From Lachnospiraceae bacterium (lineage in GTDB: Bacteria > Bacillota > Clostridia > Lachnospirales > Lachnospiraceae): a stretch of DNA of 64,000 bases. Below the pieces are notes generated by a model, which saw only the letters and a program-made list of their open reading frames with translations, ran no database searches and was not told where the DNA came from. This document shows positions 1 to 64,000 of this stretch, piece by piece. Each line of letters begins with the position of its first letter. Within the stretch, counting starts at the first letter, position 1. Position numbers and translations under genes: made by a program. The stretch spans positions 1-64,000 of the forward strand of contig JAFUZJ010000054.1 of NCBI GenBank assembly GCA_017476665.1. The letters are read 5' to 3'.

Positions 1-235
1 CTGCAAAATAGATCAGGATCTGCCGCCCCGGTGCCTCCATGCTTTCAAAGGGAGCCGACACCACCAGCATCATGACCGCTCCGCTTCCGTAAATGGGAAG
101 AAACGGTCCCCGCATGAATCCGCGGTTTACAAACCGGCCCGTCTTCAGCGAAACATAAGAGGACTCAAAGCACCATCCAAACAAACAATATAGATAAAAG
201 AAAAACACCCATTGCTCCGTCGAATAATAAAACAT
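1..235 (-). CDS. CmpB-like membrane protein (putative ABC transporter type IV family), N-terminal part
   Basis: The reading frame opens at an ATG at 235 and runs off the left edge of the window, so only about 78 residues are seen. The N-terminus has a hydrophobic helix followed by FGWCFES and GFMRGPFLPIYGSGA. These two blocks are the hallmark of the small polytopic CmpB/DUF1113 family, annotated as putative ABC-transporter proteins of unknown substrate in Clostridia. The gene lies 11 bp downstream of the YlmH-like gene on the same strand. The family call rests on these motifs. The function is not known from sequence. Confidence 0.75.
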   Translation of the reverse strand, partial: MFYYSTEQWVFFFYLYCLFGWCFESSYVSLKTGRFVNRGFMRGPFLPIYGSGAVMMLVVSAPFESMEAPGRQILIYFA

Positions 236-246
236 TCCGCCACCTT

Positions 247-1011
247 TCAGCGATACACCGCCACTTCCAGCGCCAGCTTACCCTTTCTGGTCTCCCGCGC
301 CTCTCCGAGCACCCGGAATTTCCCATATCCTCTGGCATTCACTGTCTCAAACGGTTTTAACTGTCTGGAATTATTCTCACAGAGCCGTCCGTCCACGTAT
401 ACCTTCTGCGTCCGAAACAGCTCCAGACAATTCTCTCGCGACTTATTATATACCTTGGCGATCACTGCGTCCACCCGCATAGATGCGACCTGCACCGTCA
501 TATGCTCCGGTTCCTCCTGCGGCACTTCCTTTGCACTGTCTACCACCTCGCATTTTACATGCGTATGCCTGACCTGCGTCAGATTTTCACAGACAAACGG
601 TGCAATGGAATCCAGACAGAACAGGTAGGCCTCTCTGTCTCCTACGCGGATATCGCCCAGTGTACTTCTTTCAATTCCCAGATTCATCAATGCACCCAAA
701 AAGTCCCTGTGGGACAGCGCATCTGCAAATTTTGCTGACAGCGGCTGAATATGGACACAGACAATGGGGAGCGGAACCTCATAGCCTAACTCTGCCGCAT
801 TGCCGAAACGCACCACTTTCCTGTCCGTTTCCTCAGCGCCTCCGTAGAGCACATAACCCGCATATCCGATTTCCCGCTCGATCTGCCAGAACACATCCTG
901 CTCACTCAGCCCAAGAAACCCCGTAAACGCAAACATGTTCTGGGAAAAGGCCTTGTCGGCCAGATCCCGGAACCTGTTTTTTAACTGTTGTATTTCCTTT
1001 TCGTTCTCCAT
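247..1011 (-). CDS. YlmH-family S4-domain RNA-binding protein
   Basis: The 254-residue protein matches the YlmH/Sll1252 family in length and layout. An N-terminal helical region of about 80 residues is followed by a central domain with LGALMNLGIERSTLGDI. The C-terminal S4 RNA-binding domain spans roughly residues 175-240 and includes RVDAVIAKVYNKSR and KVYVDGRLCENNS. Family members bind structured RNA or ribosomes. In Firmicutes they usually sit near cell-division genes (sepF, divIVA) and have been linked to ribosome rescue. Here they are not next to such genes. The gene is co-directional with the ZIP transporter upstream, with a 21-bp gap. Confidence 0.88.
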   Translation of the reverse strand: MENEKEIQQLKNRFRDLADKAFSQNMFAFTGFLGLSEQDVFWQIEREIGYAGYVLYGGAEETDRKVVRFGNAAELGYEVPLPIVCVHIQPLSAKFADALSHRDFLGALMNLGIERSTLGDIRVGDREAYLFCLDSIAPFVCENLTQVRHTHVKCEVVDSAKEVPQEEPEHMTVQVASMRVDAVIAKVYNKSRENCLELFRTQKVYVDGRLCENNSRQLKPFETVNARGYGKFRVLGEARETRKGKLALEVAVYR

Positions 1012-1032
1012 AATTTTTCCCTTATTCAGTGC

Positions 1033-1815
1033 CTATCCCAGCGCCACATCCAGCACCATCATCAATGCGAAGCCTATGGCAAAAGCGATCGTGCCCACAT
1101 TGGAGTGTTCCCCTTCGCTTGCCTCCGGGATCAGTTCCTCCACCACCACATAAAACATGGCGCCTGCGGCAAATGCCAGAAGATAAGGCAGGATCGGGGT
1201 GACAATATTGGCCAGTAAAATGGCAACCAAAGCCCCCAACGGCTCAACCGCCCCCGACAAAGCTCCCAGTAAAAATGACTTCATCCGGCTGTTTCCCTCG
1301 CTCCGAAGCGGCAGGGAGATGATCGCTCCCTCCGGGAAATTCTGGATTGCGATTCCCAACGCCAATGCAAAAGCGCCTGCCATCGTAACCGCTCCGTCGC
1401 CGTTTATCACGCCTGCAAAGATTGCACCGCAGGCTGCACCTTCGGGCAGATTATGAATCGTCACTGCCAACATCAACATCGCAGTACGACCCAGACTGCT
1501 TTTCGCTCCCTCCGGTTTATCGCTGCCCAAATGGAGGTGTGGTACAAATGAATCCATGAGCAGCAAGAAAAATACGCCTGCCAATAACCCGATGAGGCTG
1601 GGCACAAAAGCCAGTTTCCCCATTCCTTCACACATTTCCATCGAAGGTATCAGCAGAGACCATACGGATGCCGCTACCATGACGCCGGCGGCAAATCCCG
1701 TAAATATCCTTTGTAAAAGAGGACTGATTGCATTCTTCAGAAAGAACACACAGGCCGCGCCTGCCGTCGTCCCCGCAAAAGGAATCAACAATCCGATTGC
1801 CACATTCCAAAACAT
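1033..1815 (-). CDS. ZIP-family divalent metal transporter
   Basis: The 260-residue protein is polytopic, with about eight predicted membrane helices. It shows the ZIP signature pair: HNLPEGAACG (about residue 126) and a second block, IAIQNFPEGAIISLPL. These are the metal-binding HNxPEG motifs of helices IV and V. ZupT/ZIP proteins import Zn2+, and sometimes Fe2+ or Mn2+. A short His-containing loop (PHLHLG) lies before helix IV. Two CobW-type metal-chaperone GTPases are encoded 1.3-2.2 kb upstream on the same strand. This fits a zinc-handling neighbourhood, though a single operon is inferred only. Confidence 0.9.
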   Translation of the reverse strand: MFWNVAIGLLIPFAGTTAGAACVFFLKNAISPLLQRIFTGFAAGVMVAASVWSLLIPSMEMCEGMGKLAFVPSLIGLLAGVFFLLLMDSFVPHLHLGSDKPEGAKSSLGRTAMLMLAVTIHNLPEGAACGAIFAGVINGDGAVTMAGAFALALGIAIQNFPEGAIISLPLRSEGNSRMKSFLLGALSGAVEPLGALVAILLANIVTPILPYLLAFAAGAMFYVVVEELIPEASEGEHSNVGTIAFAIGFALMMVLDVALG

Positions 1816-1858
1816 TCCTGCTTAATTCCTTTCCAATCCACTGTAAAACCCGATAAAC

Positions 1859-3160
1859 CTAAAATCCTGCCAGATCATTGCCCTGCAACGCGTAGATCAG
1901 AAAATTCACGCCGCATACCAGATGATAGGCAAACACTCCCCACTCCGCCGGCAGGAAAATGATCTTCCAGCTCTTGCGCCACTCCACAGTATTCTGCAGC
2001 ACCAGTACAAGCGTCAGAAAGAACACAAAAAACATTCCATGCATATATCCCCATGAAAAATTAGCGTGCATCATGCGAAACCCTTTTTCATACAGACAAA
2101 GGAACATCACTGTCGCCACCAGATAATTGTACCATGCAAAGCGATAGAGAAAACTCTCCCTCAGCTTCTTCCAGTTCAGAACTGCCACGCCGATGGTAAG
2201 CGCCATCCCCATGATAACGCTCAGCAAAATATTCTTGGAATAGTTGCTCCATACTTTGGCGAAAGCGAACCCGATCCCGGTCTCCTCGCCTTTCACATTG
2301 GTCCCGCTGAACACACCGAAAAACTGGTACAAAAGATCCAGGCCTGTGGGTATCATCATCACGCACACACAGAAAGCATTCCGAAAACTTTTCCCCCTGC
2401 TCCGGACCAGATCACACAACAAAATGATTCCTATCAAAGGCACCAAGACCAATGTATAACTGGGTTTTGTGATCGTCATCAGAAACAGACTGATGGCAAA
2501 AGGCAGGCATTGTTTCCAGGAAAAATGTTCCTGATACCGTTTCAAAAGCTTTGCCGCCTCAAAAAAGCATACAATCGTGAACGGTCTGGTCGCCAGATAG
2601 GTGGCGTTCCAGATCGGATTCGGTGTGTAAATCCCCATACACCGATACGCATAATCAAACCCGAAAAAAGCCGTATTCTTCGGAGAATACAGATTTCCCA
2701 AAAGGAAAAGTGCAAAACTCAAAAAAGTGATGCCAAGTTCCAATGCGAAAACCTTTGCCCGGCTCCATTCACGGGTATCAACGCCCAGACCCGTGCTCTC
2801 TCCATGCACAAGCTGCCCCATATAATACCGGGTAACACACAGCCCCAGTGCATTCAGAAGCGCCGTAGCGATCGCAACACCCAGCGGTGCCCCCGCGATC
2901 AGCGCGATTCCCTTTGCCAGCGTAAAAAAAAGCGGATAAGGAAACTCATAATCTCCCTGAATACCGCGCACCTTATTTACATAATCCGGCATATCCGACC
3001 GGAATACCGGCACCTCGTAACACTGCATGACAAACAGATACAGCATGACTCCGGTATATGCCATAAGGAGCAGCACAAAAATGATTTTTTGTTCCCGCGG
3101 AATCTCATTTCTACGCAAAGCTGATAATCTCCTCTTTGGGTGCTTTCGCCTTCTCCACAC
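1859..3160 (-). CDS. polytopic membrane protein, GT-C-like, function unknown
   Basis: The 433-residue protein has around ten hydrophobic segments beginning near residue 27 and a basic N-terminal tail. The short periplasmic-type loop after the first helix contains PVFRSDMPDYVNKV, the arrangement seen in many GT-C glycosyltransferase-like membrane proteins. No catalytic motif can be named with confidence. The 5' end overlaps the 3' end of the upstream G3E GTPase gene by 50 bp, so an internal start (for example the Met near residue 34, at about 3061) is possible. It lies downstream of the G3E genes on the same strand. Confidence 0.6.
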   Translation of the reverse strand: MWRRRKHPKRRLSALRRNEIPREQKIIFVLLLMAYTGVMLYLFVMQCYEVPVFRSDMPDYVNKVRGIQGDYEFPYPLFFTLAKGIALIAGAPLGVAIATALLNALGLCVTRYYMGQLVHGESTGLGVDTREWSRAKVFALELGITFLSFALFLLGNLYSPKNTAFFGFDYAYRCMGIYTPNPIWNATYLATRPFTIVCFFEAAKLLKRYQEHFSWKQCLPFAISLFLMTITKPSYTLVLVPLIGIILLCDLVRSRGKSFRNAFCVCVMMIPTGLDLLYQFFGVFSGTNVKGEETGIGFAFAKVWSNYSKNILLSVIMGMALTIGVAVLNWKKLRESFLYRFAWYNYLVATVMFLCLYEKGFRMMHANFSWGYMHGMFFVFFLTLVLVLQNTVEWRKSWKIIFLPAEWGVFAYHLVCGVNFLIYALQGNDLAGF

Positions 3161-4043
3161 TCACAGCATGCAGAATCGGTCCCTCTCCTTTATAATCCTT
3201 CCAGTATTCCTTGGACACAGTAGCTGTCACCTTTACCCATTCCTTCTGTTTCAAGGCATCCGCTCCCGGAAACTCGCATGCGTAACCCAGGAAGGCCATA
3301 TCCTCCGCGCAGCAGGTCATTGCCATGCGTCCGGGCACAAAATAGCCCTGAGGAAATCCTTCCGGTTTCAGTACCATCGCTACAAACTGTATCTTTTTCC
3401 CGATATAGCGCTCCAGATGATCCATGGCATCCAGATAAAATATGCCATACCCATGATTATCCAACACAACGGTTTCCTGCTGCAGATCGTAAGGCAGATC
3501 CTCCTCAAAGATTTCATCGATCTCGCCGTTGGAATCCTCAAAGATCACATCTGCCGACGGATTCACCGCCTTGATATTGCGCTTATAACTGCCCAGATCC
3601 TCAATCCCGTCACAGCGGTTGAAGATGATCATCTCCGACTTACGGATCTGCTCTGCTAACAGAGACCGCATATTGGTATAGTACATGGGAAACGTGGAAC
3701 CGTCAATCGTGGTGATCTGCTGCTCCACCTTCCAATACCAGGGGAATTTCGCATTCTTGTAATTCCACATGCCATTATATTCTATGATAATGCGCTCCGG
3801 TCTGTGCTTCTTTTCCAACTCCGTCAGATGCGTCGGCGTGAAATCCTCCTCATTCTCCACCAGTTCTATCTCTGTGCGACTCTTTTTTAACAGCGCCTCA
3901 TCATATTCCTTCTCCCCTTCCTCACAGAGGATCAGCAATGTCTTGCCTTTGATCTGGAAATAGGGCTGAGCCAGCGTAAAAGAAATGAATTCCGTCTTGC
4001 CGCTCTCCAGAAATCCGTTTATCACATATACAGGTTTCGTCAT
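3111..4043 (-). CDS. G3E/CobW-family GTPase without the CxCC motif
   Basis: The 310-residue protein starts with a P-loop of G3E type, NGFLESGKTEF (residues 9-20). An NRCD block near residue 165 serves as the NKxD-like guanine motif, and a C-terminal CobW-type domain follows. The CxCC metal-site motif of the neighbouring paralogue is absent. The family uses GTP to load metal ions (Zn, Co, Ni) into client proteins. The gene follows the His-rich G3E gene by 31 bp in the same direction, so the two are probably co-transcribed. The missing CxCC suggests a partner or client-specific role rather than metal binding by itself, which is inference. Confidence 0.8.
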   Translation of the reverse strand: MTKPVYVINGFLESGKTEFISFTLAQPYFQIKGKTLLILCEEGEKEYDEALLKKSRTEIELVENEEDFTPTHLTELEKKHRPERIIIEYNGMWNYKNAKFPWYWKVEQQITTIDGSTFPMYYTNMRSLLAEQIRKSEMIIFNRCDGIEDLGSYKRNIKAVNPSADVIFEDSNGEIDEIFEEDLPYDLQQETVVLDNHGYGIFYLDAMDHLERYIGKKIQFVAMVLKPEGFPQGYFVPGRMAMTCCAEDMAFLGYACEFPGADALKQKEWVKVTATVSKEYWKDYKGEGPILHAVSVEKAKAPKEEIISFA

Positions 4044-4074
4044 TTTAAACCTACCTCACTTTGCATCCAAACAC

Positions 4075-5235
4075 TTATTCCGCCTTGCCTGCAAACAGCT
4101 CCGCCAACTTATCTTCGCGCAGTCTTGCACCGATCACGCAGATTTTGCCGGTCACCTCAGGCTTGCCGCTTCTGATCTCATGCTCCTCGGGCACATAATC
4201 ATAATAGATCCAGGTGCCGTCCTCTGCGGGAACCATACCCTTCGCACGCAGGATATCACCGTACCAGCCGCTGTCAAGCTCCTCGAAGATATGCTCGATC
4301 TGCTCCTTTGTATAAGTCTTGGGCGTTTCCATGCCCCAGCTGGAAAATATTTCATCTGCGTGGTGATGGTCATGATCATGGCATCCACAGCTGCAGCCCT
4401 CGCCGTGCTCATGATCATGATGATGCTCGTGCTCCTCATGGTCATGGTCGTGCTCCTCGTGGTCGTGATCGTGATCATGGTGATGATGCTCGTGGTCATG
4501 ATCGTGCTCCTCGTGGTCGTGATCATGGTCGTGGTGATGGTGCTCATGTTCCTCATGATCATGGTCGTGGTCGTGATGATGATGCTCGTGCTCCTCGTGC
4601 ACGCTCTCCAGCATTTCCTTCAGCATATCCTCCAGCTTGTCCGCACCTTCGATGGTCTTCAGCACATCCTTACCGTCCAGCTGATCCAAGGGTGTTGTAA
4701 TGATGGTCGCCTTATCATTGTGCTCTCTCACAATATTCACAGCCGCATCCAGCTTCTCTCCCTGTACCTTATCGGTTCTGCTCAGAATGATCGTGCCGGC
4801 ATATTCAATCTGATTCACAAAAAACTCACCAAAGTTCTTGGCATACATCTTCGCCTTGGATGCATCTACCACTGCCACGGCGCTGTTCACCTGCACATCC
4901 AGATCCTTCGCCACATTTTCCACAGCGCGCAATACATCAGACAGTTTCCCTACACCGGAGGGCTCGATCAGAATACGCTCCGGCGCATAAGTCTCAATCA
5001 CATCCTTCAGAGCCGTTCCGAAATCTCCCACCAGCGAGCAACAGATACATCCGGAATTCATCTCTTTGATCTCGATTCCCGCATCTTTCAGGAACCCGCC
5101 GTCAATGCCGATCTCACCGAACTCATTCTCGATCAGCACTGTCTTGGATCCATCCAGTGCCTCCTTCAGAAGCTTCTTTATCAGAGTGGTCTTTCCCGCT
5201 CCCAAGAAACCAGATACCACATCAATTTTAGTCAT
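4075..5235 (-). CDS. G3E/CobW-family GTPase with a long His-rich metal-binding stretch
   Basis: The 386-residue protein has Walker A GFLGAGKTT (residues 9-17), the metal-binding CICC at residues 63-66, a Walker B-like IEPSGVGK, and TDK in the guanine-specificity position. A low-complexity stretch of His, Asp and Glu covers about residues 213-292, ending in a Cys cluster (CSCGC). A CobW C-terminal domain follows. Known family members act as zinc or cobalt chaperones, and the His-rich loop is a metal buffer. A sigma-A-like promoter lies upstream (TTGACA at 5310-5315). Together with the downstream G3E paralogue and the ZIP transporter it suggests zinc homeostasis. No Zur box was recognised. Confidence 0.88.
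   Translation of the reverse strand: MTKIDVVSGFLGAGKTTLIKKLLKEALDGSKTVLIENEFGEIGIDGGFLKDAGIEIKEMNSGCICCSLVGDFGTALKDVIETYAPERILIEPSGVGKLSDVLRAVENVAKDLDVQVNSAVAVVDASKAKMYAKNFGEFFVNQIEYAGTIILSRTDKVQGEKLDAAVNIVREHNDKATIITTPLDQLDGKDVLKTIEGADKLEDMLKEMLESVHEEHEHHHHDHDHDHEEHEHHHHDHDHDHEEHDHDHEHHHHDHDHDHEEHDHDHEEHEHHHDHEHGEGCSCGCHDHDHHHADEIFSSWGMETPKTYTKEQIEHIFEELDSGWYGDILRAKGMVPAEDGTWIYYDYVPEEHEIRSGKPEVTGKICVIGARLREDKLAELFAGKAE
4360..4599 (-). repeat. degenerate short tandem repeat encoding the His/Asp/Glu-rich stretch
   Basis: About 240 bp of imperfect 6-30 bp units built from CAT/CAC, GAC/GAT and GAA/GAG codons encode alternating HDHDH, HHHH and EEH blocks in the G3E GTPase. The repeat is in frame throughout and is protein-coding rather than a CRISPR or minisatellite. 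Its length may vary between strains by slippage. Confidence 0.85.
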
Positions 5236-5292
5236 TGTATTTTATCCTCCACTTCAAATAGTTGTTGCAAACGATTCGCATCTTCTATTTTC

Positions 5293-5315
5293 TACCATGT
5301 CTCCCGGAATGTCAA
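5293..5315 (-). promoter_or_regulatory. putative sigma-A promoter for the G3E gene pair
   Basis: On the minus strand a perfect -35 TTGACA lies at 5310-5315. An AT-rich GTAGAAAAT follows after 15-18 bp as a weak -10. The start codon of the His-rich G3E gene lies about 60 bp downstream. The -10 is imperfect. Confidence 0.4.
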
Positions 5316-5344
5316 GCCACGGTTTCTAAAACTTATATAAAAAT

Positions 5345-6124
5345 TTAATCCATTTCTCCTCTTCCGGTCTGCACCACATGAAGCGGCACCGCCGCCAGCT
5401 GTCCCGCTTCATTGCCTCCGCAGGCAATACCGATCAACTGATCCTGCGCATTATAAAGCCCGCAGCCGGACATCCCCGGACGCATCACGCACTCCGCCAG
5501 CATCATGTACTGAGAAAAATCCTCAACAAAAATCCAGTTCTCCTGCAATTCTCCCTCATAAACCACCTTCTGGCCTTCATCCCAGCCAATGGTCCGCACC
5601 GTATCACCCGCCTTCAGACCATCATAATCCTGTTTTTCTGCCACAGAAACCTTCTGTGGCTGCAGTTTTTCCTTTTCCAGCTCTGCCCTAGTCAAAAACA
5701 AAAAGGCCAGATCCGCATCCCACACAGTCTCATACCTGTCGCACACGATCTCAAATTCCGCATCATGCGTCCAATTCTCCGGATCACGAAAGCCCACGAC
5801 CACCTGCTTATCCTCCGCGACCCGGTCCAGCACATGCCCTGCTGTCACAATACAGATCTCTTTTTCATTCATTTCCAGAACCACACCGTTTCCAGAGGCA
5901 TAGATCACATTCTGTGCCGTATCTTTCACGGCAATCTCCACCACACTGTCGACCGTCACGCTGTCAACCGCCACACTGTCGACGATATCACTTGTACTCT
6001 CCTCATTGTTCTTCCCGGTGCTGCGTCCCGGTTTTCCCAGAATCCCATAGGGCATCAGCAGGATTCCCACCATCGACAGGATCACCAGAAAGAACAGTTT
6101 ATTTCTTCCATATCCGTCTCTCAC
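5345..6124 (-). CDS. membrane-anchored trypsin-like serine protease
   Basis: I place the start at a GTG at 6124, preceded by TAGGAGGAAAT. An upstream in-frame start would run into the RNase P RNA. The 259-residue product has one N-terminal membrane helix (about residues 9-27) and a Ser/Asp/Val-rich linker. The trypsin-like fold carries the triad His in VTAGHVLD, Asp in WDADLAFL and Ser in PGMSGCGLYN. The domain should face outside the cell. Family members include HtrA-like and regulatory proteases, but no PDZ domain is seen here. It lies downstream of RNase P RNA, separated by a terminator. Confidence 0.82.
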   Translation of the reverse strand: MRDGYGRNKLFFLVILSMVGILLMPYGILGKPGRSTGKNNEESTSDIVDSVAVDSVTVDSVVEIAVKDTAQNVIYASGNGVVLEMNEKEICIVTAGHVLDRVAEDKQVVVGFRDPENWTHDAEFEIVCDRYETVWDADLAFLFLTRAELEKEKLQPQKVSVAEKQDYDGLKAGDTVRTIGWDEGQKVVYEGELQENWIFVEDFSQYMMLAECVMRPGMSGCGLYNAQDQLIGIACGGNEAGQLAAVPLHVVQTGRGEMD

Positions 6125-6139
6125 ATTTCCTCCTAAATA

Positions 6140-6171
6140 CAAAACAGACCGCTCGCCCAAGGGCACGGTCT
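6140..6171 (-). terminator. rho-independent terminator after RNase P RNA
   Basis: The minus strand reads AGACCG, an inner TGCCC/GGGCG stem and CGGTCT, followed by GTTTTG. This hairpin begins within 6 bp of the RNase P RNA 3' end. Confidence 0.75.
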
Positions 6172-6176
6172 ATTTG

Positions 6177-6619
6177 TTGTAAGCAAAACGATAAGCCGGG
6201 TTATGTCGTTGGACGATCATCTATCTACTGCGGCTGTTGCCAGCCACCTCTAGCGACCTACCTGAAAGCAGGCCGGGCCGACCTGTCGCTTTCTATTTGG
6301 TCTTGCTTCGGATGGGGTTTACATGGCTCCGCCCGTTACCGGACGGACGGTAGTCTCTTAAGCTGCCTTTCCACCCTTACCAAAAGTTGTTTGCTGCGCA
6401 AACAACTTTAACGAAATTTGCAATGCAAATTTCGCCGGAACGCTTCGCATTCTTCCCAAAGGAATCCTGCGCCTTCTTCCTTCTTGGCGGTATATTTCTG
6501 TTGCACTGGCCTTGGAGTCGCCTCCACCGGACGTTATCCGGCATCCTGCCCTGTGAAGCCCGGACTTTCCTCACCCGGATACTCGCGCATCCGGCCGCGA
6601 TCGTCTGTCTTACTTACAA
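6177..6619 (-). ncRNA. rnpB: RNase P RNA, bacterial type A-like
   Basis: The minus strand contains the near-invariant GAGGAAAGTCCGGGC with CACAGGGCAGGATGCCGG at the 5' end (about 6525-6575). It also has GGTAAGGGTGGAAAGG, GTAAACCCCATCCG in the middle and AGATGATCGTCC near the 3' end. The two ends pair as helix P1 (TTGTAAG with CTTACAA), which sets the limits at 6177 and 6619. This RNA is the catalytic subunit of RNase P, which matures tRNA 5' ends. The molecule is about 443 nt, longer than usual, because two perfect hairpins (6383-6409 and 6412-6434) enlarge what is probably the P12 region. Confidence 0.95.
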
Positions 6620-6625
6620 TGCCTA

Positions 6626-6654
6626 ATTATATCTTTTTTTCCCGAAAATGGCAA
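6626..6654 (-). promoter_or_regulatory. sigma-A promoter of RNase P RNA
   Basis: On the minus strand -35 TTGCCA (6649-6654) and -10 TATAAT (6626-6631) are separated by 17 bp. They place transcription start at about the P1 5' end. Confidence 0.8.
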
Positions 6655-6666
6655 GCCTGAAAACGC

Positions 6667-7218
6667 CTATTGATTCAACAGCACCTGTATCTGGTTGAAA
6701 AGATCCTCCCTTGTCATAGCACCCAGCCTGCCGGATACCACCGCTCCCTGCGCATCCATGAAATAGGTCAGCGGAATTGAATACGCCCCATAAGAATAAG
6801 CCCCTTTCATCTCCGTGTCAAAGTACACCGGAACTGTGTAACCGTTCTCCTCAATAAAGCTCTTCACACCGTCTATCGTATCCCGCTTGCCGTCCGTCAG
6901 ATTGACCAACACAAAATTGATGTCCCCTCCATACTGCTCATAGGCTTCCTGTATATGCGGCATCTCGGATTGACAGGGACCGCACCAGGTCGCCCAGAAA
7001 TTCAGGATCACGGGCTTCCCCAGCAGCTCCGAAAACGCAATGGTCTCGCCATCTGCATTCAGCATGGTAAAATCTATCACCTGCTGCGACGTTTCCTGTG
7101 CACCGCTCTGCTTCTCTTTTTCATAATTCAGAGACAGCTTAGTATAAGCCAATGCCGCTCCCAGCAACAGCAGGATAAACGCCGTAAATCCCAGCAACCA
7201 CTTTACGTAATTCTTCAT
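6667..7218 (-). CDS. TlpA/ResA-like thiol-disulfide oxidoreductase
   Basis: The start is set at ATG 7218, preceded by AGAAAGGAAC. An in-frame GTG 21 bp upstream has no better ribosome site. The 183-residue protein has one N-terminal membrane anchor (residues 4-24) and then a thioredoxin fold with the redox centre ATWCGPCQ. A cis-Pro region, SIPLTYF, lies near the C-terminus. Such extracytoplasmic thioredoxins reduce disulfides in secreted or cytochrome-maturation proteins. The CcdA-like protein encoded 46 bp upstream is the natural electron donor, so the two form a redox relay. Confidence 0.9.
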   Translation of the reverse strand: MKNYVKWLLGFTAFILLLLGAALAYTKLSLNYEKEKQSGAQETSQQVIDFTMLNADGETIAFSELLGKPVILNFWATWCGPCQSEMPHIQEAYEQYGGDINFVLVNLTDGKRDTIDGVKSFIEENGYTVPVYFDTEMKGAYSYGAYSIPLTYFMDAQGAVVSGRLGAMTREDLFNQIQVLLNQ

Positions 7219-7264
7219 GTTCCTTTCTGCTCCTCTCACAACTTTTTCACGTGCTGCCCTGTTC

Positions 7265-7918
7265 TCACACCGAAAGGACCGCCAGCAGCCGGTTCAACTG
7301 CCCCGCCATCATCAGTATCCCGACCAGGATCAGGAATCCGCCGCACACCTTGTTGATCACACTATAATGCTTCTTGATAAACGCGAACGCGGTATGCAGC
7401 TTTTCAATCAAAACCGCCGATATCACAAAAGGTATGCCCATGCCCAGCGAATACGCAAAAAGCAGCAGCAGCCCTTTCCCGGACCCTCCGGACGCAGATG
7501 CCAGCATCAGCGCCGATCCCAGAAACGCACCGATACAGGGCGTCAGGCTCACGGCAAAGATCATGCCGAACACCAGGGCAGACAACCCGCTTGTGATCTC
7601 CCATTTTACCTGCATCCCTTTGAAAAAGGTCAACGGTATAATTTCCAGAAATCCAAGTCCCAAAAGAATCACGATCACCCCCGTCACCAGATTGACAATG
7701 GTCTGATACCGCATGAGAACTCTGCCGATCGTCCCTGCAAATAAACCCAACATGCAAAACACCACCGTAAATCCCACCGCAAAACAGATGGCGCCGTATA
7801 ATGCCCTCCTCCGCTTTGCTGCACCGGCAAAATAGCTGATGTAGATCGGCAGCATTGGCAGCATGCATGGCGATATAAATGATATGATTCCCTCCAGAAA
7901 AGTGATCAGATATTCCAT
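7265..7918 (-). CDS. CcdA/DsbD-type transmembrane electron carrier
   Basis: The 217-residue protein has six predicted membrane helices. Its two conserved Cys-Pro motifs are SPCMLPMLP near the N-terminus and LTPCIGAFLG near residue 120. CcdA proteins carry electrons from cytoplasmic thioredoxin across the membrane to TlpA-like thioredoxins. The gene is directly upstream of the tlpA-like gene on the same strand with a 46-bp gap, so the two are almost certainly one operon. Confidence 0.9.
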   Translation of the reverse strand: MEYLITFLEGIISFISPCMLPMLPIYISYFAGAAKRRRALYGAICFAVGFTVVFCMLGLFAGTIGRVLMRYQTIVNLVTGVIVILLGLGFLEIIPLTFFKGMQVKWEITSGLSALVFGMIFAVSLTPCIGAFLGSALMLASASGGSGKGLLLLFAYSLGMGIPFVISAVLIEKLHTAFAFIKKHYSVINKVCGGFLILVGILMMAGQLNRLLAVLSV

Positions 7919-7936
7919 GTTCCCCTCATTTCGTAA

Positions 7937-7969
7937 AAAATGCGATTCCCGTTACAGGAATCGCATTTT
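7937..7969 (-). terminator. terminator after the FliD-like gene
   Basis: A perfect 13-bp stem AAAATGCGATTCC / GGAATCGCATTTT with a 7-nt loop separates the FliD-like gene from the CcdA-like gene. It has A and T tracts on both sides and may act in both directions. Confidence 0.75.
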
Positions 7970-8023
7970 ATTATAACCCTTTATAGCTTGTTCTAACAAA
8001 TATTTCGTCAAGCTGCATTGCGG

Positions 8024-9244
8024 CTACATGGTCGTGGTATAGGTGGAATTTCCATCCAGATTATATGCCGCATTGGACGTATAACCATTGGAAGCATCCG
8101 CCTGCGTTCCCATATAGTAATTTACCAGAGATGCACTGGTAGCAACAGAGGAACCATAATCCTGGAACGTACTCTTCACCTGAGCCATGTCAGCATTCTT
8201 GAATACATCCTCATTCACCGACAATCTGCCATTGCTGCCCACCGTAACGCCAAACTGACTCAATGCATCTGCACTCCTCGCCGTAGTCTCTTTGATCCTT
8301 GTCAGGTTAGCGGACACACCGGAATTTGTGCTGGACTCTGCCGCATCAAACATCTTATTGTAATTGTCCGCAAAACTCTTTACCGTAGACAGAATGCTCG
8401 CCACATCATACTGATCGGTTTCCTTGCCGTCTTTATCCTTCACCTTCGCATAAAGATCCGCAGACGACAGTGCCTTCGCATCTGCCTTCACACCTGCAGC
8501 ACTGGTATTGGTATCCTGTTTCGCCGCCGTGGTGGTCGCAACGCTGGACGTACCAGAATTGCCTGTGGCATATCCCAGACGGGACGCAACCATAGAACCG
8601 TAACTTGTGATATCGCTGCCGGAAAACAATTCCTGCACCTTGGATACATCTGCAGATTTCAATGCCTTCTCATCCAAAGCCAAAGTTCCGTCCGAATTCA
8701 CCGTGACTCCGATCTCCGCCAACTTATCCGCGTTGGTAGCGGTACTGCGCATCATGGAAGCCACATTCGCGGTCTTGCTCTGCAAATTAGAATCCTTCGC
8801 AGCATTCACCACATTGTTATACTCCGACACGAATGACTTCATGAGCGAGCCCACCTTATCCTGCACGGACTGACTGCCGCTCACATTCGCATAAGCGCTG
8901 TCACTCTGCAATGCGGAAACAGAACTCTTCAGGCTGGAAAGCCCGGTGGTCAATGTGGAATTCGCTTTCTGCGTCTTGGCCGAAACAGTCGGATTCTTCT
9001 TGGAATCCAGGATCTGACTCAAAACATCCGTAGACTTCTTCGTCGTGCCGGAGGTCTTCCCTGTAGTCTGGTCAGCCCCCTGTGACTTGTAATAAGCTTT
9101 CAGCGTCTGCTTGTATGCACCGCTCTGAATCGACTTTCTCTCTGTAAACATGCCATACAGATCAGCCGAATTGCTCTTCGAGGTACTACCCGAGCCAAAC
9201 AGCGCGCTGATTGAATTAGAACTCCATGAACTTAACGTCGACAT
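8024..9244 (-). CDS. FliD-like secreted protein with two repeated domains
   Basis: The start is ATG 9244, 8 nt after AAGGAG. Upstream in-frame starts are too close to that site. The 406-residue product is Ser/Thr/Ala-rich with no signal peptide. Two copies of a unit recur: LAEIGVTVNSDGTLALDEKAL (about residues 185-235) and LSQFGVTVGSNGRLSVNEDVF (about 330-380). Each is preceded by a helical stretch with YNN or YNKM. The IGV...DG.L.LDE pattern is that of the C-terminal part of the flagellar cap protein FliD. No other flagellar gene is seen nearby, so a flagellar role is doubtful and the export route is unknown. Confidence 0.55.
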   Translation of the reverse strand: MSTLSSWSSNSISALFGSGSTSKSNSADLYGMFTERKSIQSGAYKQTLKAYYKSQGADQTTGKTSGTTKKSTDVLSQILDSKKNPTVSAKTQKANSTLTTGLSSLKSSVSALQSDSAYANVSGSQSVQDKVGSLMKSFVSEYNNVVNAAKDSNLQSKTANVASMMRSTATNADKLAEIGVTVNSDGTLALDEKALKSADVSKVQELFSGSDITSYGSMVASRLGYATGNSGTSSVATTTAAKQDTNTSAAGVKADAKALSSADLYAKVKDKDGKETDQYDVASILSTVKSFADNYNKMFDAAESSTNSGVSANLTRIKETTARSADALSQFGVTVGSNGRLSVNEDVFKNADMAQVKSTFQDYGSSVATSASLVNYYMGTQADASNGYTSNAAYNLDGNSTYTTTM

Positions 9245-9309
9245 AATCATCACTCCTTTGAAAACACGTCACATCCATGTGAAAAAAGTTTACAATTTTC
9301 CTTATACTA

Positions 9310-9338
9310 ATAATAACGTATATACCCGGAAAAATCAA
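9310..9338 (-). promoter_or_regulatory. sigma-A promoter of the FliD-like gene
   Basis: On the minus strand -35 TTGATT (9333-9338) and -10 TATTAT (9310-9315) have 17-bp spacing. The start codon is about 65 bp downstream, so this is a monocistronic unit ended by the hairpin at 7937-7969. Confidence 0.6.
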
Positions 9339-9346
9339 GAAGTTTC

Positions 9347-10774
9347 TTAATATTTTGCCTTTTCTCCCTGTACAATCCCCAAAATGGTTTCGAACACAGT
9401 TTGATTGTCCTGTACCACCAGTGCTACTCTCTCTTTCGCCCGGCTCAGACCATGGAACAGATTGCGCACTGCCTCTCCCTTGGACCGGAGGTATCCCGCC
9501 TCATCATACCGGAAGCTGTCATCCAGAAACATTACCACCCGGTCAAACTCTTTCCGCGCCACCTCCACGGCATCCCGGATATACACGTACCCTTCCGCCT
9601 CATAGTTATGCAGCAGCCGCTCCGCCTCCATGCAGTTGTTGCCATAAGATAACGTCACCGACGGATACTCTCTTCTGTGATTGCCGTTCTTCACATACAT
9701 CACGCACCCGATAAATGCAGAAAGTTCACTGTTCACACGGATCCGGTTGGTCAGCTGATACGACACATAATCGGGGATCTCCTCAATCAGCCGTGCCCCG
9801 TCCTGTGTCCGCTCCATTGGCGAAATGGCATCTTCCCTGTCATACGAAAAGATCACCGGTGCCTTCCATGCCTCCGCGCGCTCCAGCACCTCCTGCAATA
9901 CAGGAGCCTCGATCCGATGCCCCTCATCCACGCAGATCACCGCGTATCTTCCCGCGTCACGCCATTTCTCCAACATGCTCCGATCAAAAAAATCAATCCG
10001 TTTCAGCCGCTCATCCAACTGCTCCAATTCTTTTACCCAGGAACCGAAGTGCAGCACACACACCTTTTCCCGCCAGGAGAGCTGCATAGCGATGTCATAG
10101 AGCAGGATTGTCTTCCCCGTACCCGGCAACCCGGTAAAGCCCTGGACACATTGTGCATTCTGCTGGATTCGTTTCAGAATATGCTTTTTGATATCCTTCT
10201 GCTGGGACGTCAGAAAATACTCCTGTCTGAGAAACCGTCCCGGATCTGTCAACGGCGAGATCAGGTATTTATCCTCCTTGAACAGTTCCTCAATGTCGCC
10301 GTCATAGCAGTTATCCTGCCTGTGCAGGACCTCTGCCAGTTCCTCCCAGTGTGCCTCCACCAGCCTCCCGCTATTGGACAGCCGCACCAATCTGTCCCTG
10401 CTGCTGACGTATGTGTACGAATAGATTGTCCGTCCCAGTGTCCCCAGATAATGCCTGTTCTGCAAAAGCTGTTTCTGGATCACCTCATCCGGCACGTCCC
10501 CGCTCTTTAACTCCACATTCACCACATAGTCCGCGTTCACGCGCAGCAGGTCAAATTCTTTTCCCAACTTGGGCATGATAAAGGAATAGAAGAATTCCAT
10601 TTCATAGGCACGTTCCTCCACCGCCTCCAGCTTGGCGGAAAATGCTTTCAGATCCTGAATCTCCCATTCCTTGATCTTCAGATAATGTTTTCGTCGGGAC
10701 ATCTGCCTCTCCAGCCTCTGCTGTGTCAGCGGATCATCCAGCCGTGTCAGGGCATAAATATTGATGGGTTTCAA
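9347..10774 (-). CDS. DUF2075-like P-loop helicase with an N-terminal nuclease-like region
   Basis: The 475-residue protein has Walker A TGLPGTGKT (about residues 214-222), Walker B VDEGH (282-286), a motif III-like IFSYDREDAI, an Arg-containing TNRIR block and FHGLSRAKERVALVV near the end. This is the layout of DUF2075/Schlafen-3-like superfamily-1 helicases. Before the helicase, LRVNADYVVNVELKSG (about 77-92) resembles the D-x(n)-ExK core of PD-(D/E)xK nucleases. The substrate is not known. Such proteins occur in DNA repair and defence settings. It stands between two single-gene units. Confidence 0.65.
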   Translation of the reverse strand: MKPINIYALTRLDDPLTQQRLERQMSRRKHYLKIKEWEIQDLKAFSAKLEAVEERAYEMEFFYSFIMPKLGKEFDLLRVNADYVVNVELKSGDVPDEVIQKQLLQNRHYLGTLGRTIYSYTYVSSRDRLVRLSNSGRLVEAHWEELAEVLHRQDNCYDGDIEELFKEDKYLISPLTDPGRFLRQEYFLTSQQKDIKKHILKRIQQNAQCVQGFTGLPGTGKTILLYDIAMQLSWREKVCVLHFGSWVKELEQLDERLKRIDFFDRSMLEKWRDAGRYAVICVDEGHRIEAPVLQEVLERAEAWKAPVIFSYDREDAISPMERTQDGARLIEEIPDYVSYQLTNRIRVNSELSAFIGCVMYVKNGNHRREYPSVTLSYGNNCMEAERLLHNYEAEGYVYIRDAVEVARKEFDRVVMFLDDSFRYDEAGYLRSKGEAVRNLFHGLSRAKERVALVVQDNQTVFETILGIVQGEKAKY

Positions 10775-10889
10775 TGTCGGTCACCTGCCTGATCTGTTTA
10801 CCCTGATTATACCCCAGTCTGCCTTCTGCCACAAGTAGGACTTTGACACAATCGGCCTGCCCCGCAGTCTGGCCCTTCCGTTCCCATTC

Positions 10890-11810
10890 TTATACGATCT
10901 CGTGCTGCAACAGCACATGACTCAACACTGTCACAAACACTGCCACCAATAGCGCACGCATTGCCACAGGCCCCTTCAAACCAATCTCATACGTGTCCCC
11001 AAGCCACATACTGATGCAAAAAAGACTCCCAAAGACCGCCCTCAGCACATAATAATGCACCCCCCGGAATACAAAGGTTCCTCTCCCTGCCGCAATGTCC
11101 CGCCTGCCCCGGAAGAAATAACACAACACGCAGACACAGATACTTACCGCCACCGGAAATTCCAGCAATGGCTCCAACTCGATGATCACCAGGTAATGAA
11201 GCACTGTGAAAAAAACACATCCCAGTATGCTCCTGCTGACCTGTCTGCCCAAAACAGCAATGCAATAGAACATAAAGCATATCTGTATCGCCCGCACATA
11301 ATCCGGGAAATAATACCCAAATGCCCCAAACAATTCCTTCTTATACAGCTCACCCAATCCAATTCTCACAATCCGGTACACGGCATTCTCCACCAGCAAC
11401 AACGCGCCAAAGGAAATTGCGCCGCAGAGGATATCATAGGTCACAAAGCTGCTTCTTCGGATTGGCATCCGCTCCTCCATCTCTATACCGCCTTTTTGAC
11501 TCTGTACTGTCCATCTTGCCAACTGAAATCCCCACAGCAGCACTACCGCCACACCGGTAAGCAGATCTGCCCTATCCTTCACCCGCATATGAAAGTTCAT
11601 GTAAGCATTAGCGCTATCACGCATTAACACAGTCTCCTGTTCTCCGCTCACCGCCTCCATTTTCCGGGAATTTTCCGTCTGGATCGCCTGATACGCGCTC
11701 ACGCTCTGGGCAAGAAAGGTGAACCAATAGACCCCAAATACAAGTATCGCCGACGCCAATACTATCCAATACCTTCTGTCTCTCCGAAATAACTTTCCAA
11801 ACTCCCTCAT
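10890..11810 (-). CDS. ABC-2 type transporter membrane subunit
   Basis: The 306-residue protein has a basic N-terminus and about six hydrophobic helices, with a large extracellular loop after the first one, as in ABC-2 permeases of YtrC/YtrD type. Its start overlaps the end of the ABC ATPase gene by 4 bp, and a GntR regulator lies upstream. The three form a regulator-ATPase-permease operon of the kind used for antibiotic or cell-envelope stress export. The substrate cannot be read from sequence. Confidence 0.75.
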   Translation of the reverse strand: MREFGKLFRRDRRYWIVLASAILVFGVYWFTFLAQSVSAYQAIQTENSRKMEAVSGEQETVLMRDSANAYMNFHMRVKDRADLLTGVAVVLLWGFQLARWTVQSQKGGIEMEERMPIRRSSFVTYDILCGAISFGALLLVENAVYRIVRIGLGELYKKELFGAFGYYFPDYVRAIQICFMFYCIAVLGRQVSRSILGCVFFTVLHYLVIIELEPLLEFPVAVSICVCVLCYFFRGRRDIAAGRGTFVFRGVHYYVLRAVFGSLFCISMWLGDTYEIGLKGPVAMRALLVAVFVTVLSHVLLQHEIV

Positions 11811-12712
11811 AAATTTGCCTCCTTCTGCAGATTTCCATGGTGCATGACCAGAGCATAGACCTCCTCTAACGACACCCTGTCTTTCGCAATCTCCCGCAGA
11901 CCCATAGACGCCAAACGCGACTCATTTAGCCGCCTGTCCCCTATGGTATAGAGCGTCACGTTCTTTCCCATCCAGTGGTCTACCGCCACGCTGATACCAT
12001 CCTGCTTCTGCAACGTCTTCGCGACAGCCTCGTCCGCCGCCACGGCATTCCACTTCTGCACCTGCTCAAACAGATCATCCACCGGTGCATCCAACATAAT
12101 TGTTCCCTCTTTCAAGAATGCCACCCTGTCGCACAGCCGTTCCACGCTCTCCAAATCATGACTGCAAAGCAGTACACCGATCTCCCGCTCCTCTGCTTCC
12201 TTGGTCAAAAGTTCGCGAAAAATCACTTTCCCGTCCTGATCCACCCCTGTTTCCGGCTCGTCCAACAGCAGATATTCCGCATTCTGCGCAAACATAAGTG
12301 CCAGCACGAACCGGGTATATTGCCCCTTAGAGAGCGTCTCCGGCCTTTTCTTCAAATCAAGCGACATTCTCTCTGCCAACTGTAAAAAACGCTCCATGGA
12401 AAAATCGTCGTACAGAATCTCCATATCCCGCATAATATGCTTCAGGGAACAACCTCCTGCAAAGCCCATAGTATCGGATCCGTATGCCACCTTTTGCTTA
12501 ACCTCCGGCATGTCATAGATTGTCTTTCCATCATAACTCACCTGTCCTTTGCGCGGTTTGTAAGTGCCATTCATGCACTTCAATAGCGTGGTCTTTCCGG
12601 AACCATTGGGACCCACCAGTCCACAGATCTGTCCTTTTTCTATTCTCAGATTAATGTCGTGCAGTACTTCCGTTTTATCATAACTTTGCGTTACATTTTC
12701 TACCGCGATCAT
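11807..12712 (-). CDS. ABC transporter ATP-binding protein
   Basis: The 301-residue protein has Walker A GPNGSGKTTLL (residues 34-44), signature LSKGQYTRFVLAL, Walker B YLLLDEPETGVD and an H-loop CSHDLE. The C-terminal 80 residues resemble the DUF4162-like tail of drug and lantibiotic exporters. It energises the downstream permease (4-bp overlap) and lies 44 bp after the GntR gene. Because the operon is headed by a YtrA-type repressor, it likely responds to a cell-wall-active compound. This is inferred from family knowledge. Confidence 0.92.
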   Translation of the reverse strand: MIAVENVTQSYDKTEVLHDINLRIEKGQICGLVGPNGSGKTTLLKCMNGTYKPRKGQVSYDGKTIYDMPEVKQKVAYGSDTMGFAGGCSLKHIMRDMEILYDDFSMERFLQLAERMSLDLKKRPETLSKGQYTRFVLALMFAQNAEYLLLDEPETGVDQDGKVIFRELLTKEAEEREIGVLLCSHDLESVERLCDRVAFLKEGTIMLDAPVDDLFEQVQKWNAVAADEAVAKTLQKQDGISVAVDHWMGKNVTLYTIGDRRLNESRLASMGLREIAKDRVSLEEVYALVMHHGNLQKEANL

Positions 12713-12756
12713 CTATGTCCCTCCGTTCTTTCTTGCTCTCTTCCCTTTTTCGCGTC

Positions 12757-13128
12757 TCAGATTGCATCATATATCTCCCCGATCATCTGCAACACCATTT
12801 CCTTAGAGACCTTCGCCCGCTTCAACTCGATCAGTTCACTTCTCAAATTACATCGGATCTTTTCCCTGTCAAGCGGCAGTGTCTCCGTGACCGGCTGTGC
12901 GGCGATAAATGTCCCTTTCGCGCGAATGGTCTCGATCACCTGCTGCCGCTCCATCTCCTGATATGCCTTCGCCACCGTGGATGGCGTCACACCCAGATCC
13001 TTTGCCATCCCCCGCACCGACGGGATGGCATCCCCAGGCTTCAGATACCCTTGCAGAATCTGAAGCTTTATACTCTCGATGATCTGCTCATAAATCGGCT
13101 TTTTACTCCTGTAATCCAGTTCTATCAC
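12757..13128 (-). CDS. GntR-family (YtrA-type) transcriptional regulator
   Basis: The start is taken as GTG 13128, which follows GGGGGTGAGTAC. A longer frame to 13185 would add an atypical Cys-rich leader. The 123-residue product has the winged-helix GntR domain: PIYEQIIESIKLQILQGYLK, PSVRGMAKDLGV and STVAKAYQEMERQ. A short C-terminal helical dimerisation tail follows, which is the YtrA subclass. YtrA regulators repress their own ABC-transporter operon. Here the gene heads the ATPase and permease genes behind a consensus promoter at 13216-13244. Confidence 0.88.
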   Translation of the reverse strand: MIELDYRSKKPIYEQIIESIKLQILQGYLKPGDAIPSVRGMAKDLGVTPSTVAKAYQEMERQQVIETIRAKGTFIAAQPVTETLPLDREKIRCNLRSELIELKRAKVSKEMVLQMIGEIYDAI

Positions 13129-13215
13129 GTACTCACCCCCTCTGTCTCTGCACCAGTATTCATGTCCGGATATACAAAATTCCATCTGTGTTATCTGTAT
13201 TGCTCTGTGTAGTAC

Positions 13216-13244
13216 AGTATAGCATATGTTCTTTTACCTGTCAA
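13216..13244 (-). promoter_or_regulatory. consensus promoter of the GntR-ABC operon
   Basis: On the minus strand TTGACA (13239-13244) and TATACT (13216-13221) are 17 bp apart. Short TCTGTGT/ACAGTA-type repeats just downstream (13180-13216) are a plausible autorepression operator. Confidence 0.8.
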
Positions 13245-13256
13245 GCAATTACACAC

Positions 13257-13291
13257 AAAAAAGGAATCGCTTTTTCCTTACGATTCCTTTT
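13257..13291 (-). terminator. terminator of the giant surface-protein gene
   Basis: A stem GGAATCG / CGATTCC with an 11-nt loop is followed on the minus strand by a seven-T run. It lies 28 bp after the stop codon. Confidence 0.8.
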
Positions 13292-13318
13292 CCGTTCTAT
13301 GCTGTTTTATCATTTTTT

Positions 13319-16300
13319 CTATGTCATTCCCCGCTTTTTCATGCGTCTTCTGAGCACCGCTGCACCGAGCGCCCCCATTAACAGCAGGATCAGCCAGGTC
13401 TTTTCATCCGGCAGATACTCCTCCCCTGTCTTCGGCGACTTCTTCACAGGCGCATTTTCATCTGTGGGCGATGCCGGCTGTCTCCCGGGTTCCACGGGAT
13501 CTTCGCGTTCCTCCATATCCTTGTCCGTATAGACCAACGCATAGGTGGAGAACCGGTCTGTGGCAAAGCTTAACGTCGTTCCGCTTTCATCCTGTACCGT
13601 GTCAAGCAATTTGGCCTGCCCGTCATGCACACGTACCACCTTGAAACTTCTCGTATACTCGCTGTATCGCTCGGGCAGATCCGGCGCATTCATAACGATC
13701 TCGATCGGCGTATCCACCTCATGAACCGTGCTGATTCCCTGGGTCTCCCCGTCAATGATGATCTGTTTGAACAAAGTGATATCGAAATAGGTAACCCCCG
13801 TGGCCCCCTGCGCTGCCAGTTTTGCCACTTCCGCCCGCTCCGATGCCTGCACGCTGGTATCAATGCCGGAAATGTTCAGATACAGATTTACCACATAGTC
13901 CAGTCCCGCTTTTCGTGCTTTCTCCGTCACTGCCTGCTCATCTGCCGTGAGTACATTCGCTGCCAGATCCGCTGTCAGATCTTCCGTCTGTACCAAAGGC
14001 ACGTCTTCTTCCAGAACAATATAAGTGACGATCTTTCCCGTTCCTTCTGCGATCTCACCCTTTCCGTCGGTCTGTGTCTTAGCCGTGTCCACGATCTTCC
14101 AGGTGAGATTTACCGTACCGTAATATTTTCCTTTTCCCGTTACCGTAATGCTGTAAGTACCCATTTTTTCAGCTTCCGGTGTTCCCGTAAGCTCATATTC
14201 TTCCTGCGCAAGCCGCATTTTGTGATCCGTCACAACCACCTGCGGCACATGGCGGACACCCTCCTGATAATCAAACACTTCCCTGTCGAGTGTTGCAATG
14301 CATTCCCGCAGGCTCTTTGGCGCCGCAGACAGATACGTCGCATTTCCCGCTCCGTCGACCAGTTTTGCATAAACCGTATAGCCGCCTCTCGCCGGAATAT
14401 CAAAATCACCGTTGTACGGCTTCCACGCTTCCTCGCCCAGTAAACGCAGCGCCGTATCCGTCAGCGTACCGGTGGTCCTGTAATATAAAATCCGGTCCAG
14501 ACCGCTTCCGGTGTCCTCCCCTGTAATCTTCACATTCCGCAGTTCTTCCGCCGCATTGCTCCAAATTCCTTTCGCCTCTGTGTCGGACAGCGTGATCCTG
14601 CCTGTGGGCGGCGTGATGTCAGCTACTCCTTCCACCGTAAAGATACTGTCCGTTTCCGCCCTGTCTATAGCAAACGTATAAATTCTGCCTCCATTGTCAT
14701 CCGTCCCCGCATCAGTCAGGCTGACTGCCATTCCATTCAAACGGACCGCAAAATTGCCTTCCGCCCCGCCGGTCACCATGCTGTAACCTCTGTGCAATAC
14801 AAATGTTACGGTCGCGCTCTCATGCCATGCCAGACCGCCCCGGGCAGTCACCGCCTCATCCACCGTCATGGTATATCCGATCTGTTCCGCTTTCCGGGGA
14901 AGTTCCACCTGCAATCTTCTACCCGGCTCGATCACGACTTCAGCCACGTCAGAAGCCGTATAATTCTTCTTTGCCGCATAACGCACCTGATAAGTGCCGG
15001 CGGCAAACGTAAGATCAGTCTGGGACACCGGTACAAACGCAGACAAAACAGCCAAATCTCCTTCTGCCTTCCCATATTCCATGCCCACGTCAAGTCCCTG
15101 AATCCTGCCGTCTGCTTTGCCCCAAACGGTCTCCGCTATCGCTGTAAGTTTGGGAACCTGCTGTTCTTTTTCCGTAATGCGAAATACCGCCTGCTCCGGA
15201 TTATACAGCGTCAGTATATAATGCGCATTTGCCAGATTTCCCAGATTGTACGCGTATTCTCCCGCATCCTCGCCGGAATCTCTTCCGATATTTCCCGTCA
15301 ACGCCTCGCTGTCCGCCAGTCCTTCCGCCACATAAGTCAGTTCCGGATCCGCCTCCCCATACACCTTCTGTGCAGCCACCGGCGTAATGCGGATCTCTTT
15401 CGGCACGATACGAAATGATGCTTCCACATCGGCACCGATATAATTGCCCTTTAACGCAATGCTCGCACCTGCAGACGTTTCAGCAGTACTCAGCTCCACA
15501 TTGTTGCTGTATGTTGCCTCATAATCCACACCTGCCCGCAGCACACTGCCGCAACAGGTCACCGTGAGCGCCGGCTCGATTTCACTGCCCGTATACGCCT
15601 GATCCGCGATCGGTGCGATCTCCACAGGTCCTACAGATATCATAACGCTGGTACGATTTCCCGCCTTATCCATTGCCGTGACCACATGACTCTTTCCGTC
15701 CGCTGATATCGAATACGTACCGTCTTCCTCCGTCACATCCTGACCGTCCACTTTTACCAATTCCGGATAAGTATCCGTCACCGTAAACAATACATCTTTC
15801 GTATAAACCCAGCCGTCCACCACGCCGCTGATCACCGGCGGTATCGTATCGATCACCATGCCGTCCGAGGAGAGATACAGAACATTTCCTGCACGGTCGG
15901 TGACTTTTGCATAAATCACATACTTCGCATTCCGATCGATCATAAATGCGCCGCTGTATGCGGTCCAGTCCGTTTCCTCCATGGACTGCACCACCGCTTC
16001 ATCAAGCTGCGCTGCAGAAACATAATATCCTATGGATTCCACACCGCTTCCGGCGTCGGACGCTGTGATGGTCACGCGCTGCATCTCCTTAAAAAAGATG
16101 CCAAACGTAATTTTGTTCAGGATGCTCTGCCATGTATAGGTCGAAACCTGAATCTCTGCCTCCGGTTTGGTCACATCCGCCACACCCGCCACGGTCACCA
16201 CGCTGTCTGTTTCCGCCTGTGCAATGGTATATTGGTAGGTCGTATCACCGTTCGCATCTGTCCCTTCCCAGGTCAGAGATACGGTCACCCCATTCACCAT

Positions 16301-19300
16301 CACGGCAAAATCCTCCTCCGGCGTATATCCTGCTTTTAGCACAAAGGTAAGCACCGCATCCTCATGCCATGCCAGCTCCGTCCGATCCGCCGTCAGGAGA
16401 TATCCGATCTGATCATTCTGTCCCGGAAGGGTAACCGCGAGTTTCCTGCCAGGTCCTATCACCACATCCGCCGCCTCGGAAACCTGATAATTCTTACTTT
16501 CCGCATAGCGCACCCGGTAGGTTCCTGCCGCAAGTCTCATGCCCGCATCCGTCACCTTTTCATAGGTCGCTGCATTGCCTTCTGCATCCACCGGCGCATA
16601 CTCCATGTAGGGATTCCCCTCACCGCTGTATATCTCCAGTCCGGTGATCATGCCGTCCTTTTTCCCAAATATGGTTTCATCATTCCCTGAAAGTTCCGGC
16701 TTGCTCTGATTCCTCTTCTCGATGACAAAAGAGGTAGATACCAGCTCCGGATCCTTCGGCAGTGCATAATTGGATGCGTTCGCCCCGCCCAGGGACGCCG
16801 CCACAGCAGTATAGCTTTCACCGGGTTCATTGGCATCCGTCTGCTCTCCGGTCACGGCAATCGTCACCTCTTCACCGTCAAGCACGCCCTTTGCCACGGC
16901 CATCGGCTTCTGCGGCAAACCGTTATACACAAACTGCCTATTCCCCCACTCCACCTCGATTTCAATGGGAGAAATTGTAAAGTTTTTCGTCAGATCCTCA
17001 GCTGCCACTGTATAATTCGGATTACCCAAAAATGTGATCACGGCAATATACGGAGTATCGCTGGCATTTACCTGCTCTCCGCTCACCTCTATCACTCCGG
17101 CATCCCCGTCTGCAATCCCGTTCACGGTCACGGCCGGGATATGCGTGCTGCCGTCATAGACAAATTCCGTACTGCCCCACAGGATCTCCAGCTTCCGCGG
17201 TCGGATCTGAAACGTGCCTGCAAACGAAGCCGCCTGCACCCCGTCCCGTGTCACAGTGACCGAGATCGAAGCCGTGCCCACATTCGTGTTATTGGCATAA
17301 GCCGCCGTATATTCCTCTGTTGCCAGAACCGTTTCCTGTATCCCGCTTTCCGCTGCCTCACGCGTCTGAAGCGTCACCGACAGATCGTTCTGCACAACAG
17401 AGCTGCCGGTATAGATCAAATCCTCTATCCCTGTCACCACAAGCCTGGTTGTAACAAACTCCACCTGATCCGACAGCGGATTGGCAGCCGACCGGGCCAC
17501 CAGATAGTAGGCAGTCTCGGACTCCAGACCCGCGTAGATCACCGTGCCCTCCGGCGCCGCAGCATAGTCCTTCACAACCGTTTCCCCATCTGACGCAAGC
17601 AGAGCATATTCATACTGCGGATCCAGATGCGTAAAGCGCATACTCTCGGGATACACCGTCCAGTCAGGAAGAACCTCCTGTCCCTCCCCGTCCAACGTGG
17701 AGTCCACCGGATTAATGGCTGTCGTCACCGTATGAACATCCTGCACCCGGGCATCCGCTTTCCCGATCTCCAATGCCTGATGTAGATATGGCGTATCGTC
17801 TCCCAGATTCCGCCCTGTCATACTTTGCCCTGGCTGCCAGCCGATCGTGGTGTCCGATACATTCCCAAGTACTTCCCCTGCAAGAGACAAGACATTGCTA
17901 TCCGGGTCCACCAGTCTGTAAGAAAAGTCCGTATCCAACTCCTTCGCTGTGACCGTGGAAGAGGTGACCTCATAATTCCCCTTTTGCGCCTGCTTGATCA
18001 CATGAATTGAATTCAGGATATCCGGATCCAGACTGGAATAAAAATCCGATGTGACCACGCTCCCTGCTGCCATTGTCCCATAATCAAAAGTGACCGCAAT
18101 GGCATCGTCCTCCAATACATATCCGTTTGTATTCGTCTTTGTCATGACAATGTCGCTGTCTTCCGCATATGTCTTTGCAGTAATCGGTGCTGTATCCCAA
18201 AGTCCCGTCAAATAAGCACTGTTTGGGGAAAAGGCAACCGCTCTCGAAGCCCTGACCCTATTATCAAATATCATAAAAAAGAACGCATTCAGTGTTTCTG
18301 CGCCTCTGGCAACCACCAGACAGTAATTTTGCTCCCCAGCAGGTTTGGTCGGATCCGGGTTGCAAACCACTTTATCGTAGGTGTAATGGGTATTATGTGT
18401 CCATTTGTCCTGATCCGGATCAAAACTCCGCACAAATCTGACATTCGAAATACTCTTGCCGCTGTTGTTTATAACCTTAAGAGAAGTGTTATACTGCTTG
18501 TCATAGACGCCAAAGGAATAGGTGAAAGAAATCTCTACTCCCTCCGCCGTCGTTCCCATGACAGTACAGGAAAGCGTATCCCCATAGGAAGTATCTACCG
18601 CCTCGGGCTGTACTGACCAACTTCCGGTATAGTTGCCATTTCGATCTGCAACCAAGTGTTCATAGGTTGTATCGTTCAGTTTATAAGAAAAGATCCATCT
18701 CTCCTCCGGATCTCCCGGCACAAAAAAGTCTCCGCTGGTAGGTACATTGCCGGTACCCCATCCATCCTCATCAATCAAAAGTCCCAGCATTCCATAACGT
18801 TCCGTTCCCGATTTGCTTGTCCAATTGGTGTCCGGAGAGTTTTGCTCGCAGTGAAATCCCCACACCGCATCAGGGGCAGCAGAAGTTCCAAAACTCCCGT
18901 GTTTACTGATACCGATCTCCATATAGTATCCGCCCAGATAGACATTTCCCTTGCTGTCCGTATAACTGCGGGGCTGCGTATAATCGATGGACACCGCATC
19001 CGTCACAACAATCCCATATTCCACCCCATCCATGGTGAATTTCAGCCACTCTTCGGTATAAAAAGGCTGTCTCGCCGCCACAGACCACACGCCGTCTTCC
19101 CGGACAGCCGAGAACAGTTCCTCATTGCTCACCGACACATCCGTAATCTCGCCGTTCACCGTGATCCCCACTGCATCCAGAATGGCCGACAGGCTCACCC
19201 TTTCATCCCCCTGCAGCACATACTGCCTGGTTCCGTAGGTGAACTCCACCGTGTAATAGGAAAATCCCTGCGTCTGGGCCACAACCGCCGCATCCACGTC

Positions 19301-20026
19301 CACCTCCACATCAGCAGACTCCGCAATCCCCTCCTCCGCAGCTACCGTCTGCGTCGCAAGACTTTCTGCCCAAAGACCGTCCTCCACTTCTGCCACATGA
19401 TATACCCGGGATTCCAGATTCTCATTGGAAACCTCCGTCATGGCAAATGAAACTCTGACTGCACCTCTCTCAGAATCCGGCTGGATCTCCTCGCCCTCCG
19501 CACTGTATACTTTAATGTCAAAGGTATAAGATGCCGCTACATTCTGCTCCTCATCGCGCACCTTCTCCACCGCGTCCTGCACCTCTGCCGCCTCAGAGGC
19601 CGTTACCTCCCGTACGGAAAGAACTGCATTGACCGGCAGAACGCCCTGATCTGCCATCACAGACACGACACCGCCGCCTACTTCCACAGACTGTTCAAAC
19701 GGCTTAAGATAAAACAGATCGTTGCCGGAAACAGTAGACAGTAAAAGCAGGTCATTGGCGGAAACACTGTCTACTGCGATCTTCCCGCTCTCTACAAGCT
19801 GAACGGACTCTTCCTGAACAATCTCTTCCGAAATGCTTTCAGCCGGGATGATTTCCTCCGGCTCCATTATTTCCTCCACAACATCCCCGCCCGATACATT
19901 CGGGATTCTTTCCGTTTCCCCCATCTCCATCGCATAGGCGTTGGTTTCCACACTGCCCAAAAAGAGCGCTGCAGACAACAGATATGCCAGCACTTTTCTC
20001 ATTTTTCCCAAATGCCTTTTCTTCAT
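13319..20026 (-). CDS. giant cell-wall-anchored surface protein with MBG and Ig-like repeats
   Basis: The 2235-residue protein starts at ATG 20026, 8 nt after AAAGGAG. It has a signal peptide (basic start, then VLAYLLSAALFLGSVETNAYA). Large N-terminal beta-rich regions follow. At least three MBG-type repeats contain YTGS or YNGLPQKP and VYGEADPELTYVAEGL. Duplicated blocks contain PGRKLAVTLPGQNDQIGY / PGRRLQVELPRKAEQIGY, and two bacterial Ig-like modules lie beside them. The C-terminus has SPKTGE, a hydrophobic helix and RRRMKKRG, a sortase signal with a non-standard LPxTG. It is probably an adhesin or glycan-binding protein. A terminator follows, and it is transcribed alone. Confidence 0.8.
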   Translation of the reverse strand: MKKRHLGKMRKVLAYLLSAALFLGSVETNAYAMEMGETERIPNVSGGDVVEEIMEPEEIIPAESISEEIVQEESVQLVESGKIAVDSVSANDLLLLSTVSGNDLFYLKPFEQSVEVGGGVVSVMADQGVLPVNAVLSVREVTASEAAEVQDAVEKVRDEEQNVAASYTFDIKVYSAEGEEIQPDSERGAVRVSFAMTEVSNENLESRVYHVAEVEDGLWAESLATQTVAAEEGIAESADVEVDVDAAVVAQTQGFSYYTVEFTYGTRQYVLQGDERVSLSAILDAVGITVNGEITDVSVSNEELFSAVREDGVWSVAARQPFYTEEWLKFTMDGVEYGIVVTDAVSIDYTQPRSYTDSKGNVYLGGYYMEIGISKHGSFGTSAAPDAVWGFHCEQNSPDTNWTSKSGTERYGMLGLLIDEDGWGTGNVPTSGDFFVPGDPEERWIFSYKLNDTTYEHLVADRNGNYTGSWSVQPEAVDTSYGDTLSCTVMGTTAEGVEISFTYSFGVYDKQYNTSLKVINNSGKSISNVRFVRSFDPDQDKWTHNTHYTYDKVVCNPDPTKPAGEQNYCLVVARGAETLNAFFFMIFDNRVRASRAVAFSPNSAYLTGLWDTAPITAKTYAEDSDIVMTKTNTNGYVLEDDAIAVTFDYGTMAAGSVVTSDFYSSLDPDILNSIHVIKQAQKGNYEVTSSTVTAKELDTDFSYRLVDPDSNVLSLAGEVLGNVSDTTIGWQPGQSMTGRNLGDDTPYLHQALEIGKADARVQDVHTVTTAINPVDSTLDGEGQEVLPDWTVYPESMRFTHLDPQYEYALLASDGETVVKDYAAAPEGTVIYAGLESETAYYLVARSAANPLSDQVEFVTTRLVVTGIEDLIYTGSSVVQNDLSVTLQTREAAESGIQETVLATEEYTAAYANNTNVGTASISVTVTRDGVQAASFAGTFQIRPRKLEILWGSTEFVYDGSTHIPAVTVNGIADGDAGVIEVSGEQVNASDTPYIAVITFLGNPNYTVAAEDLTKNFTISPIEIEVEWGNRQFVYNGLPQKPMAVAKGVLDGEEVTIAVTGEQTDANEPGESYTAVAASLGGANASNYALPKDPELVSTSFVIEKRNQSKPELSGNDETIFGKKDGMITGLEIYSGEGNPYMEYAPVDAEGNAATYEKVTDAGMRLAAGTYRVRYAESKNYQVSEAADVVIGPGRKLAVTLPGQNDQIGYLLTADRTELAWHEDAVLTFVLKAGYTPEEDFAVMVNGVTVSLTWEGTDANGDTTYQYTIAQAETDSVVTVAGVADVTKPEAEIQVSTYTWQSILNKITFGIFFKEMQRVTITASDAGSGVESIGYYVSAAQLDEAVVQSMEETDWTAYSGAFMIDRNAKYVIYAKVTDRAGNVLYLSSDGMVIDTIPPVISGVVDGWVYTKDVLFTVTDTYPELVKVDGQDVTEEDGTYSISADGKSHVVTAMDKAGNRTSVMISVGPVEIAPIADQAYTGSEIEPALTVTCCGSVLRAGVDYEATYSNNVELSTAETSAGASIALKGNYIGADVEASFRIVPKEIRITPVAAQKVYGEADPELTYVAEGLADSEALTGNIGRDSGEDAGEYAYNLGNLANAHYILTLYNPEQAVFRITEKEQQVPKLTAIAETVWGKADGRIQGLDVGMEYGKAEGDLAVLSAFVPVSQTDLTFAAGTYQVRYAAKKNYTASDVAEVVIEPGRRLQVELPRKAEQIGYTMTVDEAVTARGGLAWHESATVTFVLHRGYSMVTGGAEGNFAVRLNGMAVSLTDAGTDDNGGRIYTFAIDRAETDSIFTVEGVADITPPTGRITLSDTEAKGIWSNAAEELRNVKITGEDTGSGLDRILYYRTTGTLTDTALRLLGEEAWKPYNGDFDIPARGGYTVYAKLVDGAGNATYLSAAPKSLRECIATLDREVFDYQEGVRHVPQVVVTDHKMRLAQEEYELTGTPEAEKMGTYSITVTGKGKYYGTVNLTWKIVDTAKTQTDGKGEIAEGTGKIVTYIVLEEDVPLVQTEDLTADLAANVLTADEQAVTEKARKAGLDYVVNLYLNISGIDTSVQASERAEVAKLAAQGATGVTYFDITLFKQIIIDGETQGISTVHEVDTPIEIVMNAPDLPERYSEYTRSFKVVRVHDGQAKLLDTVQDESGTTLSFATDRFSTYALVYTDKDMEEREDPVEPGRQPASPTDENAPVKKSPKTGEEYLPDEKTWLILLLMGALGAAVLRRRMKKRGMT

Positions 20027-20211
20027 CACAGCTGCTCCTTTCTGTCAGAATATATTCTATATTATTTTACCATATTTTGCATGGCAAAACAAGGCAAAAG
20101 CCCTTATTTTGCTTGATTATTTTGCTTGATTTTCAGCCGCATTTCTTGACTTTTGACATGGATTAGGATAGTATTGGAACGAGGCGTCCTGACGCCGTGA
20201 GAGGCAAGACT

Positions 20212-21393
20212 ATGGAAAAATCGTTAACCCGTGATACATCAAGCAAAAAAGACACCCTTTTCTGGGCAATATTATTTATAGCCGGGCTGCTCTGCATCTG
20301 GAAAACCCAGCGCGCCGTACCGATCATGATGGATGACGAGTGGTACAGCACCGTACTGTCCTCTGAGGCACCCCTTTCTTCCCTGCATGATATTGTGCAG
20401 GCACAGATCTGGCACTATCTCAACTGGGGCGGGCGCACCGTTGCCCATACCATTGACCAGCTGATCCTTTTTTGTCTGAATGAGCCCGCTGCAGATGCAT
20501 TGAATGTGTTCATGATCCTGCTGTTAGCCTGGATGATCAACGCCATCATGCACATCCGCAGGGAACACTTCTTTGCTTTCTTCACTTTGACGATCGGCTT
20601 TTTGCATGCCCTGAACGCCAACTGGAAGATGAGCATGTATTGGCAGACGGGAGCCTGCAACTATCTGTACACCACTGTTTTGATCCTGGCTTTTCTGTGG
20701 ATCTATCTGAAAACCTTGGAGCCGTCATCGGAAACACCATCCAAAACGGGACTTCCATTCAACCTGCTGAAAGCCGTTATGCTCCTTATTCTTGGACTTT
20801 TATGCGGCTGGACCAACGAGAACATGGGCCCTGCAATCTGGATACTCACTCTGTTGATCATGTTTCTGCACAAACGCGCCAAGAAATCCATTCCCCTCTG
20901 GATGTTTTCTGGAAACTTGGGGTGTCTGGCCGGCAGTGTACTGATGATCCTCGCACCCGGGAACAGCGTCCGCAGTGCAGAAGTCACAAGCAGTAACTAC
21001 GGGACACTCTGGCAGATTTTCCTGCGCATGTACGGTGTCTGTAAAGGCGCCTGGGAATATTTGTTTCCGGTACTGTTAGTAACGGCTGCAGCTCTGCTGA
21101 TCAACCTGTGTATCCGTAACATTCGCCCGAGTCAGACAGAATGCATTCTCCTGATCGGCGGGCTGCTCTCCTGGGGCGCTATGGTTCTGTCACCGCATTA
21201 TCCGGACCGGGCCGCTTTCGGCACTATGTGCTTTTTACTGTGCGTATTGATGTCTCAGGCGCAGGCGATCCTTTCTGCGCTGACCGACAAATGGCAGCGA
21301 GCTTTCTTCGCAGGGATCGGCATTTTCATCTGGCTGCGCGGCATGTACTTTTTGGGCGAGTTTCTGGCAATCTGCTGGGGCTGGATCCGGTAG
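20212..21393 (+). CDS. DUF6056-like polytopic membrane protein
   Basis: The start is ATG 20212 after GAGAGG. An in-frame GTG 15 bp upstream would itself carry that ribosome site. The 393-residue protein has about ten membrane helices. After the first helix comes DDEWYSTV and then HYLNWGGRTVAHTIDQ, which matches the conserved extracytoplasmic loop (D-D-W with NGR/GGR) of DUF6056 and related GT-C-like proteins. Its role is probably in surface glycan or teichoic-type polymer assembly, which is inference. It is divergent from the giant surface protein and convergent with nothing. Confidence 0.65.
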   Translation: MEKSLTRDTSSKKDTLFWAILFIAGLLCIWKTQRAVPIMMDDEWYSTVLSSEAPLSSLHDIVQAQIWHYLNWGGRTVAHTIDQLILFCLNEPAADALNVFMILLLAWMINAIMHIRREHFFAFFTLTIGFLHALNANWKMSMYWQTGACNYLYTTVLILAFLWIYLKTLEPSSETPSKTGLPFNLLKAVMLLILGLLCGWTNENMGPAIWILTLLIMFLHKRAKKSIPLWMFSGNLGCLAGSVLMILAPGNSVRSAEVTSSNYGTLWQIFLRMYGVCKGAWEYLFPVLLVTAAALLINLCIRNIRPSQTECILLIGGLLSWGAMVLSPHYPDRAAFGTMCFLLCVLMSQAQAILSALTDKWQRAFFAGIGIFIWLRGMYFLGEFLAICWGWIR

Positions 21394-21483
21394 GTCTCAT
21401 ACGATTCCTATCCGGCAGGCAAATTTCCGTTGCCCGGCACAAAATTCCCGGCACAAAAATTTCTGCATTTTTCAAAAAATTGA

Positions 21484-21512
21484 TTGACTTTCACTATCAG
21501 AAATGATATTAT
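21484..21512 (+). promoter_or_regulatory. promoter of tRNA-Leu
   Basis: TTGACT (21484-21489) and TATTAT (21507-21512) are separated by 17 bp. They end 20 bp before the tRNA. Confidence 0.75.
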
Positions 21513-21532
21513 ATCTTTTGCGTGATGCGCAG

Positions 21533-21616
21533 GCGGAAGTGTCGGAACTGGCAGACGAGCAAGACTAAGGATCTTGTGGTAGCAATACCGTGTGGGTTCA
21601 AGTCCCATCTTCCGCA
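21533..21616 (+). tRNA. tRNA-Leu(AAG)
   Basis: The acceptor stem is GCGGAAG / CTTCCGC. The anticodon stem-loop is CAAGA-CTAAGGA-TCTTG with anticodon AAG. A long class-II variable arm is present, and the T-loop is GTTCAAGTC. The 3' CCA is not encoded. The T-arm and acceptor 3' half are the target used by the mobile element that starts here. Confidence 0.95.
21596..21616 (+). repeat. attL: 21-bp direct repeat within tRNA-Leu
   Basis: The 21 bp from the T-loop to the discriminator base (starting GTTCAAGTCCC, ending CTTCCGCA) recur exactly at 45565-45585. Insertion restored the tRNA 3' end. Confidence 0.95.
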
Positions 21617-21628
21617 TGATTTTAAGTG

Positions 21629-21670
21629 GTGGGGAGCCTTATAAATCAAGGCTCCCCGCTATTTTTGTTT
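21629..21670 (+). terminator. terminator downstream of tRNA-Leu, supplied by the element
   Basis: A perfect 10-bp stem GGGGAGCCTT / AAGGCTCCCC with a 7-nt loop is followed by GCTATTTTTGTTTT. It lies between the tRNA and the integrase stop codon. Confidence 0.8.
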
Positions 21671-21671
21671 T

Positions 21672-23015
21672 CTACCCTACTTGAACACCCTTGAACACCC
21701 GCTCGACTTTCGCATCGATTGCCTTCTGATAGGCGTCTATACGGTTGTCCAGAGTTTCCGTCTGATAGATGTAGCTCTTTTGCGTGGTAGCAATGTCAGC
21801 ATGTCCGGCAAAAGAACGGATTTCCTCATCCGTCAACAGTTTTGACGCGTTCATGTTGGATAAACAGGTCTTTCGGATAGAGTGATTCGCTTTCTGTGAA
21901 GTCCCGACCATACGGTTCAGCCTCCGCAAAACATTGTTGATGGCGTCATTGTTCATACGCTCTCCACTCTTGTTCAGCATAAGGAACTCCGAGGAAAAAC
22001 CGTTAGCCATGTTCGCTTTCCGGATCGTTTTGATGATCTCTGCGGCTGTCGATGTCAGCGGAATGATCCTGTCAGATTCCTGAGATTTCGTAAAACCGGC
22101 AATCTCATAGCCCTGGCGAAAGATTTTACCCGCGCTATCCTTCTCATAATGTTTGATCTCCTGCCGCTGAATATGTACGGTAGATCTCACCAGATCAATG
22201 TCGGCATTCTTCAATGCCACAATCTCACCGACTCTCAAAGCCAAAGTAAAATTCAGGCATACGCCCAGATATGCGGTATTTCCGGTTTTATTGTACTGTG
22301 AGATCGCCGTCTTTATGATCTCCGGTTCTTCATCATTCACAAAGACCTGCTCCCCCGCCTCCTTCCGCTTGGTAGGAGCAAACTTTTTGTAGGAAATGTT
22401 CCTCACCAGTCTTGCCGTATTGCTGCGAACCAGCCCTATTTCTATGGCGTAGTCAAATAACATATTGGCTAGAGATTTCATTTCCTTAAATTTCTTGCTG
22501 TTTAAAGACTTCTCTGCGATCTGATCCAGGAAGAACTCTTTTAATTCCGGCATGGTAATCTCCGTAAGACTTCTCTGCACAATCGGTTGATCCTTATAAT
22601 AGGTATCCCATACCCAGCTCAATTTATGTGCATTTGCAAGAGATGTTTCCTTGCCCTTATAATTCAGGAAAGCTGGATACACTGTTTCCATCGTGTGTTC
22701 CCGCTTCTTGTCCTTGCCGTAATAGTACTCGACCAGCTTTTTCTCAAGTTTTTCCCTCGTTGATGCAGTGATCGGCTTACGGCTGCCGTTGTCGGTTACA
22801 TAGGTTCTCCACCTGATCTTCCCGCGATGTGTTTCCTCGTAGATTCGATAAGGGTGCTGCGATAAATACATTTTATTCTTCATCTCACCAATATCATTCA
22901 GCACAGCCTCTACACTTTTGATTTTAACACATTCACCGAAATATTCCAACGATTCATCGAGGGAAAACCCTTTGATTTCTTGCAGGATCATGATGGCTTC
23001 AGATACCGTATTCAT
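21672..23015 (-). CDS. int: tyrosine site-specific recombinase (integrase)
   Basis: The start is ATG 23015, 8 nt after GGGGG. The 447-residue protein has an N-terminal AP2-like arm-binding domain (YRIYEETHRGKIRWRTYVTD), a core-binding SAM-like domain, and a catalytic domain with Arg in ALRVGEI, HSIRK (H-x-x-R), GHADIATTQKSY (His and nucleophile Tyr). It is the Tn916/phage-type integrase size class. It recombines attP with the tRNA-Leu 3' end, and its 3' codons contain the inner pair of TTGAACACCC repeats. It is convergent with tRNA-Leu, as is typical. Confidence 0.95.
   Translation of the reverse strand: MNTVSEAIMILQEIKGFSLDESLEYFGECVKIKSVEAVLNDIGEMKNKMYLSQHPYRIYEETHRGKIRWRTYVTDNGSRKPITASTREKLEKKLVEYYYGKDKKREHTMETVYPAFLNYKGKETSLANAHKLSWVWDTYYKDQPIVQRSLTEITMPELKEFFLDQIAEKSLNSKKFKEMKSLANMLFDYAIEIGLVRSNTARLVRNISYKKFAPTKRKEAGEQVFVNDEEPEIIKTAISQYNKTGNTAYLGVCLNFTLALRVGEIVALKNADIDLVRSTVHIQRQEIKHYEKDSAGKIFRQGYEIAGFTKSQESDRIIPLTSTAAEIIKTIRKANMANGFSSEFLMLNKSGERMNNDAINNVLRRLNRMVGTSQKANHSIRKTCLSNMNASKLLTDEEIRSFAGHADIATTQKSYIYQTETLDNRIDAYQKAIDAKVERVFKGVQVG
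21681..21700 (+). promoter_or_regulatory. two tandem TTGAACACCC repeats inside attL, candidate integrase arm sites
   Basis: Two abutting copies of TTGAACACCC (21681-21690 and 21691-21700) lie in the last codons of the integrase gene. The same decamer occurs twice just inside attR (45487-45508). Confidence 0.6.
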
Positions 23016-23085
23016 TACAGTCACCCCCTTTCAAATCAATAATATGTGCCTGAAAAATCAGCGCTTACGCACCACTAGAAGACTT

Positions 23086-24852
23086 CTACCATGATGCATA
23101 TTCATCCGGGTTTTCAAATTTGTTGATAATCTCCTGCCGAGGTAAATCATATATTTCTTCAGGAAAGATCAACTCCAGCAATTCCCGCACGTTTACATGG
23201 TGCATCTTGTGCTTAGAGTGCCAAACGCATGAGGCTTTTTTGCCGCCTTCGTCCAGGTGAGCCAACCCATGAAACGTCAGTTCTCTGGCAAGTGCATTTT
23301 CGGAAACAGCATCTATATCCTCTTCCTGTGCTATAAAATAGCACATCCACTCGGTTCGATAACTAAAATAGCCATTAACAAGACACACGCCAATGCATAT
23401 TTTCCCTTTTTTATTGGTAGCTATGCCTATTTGCCTATACTGTTCTTCTGTCTTCGCCAAGTAGCACCTATTCCCCAACCCCAACAGCAACGATGCCATT
23501 GCCCTCAAATGTTCCATTCGCACCTTATGAGACTGCAAATAATATAGCCTATTGGCCAACTCCTCACCTGAACCCCAGATAGCCCCTCGCACACATTCAT
23601 CCGCCTTATCTAGCAATTTATTATCAACGTGAAATGATAACAAAAATTCATAAATTATCCTCCAAATCACCATCTGAACCGCAATTGTTGTCTGAACGCG
23701 GAATAAAACCATATCATCCTTTTTTATATTTTTGCGTGCCTGAGACAGATAAATTGCATAATCAACCCTCATCTTACTGATCACCTTCTCATAATTCTCT
23801 TCACACCACGCCAGAAAAGAACGCAATATGATATCGAACCCACCATTCTCAGCAAAATCATTTGTCTTCCCCCAGATCGCTTCATTAATAGGATCTGTAA
23901 ATTCTATTAAAAAGCATCTGTTGAGCGTGGACGGTGAATTAATCGTCTCCTCCGCAGTCAAAATCACATGAGGCATACAGCCTTTAAATTTGATTGTAGT
24001 TCCGCTGATAAGCATCTCGCCGGCATCACATGCTCCATAAATAATTTCAGAAGCGTGCTGCAAATTTTTGTTTCGTAATCCATTTGAATGGCTTTTATTG
24101 TAATCATCAATGACAATCGTTGTGTCAGAGCTCTCTGCGAGTTCCTTCTTGATCGATCTCAAATCTGAATTTAATGAAATTACACCCTTTTTCCTGTTGA
24201 TAGCAGGAATAAACTTTTTGGCAACGTCCGTTTTACCGATATTACTATCCCCCACAACGTAGGTAACAAAGTCGTGAGTCACCCCGGCGATCTCAAGCAT
24301 TTTTTTCAAAACTCCGTGAAATCCAGCCAGGACCAGACCTATAAGCGCGGGGGCTTTCAGGATAATCATTCCCAACTGACATATCGCTTCATAAACTGTG
24401 CTTTCCGAAATCATCTTTTCCTCCAAATCTCCCCAAAAGAAGGTATAGCGATCCTCCTTCTTATTCCAGCCAACCCTGAGTTTTTCTTCCACTTCCATGT
24501 CAGCACCTTTAAATTGGACTTTAATCAGAAAACGCATGATTGATGCAATGTCTTTTTCCTTTTCCGGCCTGGCAATGAACTGAGGCGGGAATTTGCTCTT
24601 AAACTTACCCGAATCCAGTTCTGAATCCATGATCTCAAACGGTTCTGATTCTTCACCAAAAATATAGTGGAACTTAACCTCTGTTGCGATATAAACCTGT
24701 CCTGTCTCCATATCGTGCAATTCCAAGCGCCTAATCACCACCGGGTAAGCATTTGCAACCACAGCGCTTTTCCTACCATTTCCATAGATAAGCCCACATT
24801 CTTCATCCCATGCAAACCCCAAAGGCAGCATATTATTATTCTCTCTAAACAT
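23086..24852 (-). CDS. P-loop ATPase, DUF927/VirE-like, probable element replication protein
   Basis: The 588-residue protein begins at ATG 24852 after AGGAGGAAAAGAAA. Residues 1-170 form a beta-rich region. A P-loop VVGDSNIGKTDVAKKF lies near 195-210 and Walker B TTIVIDDYN about 50 residues later, followed by a sensor-like HVILTAEE. This order is that of the DUF927 and VirE-type helicase domains found in phage and plasmid replication genes. Its likely task is DNA unwinding or initiation for the excised element. It follows the integrase region by 71 bp, on the same strand, and is divergent from the gene at 25005. Confidence 0.6.
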   Translation of the reverse strand: MFRENNNMLPLGFAWDEECGLIYGNGRKSAVVANAYPVVIRRLELHDMETGQVYIATEVKFHYIFGEESEPFEIMDSELDSGKFKSKFPPQFIARPEKEKDIASIMRFLIKVQFKGADMEVEEKLRVGWNKKEDRYTFFWGDLEEKMISESTVYEAICQLGMIILKAPALIGLVLAGFHGVLKKMLEIAGVTHDFVTYVVGDSNIGKTDVAKKFIPAINRKKGVISLNSDLRSIKKELAESSDTTIVIDDYNKSHSNGLRNKNLQHASEIIYGACDAGEMLISGTTIKFKGCMPHVILTAEETINSPSTLNRCFLIEFTDPINEAIWGKTNDFAENGGFDIILRSFLAWCEENYEKVISKMRVDYAIYLSQARKNIKKDDMVLFRVQTTIAVQMVIWRIIYEFLLSFHVDNKLLDKADECVRGAIWGSGEELANRLYYLQSHKVRMEHLRAMASLLLGLGNRCYLAKTEEQYRQIGIATNKKGKICIGVCLVNGYFSYRTEWMCYFIAQEEDIDAVSENALARELTFHGLAHLDEGGKKASCVWHSKHKMHHVNVRELLELIFPEEIYDLPRQEIINKFENPDEYASW

Positions 24853-25004
24853 TTTCTTTTCCTCCTATTTATGGTATACTCTTGTTGTGATAGTGCTCGT
24901 TGTGCCGGCTGCCATTAACACCATCTATCTTAATTAAATAAGAATTAAAAAAATATTTCATCCAATTGAGTTATTCTTCAAAATAACTATTTACGAGGTA
25001 AAGC

Positions 25005-26267
25005 ATGATTGATTTGAGAGAATATTATGACATTCCATTAGGTACATTGATATATGATAAGAACGAGCCAAAGTTTTCTACTTTTTATTTTCCATCCACG
25101 GATTTTGATCTAATACACGCGGATGTCTCGTATACAGATCTCATATATTTTATGAATAATGACTTTAGTAATCTCAGGATTTTGGCACGGGACTTACTGG
25201 CATTACTGGTTGCAGAAAAAATTTCTGGTAATTCAATTAAAACTGCATACGAAAACTTCTGCCACGAGCTGATCCGCATTCACCCTTTTTTCACGTACCA
25301 TCTGTATCTGAACGCATGTAACACCCTTTCTAACTTTTTGTGCGATATTTACAATAATAGTCCGGAACTGAAACTTGGTGGTTTCGATCCAGGGTTTCAT
25401 ATTTCTCGTTTATACAAGGTTATATTTAGCCTATATGATATTGCTCCATGTTCACGGGATACGATCATGAAAAGTATTTCAATATATAATCCACTTAATA
25501 CGTCCCTAGCCTTCACATCAAAGAGCGAGTGCGGGAATCAGTCCATAAGCATGATCAATGCGGAAGACTTTGATGATGTTGCGAATGATAAATTTGTTCC
25601 ATTCCTGGAAATTGAATTATTCAGGAATTATCTAGCCGAAAAAATGCCTCGAAACCAGTACAATGCGAAATCATTGTCCGAGTGGGACAAATTTTTTAAG
25701 GATTTCAAATTGCGATATGAAGTAACCGAGACTATACCTTGCGATAGTCTCAAAGAAGACTTTGTTGAAAATCAAAAATTGGAAAACCGTATCATTCAAA
25801 GCGCCTTTGGTTCTGATGCCTCTACAAATACTTCTCCGGCTAAAAAAATTGTGTATGCTCATACACACGCTTTTAAAATTTACTCTTTTCCACAGTATAT
25901 TTTCACGCAACTCTCATGCATACGTTGGAATAAATATTCAATCAAATTCTGTTACGTTTGCGGATTATACTATTCAGACTCTCCTTTCTTCCAAAGGCAC
26001 GCTTGCCTAGATAAAAAATATTACAAGAATATGTGTCATCTAAAAAATGCCGCATTACAACGCATCAAAAATAAGCATGCCTCTAATCGCACTGATGAAG
26101 ATATCAAATTGTTCGAAGAATTTCATAAAGAAATGTGGCATAACGCCCTTTTAAAAGGAATGTGTGAAGAAGAGTATGAACAGTATACCAAACAGCCTTT
26201 TTACAATATTGAAAAGTTCGATGCTGCTCCCAAAATCACACCTCCGGATTCAAAAATTTGTAGATAA
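25005..26267 (+). CDS. unknown element protein with a C-terminal zinc-binding motif (DUF6076-like)
   Basis: The 420-residue protein starts at ATG 25005 after ACGAGGTAAAGC. Most of it is alpha-helical and aromatic-rich with no recognisable catalytic motif. Near residues 315-345 FCYVCGLYY is followed by HACLDKKYYKNMC, a C-x2-C...H-x-C...C cluster that probably holds zinc. The C-terminal tail is charged. This resembles DUF6076-type proteins found in Clostridia mobile elements. It stands alone between divergent and convergent neighbours, with a strong bidirectional terminator at its end. I could not assign a function. Confidence 0.6.
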   Translation: MIDLREYYDIPLGTLIYDKNEPKFSTFYFPSTDFDLIHADVSYTDLIYFMNNDFSNLRILARDLLALLVAEKISGNSIKTAYENFCHELIRIHPFFTYHLYLNACNTLSNFLCDIYNNSPELKLGGFDPGFHISRLYKVIFSLYDIAPCSRDTIMKSISIYNPLNTSLAFTSKSECGNQSISMINAEDFDDVANDKFVPFLEIELFRNYLAEKMPRNQYNAKSLSEWDKFFKDFKLRYEVTETIPCDSLKEDFVENQKLENRIIQSAFGSDASTNTSPAKKIVYAHTHAFKIYSFPQYIFTQLSCIRWNKYSIKFCYVCGLYYSDSPFFQRHACLDKKYYKNMCHLKNAALQRIKNKHASNRTDEDIKLFEEFHKEMWHNALLKGMCEEEYEQYTKQPFYNIEKFDAAPKITPPDSKICR

Positions 26268-26270
26268 AAA

Positions 26271-26340
26271 GTTTTTCCCCCTCATTTTCGGGTGTTAAAT
26301 AGGAAAAAATACCCCGAAATTGAGGGGGAAAGTTTTTTTA
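26271..26340. terminator. strong bidirectional terminator
   Basis: Arms near 26274-26291 and 26311-26331 (core CCCCCTCA / TGAGGGGG) form a long stem with T runs on both strands. It separates the gene at 25005 from the excisionase gene. Confidence 0.8.
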
Positions 26341-26364
26341 TCATCATTTTTTCATAGTTTTGAG

Positions 26365-26541
26365 TTAATCTTGCACTTCCGAAATATACTCTTTCAATTT
26401 GGAAATATTTATCTGCCACTTCCCACCTATTTTTCGTCCAGGCAGATCACCCTTCCGGAACATTTTGTATACAGTGCTTCTACTCAGATGCAAAATTTCA
26501 CAAATTTGGTCAATCGTAAACAATTCCAACTTCTCGTTCAT
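26365..26541 (-). CDS. xis: excisionase-type HTH protein (MerR-like HTH_17)
   Basis: This 58-residue frame starts at ATG 26541 after GGAGGTAACTAAA. It contains FTIDQICEILHLSRSTVYKM, a recognition helix-turn-helix, then FRKGDLPGRKIGGKWQI, a wing of the SinI/Xis-like HTH_17 type, and a short helical tail. The family binds DNA at element ends and favours excision or regulates integrase. It points at the terminator and is separate from the integrase gene, so it may equally act as a regulator of the adjacent mob genes. Confidence 0.75.
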   Translation of the reverse strand: MNEKLELFTIDQICEILHLSRSTVYKMFRKGDLPGRKIGGKWQINISKLKEYISEVQD

Positions 26542-26710
26542 TTTAGTTACCTCCAGATATTTTTATTACTTAAATGTTGCAATCAAAAATTATTTTTTAC
26601 TCTTACATAACATTTATTTAATAAATATTACTATGTGTACTTGTGTGTACGAATTACACTCCTAAAATACATCCCAAAATGCCTATGTATTAATGCATTG
26701 CAGAAATATG

Positions 26711-26729
26711 ACTAAATTAATAATTTAGT
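26711..26729. repeat. inverted repeat upstream of mobC, possible oriT or terminator element
   Basis: Perfect 8-bp arms ACTAAATT / AATTTAGT with a 3-nt spacer are followed by TTTTT. They lie in the 247-bp gap before the mob genes (26542-26788), where an origin of transfer is expected. No nick motif was recognised, and the rest of the gap is AT-rich with nothing else I can name. Confidence 0.3.
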
Positions 26730-26788
26730 TTTTGCGTATCTGGCTTTTATTTAATCAAACAAATTTTACAATCAGATGGAGGATAATT

Positions 26789-27079
26789 ATGAAATCACAA
26801 AGCAAGAAAAATAAAACTGAAAGAATCGATATACGCCTTACAAAATCTGAATTGAGCAGATTAAAACGCTATGCTCAAAAATACGGAATGAGCGTATCTG
26901 AATATATTTTGGGAAACGTATTTTCTACCCCCAACTATTACAGACAGGAACTGAATTTTATTCAAACCATGACGGCATTACAAAATTATGTGAATGATAT
27001 TAATGAAGGAAAAGCAGATCCCGCTGATACCGCAAAAAGTCAGGAGGTCATTGATGAAATATGGAAAAAATTATCATAA
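26789..27079 (+). CDS. mobC: MobC-like relaxosome protein
   Basis: The start is ATG 26789 after GGAGGATAATT. The 96-residue product has a basic N-terminus, then RIDIRLTKSELSRLKRYAQK and SVSEYIL, the ribbon-helix-helix pattern of MobC/MbeC accessory proteins. A C-terminal MobC-type helix follows. These proteins bind near oriT and help the relaxase open DNA. The stop overlaps the relaxase start by 19 bp, so the pair is translationally coupled. Confidence 0.8.
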   Translation: MKSQSKKNKTERIDIRLTKSELSRLKRYAQKYGMSVSEYILGNVFSTPNYYRQELNFIQTMTALQNYVNDINEGKADPADTAKSQEVIDEIWKKLS

Positions 27080-27534
27080 AAATAAAGTCTGGCAGAAAAG
27101 CCAAATACAATAGTAATCGCGCCATCAAAAATCTGATGCATTATATTACGCGAGAGAAAGGCACATCGGATAAAGTTCGCCATTGGGGTACTCGTGGTTT
27201 AAACCACGATATAGATAAAGCCTCTGCACAATTTATCAAAACCCAGAAACTGTTGCGAAAAAATAAGAACCGACGTGCATATCATATAATCGTATCATTT
27301 CCTATTGAGTTTCAGGATATCGATTTTGTAAATACAGCTGCCGATAAAGTTGCTGACTATTTTGGGTATGATTATCAAGTGGTATATGGTGTTCATACCA
27401 ATACGAAAGTGCTCCACTTTCATCTGATGATCAATTCTGTCAGTTATGTAACTGGATTAAAATTTCATAAGAACAAGCATGAATTGGAAAAAATGAAGGG
27501 CGATATATTAACTGTAATCAACAGCATCTCATAG
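27061..27534 (+). CDS. mobA: minimal HUH relaxase (MobA-like)
   Basis: The 157-residue protein begins MEKIIIKIKSGRKAKYNSN. It carries the relaxase domain: a likely catalytic Tyr near the N-terminus (YNSNRAI or MHYIT), the HIIVSFP strand, and the metal-binding H-x-H in VLHFHLMINSV. It stops soon after (about 40 residues), so it has no helicase, primase or coiled-coil tail. Relaxases of MOBP type are usually 250 or more residues. It would nick oriT so that a helper conjugative element can transfer this one. The frame is intact, but functional sufficiency is unproven. Confidence 0.72.
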   Translation: MEKIIIKIKSGRKAKYNSNRAIKNLMHYITREKGTSDKVRHWGTRGLNHDIDKASAQFIKTQKLLRKNKNRRAYHIIVSFPIEFQDIDFVNTAADKVADYFGYDYQVVYGVHTNTKVLHFHLMINSVSYVTGLKFHKNKHELEKMKGDILTVINSIS

Positions 27535-27582
27535 AATAAATTTGTAATCCTGCTATTACTGTGTACTTCCTTATAAATAAAA

Positions 27583-27622
27583 AGAGTGTAGGAAGTTCCA
27601 AAGCCAACACTCCCTACACTCT
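27583..27622. terminator. hairpin after the mob genes
   Basis: Arms AGAGTGTAGG (27583-27592) and CCTACACTCT (27613-27622) are perfect. The best T run is on the minus side, and the plus side is T-rich but broken. Confidence 0.55.
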
Positions 27623-27742
27623 CATACCTTTCTTTATCGTAATTTATGGATACCTAGATTCTTCTAATAATTCGCACGATTTGTTGATATTTTCGTTCGA
27701 TTGGTATATAATAATAGTACAAAAAAAGAAAGGGTGATGCTT

Positions 27743-27958
27743 ATGTCGATCACAGCTACCGAACTCAAGATGAATTTAGGCAAATATCTACTACTAGCCG
27801 AAACCGAAGATGTATATATTACACGTAATGGTAAGGTTGTTGCCAAGCTATCCAATCCATACCAAGATCGTGTGGACGTTGCCAAATCACTGTTTGGCAT
27901 ATTGTCATCTGATATGACTCTTGAAGAATCAAGAGAAGAAAGGCTGAATAAAATATGA
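27743..27958 (+). CDS. Phd/YefM-like antitoxin
   Basis: The start is ATG 27743, 8 nt after AAAGGG. The upstream ATG is too close to that site. The 71-residue protein has ITATELKMNLGKYLLLAE and VYITRNGKVVAKLSNP, the DNA-binding half of Phd/YefM antitoxins, with a short helical C-terminal tail for toxin binding. Its stop overlaps the PIN gene start (ATGA). The pair is a type II toxin-antitoxin unit that probably stabilises the element. Confidence 0.85.
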   Translation: MSITATELKMNLGKYLLLAETEDVYITRNGKVVAKLSNPYQDRVDVAKSLFGILSSDMTLEESREERLNKI

Positions 27959-28383
27959 GAGCGTTAATTGATACCTGTATAATTATTGACGCTCTCCAAT
28001 CAAGAGCGCCCTTCAAGGACTCTGCCGAGGCCATTTTCCTTCATGCTGCCAACAGAAATTTTGACGGATTTATTACTGCCAAGTCATCGACAGATATTTA
28101 TTATCTGACCCACCGGATCACCCATAACGACGCAGACACAAGAAAAATACTGTCCAACTTGTTTTTACTATTTATTCCATTGGACACCCTTGGTTTAGAT
28201 TGCAGAAAGGCTCTTTCTTCAGACATCTCTGATTATGAAGATGGAGTTATGATAGAGACTGCTCTCAGATCTGGAATAGACTGCATCGTTACAAGAAATA
28301 CTAAAGATTATGCCAAGTCTCCGGTTACAGTTTATCAGCCAGAGGATTTTCTATTATTGTTGAAATCTAATTCCGAAGATTGA
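27955..28383 (+). CDS. PIN-domain toxin (VapC-like)
   Basis: The 142-residue protein begins MRALIDTCIIIDAL, which carries the first acidic residue of the PIN site. Later come DYEDGVMIETAL and CIVTRNTKDY, which supply the other acidic and Asn residues. VapC-type PIN proteins are Mg2+-dependent RNases that cut tRNA or rRNA. The 4-bp overlap with the upstream Phd-like gene defines the toxin-antitoxin pair. A perfect hairpin (28426-28477) and a terminator follow in the next 250 bp. Confidence 0.85.
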   Translation: MRALIDTCIIIDALQSRAPFKDSAEAIFLHAANRNFDGFITAKSSTDIYYLTHRITHNDADTRKILSNLFLLFIPLDTLGLDCRKALSSDISDYEDGVMIETALRSGIDCIVTRNTKDYAKSPVTVYQPEDFLLLLKSNSED

Positions 28384-28425
28384 TTACTAAATCGTTGATA
28401 ACAGCATATTCAGAGTGCTTAAATT

Positions 28426-28477
28426 ATGTTGTCACAATGAGAAGCCAAGCTGCCTGGGATTCCCATTGTGGCAACAT
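28426..28477. repeat. 14-bp inverted repeat
   Basis: ATGTTGTCACAATG and CATTGTGGCAACAT pair at 13 of 14 positions with a 24-nt loop. It lies in the gap between the PIN gene and the TIR gene terminator and could be a hairpin or the scar of a small insertion. Confidence 0.4.
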
Positions 28478-28510
28478 GCAGAAATCAGATGATGTGGTAT
28501 TCTTCGGGGA

Positions 28511-28553
28511 AAAAAAGACCATGCCACCTTACAGATAGGTACAATGGTCTTTA
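28511..28553 (-). terminator. terminator of the TIR-gene transcript
   Basis: Stem AAAGACCAT / ATGGTCTTT with an inner ACCT/AGGT pair is followed on the minus strand by six T. Confidence 0.75.
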
Positions 28554-28630
28554 CTCAACAGATTAGTATTCTTCTTAATAACCTTTACTGAGTTTCCATA
28601 TTCTTATATTCCGCACACGTTCCTCTTCAA

Positions 28631-30739
28631 TTAAGCCTCAACTTTTGCGTAAACCACAATGCCATTATCTATAATATCTCCACTTGAACTGTCACGATAG
28701 TATATTTTGAAGGGCGACTCTCCAATTGGATACTCACTGTAAATAATGGGCATATTATATCTTGAGTTGCCTTCTAAATCATAAGAAACTATTTTTTCAA
28801 AAGGAAGGCAAAGCATTCTATTTGCAGAAGCAACCAACAATCTATCATTATAATAATACTTTACCTGTGCTCTGGAACCGGTATTATCCCAGCATAATAA
28901 TCCCTCATCACAGAAATCATAGATCTCATACTTTCCGAAGCCATCATCAGTATTCCATTTTGAGTCCCTACAATCCGTGGAAATGATAATCACTTCATCA
29001 GAAATGAATTTTTTTTCTGGATTCTTCCAAAGTTCTTCACGTGAGTATTTCCCCAGCTCAGATGCCGCCTTTAGAAAGTCCTTTCTCATTTGGTTCTTCA
29101 TCAGAATAACTTTATTTATATCCTTAGGAATAATCTCTTCTTGTTCACCCGAAAAATATGTCATATCATCACCAAGCCTAAAAATCTGTTGATAATTCTT
29201 TGCATCTATAGTGTATTCTAATGGTACAATCTTTGGGATTCCATCTTCATCAGCAGGATATGGATCTCGACTCAATTCTAATATAAGCTCTTTCCACTTT
29301 TTATCTGGCGATTCCATGTAACACACATTAAGCTGATATGGATGATTTCGTTTTACTATTCCCTTCTCAAGACTTCTGCCAAAAACTTTCAAATTGCGAA
29401 TAGTAACCTCACTATAAAGTTCTATCTGTAAACAAACATTCTTATGTTTCGGAAGTAACTCTCTTCTTCCCCAAATATTAATTGGATCTACAGTTCCTGG
29501 GATCTGCTTATTCAATTCAACAATTTTCACATCAAAGATAGGTTGATTCAGCGCCGACAGTCGTATGTCATCTTCCGTTTCGGATGCACAAATATTGTTT
29601 TGTACACGTCTCTCAACCGCTTCAATAGCCTTTGCTAAATCAGGATTATTACTATCCGCAACGTTCTTCATAAACTCATTAATGTTAAGTTGAATTAACT
29701 TAATCTTCTTAAGTTCCTCAGCTTGAGAGGTGACCAATGCAGGATCCATACCCACTAAGGCTTTTTCAAGATTCTCTTTCTCATTTATCCAATATTTTAC
29801 ATAATTGAGTTGCCCAATAGGTTTGTAGATTTCCTTTGCACTATCTTCTACAAGAAACATCGAATGATTGATCCAATTATCGTCTTTTAAAAGTTGCATG
29901 ACTTCATATAGACAGTTAACAGATTTCAAATAGCTATCCGATACAATTAAAACGACTAGATCGGCCTTTCGTATTTTCTTCATAAAGGCACTAATACTCC
30001 CCCAAGGAGCTATCGAACTCTTGTCTCGTTGAACTATTGCTATAGGAGATAATCTTTTTTCAGTTTCATCCGCAGTCTCATCACTGCCCCAATTATATGA
30101 AATAAATACTGTAGGCTTATCCATGCTTTTGTCTTCCATATTTCCTCTTTTCAATAAAGTAGAAGTAATAATCCAGCCTCCCGACATATAATTTCTTCTA
30201 TCTTCCACATTCTTTGTTGCCACATATCGATATTGATTTGATTGCTCATCTTCTAATGTGAAAACAAACCGAAATTCTTTATACCCTACCCCTCTGACCT
30301 CGAAAACTCGATGACTGAGCGTAATTTCTTCCACTTCATTTGGTCCCAGGGATGTAGGAAATTCAATATTCATATTGAATAAATTTTGACTAGAATTATC
30401 AACAGCTATTAATTCAAAAGTTTCAACACTGATGTTAGAAACAATTACAGATGAGACATTCTTTAAAACGAAAGTCACAGTTGAACCGCCATCGCGTTTA
30501 CATTTTAATTCAAACTTAGGAATAACCACTACTATTGACCTCATTTCTTGTTTCTGTGCGACCAAGTTACTTTCCTTCAACTTAATTTGATATAAAAGAA
30601 TGCCGAAGAAACACTCGTATACGTCCAATCCATGCAAGGAATTCATTAGTCTCACTATAAGCTTTATCATATACATGAATTGCTCCACGTAAAGCCATAA
30701 AAATTCTTCTGAAACGAGAGGATACATTATCATATTCAT
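28631..30739 (-). CDS. TIR-domain protein, candidate NAD-degrading defence effector
   Basis: The 702-residue frame has three parts. An N-terminal beta-sandwich-like region spans about 70-180 (FELKCKRDGGSTVTFVLKNV). The TIR domain (about 208-330) begins KPTVFISYNWGSDE, and SVNCLYEVMQL supplies the Glu (about 279) that is catalytic in TIR NADases. A 370-residue C-terminal region is unclassified. Family knowledge: bacterial TIR proteins cleave NAD+ on phage infection. The first 65 residues of this frame look non-native, while another frame (30582-30773) carries a better N-terminus, so a frameshift may have split it. It lies downstream of the FRG gene on the same strand. Confidence 0.7.
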   Translation of the reverse strand: MNMIMYPLVSEEFLWLYVEQFMYMIKLIVRLMNSLHGLDVYECFFGILLYQIKLKESNLVAQKQEMRSIVVVIPKFELKCKRDGGSTVTFVLKNVSSVIVSNISVETFELIAVDNSSQNLFNMNIEFPTSLGPNEVEEITLSHRVFEVRGVGYKEFRFVFTLEDEQSNQYRYVATKNVEDRRNYMSGGWIITSTLLKRGNMEDKSMDKPTVFISYNWGSDETADETEKRLSPIAIVQRDKSSIAPWGSISAFMKKIRKADLVVLIVSDSYLKSVNCLYEVMQLLKDDNWINHSMFLVEDSAKEIYKPIGQLNYVKYWINEKENLEKALVGMDPALVTSQAEELKKIKLIQLNINEFMKNVADSNNPDLAKAIEAVERRVQNNICASETEDDIRLSALNQPIFDVKIVELNKQIPGTVDPINIWGRRELLPKHKNVCLQIELYSEVTIRNLKVFGRSLEKGIVKRNHPYQLNVCYMESPDKKWKELILELSRDPYPADEDGIPKIVPLEYTIDAKNYQQIFRLGDDMTYFSGEQEEIIPKDINKVILMKNQMRKDFLKAASELGKYSREELWKNPEKKFISDEVIIISTDCRDSKWNTDDGFGKYEIYDFCDEGLLCWDNTGSRAQVKYYYNDRLLVASANRMLCLPFEKIVSYDLEGNSRYNMPIIYSEYPIGESPFKIYYRDSSSGDIIDNGIVVYAKVEA

Positions 30740-30773
30740 TTATAAGTTGATCAAGCTGATCTTTTTCGTACAT
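30582..30773 (-). CDS. small ORF overlapping the TIR gene start, possible displaced N-terminus
   Basis: The 63-residue frame starts at ATG 30773. It reads MYEKDQLDQLINEYDNVSSR with FRRIFMALRGAIHVYD, which is helical and protein-like. It overlaps the first 158 bases of the TIR frame, whose translation there is low-complexity and Met-rich. Either this is a short upstream protein in an overlapping operon, or it is the real start of the TIR protein separated by a one-base frameshift near 30590-30620. No strong ribosome site precedes it (only AGAGAA). Confidence 0.45.
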   Translation of the reverse strand: MYEKDQLDQLINEYDNVSSRFRRIFMALRGAIHVYDKAYSETNEFLAWIGRIRVFLRHSFISN

Positions 30774-30973
30774 ATCTTATTCTCTCTGACATTTAGATAG
30801 ATTAGACACTGTATTATCTTCCAGCAAGATATTATCGCATTCTGTTATAAGATCTTGTTTCCTTTTTCATATCTAGCACCTCTCGAAATTCTCGTCTATT
30901 ATTGACGCCCATATTTCACACTGAAATAATTGATGTAACATCATACTTTTTGAATATCTACTGACTGCTCTTC

Positions 30974-32110
30974 TCAATTATTTTCATATTTCCGTTTTAT
31001 CTCCATAGCAGTGTACTCTAATTCGGGATAAATATAATCAGCACTAATACCAATACTTGATAAATCTTTTAATATTTTCTTTTTAGATTTAGCTTCAATT
31101 ATAATACTACAAAAGCTATTTTGTATTTTAGATCTACTTAATTCCTTTATGCTACAATCCATTTGAAATCTACCACTTAGATTATCCCAAAAAATCTTTT
31201 TCTTATCATCGTCCGAATAGGAATTAAACATCTTTGCAAAACACTCTTCTGTTAAAACTGCTGTATTTTCCTTCCGATAAAACTCGATAGGTTCTTGCTC
31301 CCACGCTTGTTCAACCTTTGTTCTGTCTATCTTGCCAAAGGAATAATCCTGCAATGCCTTTTCCAATCCCAATTCTTTTCCATGTATAAGAATTCTTCTA
31401 TATCTGTCATATATGTTGTTAAAAAAGAGCATAAACAAGCCAGATTGATTTGCAATGCGCTGGTTCCAATACTTCGGTCTAACAACTAGCGTTTCATTAT
31501 ATAGATATACTTCTGATAAATATTTCCTAAGCGTTAGCCCATCATCGCACAAATACTCATCAACAGTATAAACATCGTCAAATCCTTTTTTAACTGCCTT
31601 GCTACATATAGCATTTACAACCACCGAAGTATCATTCTGCAAATCTGTACTATGACAAAGAACACGACCATTTTTCGTAGTTTTAGAGTCACATGCAAAA
31701 TATAATGACACAAGAGGATTTAACGAAAAATCAAGTATTCTAGTTGGAAGACCATAATGCTGCATCTTACCAAGCATATCAAATTCAGTGAGTCCACTAA
31801 ATGCATCTGGGCGTCGAGTCAGAAAATCGTTAATTAATACCGCCTCAGTATCTATCTCCAGATTCTTGATTCTTGCTAAACTTGGTTTCAAATCATAATC
31901 TTGGTCAGCCATCCCACGGTAAATAACAGTCTGATCATATATTGGATCCTTATTTATAGATGAAATCACTGATATAAGCCTAACATAATCTGCTAAGGTA
32001 CTAATGCAAAAAGTGGGATGCGAATAATACCCTTGTGAAGGAATTATGAAACTATTAAATACTTTCGATGTCTTCCTTTTTACAGCCGTCGCAAATGATA
32101 CATCGAACAT
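30974..32110 (-). CDS. FRG-domain protein
   Basis: The start is ATG 32110, eleven bases after AGGAGG. A GTG 9 bp upstream is too close. The 378-residue protein carries VIYRGMADQDYDLKPSLAR (about 64-82) and MQHYGLPTRILDFSLNPLVS (about 117-136), the core of the FRG domain, named for its conserved Phe-Arg-Gly. The domain has weak resemblance to ADP-ribosyl-type folds and occurs in proteins of mobile elements and defence loci. The biochemical role is not established. The neighbourhood (TIR gene 200 bp downstream, R-M genes 190 bp upstream, same strand) suggests antiphage cargo. Confidence 0.75.
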   Translation of the reverse strand: MFDVSFATAVKRKTSKVFNSFIIPSQGYYSHPTFCISTLADYVRLISVISSINKDPIYDQTVIYRGMADQDYDLKPSLARIKNLEIDTEAVLINDFLTRRPDAFSGLTEFDMLGKMQHYGLPTRILDFSLNPLVSLYFACDSKTTKNGRVLCHSTDLQNDTSVVVNAICSKAVKKGFDDVYTVDEYLCDDGLTLRKYLSEVYLYNETLVVRPKYWNQRIANQSGLFMLFFNNIYDRYRRILIHGKELGLEKALQDYSFGKIDRTKVEQAWEQEPIEFYRKENTAVLTEECFAKMFNSYSDDDKKKIFWDNLSGRFQMDCSIKELSRSKIQNSFCSIIIEAKSKKKILKDLSSIGISADYIYPELEYTAMEIKRKYENN

Positions 32111-32300
32111 AATATACACTACCTCCTACTATTACAGCAGAACTTAAATCCTTTTTCAAGCACATAGCATGAAAAGTCTCCTAAACATCTATACATTATA
32201 ATCTCATACATGTATTCTTTAAATATTAGCTTGTCCCTATCTACAAGTATTGTGGGAAAGAACCAATAATTACTCTTCTTTCTTCGTCATCTTACACCGT

Positions 32301-35300
32301 TTATTCTCCAAATAATTCATCCAACTTCTGTTGCAGTGTCCCCGCTTTCGCATACGGCAGAGCATCTACCTGCTTGAAATTATGCTTAAATCCGTCCGAA
32401 TCATCTGCAAATCCAAGGATATAGCTTGTGGCAATCTTGTATATGATCTCTGTTGGAGCCAAACCATATACCTGTTTTTCAAAGATATGTCTGAGTCTCT
32501 CTTTGCTGTCCGGGAACTGTTTCTTCATCTCTTCGCTTTGAAACAATCTCTTTACGATTTCAGTAATATACAGACCGGATTTCATATACAGATCAATAAA
32601 TGTCTTATCCTTATCATCAAAGCAGCCCGGATTTTCTTCTTCTAACATATCTACCATCCGTTTTACAACATCCTTGGGCGTGAATATCTGGTTTGTCTTT
32701 TGAGGCGGTATATAATCAAATATGTCTTCTACACTCTTTTCATCGAAGTAATCCGCAAGTTTCTTTTTCAGAGCCAGGAACTCTCTTACAGAATCGTCAA
32801 ATACAACTGGATCAAAAAGCTGACCGTCAAAGTGCTTGGTTTCCCCTGTTTCCTCCTCTGTATAATCCCCGCCGTCCCGCAGGAACTTAAACTGCTCCAA
32901 TGTAATACTGGTCACTTCCTTGAATACATGTCCGGGGATATTATTATCAAAGGTCGCAAGTGTAACCGTCTCATTACCATAAGCCATGAGGAAGGACGGG
33001 ATTGTACGTGAAAACCCACGCAAATGGTCTCTTACTCCATCTTCTATCTCGGTCTTTAGGCGTTCCTTCTTCTTTGTTTCTACTGTCCGTATGGTCGTCT
33101 GCGCGGAAGTGTCGCCAAATTCATCTATTGCAGTCTGAAGCTCTTCCTCAAACCGTTTTATAGACTCTTGCTTCTTCTGCTTGAACTCTTCATCAATCTC
33201 TTCGCTGGTCTTACCTGTCTCATGCCGTTTCTGTTGAGCTTCTATTCGCTGGTTTTCAATCACGTTCTGCTCAATCTGAAGACTTCCATGCAGCTTATCA
33301 AAAATCTTATCCACATCACTGTTAAGCTTGTTCTCTATCTGACGCTTATCAGACGCTTTCATATCCGAACCATAGGATTCTTGGGCAAGCTCTACCACTT
33401 CTTTGACCTGCTTTTCTTTGACAAAGGCTTTCAATCTGTCAATCGCCGCTGTGGTATCCGCCTGCTCATCTTCAATCTGGCAGAACGTTTCATCCAACTT
33501 GACTGTCATGTCCTGATCATAAATCTTCTCACCAAAGATATCCAATGTCCTGCCTATAACAAAATTCTCGGAAAGCTCAACTTCACCGTCTTCATTTAGA
33601 GACAGATCTTCTTTGACTTCCTGTGAAAGATTAATCTTTCCGGCAGGCTCCTCTATAGCCTCAAACTGCTGGATAATATCCACCACTTCCTTCGGTGCTG
33701 AAAAAATATTGCTGATATTCTGGAAAAGAAAGTTGCTCATAAATCCACGACATACCACTTCCACTGATCTTATCTTTCTTGGAATAGCCAGCACTTCACG
33801 AGCATCCAGTTCCACCAGCTCACCGTTCTCATCCTCAGCGATCACAGGAAAAAAGTTAAGCAGATTTCGGATATTATTTTCCCTTTCATCAGCTGTGCCG
33901 CCACCGGTAGCCGTATCCGGATTTAGGTTATTGGCAAACTGCTCAAATATAGTCAATGTCCTTGCCGGATCAAAGTCAAACACATAAGCATTTTCCTTTC
34001 TCCAGCTCTCACTTCCCTCTTTGAACAGGCATGGATTCTGCGCACGAAAAGCAGCCTGCATATACAATGCCGGCGATTTCATATTGCAAAGCATCAGGAC
34101 AGCCGTCCATTCAGGAATCGTGATGCCAGTCGTAAGCTGTCCGACTGATAAGGTAATCGTCTTTTCATGCTCTGCTATTGCCTTGACCACTTTATCATAG
34201 GATTTCATAGTTTCATCGTTATCATCCAGCTTGCCATCTCCAGCCGCAAGGATAATCTCATATTCCTTAAAAACCGGATGCTCTGCCAGTTTTTTAGCCA
34301 GAGCCTTGGCACTTTCAACACGATTAAGTAACCAAAATGTGTGTTTCAGTTCTTTTCGCAACTCCGGTGTTGAGAATGGAAACTTCATCTGTAGCGTAAG
34401 CGCATCGAGGAATTTATCGACAGATGATCCGTATTTGAACCTACCATTTTCCACGCTGAAAAACTCATTCAGATCAAAAGCGTATTCTTCTGTCTCACCG
34501 TTGATCTCTACACCCTGTTTCAGTTCATCACGAATGATCTCTGACATCTGATAAGTGTAAAGGCATAATCTCGGAAGAGTTGCATAAGGATTTTCTTCTT
34601 GTGAAGTTTCGTCCCAGGTATCCTTCCTCTCCTGTTCATCTGCATAAGTCCAGTTGAATATAGCATGGTCATCAAATTTGCTGTTAGCAAGAGCCTTGAA
34701 CGGTGTCCCGGACAGATGCAGCGTAAACCCACGACGGATCTGATCAAAGGCGATGTCTGTCTTGTAAGTATCCACGCCCTCATGAGCTTCATCGATCACC
34801 AGCACATCCCATTGTAGATTCTTTACCTCTTCCAGCTTATTAACAGCGTTTTTATTGTTGCTGAAATAAATGGAACCTTTTAAATCCTGAAGTGAAACAA
34901 ATTCAATCAGCCCCATAGGACGATCATTCGGGTTCTTCTTTCTTTTATCATGATCCTGCTTATACGTATCATACTTGATAACAAGGGGCTTGTCTTTTAT
35001 TCCGTCCACATTGCTGACAAAGAAGTATCCGGATGCCCTGCCAAGAAAATGCTCATAATCAGAATACCATGAGTTCGCAATAGCGGGCCTATTGGTAACA
35101 ATCAGAACCTTTTGCGCTTTAATCCTTTGAATGAACTCATAAACAGACAGCGTTTTTCCGAATCTGGGTTTCGCATTCCACAAGAATTCTCCACCTTGAT
35201 GATCATTATGATAGGCAACAGTAGTTGAAACCGCTTCATCCTGCTCTTTTCGAAGTTTATAGGGAGATACTTCAAAAATATCACCACCAACTCCCCTATT

Positions 35301-35669
35301 GCTGCGAAAATCATAGAAATGACTCTTTGAGTCAGAAGGGCTGATATGGAACCACTCATTCTCGTCTTTCTTATCAAAGTATTCATTGCCTTCGTCCTGC
35401 GGCTGTTTTACACCATTTTTGCGAAGATAGGAATGAAATTGTTTGTCGGTAAATGTATCGCCGGAGCCATCATCAAAGATAGCCATACCAGCCCACTCCT
35501 TCTGTGGCTTTATTCCGGCAGTATGTGTCTGCTGGCGGATTCTGGTATCAACATCCTGCTCGGTATAGCCTATCTTGATATATCCATCATGATAAGTGAT
35601 TCCCGGAGTGGTATAGGCATATATCATGGGAACAACCGGTTTTGACGATTTGATATTCGGCGTATTCAT
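32301..35669 (-). CDS. GIY-YIG nuclease / superfamily-2 helicase / adenine methylase-like fusion, restriction subunit
   Basis: The 1122-residue protein starts one codon step after the upstream stop (TAGATG). Residues 14-90 form a T5orf172/GIY-YIG-like nuclease (YAYT, GYIKIGY, then FHSYLRKNG). The SF2 helicase has AKPRFGKTLS (about 166-175), VIDEAHEG (about 291-298), LSGTPF and a long C-terminal helicase lobe. Coiled coil spans about 720-880. The last 130 residues hold a methylase-like start (NQIFTPKDVVKRMVD, FIDLYMKSG). It acts as the DNA-cutting and translocating part of the R-M system. The split with the two methylase genes upstream is unusual. Confidence 0.72.
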   Translation of the reverse strand: MNTPNIKSSKPVVPMIYAYTTPGITYHDGYIKIGYTEQDVDTRIRQQTHTAGIKPQKEWAGMAIFDDGSGDTFTDKQFHSYLRKNGVKQPQDEGNEYFDKKDENEWFHISPSDSKSHFYDFRSNRGVGGDIFEVSPYKLRKEQDEAVSTTVAYHNDHQGGEFLWNAKPRFGKTLSVYEFIQRIKAQKVLIVTNRPAIANSWYSDYEHFLGRASGYFFVSNVDGIKDKPLVIKYDTYKQDHDKRKKNPNDRPMGLIEFVSLQDLKGSIYFSNNKNAVNKLEEVKNLQWDVLVIDEAHEGVDTYKTDIAFDQIRRGFTLHLSGTPFKALANSKFDDHAIFNWTYADEQERKDTWDETSQEENPYATLPRLCLYTYQMSEIIRDELKQGVEINGETEEYAFDLNEFFSVENGRFKYGSSVDKFLDALTLQMKFPFSTPELRKELKHTFWLLNRVESAKALAKKLAEHPVFKEYEIILAAGDGKLDDNDETMKSYDKVVKAIAEHEKTITLSVGQLTTGITIPEWTAVLMLCNMKSPALYMQAAFRAQNPCLFKEGSESWRKENAYVFDFDPARTLTIFEQFANNLNPDTATGGGTADERENNIRNLLNFFPVIAEDENGELVELDAREVLAIPRKIRSVEVVCRGFMSNFLFQNISNIFSAPKEVVDIIQQFEAIEEPAGKINLSQEVKEDLSLNEDGEVELSENFVIGRTLDIFGEKIYDQDMTVKLDETFCQIEDEQADTTAAIDRLKAFVKEKQVKEVVELAQESYGSDMKASDKRQIENKLNSDVDKIFDKLHGSLQIEQNVIENQRIEAQQKRHETGKTSEEIDEEFKQKKQESIKRFEEELQTAIDEFGDTSAQTTIRTVETKKKERLKTEIEDGVRDHLRGFSRTIPSFLMAYGNETVTLATFDNNIPGHVFKEVTSITLEQFKFLRDGGDYTEEETGETKHFDGQLFDPVVFDDSVREFLALKKKLADYFDEKSVEDIFDYIPPQKTNQIFTPKDVVKRMVDMLEEENPGCFDDKDKTFIDLYMKSGLYITEIVKRLFQSEEMKKQFPDSKERLRHIFEKQVYGLAPTEIIYKIATSYILGFADDSDGFKHNFKQVDALPYAKAGTLQQKLDELFGE

Positions 35670-36695
35670 CTATACCATCTCCTTTACATTAGTTTCAATA
35701 AAATCCATCTCATCCTGGGTGAGGTTATACTTTTTGTATAGCTGTTCATCAATACTTTTGATTGAAACACTCCATGCTATGTCAGATTTATCCGTAAAAT
35801 CTTGTTTTGGAACAAACCGCCAAACTGCAGGTAAATTGTCCTGTGTTATTTTCAGAACATACAAAAGTGCACGGCAAAACTTAGTCTTGATGTATTTTGC
35901 CAAGTTAATCGCTTCTATTTCACTATCAAAAGTTCCAATTGACAAAAATGTTTGTGTAAATGCTATATTAGGCGGAACAATTATAAGTTCTGATAATGAG
36001 TCTCCATATATACCTGATCCGGTTGCCTTTGGAACTAGTACCTTATATTTGAATAAACTTTTATGCTCTGATTTCAAATAACGTCGATGGCAATACTTTT
36101 TTCCTCTTTTACCATTAACCAATCCCAGAACCACATAATCGTCATTTTCTGTTGGTTGATCTGTAAAAATTGGGTTAATATTTAGCACATTTGTTTTTAA
36201 TTGGCTGTGTCTTCCACCATCACCAATATACTTTGTATAATCAGGGTGATCTGCATATATATTTTTCAAATCATATACATTTGAGCTATCAGCTATATCC
36301 GTCAAACTATCAGAAACATCTTTAGCGCCTGCTTTCTTAAGAATTGATCTGAGTTCCACATAGGGTACGAAAGCTTTAATCGGTTCACAATTCTTTTCTG
36401 AATCCCTATATGTAATTGCCACACCACCCTTAATCTCTGTATTAGGAAAAATTTTTGCGGCATTTCGCTCATAATGCAGTACCTTAAAATGCTCGTCTTC
36501 AAGCATTTTTTGATTCCACTCTTTTGGAGTCTGTCCGCCATTAAACAAAAATCTTGCCGGAGTTATAAGCTCGACCTTGTCTGCAACTCCAAATGCTGCA
36601 TTCATAAAGGAATGATATACAGGTAACATTCTTGTGCTATCGGAATCCGTATTCTCTTGGTAGGGTGGGTTCCCTATACAAAAATCAAACTTCAT
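35670..36695 (-). CDS. Eco57I-type N6-adenine DNA methyltransferase, catalytic part
   Basis: The 341-residue protein begins MKFDFCIGNPPYQENTDSD, so it opens directly with the NPPY catalytic motif of N6-adenine methyltransferases. Later segments (AKIFPNTEIKGGVAITY) match the Eco57I family. The SAM-binding motif I that normally precedes NPPY is missing here and appears to reside in the upstream 305-residue protein or at the C-terminus of the downstream helicase. Its stop abuts the start of the 1122-residue protein and its start is 5 bp from the upstream gene, so the three proteins form a tight operon and probably a complex. Confidence 0.75.
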   Translation of the reverse strand: MKFDFCIGNPPYQENTDSDSTRMLPVYHSFMNAAFGVADKVELITPARFLFNGGQTPKEWNQKMLEDEHFKVLHYERNAAKIFPNTEIKGGVAITYRDSEKNCEPIKAFVPYVELRSILKKAGAKDVSDSLTDIADSSNVYDLKNIYADHPDYTKYIGDGGRHSQLKTNVLNINPIFTDQPTENDDYVVLGLVNGKRGKKYCHRRYLKSEHKSLFKYKVLVPKATGSGIYGDSLSELIIVPPNIAFTQTFLSIGTFDSEIEAINLAKYIKTKFCRALLYVLKITQDNLPAVWRFVPKQDFTDKSDIAWSVSIKSIDEQLYKKYNLTQDEMDFIETNVKEMV

Positions 36696-36699
36696 ATCA

Positions 36700-37617
36700 T
36701 TATCCTCTCTTCATGCTGTTATATGATATAGTACAATTATTTCTCCAATCATAGATCTGGCAATCCATCGTTTCCTCTTCTGTGTCATTAATTCCCTGCA
36801 TATAATCAAAGAAGGACAACTGTTCATAACACTCCTTAGGTTTTCCAAAGGGAACCGTTCCTGTGATTCCGTCCATCTGCCAAAGGTTCCATACGATAAT
36901 ATTTGCAATCTTCTTTAATTCCGCTACAGTAGGCTTACGCTGCCATCGGTCCTGCATATAATCTACGAAAGTAATTAACAGATTGATACGAGCAATCAGA
37001 AGATTATCGCCCTGAAATTCATATCCATATACGCTCTGAAAAGCTCTATAAGTCCATTTTATCCATTCTTTTTCATTTTCTGTATTCTCGTTGACCACAC
37101 GCATCTTCCGATCCAGAATGCCAATTCGGCGTTTTATAGGGATAATTTCAGCCGTAGTTGTATCGTATCGGGATACGATGTACGGAGCTTCCCCACAGGT
37201 GATCTCCAATCGGGTAGAATCTACATACGCCTGCCATTCATTCTTCTTTGAAAACTCTATCGGCTCAGTAGTTGGTTCCCAGCTCTGCCCATTCTCAATA
37301 TTGAACACCCCATCCCTTCCAAACCATTCCGCATCACAGTGATTATTCATTTTATTGCAAATCCAGGATGGTGTGAATACTTCAGCTTTCTTACGGGTAC
37401 GTTCCGACTGTTCATCCATGCTCTTTAACACACGAGGCTGAATTGCCAATGCTCTAAATCCAAGCAAAATATCTTCTGTAATCTGAGTTTTGGCACCTAT
37501 ATCCGATTCCGTATAAGCCTCCGTAGCAAATATGATGTTTTTATCTGTGGTTTTATCCTTTAGAAGAACAGACAGCACGTTCTTAACCGGATATTCCCTA
37601 ATATTTATCAGTTCCAC
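36700..37617 (-). CDS. R-M methylase-associated subunit (SAM-motif part)
   Basis: The 305-residue protein contains ERTRKKAEVFTPSWICNKM (about 72-90), the N-terminal signature of N6-adenine methylases. RLEITCGEAPYIVSRYDTT (about 135-153) resembles a methylase motif I segment. It lacks NPPY, which begins the next gene. I read the two as halves of one split methylase. It is the first gene of the R-M operon and is transcribed on the minus strand. An AT-rich gap with a decayed ORF lies upstream. Confidence 0.7.
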   Translation of the reverse strand: MELINIREYPVKNVLSVLLKDKTTDKNIIFATEAYTESDIGAKTQITEDILLGFRALAIQPRVLKSMDEQSERTRKKAEVFTPSWICNKMNNHCDAEWFGRDGVFNIENGQSWEPTTEPIEFSKKNEWQAYVDSTRLEITCGEAPYIVSRYDTTTAEIIPIKRRIGILDRKMRVVNENTENEKEWIKWTYRAFQSVYGYEFQGDNLLIARINLLITFVDYMQDRWQRKPTVAELKKIANIIVWNLWQMDGITGTVPFGKPKECYEQLSFFDYMQGINDTEEETMDCQIYDWRNNCTISYNSMKRG

Positions 37618-37791
37618 CGTTATCTATTTCTCCTCTTGCCTAAACAACTGCAAGCTAAACTGTTTACTCTTACATGTAAACGCTTTACTGCCATTCCATA
37701 AAACATGCGCAAACAACTACTATATCAATAATAGCATACCTCATTTTTGCGTTCAATAATTTCCTGACACTAAAATAGCCGACTTTCAATT

Positions 37792-37956
37792 ATGATTTTC
37801 TTCAAAAGACTATCTGACTCTGAAAAAAAATATTGAAACATCGCCGATAAGCTCCCGGCATCTATTCTGAATATACTGGAATCCGGTGATGAAAGCGAAA
37901 CATCATTATTACTCGAATATTTGAACCTATATACAAAACTGCGCCATAAGGGCTAA
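37792..37956 (+). pseudogene. decayed small ORF with one in-frame TGA
   Basis: A 55-codon frame from ATG 37792 to TAA 37956 reads RLSDSEKKY, TGA, then NIADKLPASILNILESGDES and LLLEYLNLYTKLRHKG. The amphipathic helical composition looks like real protein, and the TGA may replace Trp. It has no good ribosome site. It lies in the gap between the R-M operon and a terminator and is probably a relic. Confidence 0.4.
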
Positions 37957-37988
37957 GAAATCCTGAAGATTTCTTAGCCCTTTCCTTT
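37945..37988. terminator. bidirectional terminator between the small-gene block and the R-M operon
   Basis: A 14-bp perfect stem AGGGCTAAGAAATC / GATTTCTTAGCCCT with a 5-nt loop has a T-rich tail on the plus strand. Confidence 0.75.
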
Positions 37989-38170
37989 TACGGCAATAAT
38001 TTTCCAAGTACTTCCCGCCAGTTATGAATCGTAACCTGCATCACATACCAAGCGTCATCTACATCACTCGCTGACATATCCCTGCTGGTACACAACACAT
38101 GAGAAATCTGCTCTAACCCTCTCATTTCCTGCACTATGCCTTGTATTACAGCCATTTCATCGGTATCCAT
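37988..38170 (-). CDS. small hypothetical protein
   Basis: The 60-residue frame contains MAVIQGIVQEMRGLEQISHV and a Trp-rich end (VTIHNWREVLGKLLP). It is helical and acidic at the start. No family was recognised. It is the last gene of the minus-strand block that runs back to the DUF932 gene and ends at the terminator hairpin. Confidence 0.5.
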   Translation of the reverse strand: MDTDEMAVIQGIVQEMRGLEQISHVLCTSRDMSASDVDDAWYVMQVTIHNWREVLGKLLP

Positions 38171-38265
38171 TGTCTATTACCCTCCTTGTCCGAATGTGTC
38201 ATTTCCCATAATCTGTCTTAATACTCTTAAATAAATCATATCAGATCCGGCAATTGGCGTACTGC

Positions 38266-38562
38266 CTATTCTGTATAATGAAACACTCCACTCGGATCTT
38301 CAACACCTGTAATACCACTATCTCCGACATCCAAGCCACGAAGATCCGCTCTTGGCGTTCCCATATTCATTTCAACCAGCTGAACCGCATCTTCCCAGCT
38401 ATCAGCCTCCACATCTACACAGTAGTGAGCATGAATCCAGCAGTCCACATGATATACATTGTTCTTGTGAGCAGGAGCATCAGGCTTTGCATAGCTCCCC
38501 GTCTCCACCCGTGGCTCTTTACTTGCTTTCTGATCTTTCATTGTTCGTCTGTACGTGTTCAC
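38266..38562 (-). CDS. small hypothetical protein of the element
   Basis: I place the start at GTG 38562, nine bases after GGAGGTG. The ATG at 38580 contains that ribosome site itself. The 98-residue product contains VDCWIHAHYCVDVEADSWEDAV and NMGTPRADLRGLDVGDSGI. It is an alpha/beta, acidic protein of a type common in Clostridia phage-like elements. No function is assigned. Confidence 0.55.
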   Translation of the reverse strand: MNTYRRTMKDQKASKEPRVETGSYAKPDAPAHKNNVYHVDCWIHAHYCVDVEADSWEDAVQLVEMNMGTPRADLRGLDVGDSGITGVEDPSGVFHYTE

Positions 38563-38618
38563 TATGTATGTCACCTCCATTCAAATCTTTGCCTACGTAG
38601 TAATACATTGCCAGATCA

Positions 38619-38909
38619 TCAAACCCAGAAAGTCTCTCTATCCTGGAACACCTCCGCCATCAGGAGAACTCCTAATTCAAATCCCCTCTCAAATCTGTGA
38701 TCGCCAAAGTGTGCAGTTTCTTGGTTCATGCTGTCCACCAGATCTTCCAGTAGGTCTTTCTGTTTGTCATTCAGCTCTGTCTCCAGACACTCCCGTTTCT
38801 CGATGATTTCATGCAAAAGTCTCCGGTTCTCCTTGCTATATGCGGAATTGCCAAGTTCATCGTCAATCTGCAAGTCGTTATATAAGAGCACTTCCAATAT
38901 TTTCTTCAT
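38619..38909 (-). CDS. DUF6809-like small protein
   Basis: The 96-residue protein is mostly helical, with KKILEVLLYNDLQIDDE at the start and FERGFELGVLLMAEVF near the end. This is the layout of DUF6809, a family found in Firmicutes prophages and elements. Its role is unknown. It shares strand and close spacing with the DUF5688 and recombination genes. Confidence 0.65.
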   Translation of the reverse strand: MKKILEVLLYNDLQIDDELGNSAYSKENRRLLHEIIEKRECLETELNDKQKDLLEDLVDSMNQETAHFGDHRFERGFELGVLLMAEVFQDRETFWV

Positions 38910-38938
38910 TTTATCTTTTTATCCCGTCCTTTCCATAT

Positions 38939-39202
38939 TTAATCCGTATAAATCTCTGCCTCTCCACATTCTACGGTACGATACTCCGTCTGGGTTAATG
39001 CCCTCTCCATTGCAAGCGAGACTCTCCCATACCAGCCCAAGTCTTCATACTCTTCCATATCCGCATCAATCTTCTCCTTCTCCTGCACGAACAGTGAAAT
39101 CACTTTCTGCATTGCCTCCTCAGGCGCCCCCACAACAAATTCTGTCACAAACGGCTTGTCATCAGGCGGACATTCGTTTTCGATTACCCTAATGATGAAC
39201 AT
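38939..39202 (-). CDS. small hypothetical protein of the element
   Basis: The 87-residue frame has IRVIENECPPDDKPF, then EEAMQKVISLFVQEKEKID and a C-terminal AEIYTD. Its alternating strands and helix suggest a compact alpha/beta fold. No family was recognised. It follows the DUF5688 gene by 65 bp on the same strand. Confidence 0.55.
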   Translation of the reverse strand: MFIIRVIENECPPDDKPFVTEFVVGAPEEAMQKVISLFVQEKEKIDADMEEYEDLGWYGRVSLAMERALTQTEYRTVECGEAEIYTD

Positions 39203-39267
39203 TCTATCCCCTCCTTTTCTTTAACGCAGGGGAAGGAACATTCCGCTTATCCCTTCCCCTGCAAACC

Positions 39268-40170
39268 TTACGCCGCAATCCGTACCTCTCCTGTATCGGC
39301 ACTGTATAAGTAAACATTTTCCGAAAGCACTTCCTCCGGATTGACACAGACCCGGTTTACCTCATGCACGATCTCTCTTGCCCTGTCAGTTGAGTCCACT
39401 TCCCGCCCAGGCACAGCTATCCATTCGTGGATGGAACTCGGGAACAGTACTATGTCTGTTTTCCATTCCGCCGCCACTTCTTTTAGAATATCCGGATATA
39501 GAATCGCTGACGCCCCCATACACCGGATTTTATTCGTGAGAACATACATTGGCAGTTCATCAATCCCTCCCCTGTATCCGTCGAATTCTTCCAATAATTC
39601 CCCGATATTCCTCATATCCGGCGGCAACAGTTTAGGGGTGTTTTCTAAGGCTCTCGCACACAATTCCTCTGCCGTTACATTCCACGTCTCTGCATGCTTG
39701 TTATAGATCAGAATGCTCCTTGATCCAATCTTTTTATCCTGAAGATACACTGCAAAGCATATGGCAAGGTCACAGAACATGATATGGGGGATCTGCTGCA
39801 GCAGCTTTTTATTCTTCGCAGCATTGACCAGCCGGAATACGATCCTTTCCTTGATCTTTTCGTAGTTTTGGAAGTTCTCGATATCAAAATCGAATCCAAC
39901 TGCCGCCTCCAGTTCTCTGTCAATCACAGTATGCAGTTGTTGCAGGACACTCTGGAAAGGCTTTCCCATACGATAGATCTCATAATAGTTATCAAGATAG
40001 ACCGTCGGTCCCAGCTTTCTGTCCTTCCGGCATATGCTTATCCCGAACAGGACTTTGGAATTATTCTTTAAGACTTCCTGCTCCTTGATATCGCAGTCTT
40101 CTTCATAATGTTCCCGTATATCCTGTACGACAAGCTTTTTAAAGTCCTTAAATTTCATCAGCTCTTTCAT
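39268..40170 (-). CDS. DUF5688-family protein
   Basis: The 300-residue protein matches DUF5688 in length and in blocks such as GISICRKDRKLGPTVYLDNY, HIMFCDLAICFAVYL and VTAEELCARALENTP. A C-terminal region has LFPSSIHEWIAVP. Such proteins are frequent in Lachnospiraceae mobile elements next to SSB and annealing proteins. No enzymatic activity is known. It starts 21 bp after the Rad52-like gene on the same strand. Confidence 0.75.
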   Translation of the reverse strand: MKELMKFKDFKKLVVQDIREHYEEDCDIKEQEVLKNNSKVLFGISICRKDRKLGPTVYLDNYYEIYRMGKPFQSVLQQLHTVIDRELEAAVGFDFDIENFQNYEKIKERIVFRLVNAAKNKKLLQQIPHIMFCDLAICFAVYLQDKKIGSRSILIYNKHAETWNVTAEELCARALENTPKLLPPDMRNIGELLEEFDGYRGGIDELPMYVLTNKIRCMGASAILYPDILKEVAAEWKTDIVLFPSSIHEWIAVPGREVDSTDRAREIVHEVNRVCVNPEEVLSENVYLYSADTGEVRIAA

Positions 40171-40191
40171 TCGTTCCCTCGCTTTCCCGCA

Positions 40192-40971
40192 TTATGCAGC
40201 TTTTGATTTTGTCCGTTTAAGGCTGTTCATCGCCTTTTTGTAAATATCCACGCTCATCTCCTGAACGCTCCTGATCCCATACCTCTGCAGCACCCTTTCC
40301 AGCGCAACCCCAGTCCTTGCAAGCTCATTCTGGATCTGCCTGATCTGTTCTTCCGTCAGGTCAGACAGGTTCTCCTGTGACGTTTCCGGCTGCACTCCCG
40401 CAGTATCCTCTCTGTTCCCTGCCACAGTCCTTTCCTGACCGGCAGCCGCAGACCTGTCAGCCAAGCGGAATACCTCTTTGCCCTGCTGGTTGACGATCAC
40501 AAGTCCCACGATCTCCCTGTTTCCGTTGTAGGAAATACTTCTGACGGAGAACTTATCGTAGGTGATGTACCTGTCAGCCTTCTTCGTGAGATTGACGTTG
40601 GACGCACCTACCCAGATGAAAGGAGCGGTATATAATTCCCTGCCGATACCAAGCGATACACAGGCTCTCTTGAAGGAATCTGACGCTTCCCCTTTCTCGC
40701 TCTCGGAATTGCTCTTTGTACCCACATCCATCTTAAATATCCACTGCTTTTTAGAACTGTCCCATACGCTGACCTTACAGTAGAGATTCCCGGCGATCAC
40801 CAGATGTTCTCTCTGCCAGTTGTTCGCTCCAAAGACCTCATCCAAGATACGCATGTCGCACCGGGCATCCTTATATAATAAAAGAGAAACTCCCTTCTCG
40901 CTGATTGTTCCAACCCTGCATTCGATCTCATCCGCGCGCAGCGTCCTGATCGTTTTTTGTTCCATACACAT
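40192..40971 (-). CDS. Rad52-family single-strand annealing protein
   Basis: The 259-residue protein has ILDEVFGANNWQREHLVI (about 43-60) and SDSFKRACVSLGIGRELY, the two conserved blocks of Rad52-like annealing proteins of phages (Sak/DUF-type). A Ser/Gln-rich linker and a C-terminal helical tail (VALERVLQRYGIRSVQEM) follow. It would anneal strands made by the exonuclease encoded at 41814-42743, giving Red/RecET-like recombination. The true start may be the ATG at 40965, which is better spaced from GAGAGG. Confidence 0.75.
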   Translation of the reverse strand: MCMEQKTIRTLRADEIECRVGTISEKGVSLLLYKDARCDMRILDEVFGANNWQREHLVIAGNLYCKVSVWDSSKKQWIFKMDVGTKSNSESEKGEASDSFKRACVSLGIGRELYTAPFIWVGASNVNLTKKADRYITYDKFSVRSISYNGNREIVGLVIVNQQGKEVFRLADRSAAAGQERTVAGNREDTAGVQPETSQENLSDLTEEQIRQIQNELARTGVALERVLQRYGIRSVQEMSVDIYKKAMNSLKRTKSKAA

Positions 40972-41006
40972 TAATCCTCTCTTTCGCTTGTTTCCTATGA
41001 AGTACC

Positions 41007-41441
41007 TTAGTTAAATGGCAGTTCGTCATCGGCGTCATCAGGAACCCGCATAAAACCGTCCTCGTCAATGGAATACCCCTTGCTGCCTGCTTGTACTGTA
41101 TTCTGTGACATATTCTGTGCCGCGTTCTTGCTCTCTGCAAATTCCTGCTCCTGCACCACGACCTCAAAGAACGGTATCCTCACGCCATTCTTTTCATAAC
41201 TTCCCGTCTGGACTTTTCCGGACACCAAGATCTTGACACCTTTTTTCAGATACTTCTCCACAAAGGCTGCCTGCTTATCAAAGGCAACGAGATTAAAAAA
41301 GTCTGCCGTTATGCCGTCGTCTCTTTTATATTGTTTGTCAACCGCTATGGAATATCTGGCGATCGGCATGGGCGTTTCACTCTGGCTGTACCGGATCTCC
41401 GGATCTTTCGTCAGCCTTCCCATCAAAATTATTTTGTTCAT
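41007..41441 (-). CDS. ssb: single-stranded DNA-binding protein
   Basis: The start is ATG 41441, after AGGGAGCAG. A longer frame would add WREQ-type residues. The 144-residue protein has the OB fold NKIILMGRLTKDPEIRYSQS, DFFNLVAFDKQA and VSGKVQTGSYEKNG. An acidic tail ends DDADDELPFN, the classic SSB C-terminal tip that binds other replication proteins. It is element-encoded, between the annealing protein and the exonuclease. Confidence 0.95.
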   Translation of the reverse strand: MNKIILMGRLTKDPEIRYSQSETPMPIARYSIAVDKQYKRDDGITADFFNLVAFDKQAAFVEKYLKKGVKILVSGKVQTGSYEKNGVRIPFFEVVVQEQEFAESKNAAQNMSQNTVQAGSKGYSIDEDGFMRVPDDADDELPFN

Positions 41442-41456
41442 CTGCTCCCTCCACAT

Positions 41457-41801
41457 TTACGGCATCATATGTTTCCGCTCTTCTCTGGTGATGATCCGTA
41501 CCCATTCGTGTTCCATCATGCACTGCATCAGCCCATCGAGTGCCTCCCAAGTATCGTACCTAAGCTCCTCATATTTCAGGAAATACTTCCAGGCAAGGTC
41601 AAGGAAACCGTTGATGTGGTATGCAATCTGAAGATAAGTGAGCGGGATCTTCCTGTTCAGCTCAAAATACTCCTTCATGCAGCTATAGAAACAAATCTTG
41701 GTGCAGTTCTCGAATATCTCTGCCTTGCTGCCTTTACGGATGAGCAGGCATTTGAAGTCGTCAAACTCCTTCTGGACCTTCCTTATCGTCTTTTTCCTCA
41801 T
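41457..41801 (-). CDS. hypothetical element protein
   Basis: The 114-residue protein has a basic start (KKTIRKVQKEFDDFKCL) and a helical, aromatic-rich middle (FYSCMKEYFELNRKIPLTY). Two Met-rich segments lie near the end (QCMMEHEWVRIITREERKH). It lies between SSB (15 bp away) and the YqaJ gene (12 bp away), so it belongs to the recombination operon. No family was recognised. Confidence 0.6.
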   Translation of the reverse strand: MRKKTIRKVQKEFDDFKCLLIRKGSKAEIFENCTKICFYSCMKEYFELNRKIPLTYLQIAYHINGFLDLAWKYFLKYEELRYDTWEALDGLMQCMMEHEWVRIITREERKHMMP

Positions 41802-41813
41802 GCTCCAGCCTCC

Positions 41814-42743
41814 TTATGCTGCCTTGACGGTGAATCTTCTGCTGCTGGTGGTGACGGCAAATTCATCATAAAGATCCGGTCTCTCTTCCTTCATCTTCTT
41901 GGCATCCAATCTCCTGGTCTCCACGTTCGACCAGGAGATGTGGAATCCCGGTGTATCTGCATACTCATTCTCACCCATCGCCAGCTTGATCTCCTGATCG
42001 ATCTTTTTGCTCTCAGCCTCCAGCTTTTTCATCTGTTCCTCCAGGATCTCCCGGCATTTCAGCTTTTCATCAAAGCCTTTTAACAGAACAGTACTTCCCT
42101 TCCTTGTGTTATGGAAATACTGTTCCAGAACAGCGTCACAAACCTTGCTGCCGTCCGGATCGGGCATACACCGCGGAACCACATGCTCGTACCAGAATTT
42201 TTTCTCCAAGGTAATAAGCTCCTGAATGAACCAGTCATCCCACTCAAATTTCACATAATGGAAACCTTTCCCTAGAATGACAACTGCAAGATACCAAGCC
42301 TTTTTACCTGTAACTGCCATATAATGAAAGCATTGGAACATATAGTGCAGCGGATATTTTCCATTCTCCCACTTATCTGCGCTATATGCGCTTGCCGTCT
42401 TACACTCCAATCCGGCATCTTCCCCTACCACCAGCCTGTCCACATCTGCGAACATGAAGGGATGCTCTACACTGCGGTACATCATATTTGACCGTCTTAC
42501 CTTTAACCCGGTCGCCTCCGTAAAACGCTGCGCTACATACTCCTCCAGATCCTTGCCCAGACGCATGGACTCGGAATCTGTCTCCTCGATATCCTCAGAA
42601 GTCTTATCCTGAAATACTTTCATCGCACTGCTATAAGGATTTACCCCGGCGATCGCACCTGCATCGGAACCGCCTATCCCGGTCTTGCGTAATCTCAGCC
42701 ATTCCTCATGTTCCATTCCTAAAGTTGATGTTTTAGTATACAT
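41814..42743 (-). CDS. YqaJ/lambda-exonuclease-type recombinase nuclease
   Basis: The start is ATG 42743 after AAAGGGGACAGTAAAT. An upstream frame is poorly supported. The 309-residue protein has the YqaJ N-terminal WLRLRKTGIGGSDAGAIAG and the PD-(D/E)xK core: E in GKDLEEYVAQRF, D in MFADVDRLV and ExK in AGLECKTAS. These enzymes chew 5' ends of double-stranded DNA to give 3' overhangs for the annealing protein. It pairs with the Rad52-like gene 0.8 kb downstream. Confidence 0.9.
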   Translation of the reverse strand: MYTKTSTLGMEHEEWLRLRKTGIGGSDAGAIAGVNPYSSAMKVFQDKTSEDIEETDSESMRLGKDLEEYVAQRFTEATGLKVRRSNMMYRSVEHPFMFADVDRLVVGEDAGLECKTASAYSADKWENGKYPLHYMFQCFHYMAVTGKKAWYLAVVILGKGFHYVKFEWDDWFIQELITLEKKFWYEHVVPRCMPDPDGSKVCDAVLEQYFHNTRKGSTVLLKGFDEKLKCREILEEQMKKLEAESKKIDQEIKLAMGENEYADTPGFHISWSNVETRRLDAKKMKEERPDLYDEFAVTTSSRRFTVKAA

Positions 42744-42882
42744 ATTTACTGTCCCCTTTCTGAAAAATAAAGGGGAACACCGTCTCTTGATGTTCCCCTG
42801 CACACTTCTAATCTGTTGATCGATCAGCTACTCACACTTCTCTTATGCCACTCCTCCTGATCCATTCCTTTTGCCCGCCGAC

Positions 42883-42981
42883 TTATGCCACATGCCTTAC
42901 AATGATCAGAACAACGGATACCAACAATACAAAAGCCACACAGATCTCAATAATTCCCCAGCCATGACCATCCAGTTTCAT
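42883..42981 (-). CDS. small single-helix membrane protein
   Basis: A 32-residue frame from ATG 42981, preceded by AAGGAGGGTATT, encodes MKLDGHGWGIIEICVAF and LLVSVVLIIVRHVA. It is one clear membrane helix with little else. It has the best ribosome site in the area and lies between the DUF932 and YqaJ genes. The role is unknown, and a phage-satellite or holin-like accessory is only a guess. Confidence 0.6.
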   Translation of the reverse strand: MKLDGHGWGIIEICVAFVLLVSVVLIIVRHVA

Positions 42982-42991
42982 AATACCCTCC

Positions 42992-43921
42992 TTACGCAGC
43001 CACCATCTCATAAGCCTTGTCAATCAGGCTGTTTCCGTCAGCGGTCTTTGCGAACAGGGTTTCCCTGTAGTTGCTGCGCTCCCTCTGTGGTTTCGCATGA
43101 GTTGCGAAGTCTGATACTGCATTCACATAACGATAACCATTCTTCCCTACTCCTTTCAGATCGGGAGCTTCATAGAATCTGGTCAGAACACCTTCTCTGG
43201 ACTGCATCACATTCTTCTTCTGGATCTCGGTAGGAGCAAGCGGCATCGGGAACAGGATCTCTGTAAATTCCGCCACCTCCCTGTCGTTTAACTTACGATG
43301 GGAAAGCCTGTCAATGCCCTTGCCAAGCTCGTTCATGTACTTGTTTGCATTCAACAGGGTGTCGAATGCATCATCCAGCTTTTTGTCGATATTCCCCACG
43401 TGATTTACGCTCCAGCACCGGTTTGCTGTTTTGAGCGCAAGGTTCAGAGTGTTCTGGCATACCACTCTGATGGGCGTCATTGCCACTTTAATCGAACCGC
43501 TCCCGTCATGCGCATTAAAGAATACCAGATACGGCATGATCTCATCTCCGGAGATGATATATTTCTGTGGGAGCTTTGCGAGTATCCAAACTCTCCTGCC
43601 ATTCTGCAGGGAACCTGCCGTTTCATAAGTCACACCTTCGCCAAGCAGTGCGTCGGTGAATGAAAAGGCTTCATCATTCTGTACTACTTTGTACCGATCC
43701 GTTACGATACCGAGTATCTGGGAATCGGTGTTCCGCACATTCGCCTTAAATCCGGGAACAGAGATTCCATCGTATGTCCGGATGTCCTTCTGGATCACCC
43801 TCCAATCTAAACCAGCTGCCACCAGAGCGTCCTCCGATGTAGGTGCTTCCTCCACATTTACCCCAAGTCCGTGCCAGGGTGTAGTCCTTGTGTAAAACAT
43901 AGTTTCAACATTAGCAGACAT
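42992..43921 (-). CDS. DUF932 (phage/plasmid-like) protein
   Basis: The start is ATG 43921, after AAAGGAGGGAAGGTAAT. The 309-residue protein has the DUF932/TIGR03299 features: FYTRTTPWHGLGVNVEEAPT at the start, NTDSQILGIVTDRYKVVQND, and TPIRVVCQNTLNLAL. The family is common in phages, plasmids and ICEs and has no known activity. It lies just before the recombination genes, divergent from the HTH gene at 44208. Confidence 0.9.
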   Translation of the reverse strand: MSANVETMFYTRTTPWHGLGVNVEEAPTSEDALVAAGLDWRVIQKDIRTYDGISVPGFKANVRNTDSQILGIVTDRYKVVQNDEAFSFTDALLGEGVTYETAGSLQNGRRVWILAKLPQKYIISGDEIMPYLVFFNAHDGSGSIKVAMTPIRVVCQNTLNLALKTANRCWSVNHVGNIDKKLDDAFDTLLNANKYMNELGKGIDRLSHRKLNDREVAEFTEILFPMPLAPTEIQKKNVMQSREGVLTRFYEAPDLKGVGKNGYRYVNAVSDFATHAKPQRERSNYRETLFAKTADGNSLIDKAYEMVAA

Positions 43922-43922
43922 A

Positions 43923-44030
43923 TTACCTTCCCTCCTTTGCTTTCTGGTAGAGTTTTTCATAAACCTCCACCACGATTGTGACCGCCATAGTTACCGTTCC
44001 GATCAAAATCTTTTTCACTTTCTTTCCCAT
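43923..44030 (-). CDS. 35-residue small protein upstream of DUF932
   Basis: The frame from ATG 44030, after GGAGGAAATTGTAGCG, reads MGKKVKKILIGTVTMAV and TIVVEVYEKLYQKAKEGR. It has a basic start, a short hydrophobic stretch and a charged end. Its stop is 1 bp before the DUF932 start, so the two are translated together. No family was recognised. Confidence 0.55.
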   Translation of the reverse strand: MGKKVKKILIGTVTMAVTIVVEVYEKLYQKAKEGR

Positions 44031-44207
44031 CGCTACAATTTCCTCCTTTTTTTGATTTTTTTTTGGTTGCCTATGTATGTAAACTGCTTGCAAAAGGATA
44101 ATGTATGAACAAAAATCTCAAGTCTGCGTCTGGAACAATAAAGTAAACCGGATAAATCCGGTCAGAGACGATTATTACCACATATTTTGAGAAAGTGAGG
44201 GATTTCC

Positions 44208-44399
44208 ATGTTTGAAAACGAGCCGGATTTACTGACACGTAGCGATGCACAAAGACTTTTAAAAGTGGGAAAGAACACAATTTTATTTTACATTAAGGAA
44301 GGCTATCTGCCTGCATATATGCTTGGAAATTCATATAGGATCGACAAGAAAGATTTAGAGATATTTGTGAAGAACAGCAGCTATCAGACTGCTTACTAA
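44208..44399 (+). CDS. xis: excisionase-like HTH protein
   Basis: The 63-residue protein starts at ATG 44208 after GTGAGGGATTTCC. DLLTRSDAQRLLKVGKNTIL is the helix-turn-helix, and FYIKEGYLPAYMLGNSYRID the wing. This is the HTH_17 excisionase/MerR-like type, a relative of the gene at 26365. It is divergent from the recombination block across a 177-bp control region (44031-44207), so it may also switch that operon. A terminator follows. Confidence 0.72.
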   Translation: MFENEPDLLTRSDAQRLLKVGKNTILFYIKEGYLPAYMLGNSYRIDKKDLEIFVKNSSYQTAY

Positions 44400-44400
44400 G

Positions 44401-44446
44401 AAAAAACACAGGTGATCGGACTAACAGTTCGACCATCTGTGTTTTG
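44401..44446. terminator. terminator after the HTH gene
   Basis: AAAACACAG pairs with CTGTGTTTT across an imperfect stem (44403-44445) with A and T flanks. Confidence 0.7.
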
Positions 44447-44462
44447 CACAACCGTTATTATA

Positions 44463-44681
44463 CTATAATGGATTCTCTTTTCCATATGCCACAGCAGCGG
44501 CATGAAAATCATCAGAACTCACATCCGAAAAGTATCGTTCTCTCCATTTGGTATAATCAGATTTCTCCCGAAGAAGAACAGAAATAAAACGTTCTGTTTC
44601 TATTACCCCCAGTTTTTCAATCAGATAATTTATACCTATGTCGATAATTTCAGCCGTACTTGTGTTATTCGCTGTCATCAT
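44463..44681 (-). CDS. probable antitoxin partner of the PIN protein
   Basis: The 72-residue protein has STAEIIDIGINYLIEKLGVI and RFISVLLREKSDYTKWRERY. It is a helical pattern seen in small proteins encoded beside PIN toxins in Clostridia. Its start overlaps the end of the PIN gene by 17 bp. No DNA-binding motif is obvious, so the antitoxin role rests on its position and helical type. Confidence 0.55.
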   Translation of the reverse strand: MMTANNTSTAEIIDIGINYLIEKLGVIETERFISVLLREKSDYTKWRERYFSDVSSDDFHAAAVAYGKENPL

Positions 44682-45132
44682 TTTTATCCACCTCCCATTT
44701 TCTTATAAATTCCGTAGGATCAACAAGTTGCAACTTATCCGTCTTATACTTTAATAATCGGTCATCTGTGGTTAAAAAATAATCACTCCCTGCCAATATA
44801 GCACATGCAACATGATGTGCATCTGCCGTCTTTACTCCAGCAGCAATTATCTGATCTGCAAGTAATTTTTCCTCATCAGCATGATCCACGTCTATATAGG
44901 TAGTCACATTCTCCTTTACAAAGTTGCGAATAGTCTTTTGCCTTAATGCATGTGGATTTTTGCTATTCTCATAAAGCAACACATAAGATGAGGCCAGTTC
45001 TAATTCCTTATTTTTTATCATACTTTGAATCTGTATCTTAGCCTGTGTTTCCAATGATATACGGATCTGTGACTGGTCATCATATGGTCGGTTATAACAA
45101 CAATTATCCAGATATACCTTGATTTGTTTCAT
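44665..45132 (-). CDS. PIN-domain protein, probable toxin
   Basis: The start is ATG 45132, after AAGGAGGATTA. The 155-residue protein begins KQIKVYLDNCCYNRPYDDQ, with the PIN Asp. It continues with VKTADAHHVACAILAG and YFLTTDDRLL, the remaining acidic and Asp/Thr sites. It is a VapC-like RNase. The toxin lies before its probable antitoxin, the reverse of the Phd-PIN pair at 27743. It is the last locus before attR and probably stabilises the element. Confidence 0.78.
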   Translation of the reverse strand: MKQIKVYLDNCCYNRPYDDQSQIRISLETQAKIQIQSMIKNKELELASSYVLLYENSKNPHALRQKTIRNFVKENVTTYIDVDHADEEKLLADQIIAAGVKTADAHHVACAILAGSDYFLTTDDRLLKYKTDKLQLVDPTEFIRKWEVDKNDDSE

Positions 45133-45173
45133 TAATCCTCCTTCAACTACTTGCATTTTAATATTTTATTCAG

Positions 45174-45356
45174 TCATGCTTTCTGCTGTTGTGTAATGAT
45201 CTTCACTTGTTCAAGTGTCAAGTCTTCTCCTTCTGCAATATCCTCTAACGACAGACCTTTTGTCCACCATCTCAAAACGCTTTCAGCTTTTGTCTGCCAT
45301 ACCGTCTGATTTCTCATATCTTCCGTAGCTCTAGACATTGCTGTCAATCCTTTCAC
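45174..45356 (-). CDS. small hypothetical protein upstream of the PIN gene
   Basis: The 60-residue frame has RATEDMRNQTVWQTKA and SLEDIAEGEDLTLEQVKIIT, a helix-turn-helix-like C-terminal part. It sits 42 bp before the PIN gene on the same strand and could be a second antitoxin-like or regulatory protein. The start could be Met 7 (45338). No family was recognised. Confidence 0.45.
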   Translation of the reverse strand: MKGLTAMSRATEDMRNQTVWQTKAESVLRWWTKGLSLEDIAEGEDLTLEQVKIITQQQKA

Positions 45357-45486
45357 ATTCTGCTTAAAGTCTCTTAGTGGCGTCTGTATTTATTAGTTAT
45401 TTTCCCCGACTTTCTTATAATCATAATACAGCAAAACGACCTGTATTTCAATAATAATCTGCCTAGTGAAAGACAGTCGGCAAGGC

Positions 45487-45508
45487 TTGAACACCCACTT
45501 GAACACCC
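45487..45508 (+). promoter_or_regulatory. two TTGAACACCC repeats inside attR, candidate integrase arm sites
   Basis: Copies at 45487-45496 and 45499-45508, 2 bp apart, have the same orientation as the pair near attL. Confidence 0.6.
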
Positions 45509-45564
45509 AGATTGTAGAGGAGTGCTGAATGTCCTTTCTTTCAGTATTTTTTAATAAAAAATGT

Positions 45565-45585
45565 GTTCAAGTCCCATCTTCCGCA
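45565..45585 (+). repeat. attR: 21-bp direct repeat of the tRNA-Leu 3' end
   Basis: It is identical to 21596-21616, and the base upstream of the repeat differs. The sequence beyond it (CTCTAAAG) is the old junction with the tRNA. Confidence 0.95.
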
Positions 45586-45598
45586 CTCTAAAGTTTAT

Positions 45599-45640
45599 GC
45601 GGAAGTCCTTAAAATATAAGGACTTCCGTTATTTTATTTT
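45599..45640 (+). terminator. original tRNA-Leu terminator or terminator of an older element
   Basis: A 12-bp perfect stem CGGAAGTCCTTA / TAAGGACTTCCG is followed by TTATTTTATTTT. It begins 14 bp after attR, overlaps the end of the integrase remnant, and mirrors the hairpin at 21629-21670. Confidence 0.75.
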
Positions 45641-45847
45641 CTCTGGCAGACAGGAATTGCGGGGTGACCAAGGGTTGACCTGTCTGGAATCCAGCAAATC
45701 ACAGACTTCCTGAAGGTTATCCTTCTCCGCATAACTGTAAAATTTCAGATTCACCTCCACGGAATACCCCAATAACTGCGCTCTGGTGGTAACAGGAGTC
45801 ACCTCTGCAGAAATTGTTGATTCTCTCAGCATGAGTTTCTTATTCAA
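45629..45847 (-). pseudogene. truncated tyrosine integrase, C-terminal remnant
   Basis: The 72-residue frame carries TTRAQLLGYSVEVNLKFYSY and DNLQEVCDLLDSRQVNP, the end of a phage-type integrase with the nucleophile Tyr region. The H-x-x-R box and everything upstream are absent. Its position and orientation relative to attR match those of the intact integrase to attL, so an earlier element once used the same tRNA. About 110 bp upstream of the remnant nothing is recognisable. Confidence 0.7.
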
Positions 45848-45920
45848 TCAATCGTAGGAGCGAGTTTACTCTGAATCTATTCTAAATTGATTAAAACAAG
45901 ATTTGCCATTCCATCCACTA

Positions 45921-45962
45921 ACGCAAGATCACCGAGGGCTGAAGCCCTCGGTGATCTTGCGT
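45921..45962. repeat. perfect 20-bp-arm palindrome
   Basis: ACGCAAGATCACCGAGGGCT and its exact complement are separated by only GA. A second, smaller stem (GGCAAGGGCTA / TAGCCCTTTGCC) follows at about 45977-46007. The 45848-46109 gap contains nothing else identifiable. Confidence 0.85.
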
Positions 45963-46109
45963 AATAGCCTTTGAGTGGCAAGGGCTATCTTGCCTTAGCC
46001 CTTTGCCCTTGCTCTTGTGCGCACTACCAAACAATGAATGAAGCAGAAATTACCCGTTCCAAATACGTACCAAAAAGCTCTCAAGGACCGGTTTCTGGTC
46101 TTTTCCGGC

Positions 46110-46350
46110 GATAATAAGGCCATTTAGCCATCGATGTGCTCCCTATCGGCGCACCCTGCTGCAGGATATCCTGCTCCTGCTGGTATAGTGGCACATATAG
46201 TGCATATTTACTGTAAAGGCTATAGGCAAGCAGAGATTACGAAACATAGCTTCCTGCGATCAGGGCTGGTTTTCCGTTATCCTTGATAAACTGCAGTTCT
46301 TCCGTATCCTTACATTTGGGGCATCCATACGTGGTTGCCACATACTCGAC
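46110..46350 (-). pseudogene. IS66-family transposase fragment with a frameshift
   Basis: On the minus strand VEYVATTYGCPKCKDTEELQ and KPALIAGSYVS match the zinc-ribbon segment of the IS66 TnpC transposase. Just downstream another frame gives LLAYSLYSKYALYVPLYQQE and GAPIGSTSMAKW, the next TnpC segment. A frameshift at about 46235 separates them, and both ends are missing, so this is a dead fragment. Confidence 0.75.
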
Positions 46351-46384
46351 ACGTTGTTTTAACCTCCTTTGCAATAGTTGTACG

Positions 46385-46530
46385 ATCATGTCCCAGCTCC
46401 TTTCCAGCCGCCAGGAATCAAAGCGATTGACACCATTGCTGATCCATTCACATCCAGACAAGCGGGCAACGTCAGACCGTTTAAGCTTACGGGCTGGATC
46501 ATAGTCAATGTTTCTCCTTCTCACTTCCAT
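46385..46530 (-). pseudogene. IS21 istB fragment
   Basis: The N-terminal part of the frame, NIDYDPARKLKRSDVARLSG and EWISNG, matches the start of the IS21 helper ATPase IstB. The Walker region (LIPGGWKGAGT) appears only after a frameshift. It overlaps the end of the istA fragment by about 26 bp, as in intact IS21. Confidence 0.7.
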
Positions 46531-46981
46531 TCTCCGACACGGAAATTCTCATGGGGTATGGAGTTAGTGTTTCCGCATCAGTGTTTGTAGTTTCGGACTG
46601 GGTATCCTGACCGTTTTTCAGGATATTCTTCAGTGTTGTATATGTCACAAATGCCTGCTTTTTGAAATCTGCTTTTTCAAGAAGAGTCTTGACAAAGGTT
46701 CCTGTGGCATTGCCGATTGCATAAGCTTTGTTACGGTAGTATTTCCCATCAAATGATCGGAACGCTGCCACTGCTTTGTGGTTCTCCGGCATATGTTCCA
46801 AATCTGTTACATATCGTCTGTCATTAAAATGCCGTTGATGTATGGCGATCCGTTCGCCGTCCCTTACCTTTTGAAATACCTGTTCCTCGTTGTAATTCGG
46901 TGCAAATGCCTCAGCGACTTCACATTCCTTATATTTATTGGATTTCCCAAGATTTAACACCAGTATTTCACGGGAAACCAT
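46505..46981 (-). pseudogene. IS21 istA transposase, C-terminal fragment
   Basis: The 158-residue frame has the IstA C-terminal pattern: VRDGERIAIHQRHFNDRRYV, TDLEHMPENHKAVAAF, FDGKYYRNKAYAIG. The DDE catalytic core is missing. The first 30 residues are not typical. With the istB fragment it shows that an IS21-type element inserted here and was later cut by an IS66 fragment. Confidence 0.72.
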
Positions 46982-47011
46982 GATTATATAGCAATGTATG
47001 ATAACTCTTCT

Positions 47012-49720
47012 CTAGTTTTGGACAACACTATTTTTTTCATAACTATATTCTTGATAGCTTATCATTGCTTCATCTACATAAACATATATGTCTCGCAAAT
47101 CATATTCTCCTTCAAAATATTTAACTTGTTTTTCACCAATCACCATACCTGTCAATACTGTTTCTGAGAATACCGCATACGACAACTTTGCCCCAACTAA
47201 AATTGCCCTGCATAAATTAGCATTCGTTAGATTGGCACCTTTTAAATTTGTATTTTCAAGATATGCGCCTGATAAGTTTGATTCTATAAGACAGGCGTCA
47301 CTTAATTCCGCACTGCATAGTATTGTTTCCGTAAGTAATGCTCTTTTGAGTTTCGCCCCTTTCAAGTTAGCAGATGTCAAGTTGGCATATGGCAAATGCG
47401 CATTACACAAATTTACATTAAATAAATCAGCGCTAATCAATCTTGCTGATTCAAAACTTGCATGTTCCAAATTAGAATTTTTAAAATTTGCATTTGTTAA
47501 ATCGGCTCCTGTTAAATCAGCATTTTCCAAATTTGTACCTTCAAAATTTGCTTTTACTAATAGCAAGCCTGATAAATTTTCATTGGACAAATCAAGTCTG
47601 CTTAAGTTCAAATAGTTTATTTTATTTTTTACATACTCATTCGGGAAAATATTACTACACCGTATATACCTGCCCAGAAATCCTCTCGGACACTCTGACA
47701 AAATATATTTTGTATTACTTATCGTGTGCAGATTTCTTAATATTTCTAACAAATTTACAAAACAATGCAATTCTTTATTTATAATATTTGCATATCCTAT
47801 TTGTGAAGCTGCATAAAACATCCCGTTTTCAAGCATTATCTCTACAGCCTTTTCCAACCAAGGAAAAAAATATTCCCTTTTTTCTTTGGGTATATTTCTG
47901 TAAAAACTTAGCATTTTATGGGTAAAATAACTACTAATGTTAGCATTAAAATCACCTTTTCTTAAATAAACTGCGATTCCCCCTGCAAATTCTGTATACC
48001 CCTCCACCGAAAAACTTTTTTCATTGTCACTCAGAAAAATATTCAATGCCTTCTGTATGGAATTGTAAATTGTTTCAGCCACAAAGTACTCATAAATTGA
48101 TCGATGCACAAAAAGCAATCTCTGCGTTTCGCTTCCTTCACAATGTTTTATTAATTTAAAATAGTTCCCAATCAGAAAATCATTTTCTATATCTTCATTT
48201 CTATCTGTTTGTAATTTCGCGACTTCATCACAAATTTTTATGTATTCCGTCTGTGGAATAAAAGCTTCTTCTGCATTATTTTCAAAAATCCATATTGCAA
48301 TTTTTCTTGTTATTTGATGAATCTGATCCTTAATTCTACCGATTCTATGCGGTTGCCCATATAGGCACCGGTCATAGATTCCATCATCCTCCAAAGAAAA
48401 AATTCGGTCGAAAATATCTACAATAGATCCCTTCTCCACAATTGGAACATTTAAAGCCAAAATCATATATAGTATAAGGGGAATGCCCAATATCTGTTTA
48501 TTTGCAATAATTCTATTTTTTGTTTCTTTTGTAATTTTATAATTAGACTTGCTTTCATATGCCTCACAAAAATCCTCTATCTGTTGTTGTCCCCAAGGTA
48601 ATAACGTTAAGTATTCACAGCGTAGTCTCGTAATATCTGTTAAATAATTTTCTCTGCAAGTGATGATCACAGAAAAATTATTAATTATATTACTCTTGCT
48701 CTGAAGATACCAGTATATATTATTCAATATCTCCCTTCTATTGTCTCCCACATATATTTCATCAAATCCATCAAGAATTATAATTTTATCATTTAAATTA
48801 AAGATAGATATATTTAACTGTTTTAATATCTGATCAAATATATCTTCATTTTTCCAATCAATGCTTCTTAAATCAGCAGCAAATTGGTAAACTAAAATAT
48901 TATCAAATTTATCCGGATAATGATTAACAATCCATGTAATCAAAGTACTTTTTCCAATCCCCGGCTGCCCGAAAATTAAAAGCATTTCATTATTTTTATT
49001 TTTTTTATAAATATATTTTTCTAAACATTCATTTAATGGATGTCTAGAAATTTTAGGCTCGTTTTTCCAGATATATTGCGGCACCAGCGACAATTTATAT
49101 ACATCATTCAGCTTTATATTCACACCCGGATTTTCATCCTGTTCATCAAAGTCATTAAGAAATAAATTCTGATTCCATTTTTCAGCATATTCTTTTGTTC
49201 TGCTTTTTGTGGGATGTTCAATTTTAATGTTTAAATCTGTATCTTGTTGATGTAAAAGAAGTTTATCTAATTTTTTATCTATCTGATTTAACAGACCCTC
49301 GTCAGGTCCGCGGACGCTTTTCGACCATATTAACAATACAGCATATAACTCTTTATATTTTTCTTTTGATATTTCTTCACAAAAGGCTATTTTAAAACGC
49401 TCTATTTCATCATCATTTAATGATATACGACTTTTATACGTATAATCTCTGTTCTGATTTTTTAAAAACTTTAATAGTTCCTCCGCATCGTTATATATTT
49501 CATCTGAATCTTTTCTATACTTACTCCCTGAAAGATGTGTAAGTAGCTCAACCGTAATATTATAAATTTGCGACTCAATACTTTTATTATTTTTTTCTGC
49601 TATTGCTTTCTTTATTTTAAATACTGACGCATCTGTACATTCATCTATTATTTTAGAGATAAATGCTTCAAGCAATAGTGTTTCCATAGCCAACTCATCT
49701 CCTACATTAATATCCTTCAT
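47012..49720 (-). CDS. NACHT STAND ATPase with pentapeptide-repeat C-terminus, candidate antiphage sensor
   Basis: The 902-residue protein has a helical N-terminal region (1-200) of unknown type. The NACHT domain follows with Walker A IFGQPGIGKST (about 249-259), Walker B KIIILDGFDEI (about 312-322) and a helical STAND arm. From about 702 to 862 there are pentapeptide repeats of A(D/N)LxxANL type. Bacterial NACHT proteins are established antiphage sensors. Here a pentapeptide solenoid takes the place of the usual LRR or TPR sensor. It is AT-rich, alone on its strand, and lies next to IS remnants, which fits horizontal arrival. Confidence 0.82.
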   Translation of the reverse strand: MKDINVGDELAMETLLLEAFISKIIDECTDASVFKIKKAIAEKNNKSIESQIYNITVELLTHLSGSKYRKDSDEIYNDAEELLKFLKNQNRDYTYKSRISLNDDEIERFKIAFCEEISKEKYKELYAVLLIWSKSVRGPDEGLLNQIDKKLDKLLLHQQDTDLNIKIEHPTKSRTKEYAEKWNQNLFLNDFDEQDENPGVNIKLNDVYKLSLVPQYIWKNEPKISRHPLNECLEKYIYKKNKNNEMLLIFGQPGIGKSTLITWIVNHYPDKFDNILVYQFAADLRSIDWKNEDIFDQILKQLNISIFNLNDKIIILDGFDEIYVGDNRREILNNIYWYLQSKSNIINNFSVIITCRENYLTDITRLRCEYLTLLPWGQQQIEDFCEAYESKSNYKITKETKNRIIANKQILGIPLILYMILALNVPIVEKGSIVDIFDRIFSLEDDGIYDRCLYGQPHRIGRIKDQIHQITRKIAIWIFENNAEEAFIPQTEYIKICDEVAKLQTDRNEDIENDFLIGNYFKLIKHCEGSETQRLLFVHRSIYEYFVAETIYNSIQKALNIFLSDNEKSFSVEGYTEFAGGIAVYLRKGDFNANISSYFTHKMLSFYRNIPKEKREYFFPWLEKAVEIMLENGMFYAASQIGYANIINKELHCFVNLLEILRNLHTISNTKYILSECPRGFLGRYIRCSNIFPNEYVKNKINYLNLSRLDLSNENLSGLLLVKANFEGTNLENADLTGADLTNANFKNSNLEHASFESARLISADLFNVNLCNAHLPYANLTSANLKGAKLKRALLTETILCSAELSDACLIESNLSGAYLENTNLKGANLTNANLCRAILVGAKLSYAVFSETVLTGMVIGEKQVKYFEGEYDLRDIYVYVDEAMISYQEYSYEKNSVVQN

Positions 49721-49902
49721 CCAGAATTGTTCCAGAACTCTTTCATACTCTTCTAAAAGAGAATCAGCACATCTTTGCTCTTATATTATAACATTATCAC
49801 ATTGCAGCATTCTGTACAAGCATATTTTCCTGCCTCCTGAAAATACCTTAAGCAGTTATATAGAAATATTAATCAGCTAAATTGAAATCAGAAGTTCCAT
49901 TT

Positions 49903-49954
49903 ACTGAGTTGTAATCCGAGATTCCATACCTATTATCTCGGATTACAACTCAGT
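49903..49954. repeat. 19-bp perfect inverted repeat upstream of the NACHT gene
   Basis: ACTGAGTTGTAATCCGAGA and its complement are separated by 14 nt, with further ATTTAC/GTAAAT pairing after a bulge. It lies in the 440-bp gap (49721-50161). The rest of this gap has no ORF or promoter I can support. Confidence 0.8.
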
Positions 49955-50161
49955 CGGTAAATAGTGTTTGACCAACCATAGCTGATGCTGCAAAGCCATA
50001 AACCCCTTTTCATTAATTCAGCCCGGCAGAATGGTCTGCCGGGCCGATATCATAGAAAGTACATTTGGCTTCTTGTATTTTATCCGGTAAACAGATATAA
50101 TCGTAATAGGTTCGAATGCTTCCTGCCATTCGAGATTTCATAATTCAAAGGGGAAAATCAC

Positions 50162-50365
50162 ATGAAATTGAAGAAATTAGCATTGATCGGCATTCTGACC
50201 TTCACGGTCTTTACCGCCTGCACGACAGAAACCGAAACTGAAAGCAAACAAAATCAGACACAGCTCGACATCACTGCCCCTGTGCAGAGAGCGCAGGACG
50301 TGGCAGATGACATCAACCAGAACTATGATGGCGGCGTTTCTGATGACTATAACAACCTGCGGTAA
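50162..50365 (+). CDS. small lipoprotein
   Basis: The 67-residue frame starts at ATG 50162 after AAAGGGGAAAATCAC. It begins KLKKLALIGILTFTVFTAC, a lipoprotein signal with the Cys of a lipobox at residue 20. The mature part is Thr/Glu-rich (CTTETETESKQNQ) and acidic at the end. It should be anchored on the outer face of the membrane. Its function is unknown. Confidence 0.75.
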   Translation: MKLKKLALIGILTFTVFTACTTETETESKQNQTQLDITAPVQRAQDVADDINQNYDGGVSDDYNNLR

Positions 50366-50393
50366 CCCCAGGATCAACTCATATCATTTCCGC

Positions 50394-50627
50394 TCACTTC
50401 TTATCTGCCGGATGGTACACCAGCAGATCTTCTATCTTACACTCTAGCGCGGTGCAAAGTTTGCTGAGCACATGCGTATCCAGGCGTGTAACCTCGTTTT
50501 TGCAGTATTTATCAATCTGTTTCCAAGTCATCTCAGCTTTATAGGAAAGCTTATTTTTACTTATCCCTTTTTTCTCCAGAAGTTCATCCAGACATATTTC
50601 TATACGCCCATAATCCGAGTCCTGCAT
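50394..50627 (-). CDS. XRE/Cro-type HTH regulator
   Basis: The 77-residue protein has CLDELLEKKGISKNKLSYKA and MTWKQIDKYCKNEVTRLDTH, then VLSKLCTALECKIEDLLVY. This is a complete small Cro/CI-type helix-turn-helix domain with no other domain. It is convergent with the lipoprotein gene. The target is unknown, and it may be a leftover control gene of an older element. Confidence 0.85.
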   Translation of the reverse strand: MQDSDYGRIEICLDELLEKKGISKNKLSYKAEMTWKQIDKYCKNEVTRLDTHVLSKLCTALECKIEDLLVYHPADKK

Positions 50628-50876
50628 CGTTTTCCCTCACACGTTCTGACCAATATTCACTTAGCTCTTTATTCTTATTTTAATTTTAGAACCTATCTTA
50701 TGTAACCCTAAACATGTTATAGTAATTTAGATACAGAAACGTGTGTTTTAAATTTTGTCGTATTATGACGATAAATAAATGCTTTTTCTATTGATTTTTT
50801 TACACTTATCGGTTACATTATAATTAACACCATATTTATAACTTGTATCAATTTTCTATACTGAAGGGGGGACCGT

Positions 50877-51119
50877 ATGGAAAAACATGTACACTTTATC
50901 TCTGCTTTTTGGAAGAAACTGTTTAAAAAAATACGCTTCCGGCTAAAACTGATTCGGCTGGATTCCTTATGGTATGCCTCAGGCGGCAGCTCCTACATGC
51001 TCTTTCCGCCTTCTTTCTATTATACCCATAATGAAAAAGAAATTACTGAACTCACAGAACAGGAATTGGACACATTAAGAGAAATACTTTTGGAATACAA
51101 AAAGAAAAACGGTTTATGA
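50877..51119 (+). CDS. small basic hypothetical protein
   Basis: The 80-residue frame starts at ATG 50877 after GAAGGGGGGACCGT. It begins EKHVHFISAFWKKLFKKIRF, a basic amphipathic part, followed by Tyr/Phe-rich MLFPPSFYYTHNEKE and a helical tail TELTEQELDTLREILLEY. It ends by overlapping the last 6 bp of the convergent membrane-protein gene. No family was recognised. Confidence 0.6.
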   Translation: MEKHVHFISAFWKKLFKKIRFRLKLIRLDSLWYASGGSSYMLFPPSFYYTHNEKEITELTEQELDTLREILLEYKKKNGL

Positions 51120-52796
51120 GCGAAGGTCGCTCACTCCTGCCAATGTAAACAGATACGCTACGGCCAGGATCACCGGCAGTGCAATATTATAAAAATTCAG
51201 AGTACGCATCACGATTTCTTCCTGAAACAGGAAAGAAGAAAACCAACCAATTGAAAAAGCATACAGAAACCCTATCCCCAGAAAAATCGCTGCGGTCAGC
51301 AACTTACTGTAACAACCGATATGGTCCATGACAAACTGCCGAAGATCACGTGCTTTCCTGATCCCCTGCACAATGCCGGTCAAAATGCTCCCACAGAGTA
51401 CAACAAACAATCCGGTGTTACATATTCTATAACACCAGAAAAGTATATCTGCAATATTTTTCGCCCCCAGATAGGACCGATTCTGTCTGTCTGATCCATC
51501 CAGATCCGGCAGGTTGGTATATTCCCGGGCCATTGCAATATACTGGGCATTTTCCGCCCATTCCTGTTCGCTCACGCCGCCAATCCCGGCTTCATATCCC
51601 TTCAGCCAGATTGCGCCCTGCATCCCTTCTGCAACCAGCGCGTGCAGCTCCATGATCTCGGAAAAAGTTCTGCCTCCGGCGGAAGCCAGCAGCTGAATCC
51701 TTTCCTTTTGCTTTGGCAATCTGCCATCCTGAAAGGCTTCTTCCAGCTCCTCATTGATCTGATGAAACAGTTCCTCCACCTGACGCTCTGTTCCCCACAT
51801 CTCACAATCCACCAGGGAATCTCTGAGCACCCATCCCAGAAAATCCCCCTGGATCGGATATTCTTCAATATTTCCCTGAAATCTTGGCGAATTGTGGATA
51901 CTTGCCAAAAGCTCCGGATACTCCATCAGCGTCTCCGAGGCCTCAAACGCTTTTTCTAAGGCGTCATAGGGCGCCCAGACCTCCGCAGTCCTCTGGTCCG
52001 AATCGATCCTGTATATCTCTTTGCAGAAACGACCCAATTCCCCTTCCGTCCGCGTATTGATCTCGAACACATCAAAATAATGTCTGTTCACCATGCCATA
52101 AGTCAAGGTTCCGACTCCAAAAAGGACAAACGGCACGCAAAAGAATACTACCTTTTTCCACCTTCTCTTGCGGGCAACGACGGCCACACCAACGCATGCC
52201 CACAGGATAAGACATGCCAAAAGCCACAGCCCATCCTCCTTCAGATAATAAGTCTGCAGGAACAGGAGCCCCAGAAAAACCGGCAGCCAGTAGTCAATCC
52301 GCTTCTGCTCTTTTCCTACACGGAACAAGATCAGCAACATCAGAAGCAATACGATCAATGCCATAGGCCCGATGAGCGCGTTCCGGTAGAGCCTGGTTCC
52401 GCTCCAGATTTCAAACGCCTGCGGCATAAAAAGCAGATACAGATATGCCGCATACGGCATTATTTTCACACAACAGATCTGTTTCATCAGCAGAAATCCG
52501 AGGACAGCGCCGCACCACCACAATACAGCGATCCACACAGTGTACGGAATATGCGATAGCTTTACAAGATTCAGAAAAAGCGGATATCCGATATATTTTA
52601 CCAGCGAATCCGGATCCGGTTCTGTGAAATGCGTCTGAAGGTCGGCGTAAACGATCATAAGCCTGTCATCCCAGCGCTGTGCCGCCGGAAACCAGATTCC
52701 GATTCTGACAGCCAGCAACGCCCGCAAAAGAAAAGTCACGGCAAAAAATAATCCTGATAATGTTCTTTTTCTGTTCAATTCTGATCGCTCTTTCAT
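51114..52796 (-). CDS. large polytopic membrane protein, function unknown
   Basis: The 560-residue protein has about ten membrane helices, with a large soluble loop between about 240 and 450 (ELGRFCKEIYRIDSDQ, EMWGTERQVEELFHQ). Near the start, after the first helix, DDRLMIVYADLQTHF and KYIGYPLFLNLVKL suggest a GT-C-like glycosyltransferase or flippase-type protein. It has no catalytic motif I can name. It is one of three such proteins in this window. It is separated from the uronate operon by a hairpin. Confidence 0.6.
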   Translation of the reverse strand: MKERSELNRKRTLSGLFFAVTFLLRALLAVRIGIWFPAAQRWDDRLMIVYADLQTHFTEPDPDSLVKYIGYPLFLNLVKLSHIPYTVWIAVLWWCGAVLGFLLMKQICCVKIMPYAAYLYLLFMPQAFEIWSGTRLYRNALIGPMALIVLLLMLLILFRVGKEQKRIDYWLPVFLGLLFLQTYYLKEDGLWLLACLILWACVGVAVVARKRRWKKVVFFCVPFVLFGVGTLTYGMVNRHYFDVFEINTRTEGELGRFCKEIYRIDSDQRTAEVWAPYDALEKAFEASETLMEYPELLASIHNSPRFQGNIEEYPIQGDFLGWVLRDSLVDCEMWGTERQVEELFHQINEELEEAFQDGRLPKQKERIQLLASAGGRTFSEIMELHALVAEGMQGAIWLKGYEAGIGGVSEQEWAENAQYIAMAREYTNLPDLDGSDRQNRSYLGAKNIADILFWCYRICNTGLFVVLCGSILTGIVQGIRKARDLRQFVMDHIGCYSKLLTAAIFLGIGFLYAFSIGWFSSFLFQEEIVMRTLNFYNIALPVILAVAYLFTLAGVSDLRS

Positions 52797-52847
52797 TTCA
52801 TCCCCACATATTCCGAAAATCGTAAAGAAGTGCCTTGACGCAAATCA

Positions 52848-52879
52848 AGGACACAAACGGGCTTCCCCGTTTGTGTCCC
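52848..52879. terminator. hairpin ending the uronate operon
   Basis: GGACACAAACGGG / CCCGTTTGTGTCC with a 4-nt loop (52849-52878) follows the kdgK stop by about 45 bp. The T run is weak, so termination may be partial. Confidence 0.55.
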
Positions 52880-52922
52880 CTGTATTGATCTTATTGTCGA
52901 GGTAATAAGATTATGGACATCA

Positions 52923-53954
52923 TTATCTCTGTACACGTCCGGAAGCATCGCCGCCAGCCAGAGTCTCAACTTCTTTTCTGGAAACCAGGTTGAAGTCGCC
53001 GGGGATGGTGTGCTTCAAAGCGGAAGCTGCTACACCGTACTCAAGAGCAGCCTTGAAGTCCTTACCGTCTACCAGACCACAGATCACGCCGCCTGCGAAG
53101 GAGTCGCCGCCGCCTACACGGTCAACGATCGGACGAATGCTGTACTCTTTGGAGTGATAGAACTCCTTGGTATCTCTGGAGTAGATACATGCGGACCAAC
53201 CGTTATCGGAAGCGGAATGGCTTACGCGCAGGGAGGAGATGCAGTACTCGAAGTTGTAGTCTGCAACCATCTGCTCGAAGATAGACTTGTAACCGCCGAG
53301 CTCCAGATCACCGCTGGTAACATCGGTGTTGCCGGGCTTGTAGCCAAGAACAAGCTCTGCATCCTCTTCGTTTCCGATGCAGACATCGACATACTTCATC
53401 AGGTTCTTCATAACCTTCTGAGCCTTCTCGGAAGACCACAGTTTCTTACGGAAGTTCAGGTCTACGGAAACCTTTACATTGTGCTTCTTTGCAGCGATCA
53501 GAGCCTTCTCGGTCAGCTCAGCAGCAGCATCGGAAACAGCGGGAGTAATACCGGTAAAGTGGAACCAGTCAGCACCCTCAAAGATCTCATCAAAGTTGAA
53601 ATCAGCCTCGGTAGCGGTAGAGATGGAGGAATGTGCTCTGTCGTATACAACCTTGGAAGGTCTCATAGCGGAGCCGCTCTCCAGATAGTAGATACCAAGT
53701 CTCTCACCGGTTCTTGCGATGTGCTTGGTCTCTACGCCATACTTTCTCAGTGCAGCAACTGCGCACTCACCGATCTCGTTGTCGGGAACTGCAGTAACGA
53801 ACTCTGCATCATGACCATAGTTAGCCAAAGATACAGCTACGTTAGCCTCACCGCCGCCGTAACATACATCGAACTCGTCTGCCTGGATAAATTTCTCATG
53901 ATTGGGGGTGGAAAGTCTGAGCATAATCTCACCCATAGTAACTACTTTTGCCAT
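52923..53954 (-). CDS. kdgK: 2-keto-3-deoxygluconate kinase
   Basis: The 343-residue PfkB-family protein begins KVVTMGEIMLRLSTPNHEKF, the substrate-binding start of KdgK. It has CYGGGEANVAVSLANYG and ends with VDRVGGGDSFAGGVICGLVD, the PfkB signature with the catalytic Asp. It phosphorylates 2-keto-3-deoxygluconate to KDPG, which the next-door KdgA cleaves. It is the last gene of the kduI-kduD-rpiB-like-kdgA-kdgK operon. Confidence 0.92.
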   Translation of the reverse strand: MAKVVTMGEIMLRLSTPNHEKFIQADEFDVCYGGGEANVAVSLANYGHDAEFVTAVPDNEIGECAVAALRKYGVETKHIARTGERLGIYYLESGSAMRPSKVVYDRAHSSISTATEADFNFDEIFEGADWFHFTGITPAVSDAAAELTEKALIAAKKHNVKVSVDLNFRKKLWSSEKAQKVMKNLMKYVDVCIGNEEDAELVLGYKPGNTDVTSGDLELGGYKSIFEQMVADYNFEYCISSLRVSHSASDNGWSACIYSRDTKEFYHSKEYSIRPIVDRVGGGDSFAGGVICGLVDGKDFKAALEYGVAASALKHTIPGDFNLVSRKEVETLAGGDASGRVQR

Positions 53955-53995
53955 TTTGTTTGTTTCCTTTCTTTGTTAAATTGTTTATTTTGTGA

Positions 53996-54958
53996 TTAAA
54001 CCTGAACCAAATGTACAGCAAATCCGCCGATCTCGCAATCGAGATAAATCGCGGTCATCTTGCCGTTCTTCACCACAGCGGACTCCTCAATGAACTTCAT
54101 GCCCTTCACGGACTCCAGATAGTTCTTTGCACGAACCACGCTGTTGGTACCGATCGCAATGTGACCGTTTTTGCCGCGGCCGATCTTCTTCATACACTCA
54201 ACTTCAATACCTGCGAAAATAGAGCTGTTGCCGATCTTCTTCTTGAATCCAAAGAGTGTATCGAAGCAATCTGCCACTTTCTCCGCTTCCTCAGCATTCT
54301 CGTTATTGATACCGATATGTCTCAAATGGAAGCCAAGCATGGTTCTCACTGCTTCCTCTGTCAAAGCCTGGATTTCATCAAACTTGCCCTCTGCAACCAA
54401 ATCCTTCTTCACCATCCAGGAACCGCCGCAGGCAATAATCTTGTCAAATGCAAGATATTCGCAGATGTTCTTGGCATTGATACCGCCGGTAGGCATAAAT
54501 TTCATCTGTGTGTAAGGAGCTGCCATGGACTTGATCATATTCAGTCCGCCTGCTGCCTCAGCAGGGAAGAATTTCACTACGTCCAGTCCCAGTTCGATCG
54601 CTGCCTCCACATCGGAAGGATTTGCGGTACCTGGCGTTACGGGCACACCTTTTTCAATACAATACTTTACAACCTTGGGATTCAGTCCAGGGCTTACGAT
54701 GAACTTTGCACCGGCATTTACCGCACGGTCAACCTGTTCTGTGGTCAGCACAGTGCCTGCGCCTACCAGCATCTCAGGAAATGCTTCGCTCATGATCTTG
54801 ATGGATTCCTCCGCTGCTGCGGTTCTGAAGGTCACTTCCGCACAGGGAAGACCACCCTTTACCAACGCCTCAGCCAAAGGCTTTGCATCCTTTGCATCAT
54901 CCAGCACAACAACCGGCACAATACCGATCTTGCTGATCTGCTCTAATACTGCGTTCAT
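53996..54958 (-). CDS. kdgA: KDPG/KHG aldolase with a fused VOC-like domain
   Basis: The 320-residue protein has the KDPG aldolase barrel in residues 1-205: VPVVVLDDAKDAKPL, EVTFRTAAAEESI, GAGTVLTTEQ, and LDVVKFFPAEAAGG with the Schiff-base Lys. Residues 210-320 form an extra domain (FHLRHIGINNENAEEAEKVA, IYLDCEIGGFAVHL) resembling the vicinal-oxygen-chelate/glyoxalase fold. KDPG aldolase alone is about 210 residues. The enzyme yields pyruvate and glyceraldehyde-3-phosphate. The role of the added domain is unknown. Confidence 0.9.
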   Translation of the reverse strand: MNAVLEQISKIGIVPVVVLDDAKDAKPLAEALVKGGLPCAEVTFRTAAAEESIKIMSEAFPEMLVGAGTVLTTEQVDRAVNAGAKFIVSPGLNPKVVKYCIEKGVPVTPGTANPSDVEAAIELGLDVVKFFPAEAAGGLNMIKSMAAPYTQMKFMPTGGINAKNICEYLAFDKIIACGGSWMVKKDLVAEGKFDEIQALTEEAVRTMLGFHLRHIGINNENAEEAEKVADCFDTLFGFKKKIGNSSIFAGIEVECMKKIGRGKNGHIAIGTNSVVRAKNYLESVKGMKFIEESAVVKNGKMTAIYLDCEIGGFAVHLVQV

Positions 54959-54982
54959 TTTATTCCTCCTTATTTTCGGTAC

Positions 54983-55621
54983 TTATTTCAGCACTTCTTC
55001 CACAGCCGCCTTGATCGCATCATCCTTGCAGTTTGCAAAGAAATATTCCTTGAACGGTGCACCGGACAACGCGCCCTTTACCAGATCACGATCCAGGTTC
55101 TTTAAAATGGTCACCATATCTGTATGGGTGACTTCCTTCACCTTGTCCAAAATTTTCTTATTGCGCTGCTCAGGAACGACTCTCTCAGGAGGATAGCCGC
55201 CACCGCCGGGCGCACAGAACAATTTTTCAAAAATATACTCCAACTTCAGTTCACCGCCCCAGCCGAAATTCTCCGCGAAAGGAAGCGCCACACAGTTGCC
55301 ATCGTTTACCTGTGTAAACAGATACGCATCCAACGGGGACTGGATATGTCCGCACAATACCTTCGGGAAAGAATTGCATGCCAACATAGCGCCCTCACCG
55401 GTACCGCAGCCTGTGATCACAAAATCAGCCGCGCCGGAATTCAGCAGAGTCGCCGCCAGAATACCGTTCTGCACATAAGTCAGGGAGTTGGGATCCTCCG
55501 CGCCGAGCATACCGTAATTGAACACCTCATGTCCCATGGGCTCCACGACCTTCTTCAGCGCATTGCAGATCAGCTCGTTCTTCGCCGCCTGACTGTTCTC
55601 ATTAATCAATGCAATCTTCAT
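54983..55621 (-). CDS. RpiB/LacAB-family isomerase (DhuI-like candidate)
   Basis: The 212-residue protein begins KIALINENSQAAKNELI. It has VITGCGTGEGAMLACNSF, the sugar-phosphate binding and Cys site of the RpiB/LacA/LacB family, and AENFGWGGELKLEYIFEKLF. Members isomerise aldoses or ketoses. In some Firmicutes an RpiB-like DhuI isomerises 4-deoxy-L-threo-5-hexosulose uronate in place of KduI. Because KduI is also in this operon, this protein may be an alternative isomerase or may serve another hexuronate. It lies between kdgA and kduD. Confidence 0.75.
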   Translation of the reverse strand: MKIALINENSQAAKNELICNALKKVVEPMGHEVFNYGMLGAEDPNSLTYVQNGILAATLLNSGAADFVITGCGTGEGAMLACNSFPKVLCGHIQSPLDAYLFTQVNDGNCVALPFAENFGWGGELKLEYIFEKLFCAPGGGGYPPERVVPEQRNKKILDKVKEVTHTDMVTILKNLDRDLVKGALSGAPFKEYFFANCKDDAIKAAVEEVLK

Positions 55622-55645
55622 GTTTGTAAATAACCTTTCTCAAAA

Positions 55646-56449
55646 TTAAGAGGGCTGCTTTCCGATGTAAGCCAGGATACCACCGTCTACATACAGAATA
55701 TGTCCGTTCACCGCATTGGAAGCCTCGGAAGCCAGGAATACCGCAGGACCGGTAAGCTCCTCGGGATCAAGTCATCTGCCGGCCGGAGTTCTCGCACAGA
55801 TGAACTCGTCGAAAGGATGTCTGCTGCCGTCAGCCTGCTTCTCACGCAGAGGTGCGGTCTGAGGGGTAGCAATGTAGCCGGGTCCGATACCGTTACACTG
55901 AATGTTGTACTGAGCATACTCTGCACAGATGTTTCTGGTCAGCATCTTCAGACCACCCTTGCCTGCCGCATAAGCGGATACAGTCTCACGACCGAGCTCG
56001 GACATCATGGAGCAGATGTTGATGATCTTTCCGCCGCCCTTCTTGATCATGGAAGGAATCACAGCCTTGGATACGATGAAAGGTGCATTCAGGTCAACGT
56101 CAACAACCTGTCTGAACTCTGCAGCGGTCATCTCGGTCATAGGGATACGCTTGATGATACCTGCATTGTTTACCAGGATATCGATCACGCCTACTTCCTT
56201 CTCGATCTGCGCTACCATTGCGTTTACAGCGTCCTCATCGGTAACGTCGCAGATATAGCCATGTGCCTTGATGCCTGCCTCCTCATAATTCTTAAGTCCC
56301 TTCTCCAAACTCTCCTGGGTACGGTCGTTAAAGCAAATGGTAGCACCTGCCTCAGCATATGCCTTTGCGATTGCGAAACCGATGCCGTAAACAGCGCCGG
56401 TAACCAATGCGATCTTGCCTTCAAGACTGAAATTTGTGTACTTGCTCAT
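55646..56449 (-). pseudogene. kduD: 2-deoxy-D-gluconate 3-dehydrogenase KduD, interrupted by in-frame TGA
   Basis: The 225-residue first part is a short-chain dehydrogenase: VTGAVYGIGFAIAKAYAEAG, NNAGIIKR, SMMSELGRETVSAYAAGKGG (catalytic Ser and Tyr-x3-Lys). The frame reaches TGA at 55772-55774, right after ARTPAGR, where family members have Trp. Beyond it LDPEELTGPAVFLASEASNA and VNGHILYVDGGILAYIGKQ continue in the same frame to TAA at 55646. KduD reduces 2,5-diketo-3-deoxygluconate to KDG. A single TGG-to-TGA change, or a read error, explains it. Confidence 0.8.
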
Positions 56450-56477
56450 TTTGTTTCTCCTTTTCTTTTATAGATTT

Positions 56478-57338
56478 TTACATCAGATCCTTATTGTCCA
56501 CACCGTCCATGTCGTCAAAGTCCTGATTCTCGCCCACCATACCCCAGATAAAGGTGTATGCCCTGGAACCGCATCCGGAGTGGATGGACCAGCTGGGAGA
56601 GATCACAGCCTCCTCATTTCTCATCACGATGTGACGGGTCTCCTGAGGCTCGCCCATGTAATGCATTACAAAGGCATCCTCAGGCATCTCAAAGTACAGA
56701 TACACTTCCATTCGTCTGTCATGGGTATGGCAGGGCATGGTATTCCACACACTGCCGGGCTCCAGCTTGGTCATGCCCATCTCAAGCTGACAGCTCTCCA
56801 CCTGACCGGGAAGTATGTACTTGCAGATGACTCTGTGGTTGGCATCCTCTAAGGTACCAAGTTCCACTTTATTCTCATCCTTCACGATGACCACGCCTTC
56901 TTCGGGAGTCCCGTTGGGCTTGATCAAGACGGTAGGGCATGTCCTGTGTGCAGGAGCAGAATTCAGATAAAATTTTGCGGGATTCGCATTGTCAACACTC
57001 TCAAAAGTGATGTCCTTCGATCCCATTCCGATATACATGCCCTCTTTGAAACCGACATTGTATACCTTTCCGTCGATTGTGATCTTACCGGCGCCGCCGA
57101 TATTGATCACGCCCAGCTCTCTTCTCTGGCAGAAATACTCTGCGCGAAGCTCGTCCCCTGCCGTCAGCTTGATGGGCGCTGTAGGTACTGCCGCACCTGT
57201 GATAATTCTGTCGATGTGGCTATATACCAGCTTGATCTCGCCGGGCACGAAAAGATTCTGGATCAGAAACTCTTCTCTCAGACGTTCTGTGGTATAATGC
57301 TTTACATCTCTTGGTGATACTGCTGTTCTAAGTTCCAC
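56478..57338 (-). CDS. kduI: 5-keto-4-deoxyuronate isomerase
   Basis: I start at GTG 57338, after GAGAGG. The alternative start at 57371 adds an atypical basic leader, and the family begins near VELRTAVSPRDVKHY. The 286-residue cupin has VYSHIDRIITGA, and a metal site with CHTHDRRMEVYLYF (two His and Glu) and SWSIHSGCG (His). KduI converts 4-deoxy-L-threo-5-hexosulose uronate to 2,5-diketo-3-deoxygluconate, the KduD substrate. It heads the operon. Confidence 0.93.
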   Translation of the reverse strand: MELRTAVSPRDVKHYTTERLREEFLIQNLFVPGEIKLVYSHIDRIITGAAVPTAPIKLTAGDELRAEYFCQRRELGVINIGGAGKITIDGKVYNVGFKEGMYIGMGSKDITFESVDNANPAKFYLNSAPAHRTCPTVLIKPNGTPEEGVVIVKDENKVELGTLEDANHRVICKYILPGQVESCQLEMGMTKLEPGSVWNTMPCHTHDRRMEVYLYFEMPEDAFVMHYMGEPQETRHIVMRNEEAVISPSWSIHSGCGSRAYTFIWGMVGENQDFDDMDGVDNKDLM

Positions 57339-57539
57339 CTTACGCCTCTCTTTCCTTGGCATTTTTGCCAATGTTCATAAAAGTACTTTCAGTATAACAT
57401 AAAATCCTGTACAATTCCACCACAAAACAGAAATTTCTGGAAAAAAACTTTTACAATCACTCCTTTTCTTTTTGTCATTTTTATGGTAAACTGTAACAGA
57501 ATGCAATGCATTTATAAATACACGCAAAGGAGTTTAACG

Positions 57540-58460
57540 ATGAGATTAATTACACGATCTGATTTTGACGGTCTGGCATGCGGCGCTCTTTTGAAGGAAG
57601 CGGGCATTATTGACCATTGGAAATTTGCACATCCCAAGGATCTGCAGGATGGATTGATTGAAGTAAACGAGAATGACTGTCTCGCCAACGTACCCTATGT
57701 AGAGGGCTGTGGATTGTGGTTTGACCATCATTCCAGCGAGCATGAGAGACTGCAGCTTGCGGGCAAATATAAGGGCGAAAGTCGTATCACCCCCTCCTGT
57801 GCGCGTATTATTTATGAATATTACGGCGGCAGAGAGCGTTTCCCTCAGTTTGATGACATGATGGAGGCGGTAGACAAAGTGGATTCCGGCAACCTCACCA
57901 TCGACGAGGTCCAGAATCCCAAGGGTTGGATCCTGATCGGCTACCTGATGGATCCCAGAACCGGTCTGGGCAGATGGCGCAACTTCACCATCTCCAACTA
58001 TCAGCTCATGGAGAAGCTGATTGATGCCTGCCGTACCATGTCTACTGAGGAGATTCTGGCGCTGCCCGATGTACAGGAGCGCATTCAGGTTTACAATGAG
58101 CAGACGGAAAAGTTTGTGGAGATGGTAAAGAAATACACAAAAGTAGACGGAAAGCTGATCATCTCCGATCTGCGCGGTGTGGATCCAATCTACTCCGGCA
58201 ACCGCTTCATGATCTACAGCATGTATCCGGAACAGAATGTATCCGCCTGGATCGTAAACGGCCGCGGCGGCCAGGGCTGCTCCGCAGCAGTGGGCTACAG
58301 TATTTTGAACAAGACCGCTACCATGGACGTCGGCAGCCTGATGTTAAAATACAACGGCGGCGGACACAAAAAGGTGGGAACCTGCCAGTTCACCAATGAG
58401 AATATGGACACGGATCTGCCCAAGATGCTGGCTGAATTAAGCGCGTTGGCAAATGCGTAA
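57540..58460 (+). CDS. DHH-family phosphoesterase
   Basis: The start is ATG 57540 after AAAGGAGTTTAACG, so the longer frame is not used. The 306-residue protein begins RLITRSDFDGLACGALL (DFDG motif) and has WFDHHSSEHER (DHH-like motif). It ends with GGGHKKVGTCQF, the DHHA1 GGGH substrate motif. This is the layout of exopolyphosphatase-like or nanoRNase-like enzymes that cleave phosphodiesters or short oligonucleotides with Mn2+. It is divergent from the uronate operon. Confidence 0.85.
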   Translation: MRLITRSDFDGLACGALLKEAGIIDHWKFAHPKDLQDGLIEVNENDCLANVPYVEGCGLWFDHHSSEHERLQLAGKYKGESRITPSCARIIYEYYGGRERFPQFDDMMEAVDKVDSGNLTIDEVQNPKGWILIGYLMDPRTGLGRWRNFTISNYQLMEKLIDACRTMSTEEILALPDVQERIQVYNEQTEKFVEMVKKYTKVDGKLIISDLRGVDPIYSGNRFMIYSMYPEQNVSAWIVNGRGGQGCSAAVGYSILNKTATMDVGSLMLKYNGGGHKKVGTCQFTNENMDTDLPKMLAELSALANA

Positions 58461-58485
58461 GGAAAATAAGAATGAAGTACATAAG

Positions 58486-58524
58486 AAAACGGGAGAGCCA
58501 TTTCTGCTCTCCCGTCTTTTTTAT
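58486..58524. terminator. bidirectional terminator
   Basis: ACGGGAGAGC / GCTCTCCCGT with a 7-nt loop is followed by CTTTTTTATTTT. The T tract overlaps the stop codon of the convergent substrate-binding protein gene. Confidence 0.85.
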
Positions 58525-59363
58525 TTTGTGATATCGGTTCCGAAATATTTCTCGGAAATCTTGCTCAGCGCTCCATCCGTTTTCAACTCTTTCAGTGCCT
58601 GATTGACCGCCTCGCGCAGGCTGGCGGAATCCTCACCCTTCCGGAACGGAATGCACACATGGTTGGCCTCATCCGTGAGCGCCGCGATCTTCAGATTCGC
58701 ATCGGGATGCACGCCCATGTAGTCGTAGAAGGTAACTTCCGCATTCAAAGTGGCATCGATCCGCTTCTGCAGGAGCAATTCAATGGTCTGGTTCAGATCG
58801 TCCACACCTGTGGTCGTAGCGCCATAGCTCTCTGCCAGCTCCGCATAGGTACTGGAAATCGTATTGGCAGTGGTCTTACCCTTCAGATCCTCAAAAGATT
58901 TGATCTCATTGTTGTCCTTGTTCACGATAATGGCGGTTCTGATGTAACCGTACTGGTCAGAAAAATCATACTTCTGTGCTCTCTCCTCGGTGTAATCCAC
59001 GCCATTTACCATAATATCATACCGCCCGGCTTCCAGACCGGCCAACAGACCGTCCCATTCCCCTTCCACGAATTCCACTTCCACACCAAGCTTTTCACCG
59101 ATCTGCTGCGCCACTTCCACATCAAATCCCACCAGCTTGTCATTCTCGTCATGGTAGGTCCAGGGCGCCCAGGTGCCCTCCATCGCCACGGTCATTTTTC
59201 CTGCCGCCTTGATCCTGGCCAGCTGATCTTCCGCTGCGCCCGCTCCGGCATTGCTGCTCCCTGCCGCACCCGAAGCGCCGTCCCCTGCTCCGCCGCAGCC
59301 GGCAAGCGTCAATACGGACACCACCGCCGCTGCTGCCAATTTTTTCCATGCTGATCTTTTCAT
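58521..59363 (-). CDS. polar amino-acid ABC transporter substrate-binding lipoprotein
   Basis: The 280-residue protein has a lipoprotein signal (KKLAAAAVVSVLTLAGC), a Gly/Ala-rich linker, and an SBP_bac_3 domain with KMTVAMEGTWAPWTYHDEN and NKLVGFDVEVAQQIGEKLG. It binds an amino acid such as cystine or glutamine outside the cell and delivers it to the permease. It is the last gene of the three-gene importer operon. Confidence 0.92.
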   Translation of the reverse strand: MKRSAWKKLAAAAVVSVLTLAGCGGAGDGASGAAGSSNAGAGAAEDQLARIKAAGKMTVAMEGTWAPWTYHDENDKLVGFDVEVAQQIGEKLGVEVEFVEGEWDGLLAGLEAGRYDIMVNGVDYTEERAQKYDFSDQYGYIRTAIIVNKDNNEIKSFEDLKGKTTANTISSTYAELAESYGATTTGVDDLNQTIELLLQKRIDATLNAEVTFYDYMGVHPDANLKIAALTDEANHVCIPFRKGEDSASLREAVNQALKELKTDGALSKISEKYFGTDITK

Positions 59364-59419
59364 ACGCTCTCTCCTTTTTGTTTTGCCTGATAAATCCTGC
59401 CTGTTGCTTTATTGATATC

Positions 59420-60169
59420 TTAATTCCCATGCTCCTGCAATATCCGCAGAAATTCTCTCGTGCGTTCCTCCTTGGGGGAAGCGAAAAATGCCCCGCTGTC
59501 TCCCGCCTCCAACACGGCTCCGTTCTCCATGAAAACAACCTGATTGGAAACCTGTCTCGCAAAAGAGATCTCATGCGTCACCACAAGCATGGTCATCCCC
59601 TCACGTGCCAACTGCCGCATCACATTCAGCACTTCCCCGATCAGTTCCGGGTCCAGCGCCGATGTGGGCTCGTCAAAAAAAATGATCTCCGGCTCCGTAG
59701 CAAGCGCCCGCGCAATGGCCACACGCTGTTGCTGCCCGCCGGACAACTGCCCCGGATAATAATCGTACCGATCAGAAAGTCCCACCTTGTCCAAGGCCTC
59801 CCTGCCGATGCGCTCCGCTTCTGCCTTTGGCATTTTTCGCGCTGTGATCAGGCCTTCCGTCACATTTCCCAATGCCGTCCGGTTGGCAAACAGATTAAAA
59901 TTCTGAAAGACAAATGCGGTCTTCCTCCGGATCTTCGCAATATCCTGCTTCTTCATATTGCCTAAGGAAAACATTTCCCCGTCAAAACAATAGGTCCCAG
60001 TATCCGCAGTCTCCAGAAAATTCAGGCAGCGCAGTAAAGTCGTTTTTCCCGATCCGCTGGGTCCCAGAATGGCAACCACATCGCCCTTCTCCACATCCAG
60101 ATCAATCCCTTTCAACACCGCAAGGCCGCCAAAGGACTTCCGCAGACCTCTGATCTCCAACATACTCAT
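59420..60169 (-). CDS. polar amino-acid ABC transporter ATPase
   Basis: The 249-residue protein has Walker A GPSGSGKTTLL, signature LSGGQQQRVAIARAL, Walker B IIFFDEPTSALDP and H-loop VTHEISFA. This is the GlnQ/TcyC type. It overlaps the permease gene by 4 bp and precedes the binding-protein gene by 56 bp, so all three form one operon that drives amino-acid uptake. Confidence 0.95.
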   Translation of the reverse strand: MSMLEIRGLRKSFGGLAVLKGIDLDVEKGDVVAILGPSGSGKTTLLRCLNFLETADTGTYCFDGEMFSLGNMKKQDIAKIRRKTAFVFQNFNLFANRTALGNVTEGLITARKMPKAEAERIGREALDKVGLSDRYDYYPGQLSGGQQQRVAIARALATEPEIIFFDEPTSALDPELIGEVLNVMRQLAREGMTMLVVTHEISFARQVSNQVVFMENGAVLEAGDSGAFFASPKEERTREFLRILQEHGN

Positions 60170-60882
60170 CTTGCGCCTCCATCGGTCTCCAACCGTTTTC
60201 CCCCTGTGTTCGACCGCTTCCCGCCGTAGGTCTTCAGTCTTTTCTCCCCCATACTCTGCAGCTTTGTGAGGATCGTGCAGAAGATCAGGTAGATCAGTCC
60301 CACTTCCAGATACAGCAATAGCGGCTCATAGGTGCGCGCCACGATCCGCTGAGTAGACATAAACATCTCTGCCACCGTGATATTTGCCGCCAGAGAAGTT
60401 TCCTTCAGCAATCCGATCAGGGAATTGGAAAGTGGCGGAAACGCCGTGCGCATGGCCTGTGGCAGCACGATCCGCCACATGATCTGCAGCCAGGACATTC
60501 CCACACAATAGCCCGCTTCGATCTGTCCCTTGGGCACGGATTCCAAAGCTGCCCGGACCGTCTCTGAGGCATAGGCCCCCTCATTCAGCGAAAACACGAT
60601 GACCGCTGCGGGAAACGGCTCCAATAAAATTCCCAGACTCGGCAGACCGTAAAACACCACAAACAGCTGTACCAGCACCGGCGTTCCCCGGATCACCCAC
60701 ACATAAAAACGAGCCAGCTGCTTGAGTCCTTTCACATCTGCAAACTGAACCAGCGCCACCGCCACCGCGATGATCAGTGCGAACAAAAACGAGAGCGCCG
60801 TAAGCGGGATCGTGAGTTTCAATCCCGGAAGCAATATCTTCCAAAACGAATCTATAAATATTTTTACCCAACGTTCATTCAA
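60166..60882 (-). CDS. polar amino-acid ABC transporter permease
   Basis: The 238-residue protein has about five membrane helices and the EAA-type motif ETVRAALESVPKGQIEAGYC, which docks the ATPase. The HisM/GlnP family fits its length. The C-terminus is a basic, Gly-rich tail (GGKRSNTGGKRLETDGG), which is unusual and contains an internal repeat. It is the first gene of the importer operon. Confidence 0.92.
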   Translation of the reverse strand: MNERWVKIFIDSFWKILLPGLKLTIPLTALSFLFALIIAVAVALVQFADVKGLKQLARFYVWVIRGTPVLVQLFVVFYGLPSLGILLEPFPAAVIVFSLNEGAYASETVRAALESVPKGQIEAGYCVGMSWLQIMWRIVLPQAMRTAFPPLSNSLIGLLKETSLAANITVAEMFMSTQRIVARTYEPLLLYLEVGLIYLIFCTILTKLQSMGEKRLKTYGGKRSNTGGKRLETDGGAR

Positions 60883-60915
60883 AAATGCTCCACATCCTTT
60901 TCACAGTTAATCTAT

Positions 60916-60944
60916 ACTATAACACTATGATTTCATTTGTGCAA
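60916..60944 (-). promoter_or_regulatory. promoter of the amino-acid importer operon
   Basis: On the minus strand TTGCAC (60939-60944) and TATAGT (60916-60921) have a 17-bp spacer. It overlaps the last codons of the upstream rRNA methylase gene. Confidence 0.65.
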
Positions 60945-62138
60945 CCCCAATCTGCGCTCCAACAGACAAACCGCCTCCGTCGCATCCGTGAAAGGAAACA
61001 TATCCACTCCCACGGCCCGTTTTACCTGCCACCCGGCCTTCCCCAGCTGCTTCAGATCCCGTACCAGCGTCTCAGGATTACAGGAAACATACACGATCTT
61101 TCCGGGTTTTATCGCTGCCACTGCCTGCAGAAACGCCTCACTGTTGCCGGAGCGGGGCGGGTCCATAAGCAGCACATCCAGCTGCACTCCCCGCTCCGCC
61201 ATCTGCACCAGAAAACGCCCTGCATCATTCTGATAAAAGGTGATATTCTCCACCCTGTTCTGCTTGGCGTTCCGCTTCGCATCCCAGACAGCATCCTTAT
61301 TTAATTCCACGCCGATCACCTGTCCGGCCTGGCCGGCCGCAATGATCCCGATGGTACCGGTACCGCAGTAGGCATCCAGCACCGTTTCCTTTCCCGAAAG
61401 CGCCGCGTATTCCAGCGCTTTCCGATACAGTTTCTCCGTCTGCGCCGGGTTCACCTGATAGAAAGACTTGGGCGAAATGCGAAACACCTTTCCGCAGAGA
61501 ACATCCTCAATATATCCCTTGCCATAGATCACCTGCTCCTTCTCGCCCAACACCATACTGGTTCCCCGATCGTTTACATTGATGACCACCGTCGTGATCT
61601 CAGGGTGCTTTGCCAAAAGTGCCTTTACAAAATTGTTCTTGGACGGAAGGATCGGCGACGTGAGCACCAGCACAACCATGATCTGGCCGGTGGCATATCC
61701 CTTGCGGATCAGCACATGTCGGAGAAGCCCATACCCTGTGTCCTCATTGTAGGGTCTTATTTTAAAAGAAGGCAGGAGCTCTCTGACCGTCACAATAATG
61801 GCATCCGCCTGCTCCTCCTCGATATAACAGCTGTCCACCGGCACGATGCGATGACTTTTTTCCTCATAGATTCCCGAGATGACATTGTGCCGCCTGTCCT
61901 CTCCAAACACAGCATGCACCTTATGTCTGTAGTGTGCAGGCTGATCCATCCCCAGAATAGGTTCCGGCCTGCAGAAGGGTTCCATCAGTTTGGAAAAACG
62001 TTTGCTCTTTTCCGCCAGCTGTTCCGCATAACTCTTCCGGATCCACTTGCAGCCGCCGCACTTGTCCGACACACTGCAGACAGCGTTCTGTTTTTGCTTT
62101 CCATTCTGTTTTTGCTTCCCACTTTGTTCCTGCGTCAT
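60933..62138 (-). CDS. rlmD: 23S rRNA (uracil-C5)-methyltransferase, RlmD/RlmCD type
   Basis: The 401-residue protein starts with a Lys/Gln repeat (KQKQNGKQKQNA) and CSVSDKCGGCKWI, the Fe-S cluster Cys motif. It then has DAYCGTGTIGIIAAGQ for SAM binding, LMDPPRSGNSEAF and VSCNPETLVRDL, the catalytic Cys site. Enzymes of this class form m5U in 23S rRNA (U747, U1939). A TRAM domain is not seen. It lies next to the YgjP-like gene on the same strand. Confidence 0.9.
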   Translation of the reverse strand: MTQEQSGKQKQNGKQKQNAVCSVSDKCGGCKWIRKSYAEQLAEKSKRFSKLMEPFCRPEPILGMDQPAHYRHKVHAVFGEDRRHNVISGIYEEKSHRIVPVDSCYIEEEQADAIIVTVRELLPSFKIRPYNEDTGYGLLRHVLIRKGYATGQIMVVLVLTSPILPSKNNFVKALLAKHPEITTVVINVNDRGTSMVLGEKEQVIYGKGYIEDVLCGKVFRISPKSFYQVNPAQTEKLYRKALEYAALSGKETVLDAYCGTGTIGIIAAGQAGQVIGVELNKDAVWDAKRNAKQNRVENITFYQNDAGRFLVQMAERGVQLDVLLMDPPRSGNSEAFLQAVAAIKPGKIVYVSCNPETLVRDLKQLGKAGWQVKRAVGVDMFPFTDATEAVCLLERRLGLHK

Positions 62139-62172
62139 GATCCACTCCCGATCCCGTTTCCGTGCTTATCTT

Positions 62173-62736
62173 TCACTCAATACTGTACTGTTTCAACTGC
62201 TTCCGCCGCTCTCTGTAATCCGGCATATACTTTTCAACCTCCTGCCAGAACGCCGGCGAATGATCCATATGCCGTCTGTGTGCCAACTCATGCACCACCA
62301 CATAGTCCACCAGCTCCTTCGGCACAAAGAGCAGCCTGCAGTTAAAATTCAGATTGCCGTCACTGCTGCAGCTCCCCCATCTGGTCTTCTGGTTGCGCAT
62401 GGTAATCCGCCCGTAGGCAATGCCCATGATATCGGCGTAATACGCTACCCGCTGTGTGATCAGCTGCCTAATCTGCCGCTTACCCGCCGCCGTCACTACT
62501 TCCGGCAGACAGGTGGCGGGATTTTCCTTGTGCACCTGCCACTGATTTCGCTTCTGCAGGATCCAGCCCGTATGTTTTTCAATAAAAAATCGGATTGTCT
62601 CGTCCGAAACCCGGTTCGGCACCCGGACCGTGACGGTACCGTCGCTTTTCACCTGCAGTCCCAGCGTTTTTCGTCTGGAATAAACGATCTGCAGGACAAC
62701 GGGCTCCTCTTCCTCGTAAATTATGTATTCCGTCAT
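62173..62736 (-). CDS. YgjP-type metallopeptidase
   Basis: The 187-residue protein has RRKTLGLQVKSDGTVTVRVP and a zinc-binding VVHELAHRRHMDHSPAFW, which is HExxH with a third His. NQKTRWGSCSSDGNLNFN and YMPDYRERRKQL surround it. This is the YgjP/DUF45 family (WLM/M48-like fold). Its substrate is unknown. It is located between an EamA transporter and RlmD. Confidence 0.9.
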   Translation of the reverse strand: MTEYIIYEEEEPVVLQIVYSRRKTLGLQVKSDGTVTVRVPNRVSDETIRFFIEKHTGWILQKRNQWQVHKENPATCLPEVVTAAGKRQIRQLITQRVAYYADIMGIAYGRITMRNQKTRWGSCSSDGNLNFNCRLLFVPKELVDYVVVHELAHRRHMDHSPAFWQEVEKYMPDYRERRKQLKQYSIE

Positions 62737-62758
62737 ACTTACACAGACCCTCCCTGTT

Positions 62759-63661
62759 TTATGCCGCCATGCGGTCCCGCCGCAGGGTGATATACCAGCG
62801 CACCAGCGCCGTGCCGATGATGATCACATATCCAATAATGCTGAGCGGCTCCGGCGTCTCGTGCAGAAACAACATTCCCAACAACGCCGCAAAGATCACC
62901 TGGGTATAGTCAAACACGGAAATTTCTTTGGCCGGGGCAAACTTGTACGCCGACGTAATGCCAAACTGTCCCACCGAGGCGGACACCCCCGCCAGGATCA
63001 GACAGAGCCACTGTCTGACCGTCATGGGGTGAAAATCCAAAATCAGAAACGGCGCCGTCACAAGACAGGAAAACACGGAGAAACACAGCACGATGATCGG
63101 CGTCCGCTCCCCTTTTCCGCCGAGCCTTCTCACAAAGACATAGGCCGTACCCGCACCGAATCCGCCGTACAGCCCAATGAGCGCCGGCACCACCGACAGA
63201 TCTCCCCCCGGCCGGATAATAAACAGCGCTCCGATAAAAGCAATCACCGTTGCCGCCACATCCACCACGGACGGAGTTTCTTTTAAAATGGGAACAGAAA
63301 GCAGGATGGCAAAAAAAGGGGAAAGCTTATTCAGCATATTTGCGTCCGCAATTCCCAGTCTGTCTATCGCATAAAAATTACAGATCAGTCCGCTGGTGCC
63401 GAAGATACATCGCCACGCGATGTCCCCCCAGCTTCCCCTTTGAACATGAAATTTTTCCTGACTCCGCAGCAGCAGAACCACCGTTACAATCGCCGCAAAC
63501 GCATTCCGGAAAAAGGCCTTCTGCATGGTGGGGACATCTCCGGAAAGGCGCACGAAAAACGTCATGAGAGAAAAGCCAAACGCTGCTGCCAGAATACACA
63601 GGATGCCTTTGATATGGGAATTTTTCTGCCCGGATCCTACGGGAAACTTCTCTCTACTCAT
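62759..63661 (-). CDS. EamA/DMT-family transporter
   Basis: I start at ATG 63661 after GGAGGTTAAAG. The longer frame runs back through the tRNA and is not real. The 300-residue protein has about ten membrane helices in two EamA repeats: ILAAAFGFSLMTFFVRLSG near the start and GVSASVGQFGITSAYKFA near the end. Such transporters carry metabolites or drugs, and the substrate cannot be inferred. It is downstream of tRNA-Pro, separated by a terminator. Confidence 0.9.
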   Translation of the reverse strand: MSREKFPVGSGQKNSHIKGILCILAAAFGFSLMTFFVRLSGDVPTMQKAFFRNAFAAIVTVVLLLRSQEKFHVQRGSWGDIAWRCIFGTSGLICNFYAIDRLGIADANMLNKLSPFFAILLSVPILKETPSVVDVAATVIAFIGALFIIRPGGDLSVVPALIGLYGGFGAGTAYVFVRRLGGKGERTPIIVLCFSVFSCLVTAPFLILDFHPMTVRQWLCLILAGVSASVGQFGITSAYKFAPAKEISVFDYTQVIFAALLGMLFLHETPEPLSIIGYVIIIGTALVRWYITLRRDRMAA

Positions 63662-63676
63662 CTTTAACCTCCAATG

Positions 63677-63718
63677 AAAAAAGTACCAAAATCGGGAAAT
63701 CCCAATTTTAGTACTTTT
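63677..63718 (-). terminator. terminator of tRNA-Pro
   Basis: AAAAGTACCAAAATCGGG and CCCAATTTTAGTACTTTT pair with one G-T and leave a 4-nt loop. The minus strand gives a six-T run. Confidence 0.8.
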
Positions 63719-63725
63719 GATCGTC

Positions 63726-63798
63726 GGAGTGGCGGGATTCGAACTCGCGACCTCCACCTCCCTAAGATGGCGCTCTAACCAAGCTGAGCCACACCCCG
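63726..63798 (-). tRNA. tRNA-Pro(AGG)
   Basis: Acceptor CGGGGTG / CACTCCG pairs with one G-T. The anticodon stem is CCATC / GGTGG with loop TTAGGGA, so the anticodon is AGG. The T-arm is GCGAG-TTCGAAT-CTCGC. CCA is not encoded. Confidence 0.95.
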
Positions 63799-63811
63799 AA
63801 ACACAAGTAAG

Positions 63812-63840
63812 ATTATAACCTGTGTGTTTTAAAAAAGCAA
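63812..63840 (-). promoter_or_regulatory. promoter of tRNA-Pro
   Basis: On the minus strand TTGCTT (63835-63840) and TATAAT (63812-63817) have a 17-bp spacer. They end 13 bp before the tRNA. Confidence 0.8.
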
Positions 63841-63847
63841 GCACTTT

Positions 63848-63873
63848 TTTCACAAAATGCGGATTTTGTGAAA
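63848..63873 (-). terminator. terminator of the PepD-like gene
   Basis: An 11-bp perfect stem TTTCACAAAAT / ATTTTGTGAAA with a 4-nt GC loop lies 24 bp after the stop codon. Confidence 0.7.
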
Positions 63874-63896
63874 TATGCCTTAAATTCGACATTTTC

Positions 63897-64000
63897 TCAA
63901 TTATTTTCTTTCGTTTCCAACAATTTCACCAGATATTCCCAGACCCGTTTCGTAGAGGCAATGCTCAATCTTTCCTCCGTGGTATGGATATTCTTCATAT
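63897..64000 (-). CDS. aminoacyl-histidine dipeptidase-like protein (M20), C-terminal end
   Basis: The frame enters from the right edge and ends at TGA 63897-63899. The visible KNIHTTEERLSIASTKRVWE, followed by YLVKLLETKENN, is the C-terminal signature of PepD/PepT-type M20 peptidases (IHTTEE..S..S..RV..YL). These zinc enzymes hydrolyse dipeptides such as beta-alanyl-histidine. The catalytic part is outside the window. Confidence 0.6.
   Translation of the reverse strand, partial: MKNIHTTEERLSIASTKRVWEYLVKLLETKENN

Follow-up and report, generated by a model that had tools for sequence, protein, structure and literature searches.

Introduction

Type I restriction-modification (R-M) systems (HsdM-HsdS-HsdR) and BcgI-type enzymes rely on one exchangeable specificity component that is common to modification and restriction. 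A published account (PMC3874165) describes this sharing between the two arms, and likewise describes Type ISP enzymes as single chains with an Mrr-type nuclease and a methyltransferase of their own, and type IIG enzymes as bifunctional chains that cleave at a fixed distance. Further genes may be housed within such operons: according to published accounts, PrrC is embedded in its R-M operon, EcoprrI (PMC12707154, PMC3874165), and DarT is an ADP-ribosyltransferase, DarTG2 sitting between hsdS and hsdR (PMC12255303). For R-M methyltransferases that are split or shared between arms, a literature search confined to open-licence PMC papers returned nothing, a weak form of absence. Here we describe a five-gene locus in the window (the whole 64,000-nucleotide stretch of Lachnospiraceae DNA that was analysed), in which three R-M genes, termed M1, M2 and R, are followed by genes for an FRG-domain and a TIR-domain protein.

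Gene organization and host element

An open reading frame (ORF) check recovered five intact ORFs on the minus strand between 28631 and 37617 (Table 1), which bears out the same-direction arrangement given in a preliminary description of this DNA, and Pfam and PADLOC matches agree with the domains it named. The gaps reported there need small corrections: M2 and R are indeed separated by 0 bp, but M1 and M2 lie 4 bp apart and not 5, and the distances given as about 190 and 200 bp measure 181 bp (R to FRG) and 234 bp (FRG to the called TIR start). Its view of the R-M genes as split holds; because 39 of 80 loci fetched from genomes likewise keep M1, M2 and R as separate genes, the split reflects no broken gene. 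Judged by its sequence, M1-M2-R is an intact, widespread R-M system.

The location within a mobile element, likewise claimed beforehand, is supported by a tyrosine integrase gene beside tRNA-Leu and by a 24-nt repeat of the tRNA-Leu 3' end at both element edges (23/24 match), which together point to a ~24-kb tRNA-Leu integrative element carrying the R-M locus. The terminators proposed for both flanks find a counterpart in a T-tailed hairpin after TIR and a palindrome upstream of M1, but the totals of the simple scans lie at chance level (8 terminator-like sites versus 6.6 in shuffles, and 41 promoter-like sites versus 44), and the promoter-like site that precedes FRG comes from the same chance-level scan.

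Table 1 Features of the locus and its host element (positions in the window)
Feature	Position	Strand	Description
M1	36700..37617	-	305 aa; N-terminal half of a gamma-type adenine methyltransferase
M2	35670..36695	-	341 aa; C-terminal catalytic half with variable target-recognition part
R	32301..35669	-	1122 aa; T5orf172/GIY-YIG-like N-terminus, SF2 helicase, altered C-terminal methyltransferase motifs
FRG-domain protein	30974..32119	-	381 aa; PADLOC candidate PDC-S15; putative ART-superfamily effector
TIR-domain protein	called 28631..30739; likely 28631..30565	-	702 aa as called; likely 644 aa
63-aa ORF	30582..30773	-	adjoins likely TIR start upstream; overlaps called TIR N-terminus
Tyrosine recombinase (integrase) of element	21672..23024	-	beside tRNA-Leu
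Attachment-site repeat	21593..21616	+	tRNA-Leu 3' end
Second attachment-site repeat	45562..45585	+	23/24 identical
Intrinsic terminator-like hairpin, T-run	28514..28552	-	3' of TIR gene; -17.1 kcal/mol, z -2.8
15-bp palindrome	37948..37982	.	terminator-like, + strand T-tail; upstream of M1; strong

Domain anatomy of the R-M proteins

M1 matches the PADLOC profile MTase_II (9e-108 for the ORF) and carries EVFTP at residue 79 and CGEAPY at residue 141, which we take to be methyltransferase motifs X and I; a motif and Pfam scan of this M1 found neither NPPY nor a recognised target-recognition domain (TRD). M2 begins at the catalytic motif, with NPPY at residue 9, matches Pfam Eco57I over profile positions 73-171 only, and matches both PADLOC MTase_II and the C-terminus of the IIG profile. 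As M2 carries motif IV, the methyltransferase domain itself is divided between genes.

R gives Pfam matches to ResIII and T5orf172. Its N-terminus matches T5orf172/MUG113, with no Mrr match, and Y17, K32-x-G34, R43, D75, H79 and E105 are kept in 65 of 65 aligned sequences; RFGKT (169-173) and DEAH (293) mark an SF2 helicase. In the C-terminus, TNQIFTP at 992 is motif X, and DLYMKSG at 1026 is a motif I altered so that Lys replaces the usual first Gly of GxG. R and M2 match opposite ends of the PADLOC IIG profile (REase_MTase_IIG, 1359 positions), and Pfam N6_Mtase, Methylase_S and HSDR_N had no match in M1, M2 or R at E 1.

The same division of motifs recurs among relatives, where a motif scan located NPPY-type motifs in 38 of 41 M2 and in none of 57 separate R, and found them missing from 63 of 64 M1. 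The Lys motif occurs in 55 of the 57 separate R, and its K and G never vary among 42 R C-termini that were selected by this motif, nor among the seven fused R~M2 proteins. Two comparisons tell against a methyltransferase half in R: a profile alignment of its C-terminus with M1 covered just 21 columns, around motif X, with a probability of 4.9, and N6_Mtase was matched by 4 of the 42 R C-termini, weakly (best 0.035). The putative methyltransferase assignment of the window-type R C-terminus rests on its motifs and on a match, by profile, of 99.7% to the family of R~M2 fusions. Solved structures matching M1~M2 or R~M2 fusions by sequence were sought at E 0.01, with none found.

FRG proteins beside type I R-M genes

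The FRG ORF matches Pfam FRG (1.4e-18; PF08867, 68.1 bits against a gathering cut-off of 25) and PADLOC PDC-S15 profiles (best 7e-49), and is therefore already a listed defence candidate. The preliminary statement that the FRG domain lacks a firm biochemical role still holds for experiments as far as the literature consulted goes, in which no activity or trigger of FRG was found, while a published analysis places the domain in the ADP-ribosyltransferase (ART) superfamily as a possible NADase (PMC9503650).

Genomic context was assessed for 104 FRG matches outside the window's genome, 77 in 69 family genomes and 27 in 25 further genomes of the phylum; four family genomes within the phylum sample (the window's and three already counted) were dropped. 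Seven of the 104 lie within 2 kb of hsdR (HSDR_N) on the same strand, compared to 0.11 expected under uniform placement in ~3-Mb genomes, an expectation that overstates significance for island genes and for which TIR_2 in the same FRG-bearing genomes served as the control (1/104 near hsdR). All seven sit between hsdS and hsdR, hsdS having been identified by Pfam in five loci, by BLAST in L202 and by eye in L195; 94/104 FRG matches lack any HSDR_N match within 10 kb. This cleaner test replaced a proximity count for N6_Mtase, which lay within 5 kb of at least 4 of 77 FRG matches (0.25 expected) among the 68 matches listed (E up to ~1e-18). When 63 FRG ORFs were compared, the nearest relatives of the window's FRG included three situated within or next to hsd operons (L197, L203 and L202); the closest, L198 (33% over 380 aa), had no recognised R-M gene among the nearest four genes on each side. 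Six patterns found no FRG in viral contigs.

It is this hsdR association, with its TIR_2 control, that weighs against a possibility we hold as real though short of even, namely that FRG and TIR are unrelated cargo of a plain defence island, with no functional tie to the R-M genes or to each other. Such cargo would be consistent with the 181- and 234-bp gaps, with the finding by HMM of no FRG ORF in any of 91 fetched loci of the M1-M2-R family, and with M1-M2 gaps above 150 bp in 18 of 48 loci with both genes separate, several of which contain other genes. The window's FRG itself follows R outside the R-M operon; elsewhere the FRG family is embedded in type I operons in 7/104 cases. By analogy with those cases, FRG is plausibly an R-M-linked, PrrC-like effector. 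We did not find the link between FRG and the hsdS-hsdR slot in print; it may already be described in a 2024 preprint by Payne et al., reportedly on defences that lie within other immune systems.

Fusions and exchange of M2

The 80 genome-contig loci comprise, beside the 39 with a separate M2, 24 with M1 and M2 fused (R present in 22), four with R and M2 fused (each with a lone M1 alongside) and 13 that are incomplete; R~M2 fusions occur further on two plasmids and in one other genome, and no M1~R fusion was seen among the 80. Pfam Eco57I matches 18 of 18 M1~M2 fusions scanned and 7 of 7 R~M2 fusions. In one example of each it spans the join (M1~M2, residues 203-396, profile 2-171; R~M2, residues 939-1085, profile 1-171), and M1 and R thus each supply the part before NPPY there. 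A FastTree phylogeny of M1 (midpoint root, no support values, 16 incomplete loci among the 91 tips left unscored) gives 12 changes for the M1~M2 fusion and one for R~M2.

Pairwise identities were correlated over 55 complete M1 + M2 + R triples (1485 pairs), among them the window's own and 18 obtained by splitting fused proteins, with Spearman coefficients of 0.61 for M1-R, 0.21 for M1-M2 and 0.005 for R-M2. Loci L132 and L139 illustrate the pattern, with identities of 97% in R, 93% in M1 and 30% in M2, where the fall begins directly after NPPY. Since M1 and R identities correlate and M2 is uncoupled, M2 looks like an exchangeable half common to the protecting and the attacking arm.

These observations bear on a simpler, ordinary IIG/ISP-like arrangement, in which R plus M2 would be a complete R-M enzyme, M1 an accessory methyltransferase with a partner or activity of its own, and M2 not common to both arms. 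We regard it as rather unlikely: R and M2 do fall on the two ends of the IIG profile and single R~M2 chains do occur with a separate M1, but it fits poorly with an M1 that almost always lacks NPPY and has no recognised target-recognition part, with fusion of M2 to M1 in 24/80 loci that mostly retain R, with separate R proteins devoid of NPPY, and with the uncoupling of R and M2 identities.

The TIR protein and its relation to FRG

The called TIR ORF matches Pfam TIR_2 (8e-9; 36.5 bits against a cut-off of 28). In the 702-aa version the putative catalytic Glu is residue 279, in what we assume to be the TIR catalytic-Glu motif; this Glu aligns in 11 of 11 sequences, and by domain and this residue the protein fits a putative TIR NADase. 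Its first ~58 residues as called overlap or adjoin the 63-aa ORF in a different frame, and codon usage in the overlap scores 0.18 bits per codon for the 63-aa ORF versus 0.03 for the called TIR; the start is probably the TTG at 30565, after AAGGAAAG, over the called 30739. Pfam gave nothing above cut-off on the TIR flanks or the 63-aa ORF, and the whole TIR protein had no match among plasmids.

The search for FRG-TIR adjacency suggested in the preliminary description showed that co-occurrence exists, slightly above chance, but is rare and not recurrent: outside the window's genome, TIR_2 lies within 5 kb of 2/104 FRG matches (genomes G180 and G241; uniform placement predicts ~0.35 for the 77 family matches), and FRG as part of a recurrent unit with TIR was rejected on this count. 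The TIR_2 neighbour in G180 is an 862-aa protein with a Zn-ribbon-like stretch at its start, and in G241 two genes separate FRG and TIR_2. Nine other family genomes, all drafts, hold a relative of the TIR protein, with FRG on another contig in five and none in four. No TIR was detected in the 91 R-M loci by an HMM built from 11 sequences, a silence that means little: the HMM was insensitive, recovering just the ten fetched sequences among its seeds and passing over the known TIR_2 genes in G180 and G241.

A two-gene defence made up of FRG and TIR (TIR as effector, FRG as sensor or partner), lying beside the R-M genes by chance, is improbable and the joint unit is not supported, for although the two share a strand, lie 234 bp apart as called, are followed by the hairpin after TIR and have the slight excess of pairs above, the pairing is rare, of different make in its two other cases, absent within 10 kb from 102/104 FRG (TIR_2 family only), and not seen on one contig in the nine draft genomes. 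The composite defence with R-M once proposed for the FRG-TIR pair thus fails for the pair and survives in another form, as FRG between hsdS and hsdR.

Discussion

We consider it somewhat probable that the R-M locus and its cargo travel on the ~24-kb element with M2 common to both arms, FRG an R-M-tied effector and TIR a separate NADase. M2 would bring the catalytic NPPY and the target-recognition region; M1, which has motif X and a motif I compatible with SAM, would join it to form the modification enzyme, and the C-terminal domain of R, with motif X and its Lys-altered motif I, would join it as a reader of the identical site, probably incapable of methylation. The R-M2 reader would then license the R helicase and GIY-YIG-like nuclease on unmodified DNA, and a swap of M2 would change both specificities together. 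FRG, a putative ADP-ribosyltransferase-fold NADase, would most likely act as a PrrC-like second line, and the TIR protein most likely on its own. A bolder version, to which we give not quite even credence, has half-built methyltransferases throughout, M1 + M2 modifying and M2 plus a SAM-dead half in R restricting, with FRG or TIR as NAD-consuming fail-safes.

If M2 is common to both arms, restriction and modification would stay matched in specificity with no need for an S subunit, and one exchangeable gene would determine the two, which offers a testable decoding route. R would act as a reader whose methyltransferase half is crippled, and in which methylation sensing is split from methylation. 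For the FRG domain, its place in the hsdS-hsdR slot in seven genomes provides a concrete hypothesis of an R-M-linked effector.

Among described defences, no PADLOC match to Thoeris ThsA or ThsB was obtained for the five island proteins, and the PDC-S15 candidate profiles that FRG matches are listed without mechanism. FRG elsewhere resembles PrrC and DarTG2 as an effector-like gene inside a type I operon, in the DarTG2 slot, whereas the window's FRG follows the R gene and is not embedded. PADLOC likens the R-M proteins to type IIG, R matching one end and M2 the other end of a single profile, and M1 matching MTase_II; unlike the single IIG chain, the catalytic half here is separate and would alternate between partners, and the window's R has no NPPY and a Lys in motif I. 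Type ISP enzymes (LlaGI, LlaBIII) have the same succession of SF2-type motor, gamma-type methyltransferase and TRD as the R~M2 relatives. They differ in being one polypeptide, where the window has three genes and single R~M2 chains occur only in relatives, and in their Mrr nuclease, where R begins with T5orf172/MUG113 (GIY-YIG-like); the separate M2, the altered motif I in R and the extra half-methyltransferase M1 set the locus further apart. With BcgI-type systems and with Type I, the HsdM, HsdS and HsdR domains of which were found in none of M1, M2 and R, the likeness lies in a single exchangeable specificity piece for modification and restriction, with the difference that M2 also has catalytic motif IV and is accompanied by two alternative N-terminal halves.

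Gene layout and mobile element

All five genes are intact ORFs on the minus strand, running M1, M2, R, FRG and TIR from the promoter-proximal end. The tight coupling proposed in the preliminary description for the three minus-strand restriction-modification (R-M) genes M1, M2 and R is borne out by intergenic gaps of 4 bp (M1-M2) and 0 bp (M2-R), followed by wider gaps of 181 bp (R-FRG) and 234 bp (FRG-TIR). A 24-kb element, with a tyrosine recombinase at one of its ends, encloses all five genes, and the locus is most simply read as an R-M core carried by a mobile element that acquires interchangeable cargo.

Features of the element and its surroundings
Feature	Position	Strand	Description
Five intact ORFs	28631-37617	-	M1 305 aa, M2 341 aa, R 1122 aa, FRG 381 aa, TIR 702 aa as called
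T-tailed hairpin	28514-28552		3′ of TIR gene
Strong palindrome	37948-37982		upstream of M1
Element ends	21593-21616 and 45562-45585		tRNA-Leu 3′-end repeat, 23/24 identical
63-aa ORF	30582-30773		overlaps called TIR N-terminus in another frame
TTG codon	30565		likelier TIR start
Relaxase ORF	27061-27534		MobA/VirD2; only 157 aa, apparently just N-terminal portion
Toxin-antitoxin pair	27701-28383	+	beside island; PIN-domain toxin with a Phd/YefM-like antitoxin that scores below its cut-off
Phage-type recombination set	40192-43960		near right end; Rad52-like, SSB, YqaJ recombinase, DUF932

A proposed methyltransferase division between M1, M2 and R

Domain searches gave different matches for the three proteins: M1 fell in the MTase_II profile (PADLOC), M2 matched the C-terminal ends of both the Eco57I domain (Pfam, profile 73-171) and the IIG profile (PADLOC), and R combined T5orf172 with a ResIII helicase (Pfam/PADLOC). 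Window M1 carries EVFTP and CGEAPY, which we take to be methyltransferase motifs X and I, without NPPY, while NPPY lies at residue 9 of window M2. This partition recurs among separate proteins of relatives, where EVFTP and CGEAPY occur in 61/64 and 52/64 M1 and NPPY in 38/41 M2 (the other three lacking a match possibly through start calls); an NPPF string was matched, irrespective of position, in one of 64 M1, and a motif scan found NPPY-type motifs in none of 57 R.

The C-terminal end of window R contains TNQIFTP and DLYMKSG, and a D-x-Y-M-K-S-G-type string is present in 55 of 57 separate R. Its Lys and Gly are invariant in 42 aligned R C-termini, 41 of them relatives picked by that motif, and also in seven R-M2 fusions. 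Profile comparison links the R C-terminus strongly to the R-M2 fusion family (99.7%) and weakly to M1 (probability 4.9 over 21 aligned columns around motif X); N6_Mtase matches just 4/42 R C-termini (best 0.035). At the other end of R, Y17, K32, G34, R43, F73, D75, H79 and E105 are invariant in 65 N-termini (window, 57 R and seven R-M2 fusions). GIY-YIG active sites usually have Glu where R has Asp; the invariant residues are compatible with a putative GIY-YIG-like site in which Asp replaces Glu.

Fusions and exchange suggest M2 as a possible shared half

Running the M1 profile against one genome per species (84,980 species) yielded at least 573 confirmed relatives, and the analysis retained the best 80 loci; relatives fetched by name include many Lachnospiraceae and other Bacillota. 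Among these best 80, all three genes are separate in 39, M1 and M2 are fused in 24 (R present at 22), R and M2 are fused beside a lone M1 in four, and 13 are incomplete. Further R-M2 fusions occur on Enterococcus and Pediococcus plasmids and in one genome (locus L097); neither there nor among the best 80 loci did we see an M1-R fusion. On the M1 tree, which carries no support values, the M1-M2 fusion state changes 12 times and the R-M2 state once. The Eco57I domain matches 18/18 scanned M1-M2 and 7/7 R-M2 fusions, and in one example of each it spans the join (residues 203-396, profile 2-171, NPPY at 322; and 939-1085, profile 1-171, NPPY at 1011), so that the stretch before NPPY comes from M1 in one and from R in the other.

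Across 55 complete triples, from the window and 54 relatives, pairwise identities of M1 and R correlate (0.61), but those of M2 track neither M1 (0.21) nor R (0.005). Loci L132 and L139 have near-identical R (97% identity) and M1 (93%) with very different M2 (30%); in these fused proteins identity is ~90% before NPPY and mostly 15-45% directly after it. In the other pairs shown identity declines more gradually, and the M2 C-terminus is conserved again. Window M2 is 81% identical to that of L091, with R just 59%; L118 and L127 are a counterexample (R 97%, M2 97%). No target-recognition part is recognised in R, so both specificities would need to come from an exchanged M2. From this anatomy and exchange we infer that M2 may be a common half-enzyme setting the specificity of both arms, M1 with M2 modifying and R with M2 restricting.

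Of the 48 loci in which M1 and M2 are separate, 18 have an M1-M2 gap exceeding 150 bp, and in some the gap holds other genes (L099, L105, L119, L124, L129, L161, L179 and others), by eye toxin-antitoxin-like, DUF262-like, nuclease-like and HTH, plus an IS256 transposase in L099. This gap is an insertion site inside the R-M operon.

The TIR gene

The called TIR N-terminus is doubtful: in the overlap, codon usage scores 0.18 bits per codon for the 63-aa ORF versus 0.03 for TIR (in-frame median 0.28, off-frame 95th percentile -0.11). A TTG start with AAGGAAAG ahead (644 aa) is likelier, other starts being possible. The TIR domain scores above its Pfam threshold, and the putative catalytic Glu lines up in 11/11 sequences. 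Relatives occur in 10 of 200 family genomes including the window's, nearly all matching over the TIR part only, and close relatives beyond that domain are scarce. One TIR relative (L084) lies between hsdS and hsdR with 646-aa and 150-aa genes. Small proteins (150-154 aa) pair with TIR proteins at L084:8768-13433 and L085:4583-6096. In three other relatives (L086, L087 and L088) TIR proteins directly adjoin ~1030-1060-aa HATPase-type proteins, possibly a separate two-gene defence system. The window's genome encodes a second TIR protein, ~48% identical over the TIR part (L090, G000:C5).

Across 91 fetched R-M loci, HMM searches detected no FRG ORF and no TIR, although the TIR model lacked sensitivity: its hits were limited to the ten seeds behind it, and it failed to pick up the TIR_2 genes in genomes G180 and G241.

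FRG genes near type I operons

FRG matches occur in 70/397 family and 29/378 phylum genomes, the window's genome counted in both. Outside it, 7 of 104 matches lie within 2 kb of HSDR_N, all on the same strand, against 0.11 expected under uniform placement, and 10 of 104 within 10 kb; the TIR_2 control in the same genomes was near hsdR in 1/104. In all seven loci FRG sits between hsdS and hsdR with neighbour gaps of -26 to 53 bp, hsdS being confirmed by Pfam in five (L203, L226, L227, L228, L229), by BLAST in L202 and by eye only in L195, a fragment at a contig end. L226 has one extra ORF between FRG and hsdR, and the L202 operon region additionally harbours an integrase plus another hsdS-like ORF. 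Elsewhere FRG follows an hsdR-hsdM pair (L197) or hsdR, hsdM, hsdS and a 301-aa ORF (L204).

Among 63 FRG ORFs, the best matches to window FRG, covering almost the full length, are those of L198 (33%) and L197 (35%), with L203, L206 and L202 next; no R-M neighbours were recognised among the genes around L198 and L206 FRG. FRG matches occur in 355 plasmid records, and in the four examined the gene has different neighbours. A PotA-like transporter gene, picked out by a short sequence string, lies near eight of the 63 ORFs, so FRG is not solely a defence gene. The FRG proteins of L062-L066, L070, L073 and L215, beside PotA-like genes, are short (~250-270 aa), in a housekeeping-like context. In L071 (genes 10-11) and L078 (genes 12-13) FRG directly precedes similar 405-412-aa proteins.

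Comparison with known systems

PADLOC already catalogues FRG among its defence candidates, under PDC-S15, and assigns R/M2 to type IIG. In open-licence literature we found no description of split or shared R-M methyltransferases, nor of FRG with R-M, which a 2024 preprint on embedded defences may cover. In published accounts, Frg is placed within the ART superfamily and may act as an NADase (PMC9503650); DarTG2, or in four genomes another gene pair, occupies the hsdS-hsdR slot (PMC12255303); and PrrC sits inside a type I operon, unleashed once restriction is blocked (PMC12707154, PMC3874165). Window FRG lies next to the R-M genes only, so its R-M link is weaker. FRG at the seven loci shares the hsdS-hsdR position of DarTG2, and PrrC is likewise operon-embedded; because of this slot and these precedents, FRG can plausibly be grouped with them as an R-M-linked effector.
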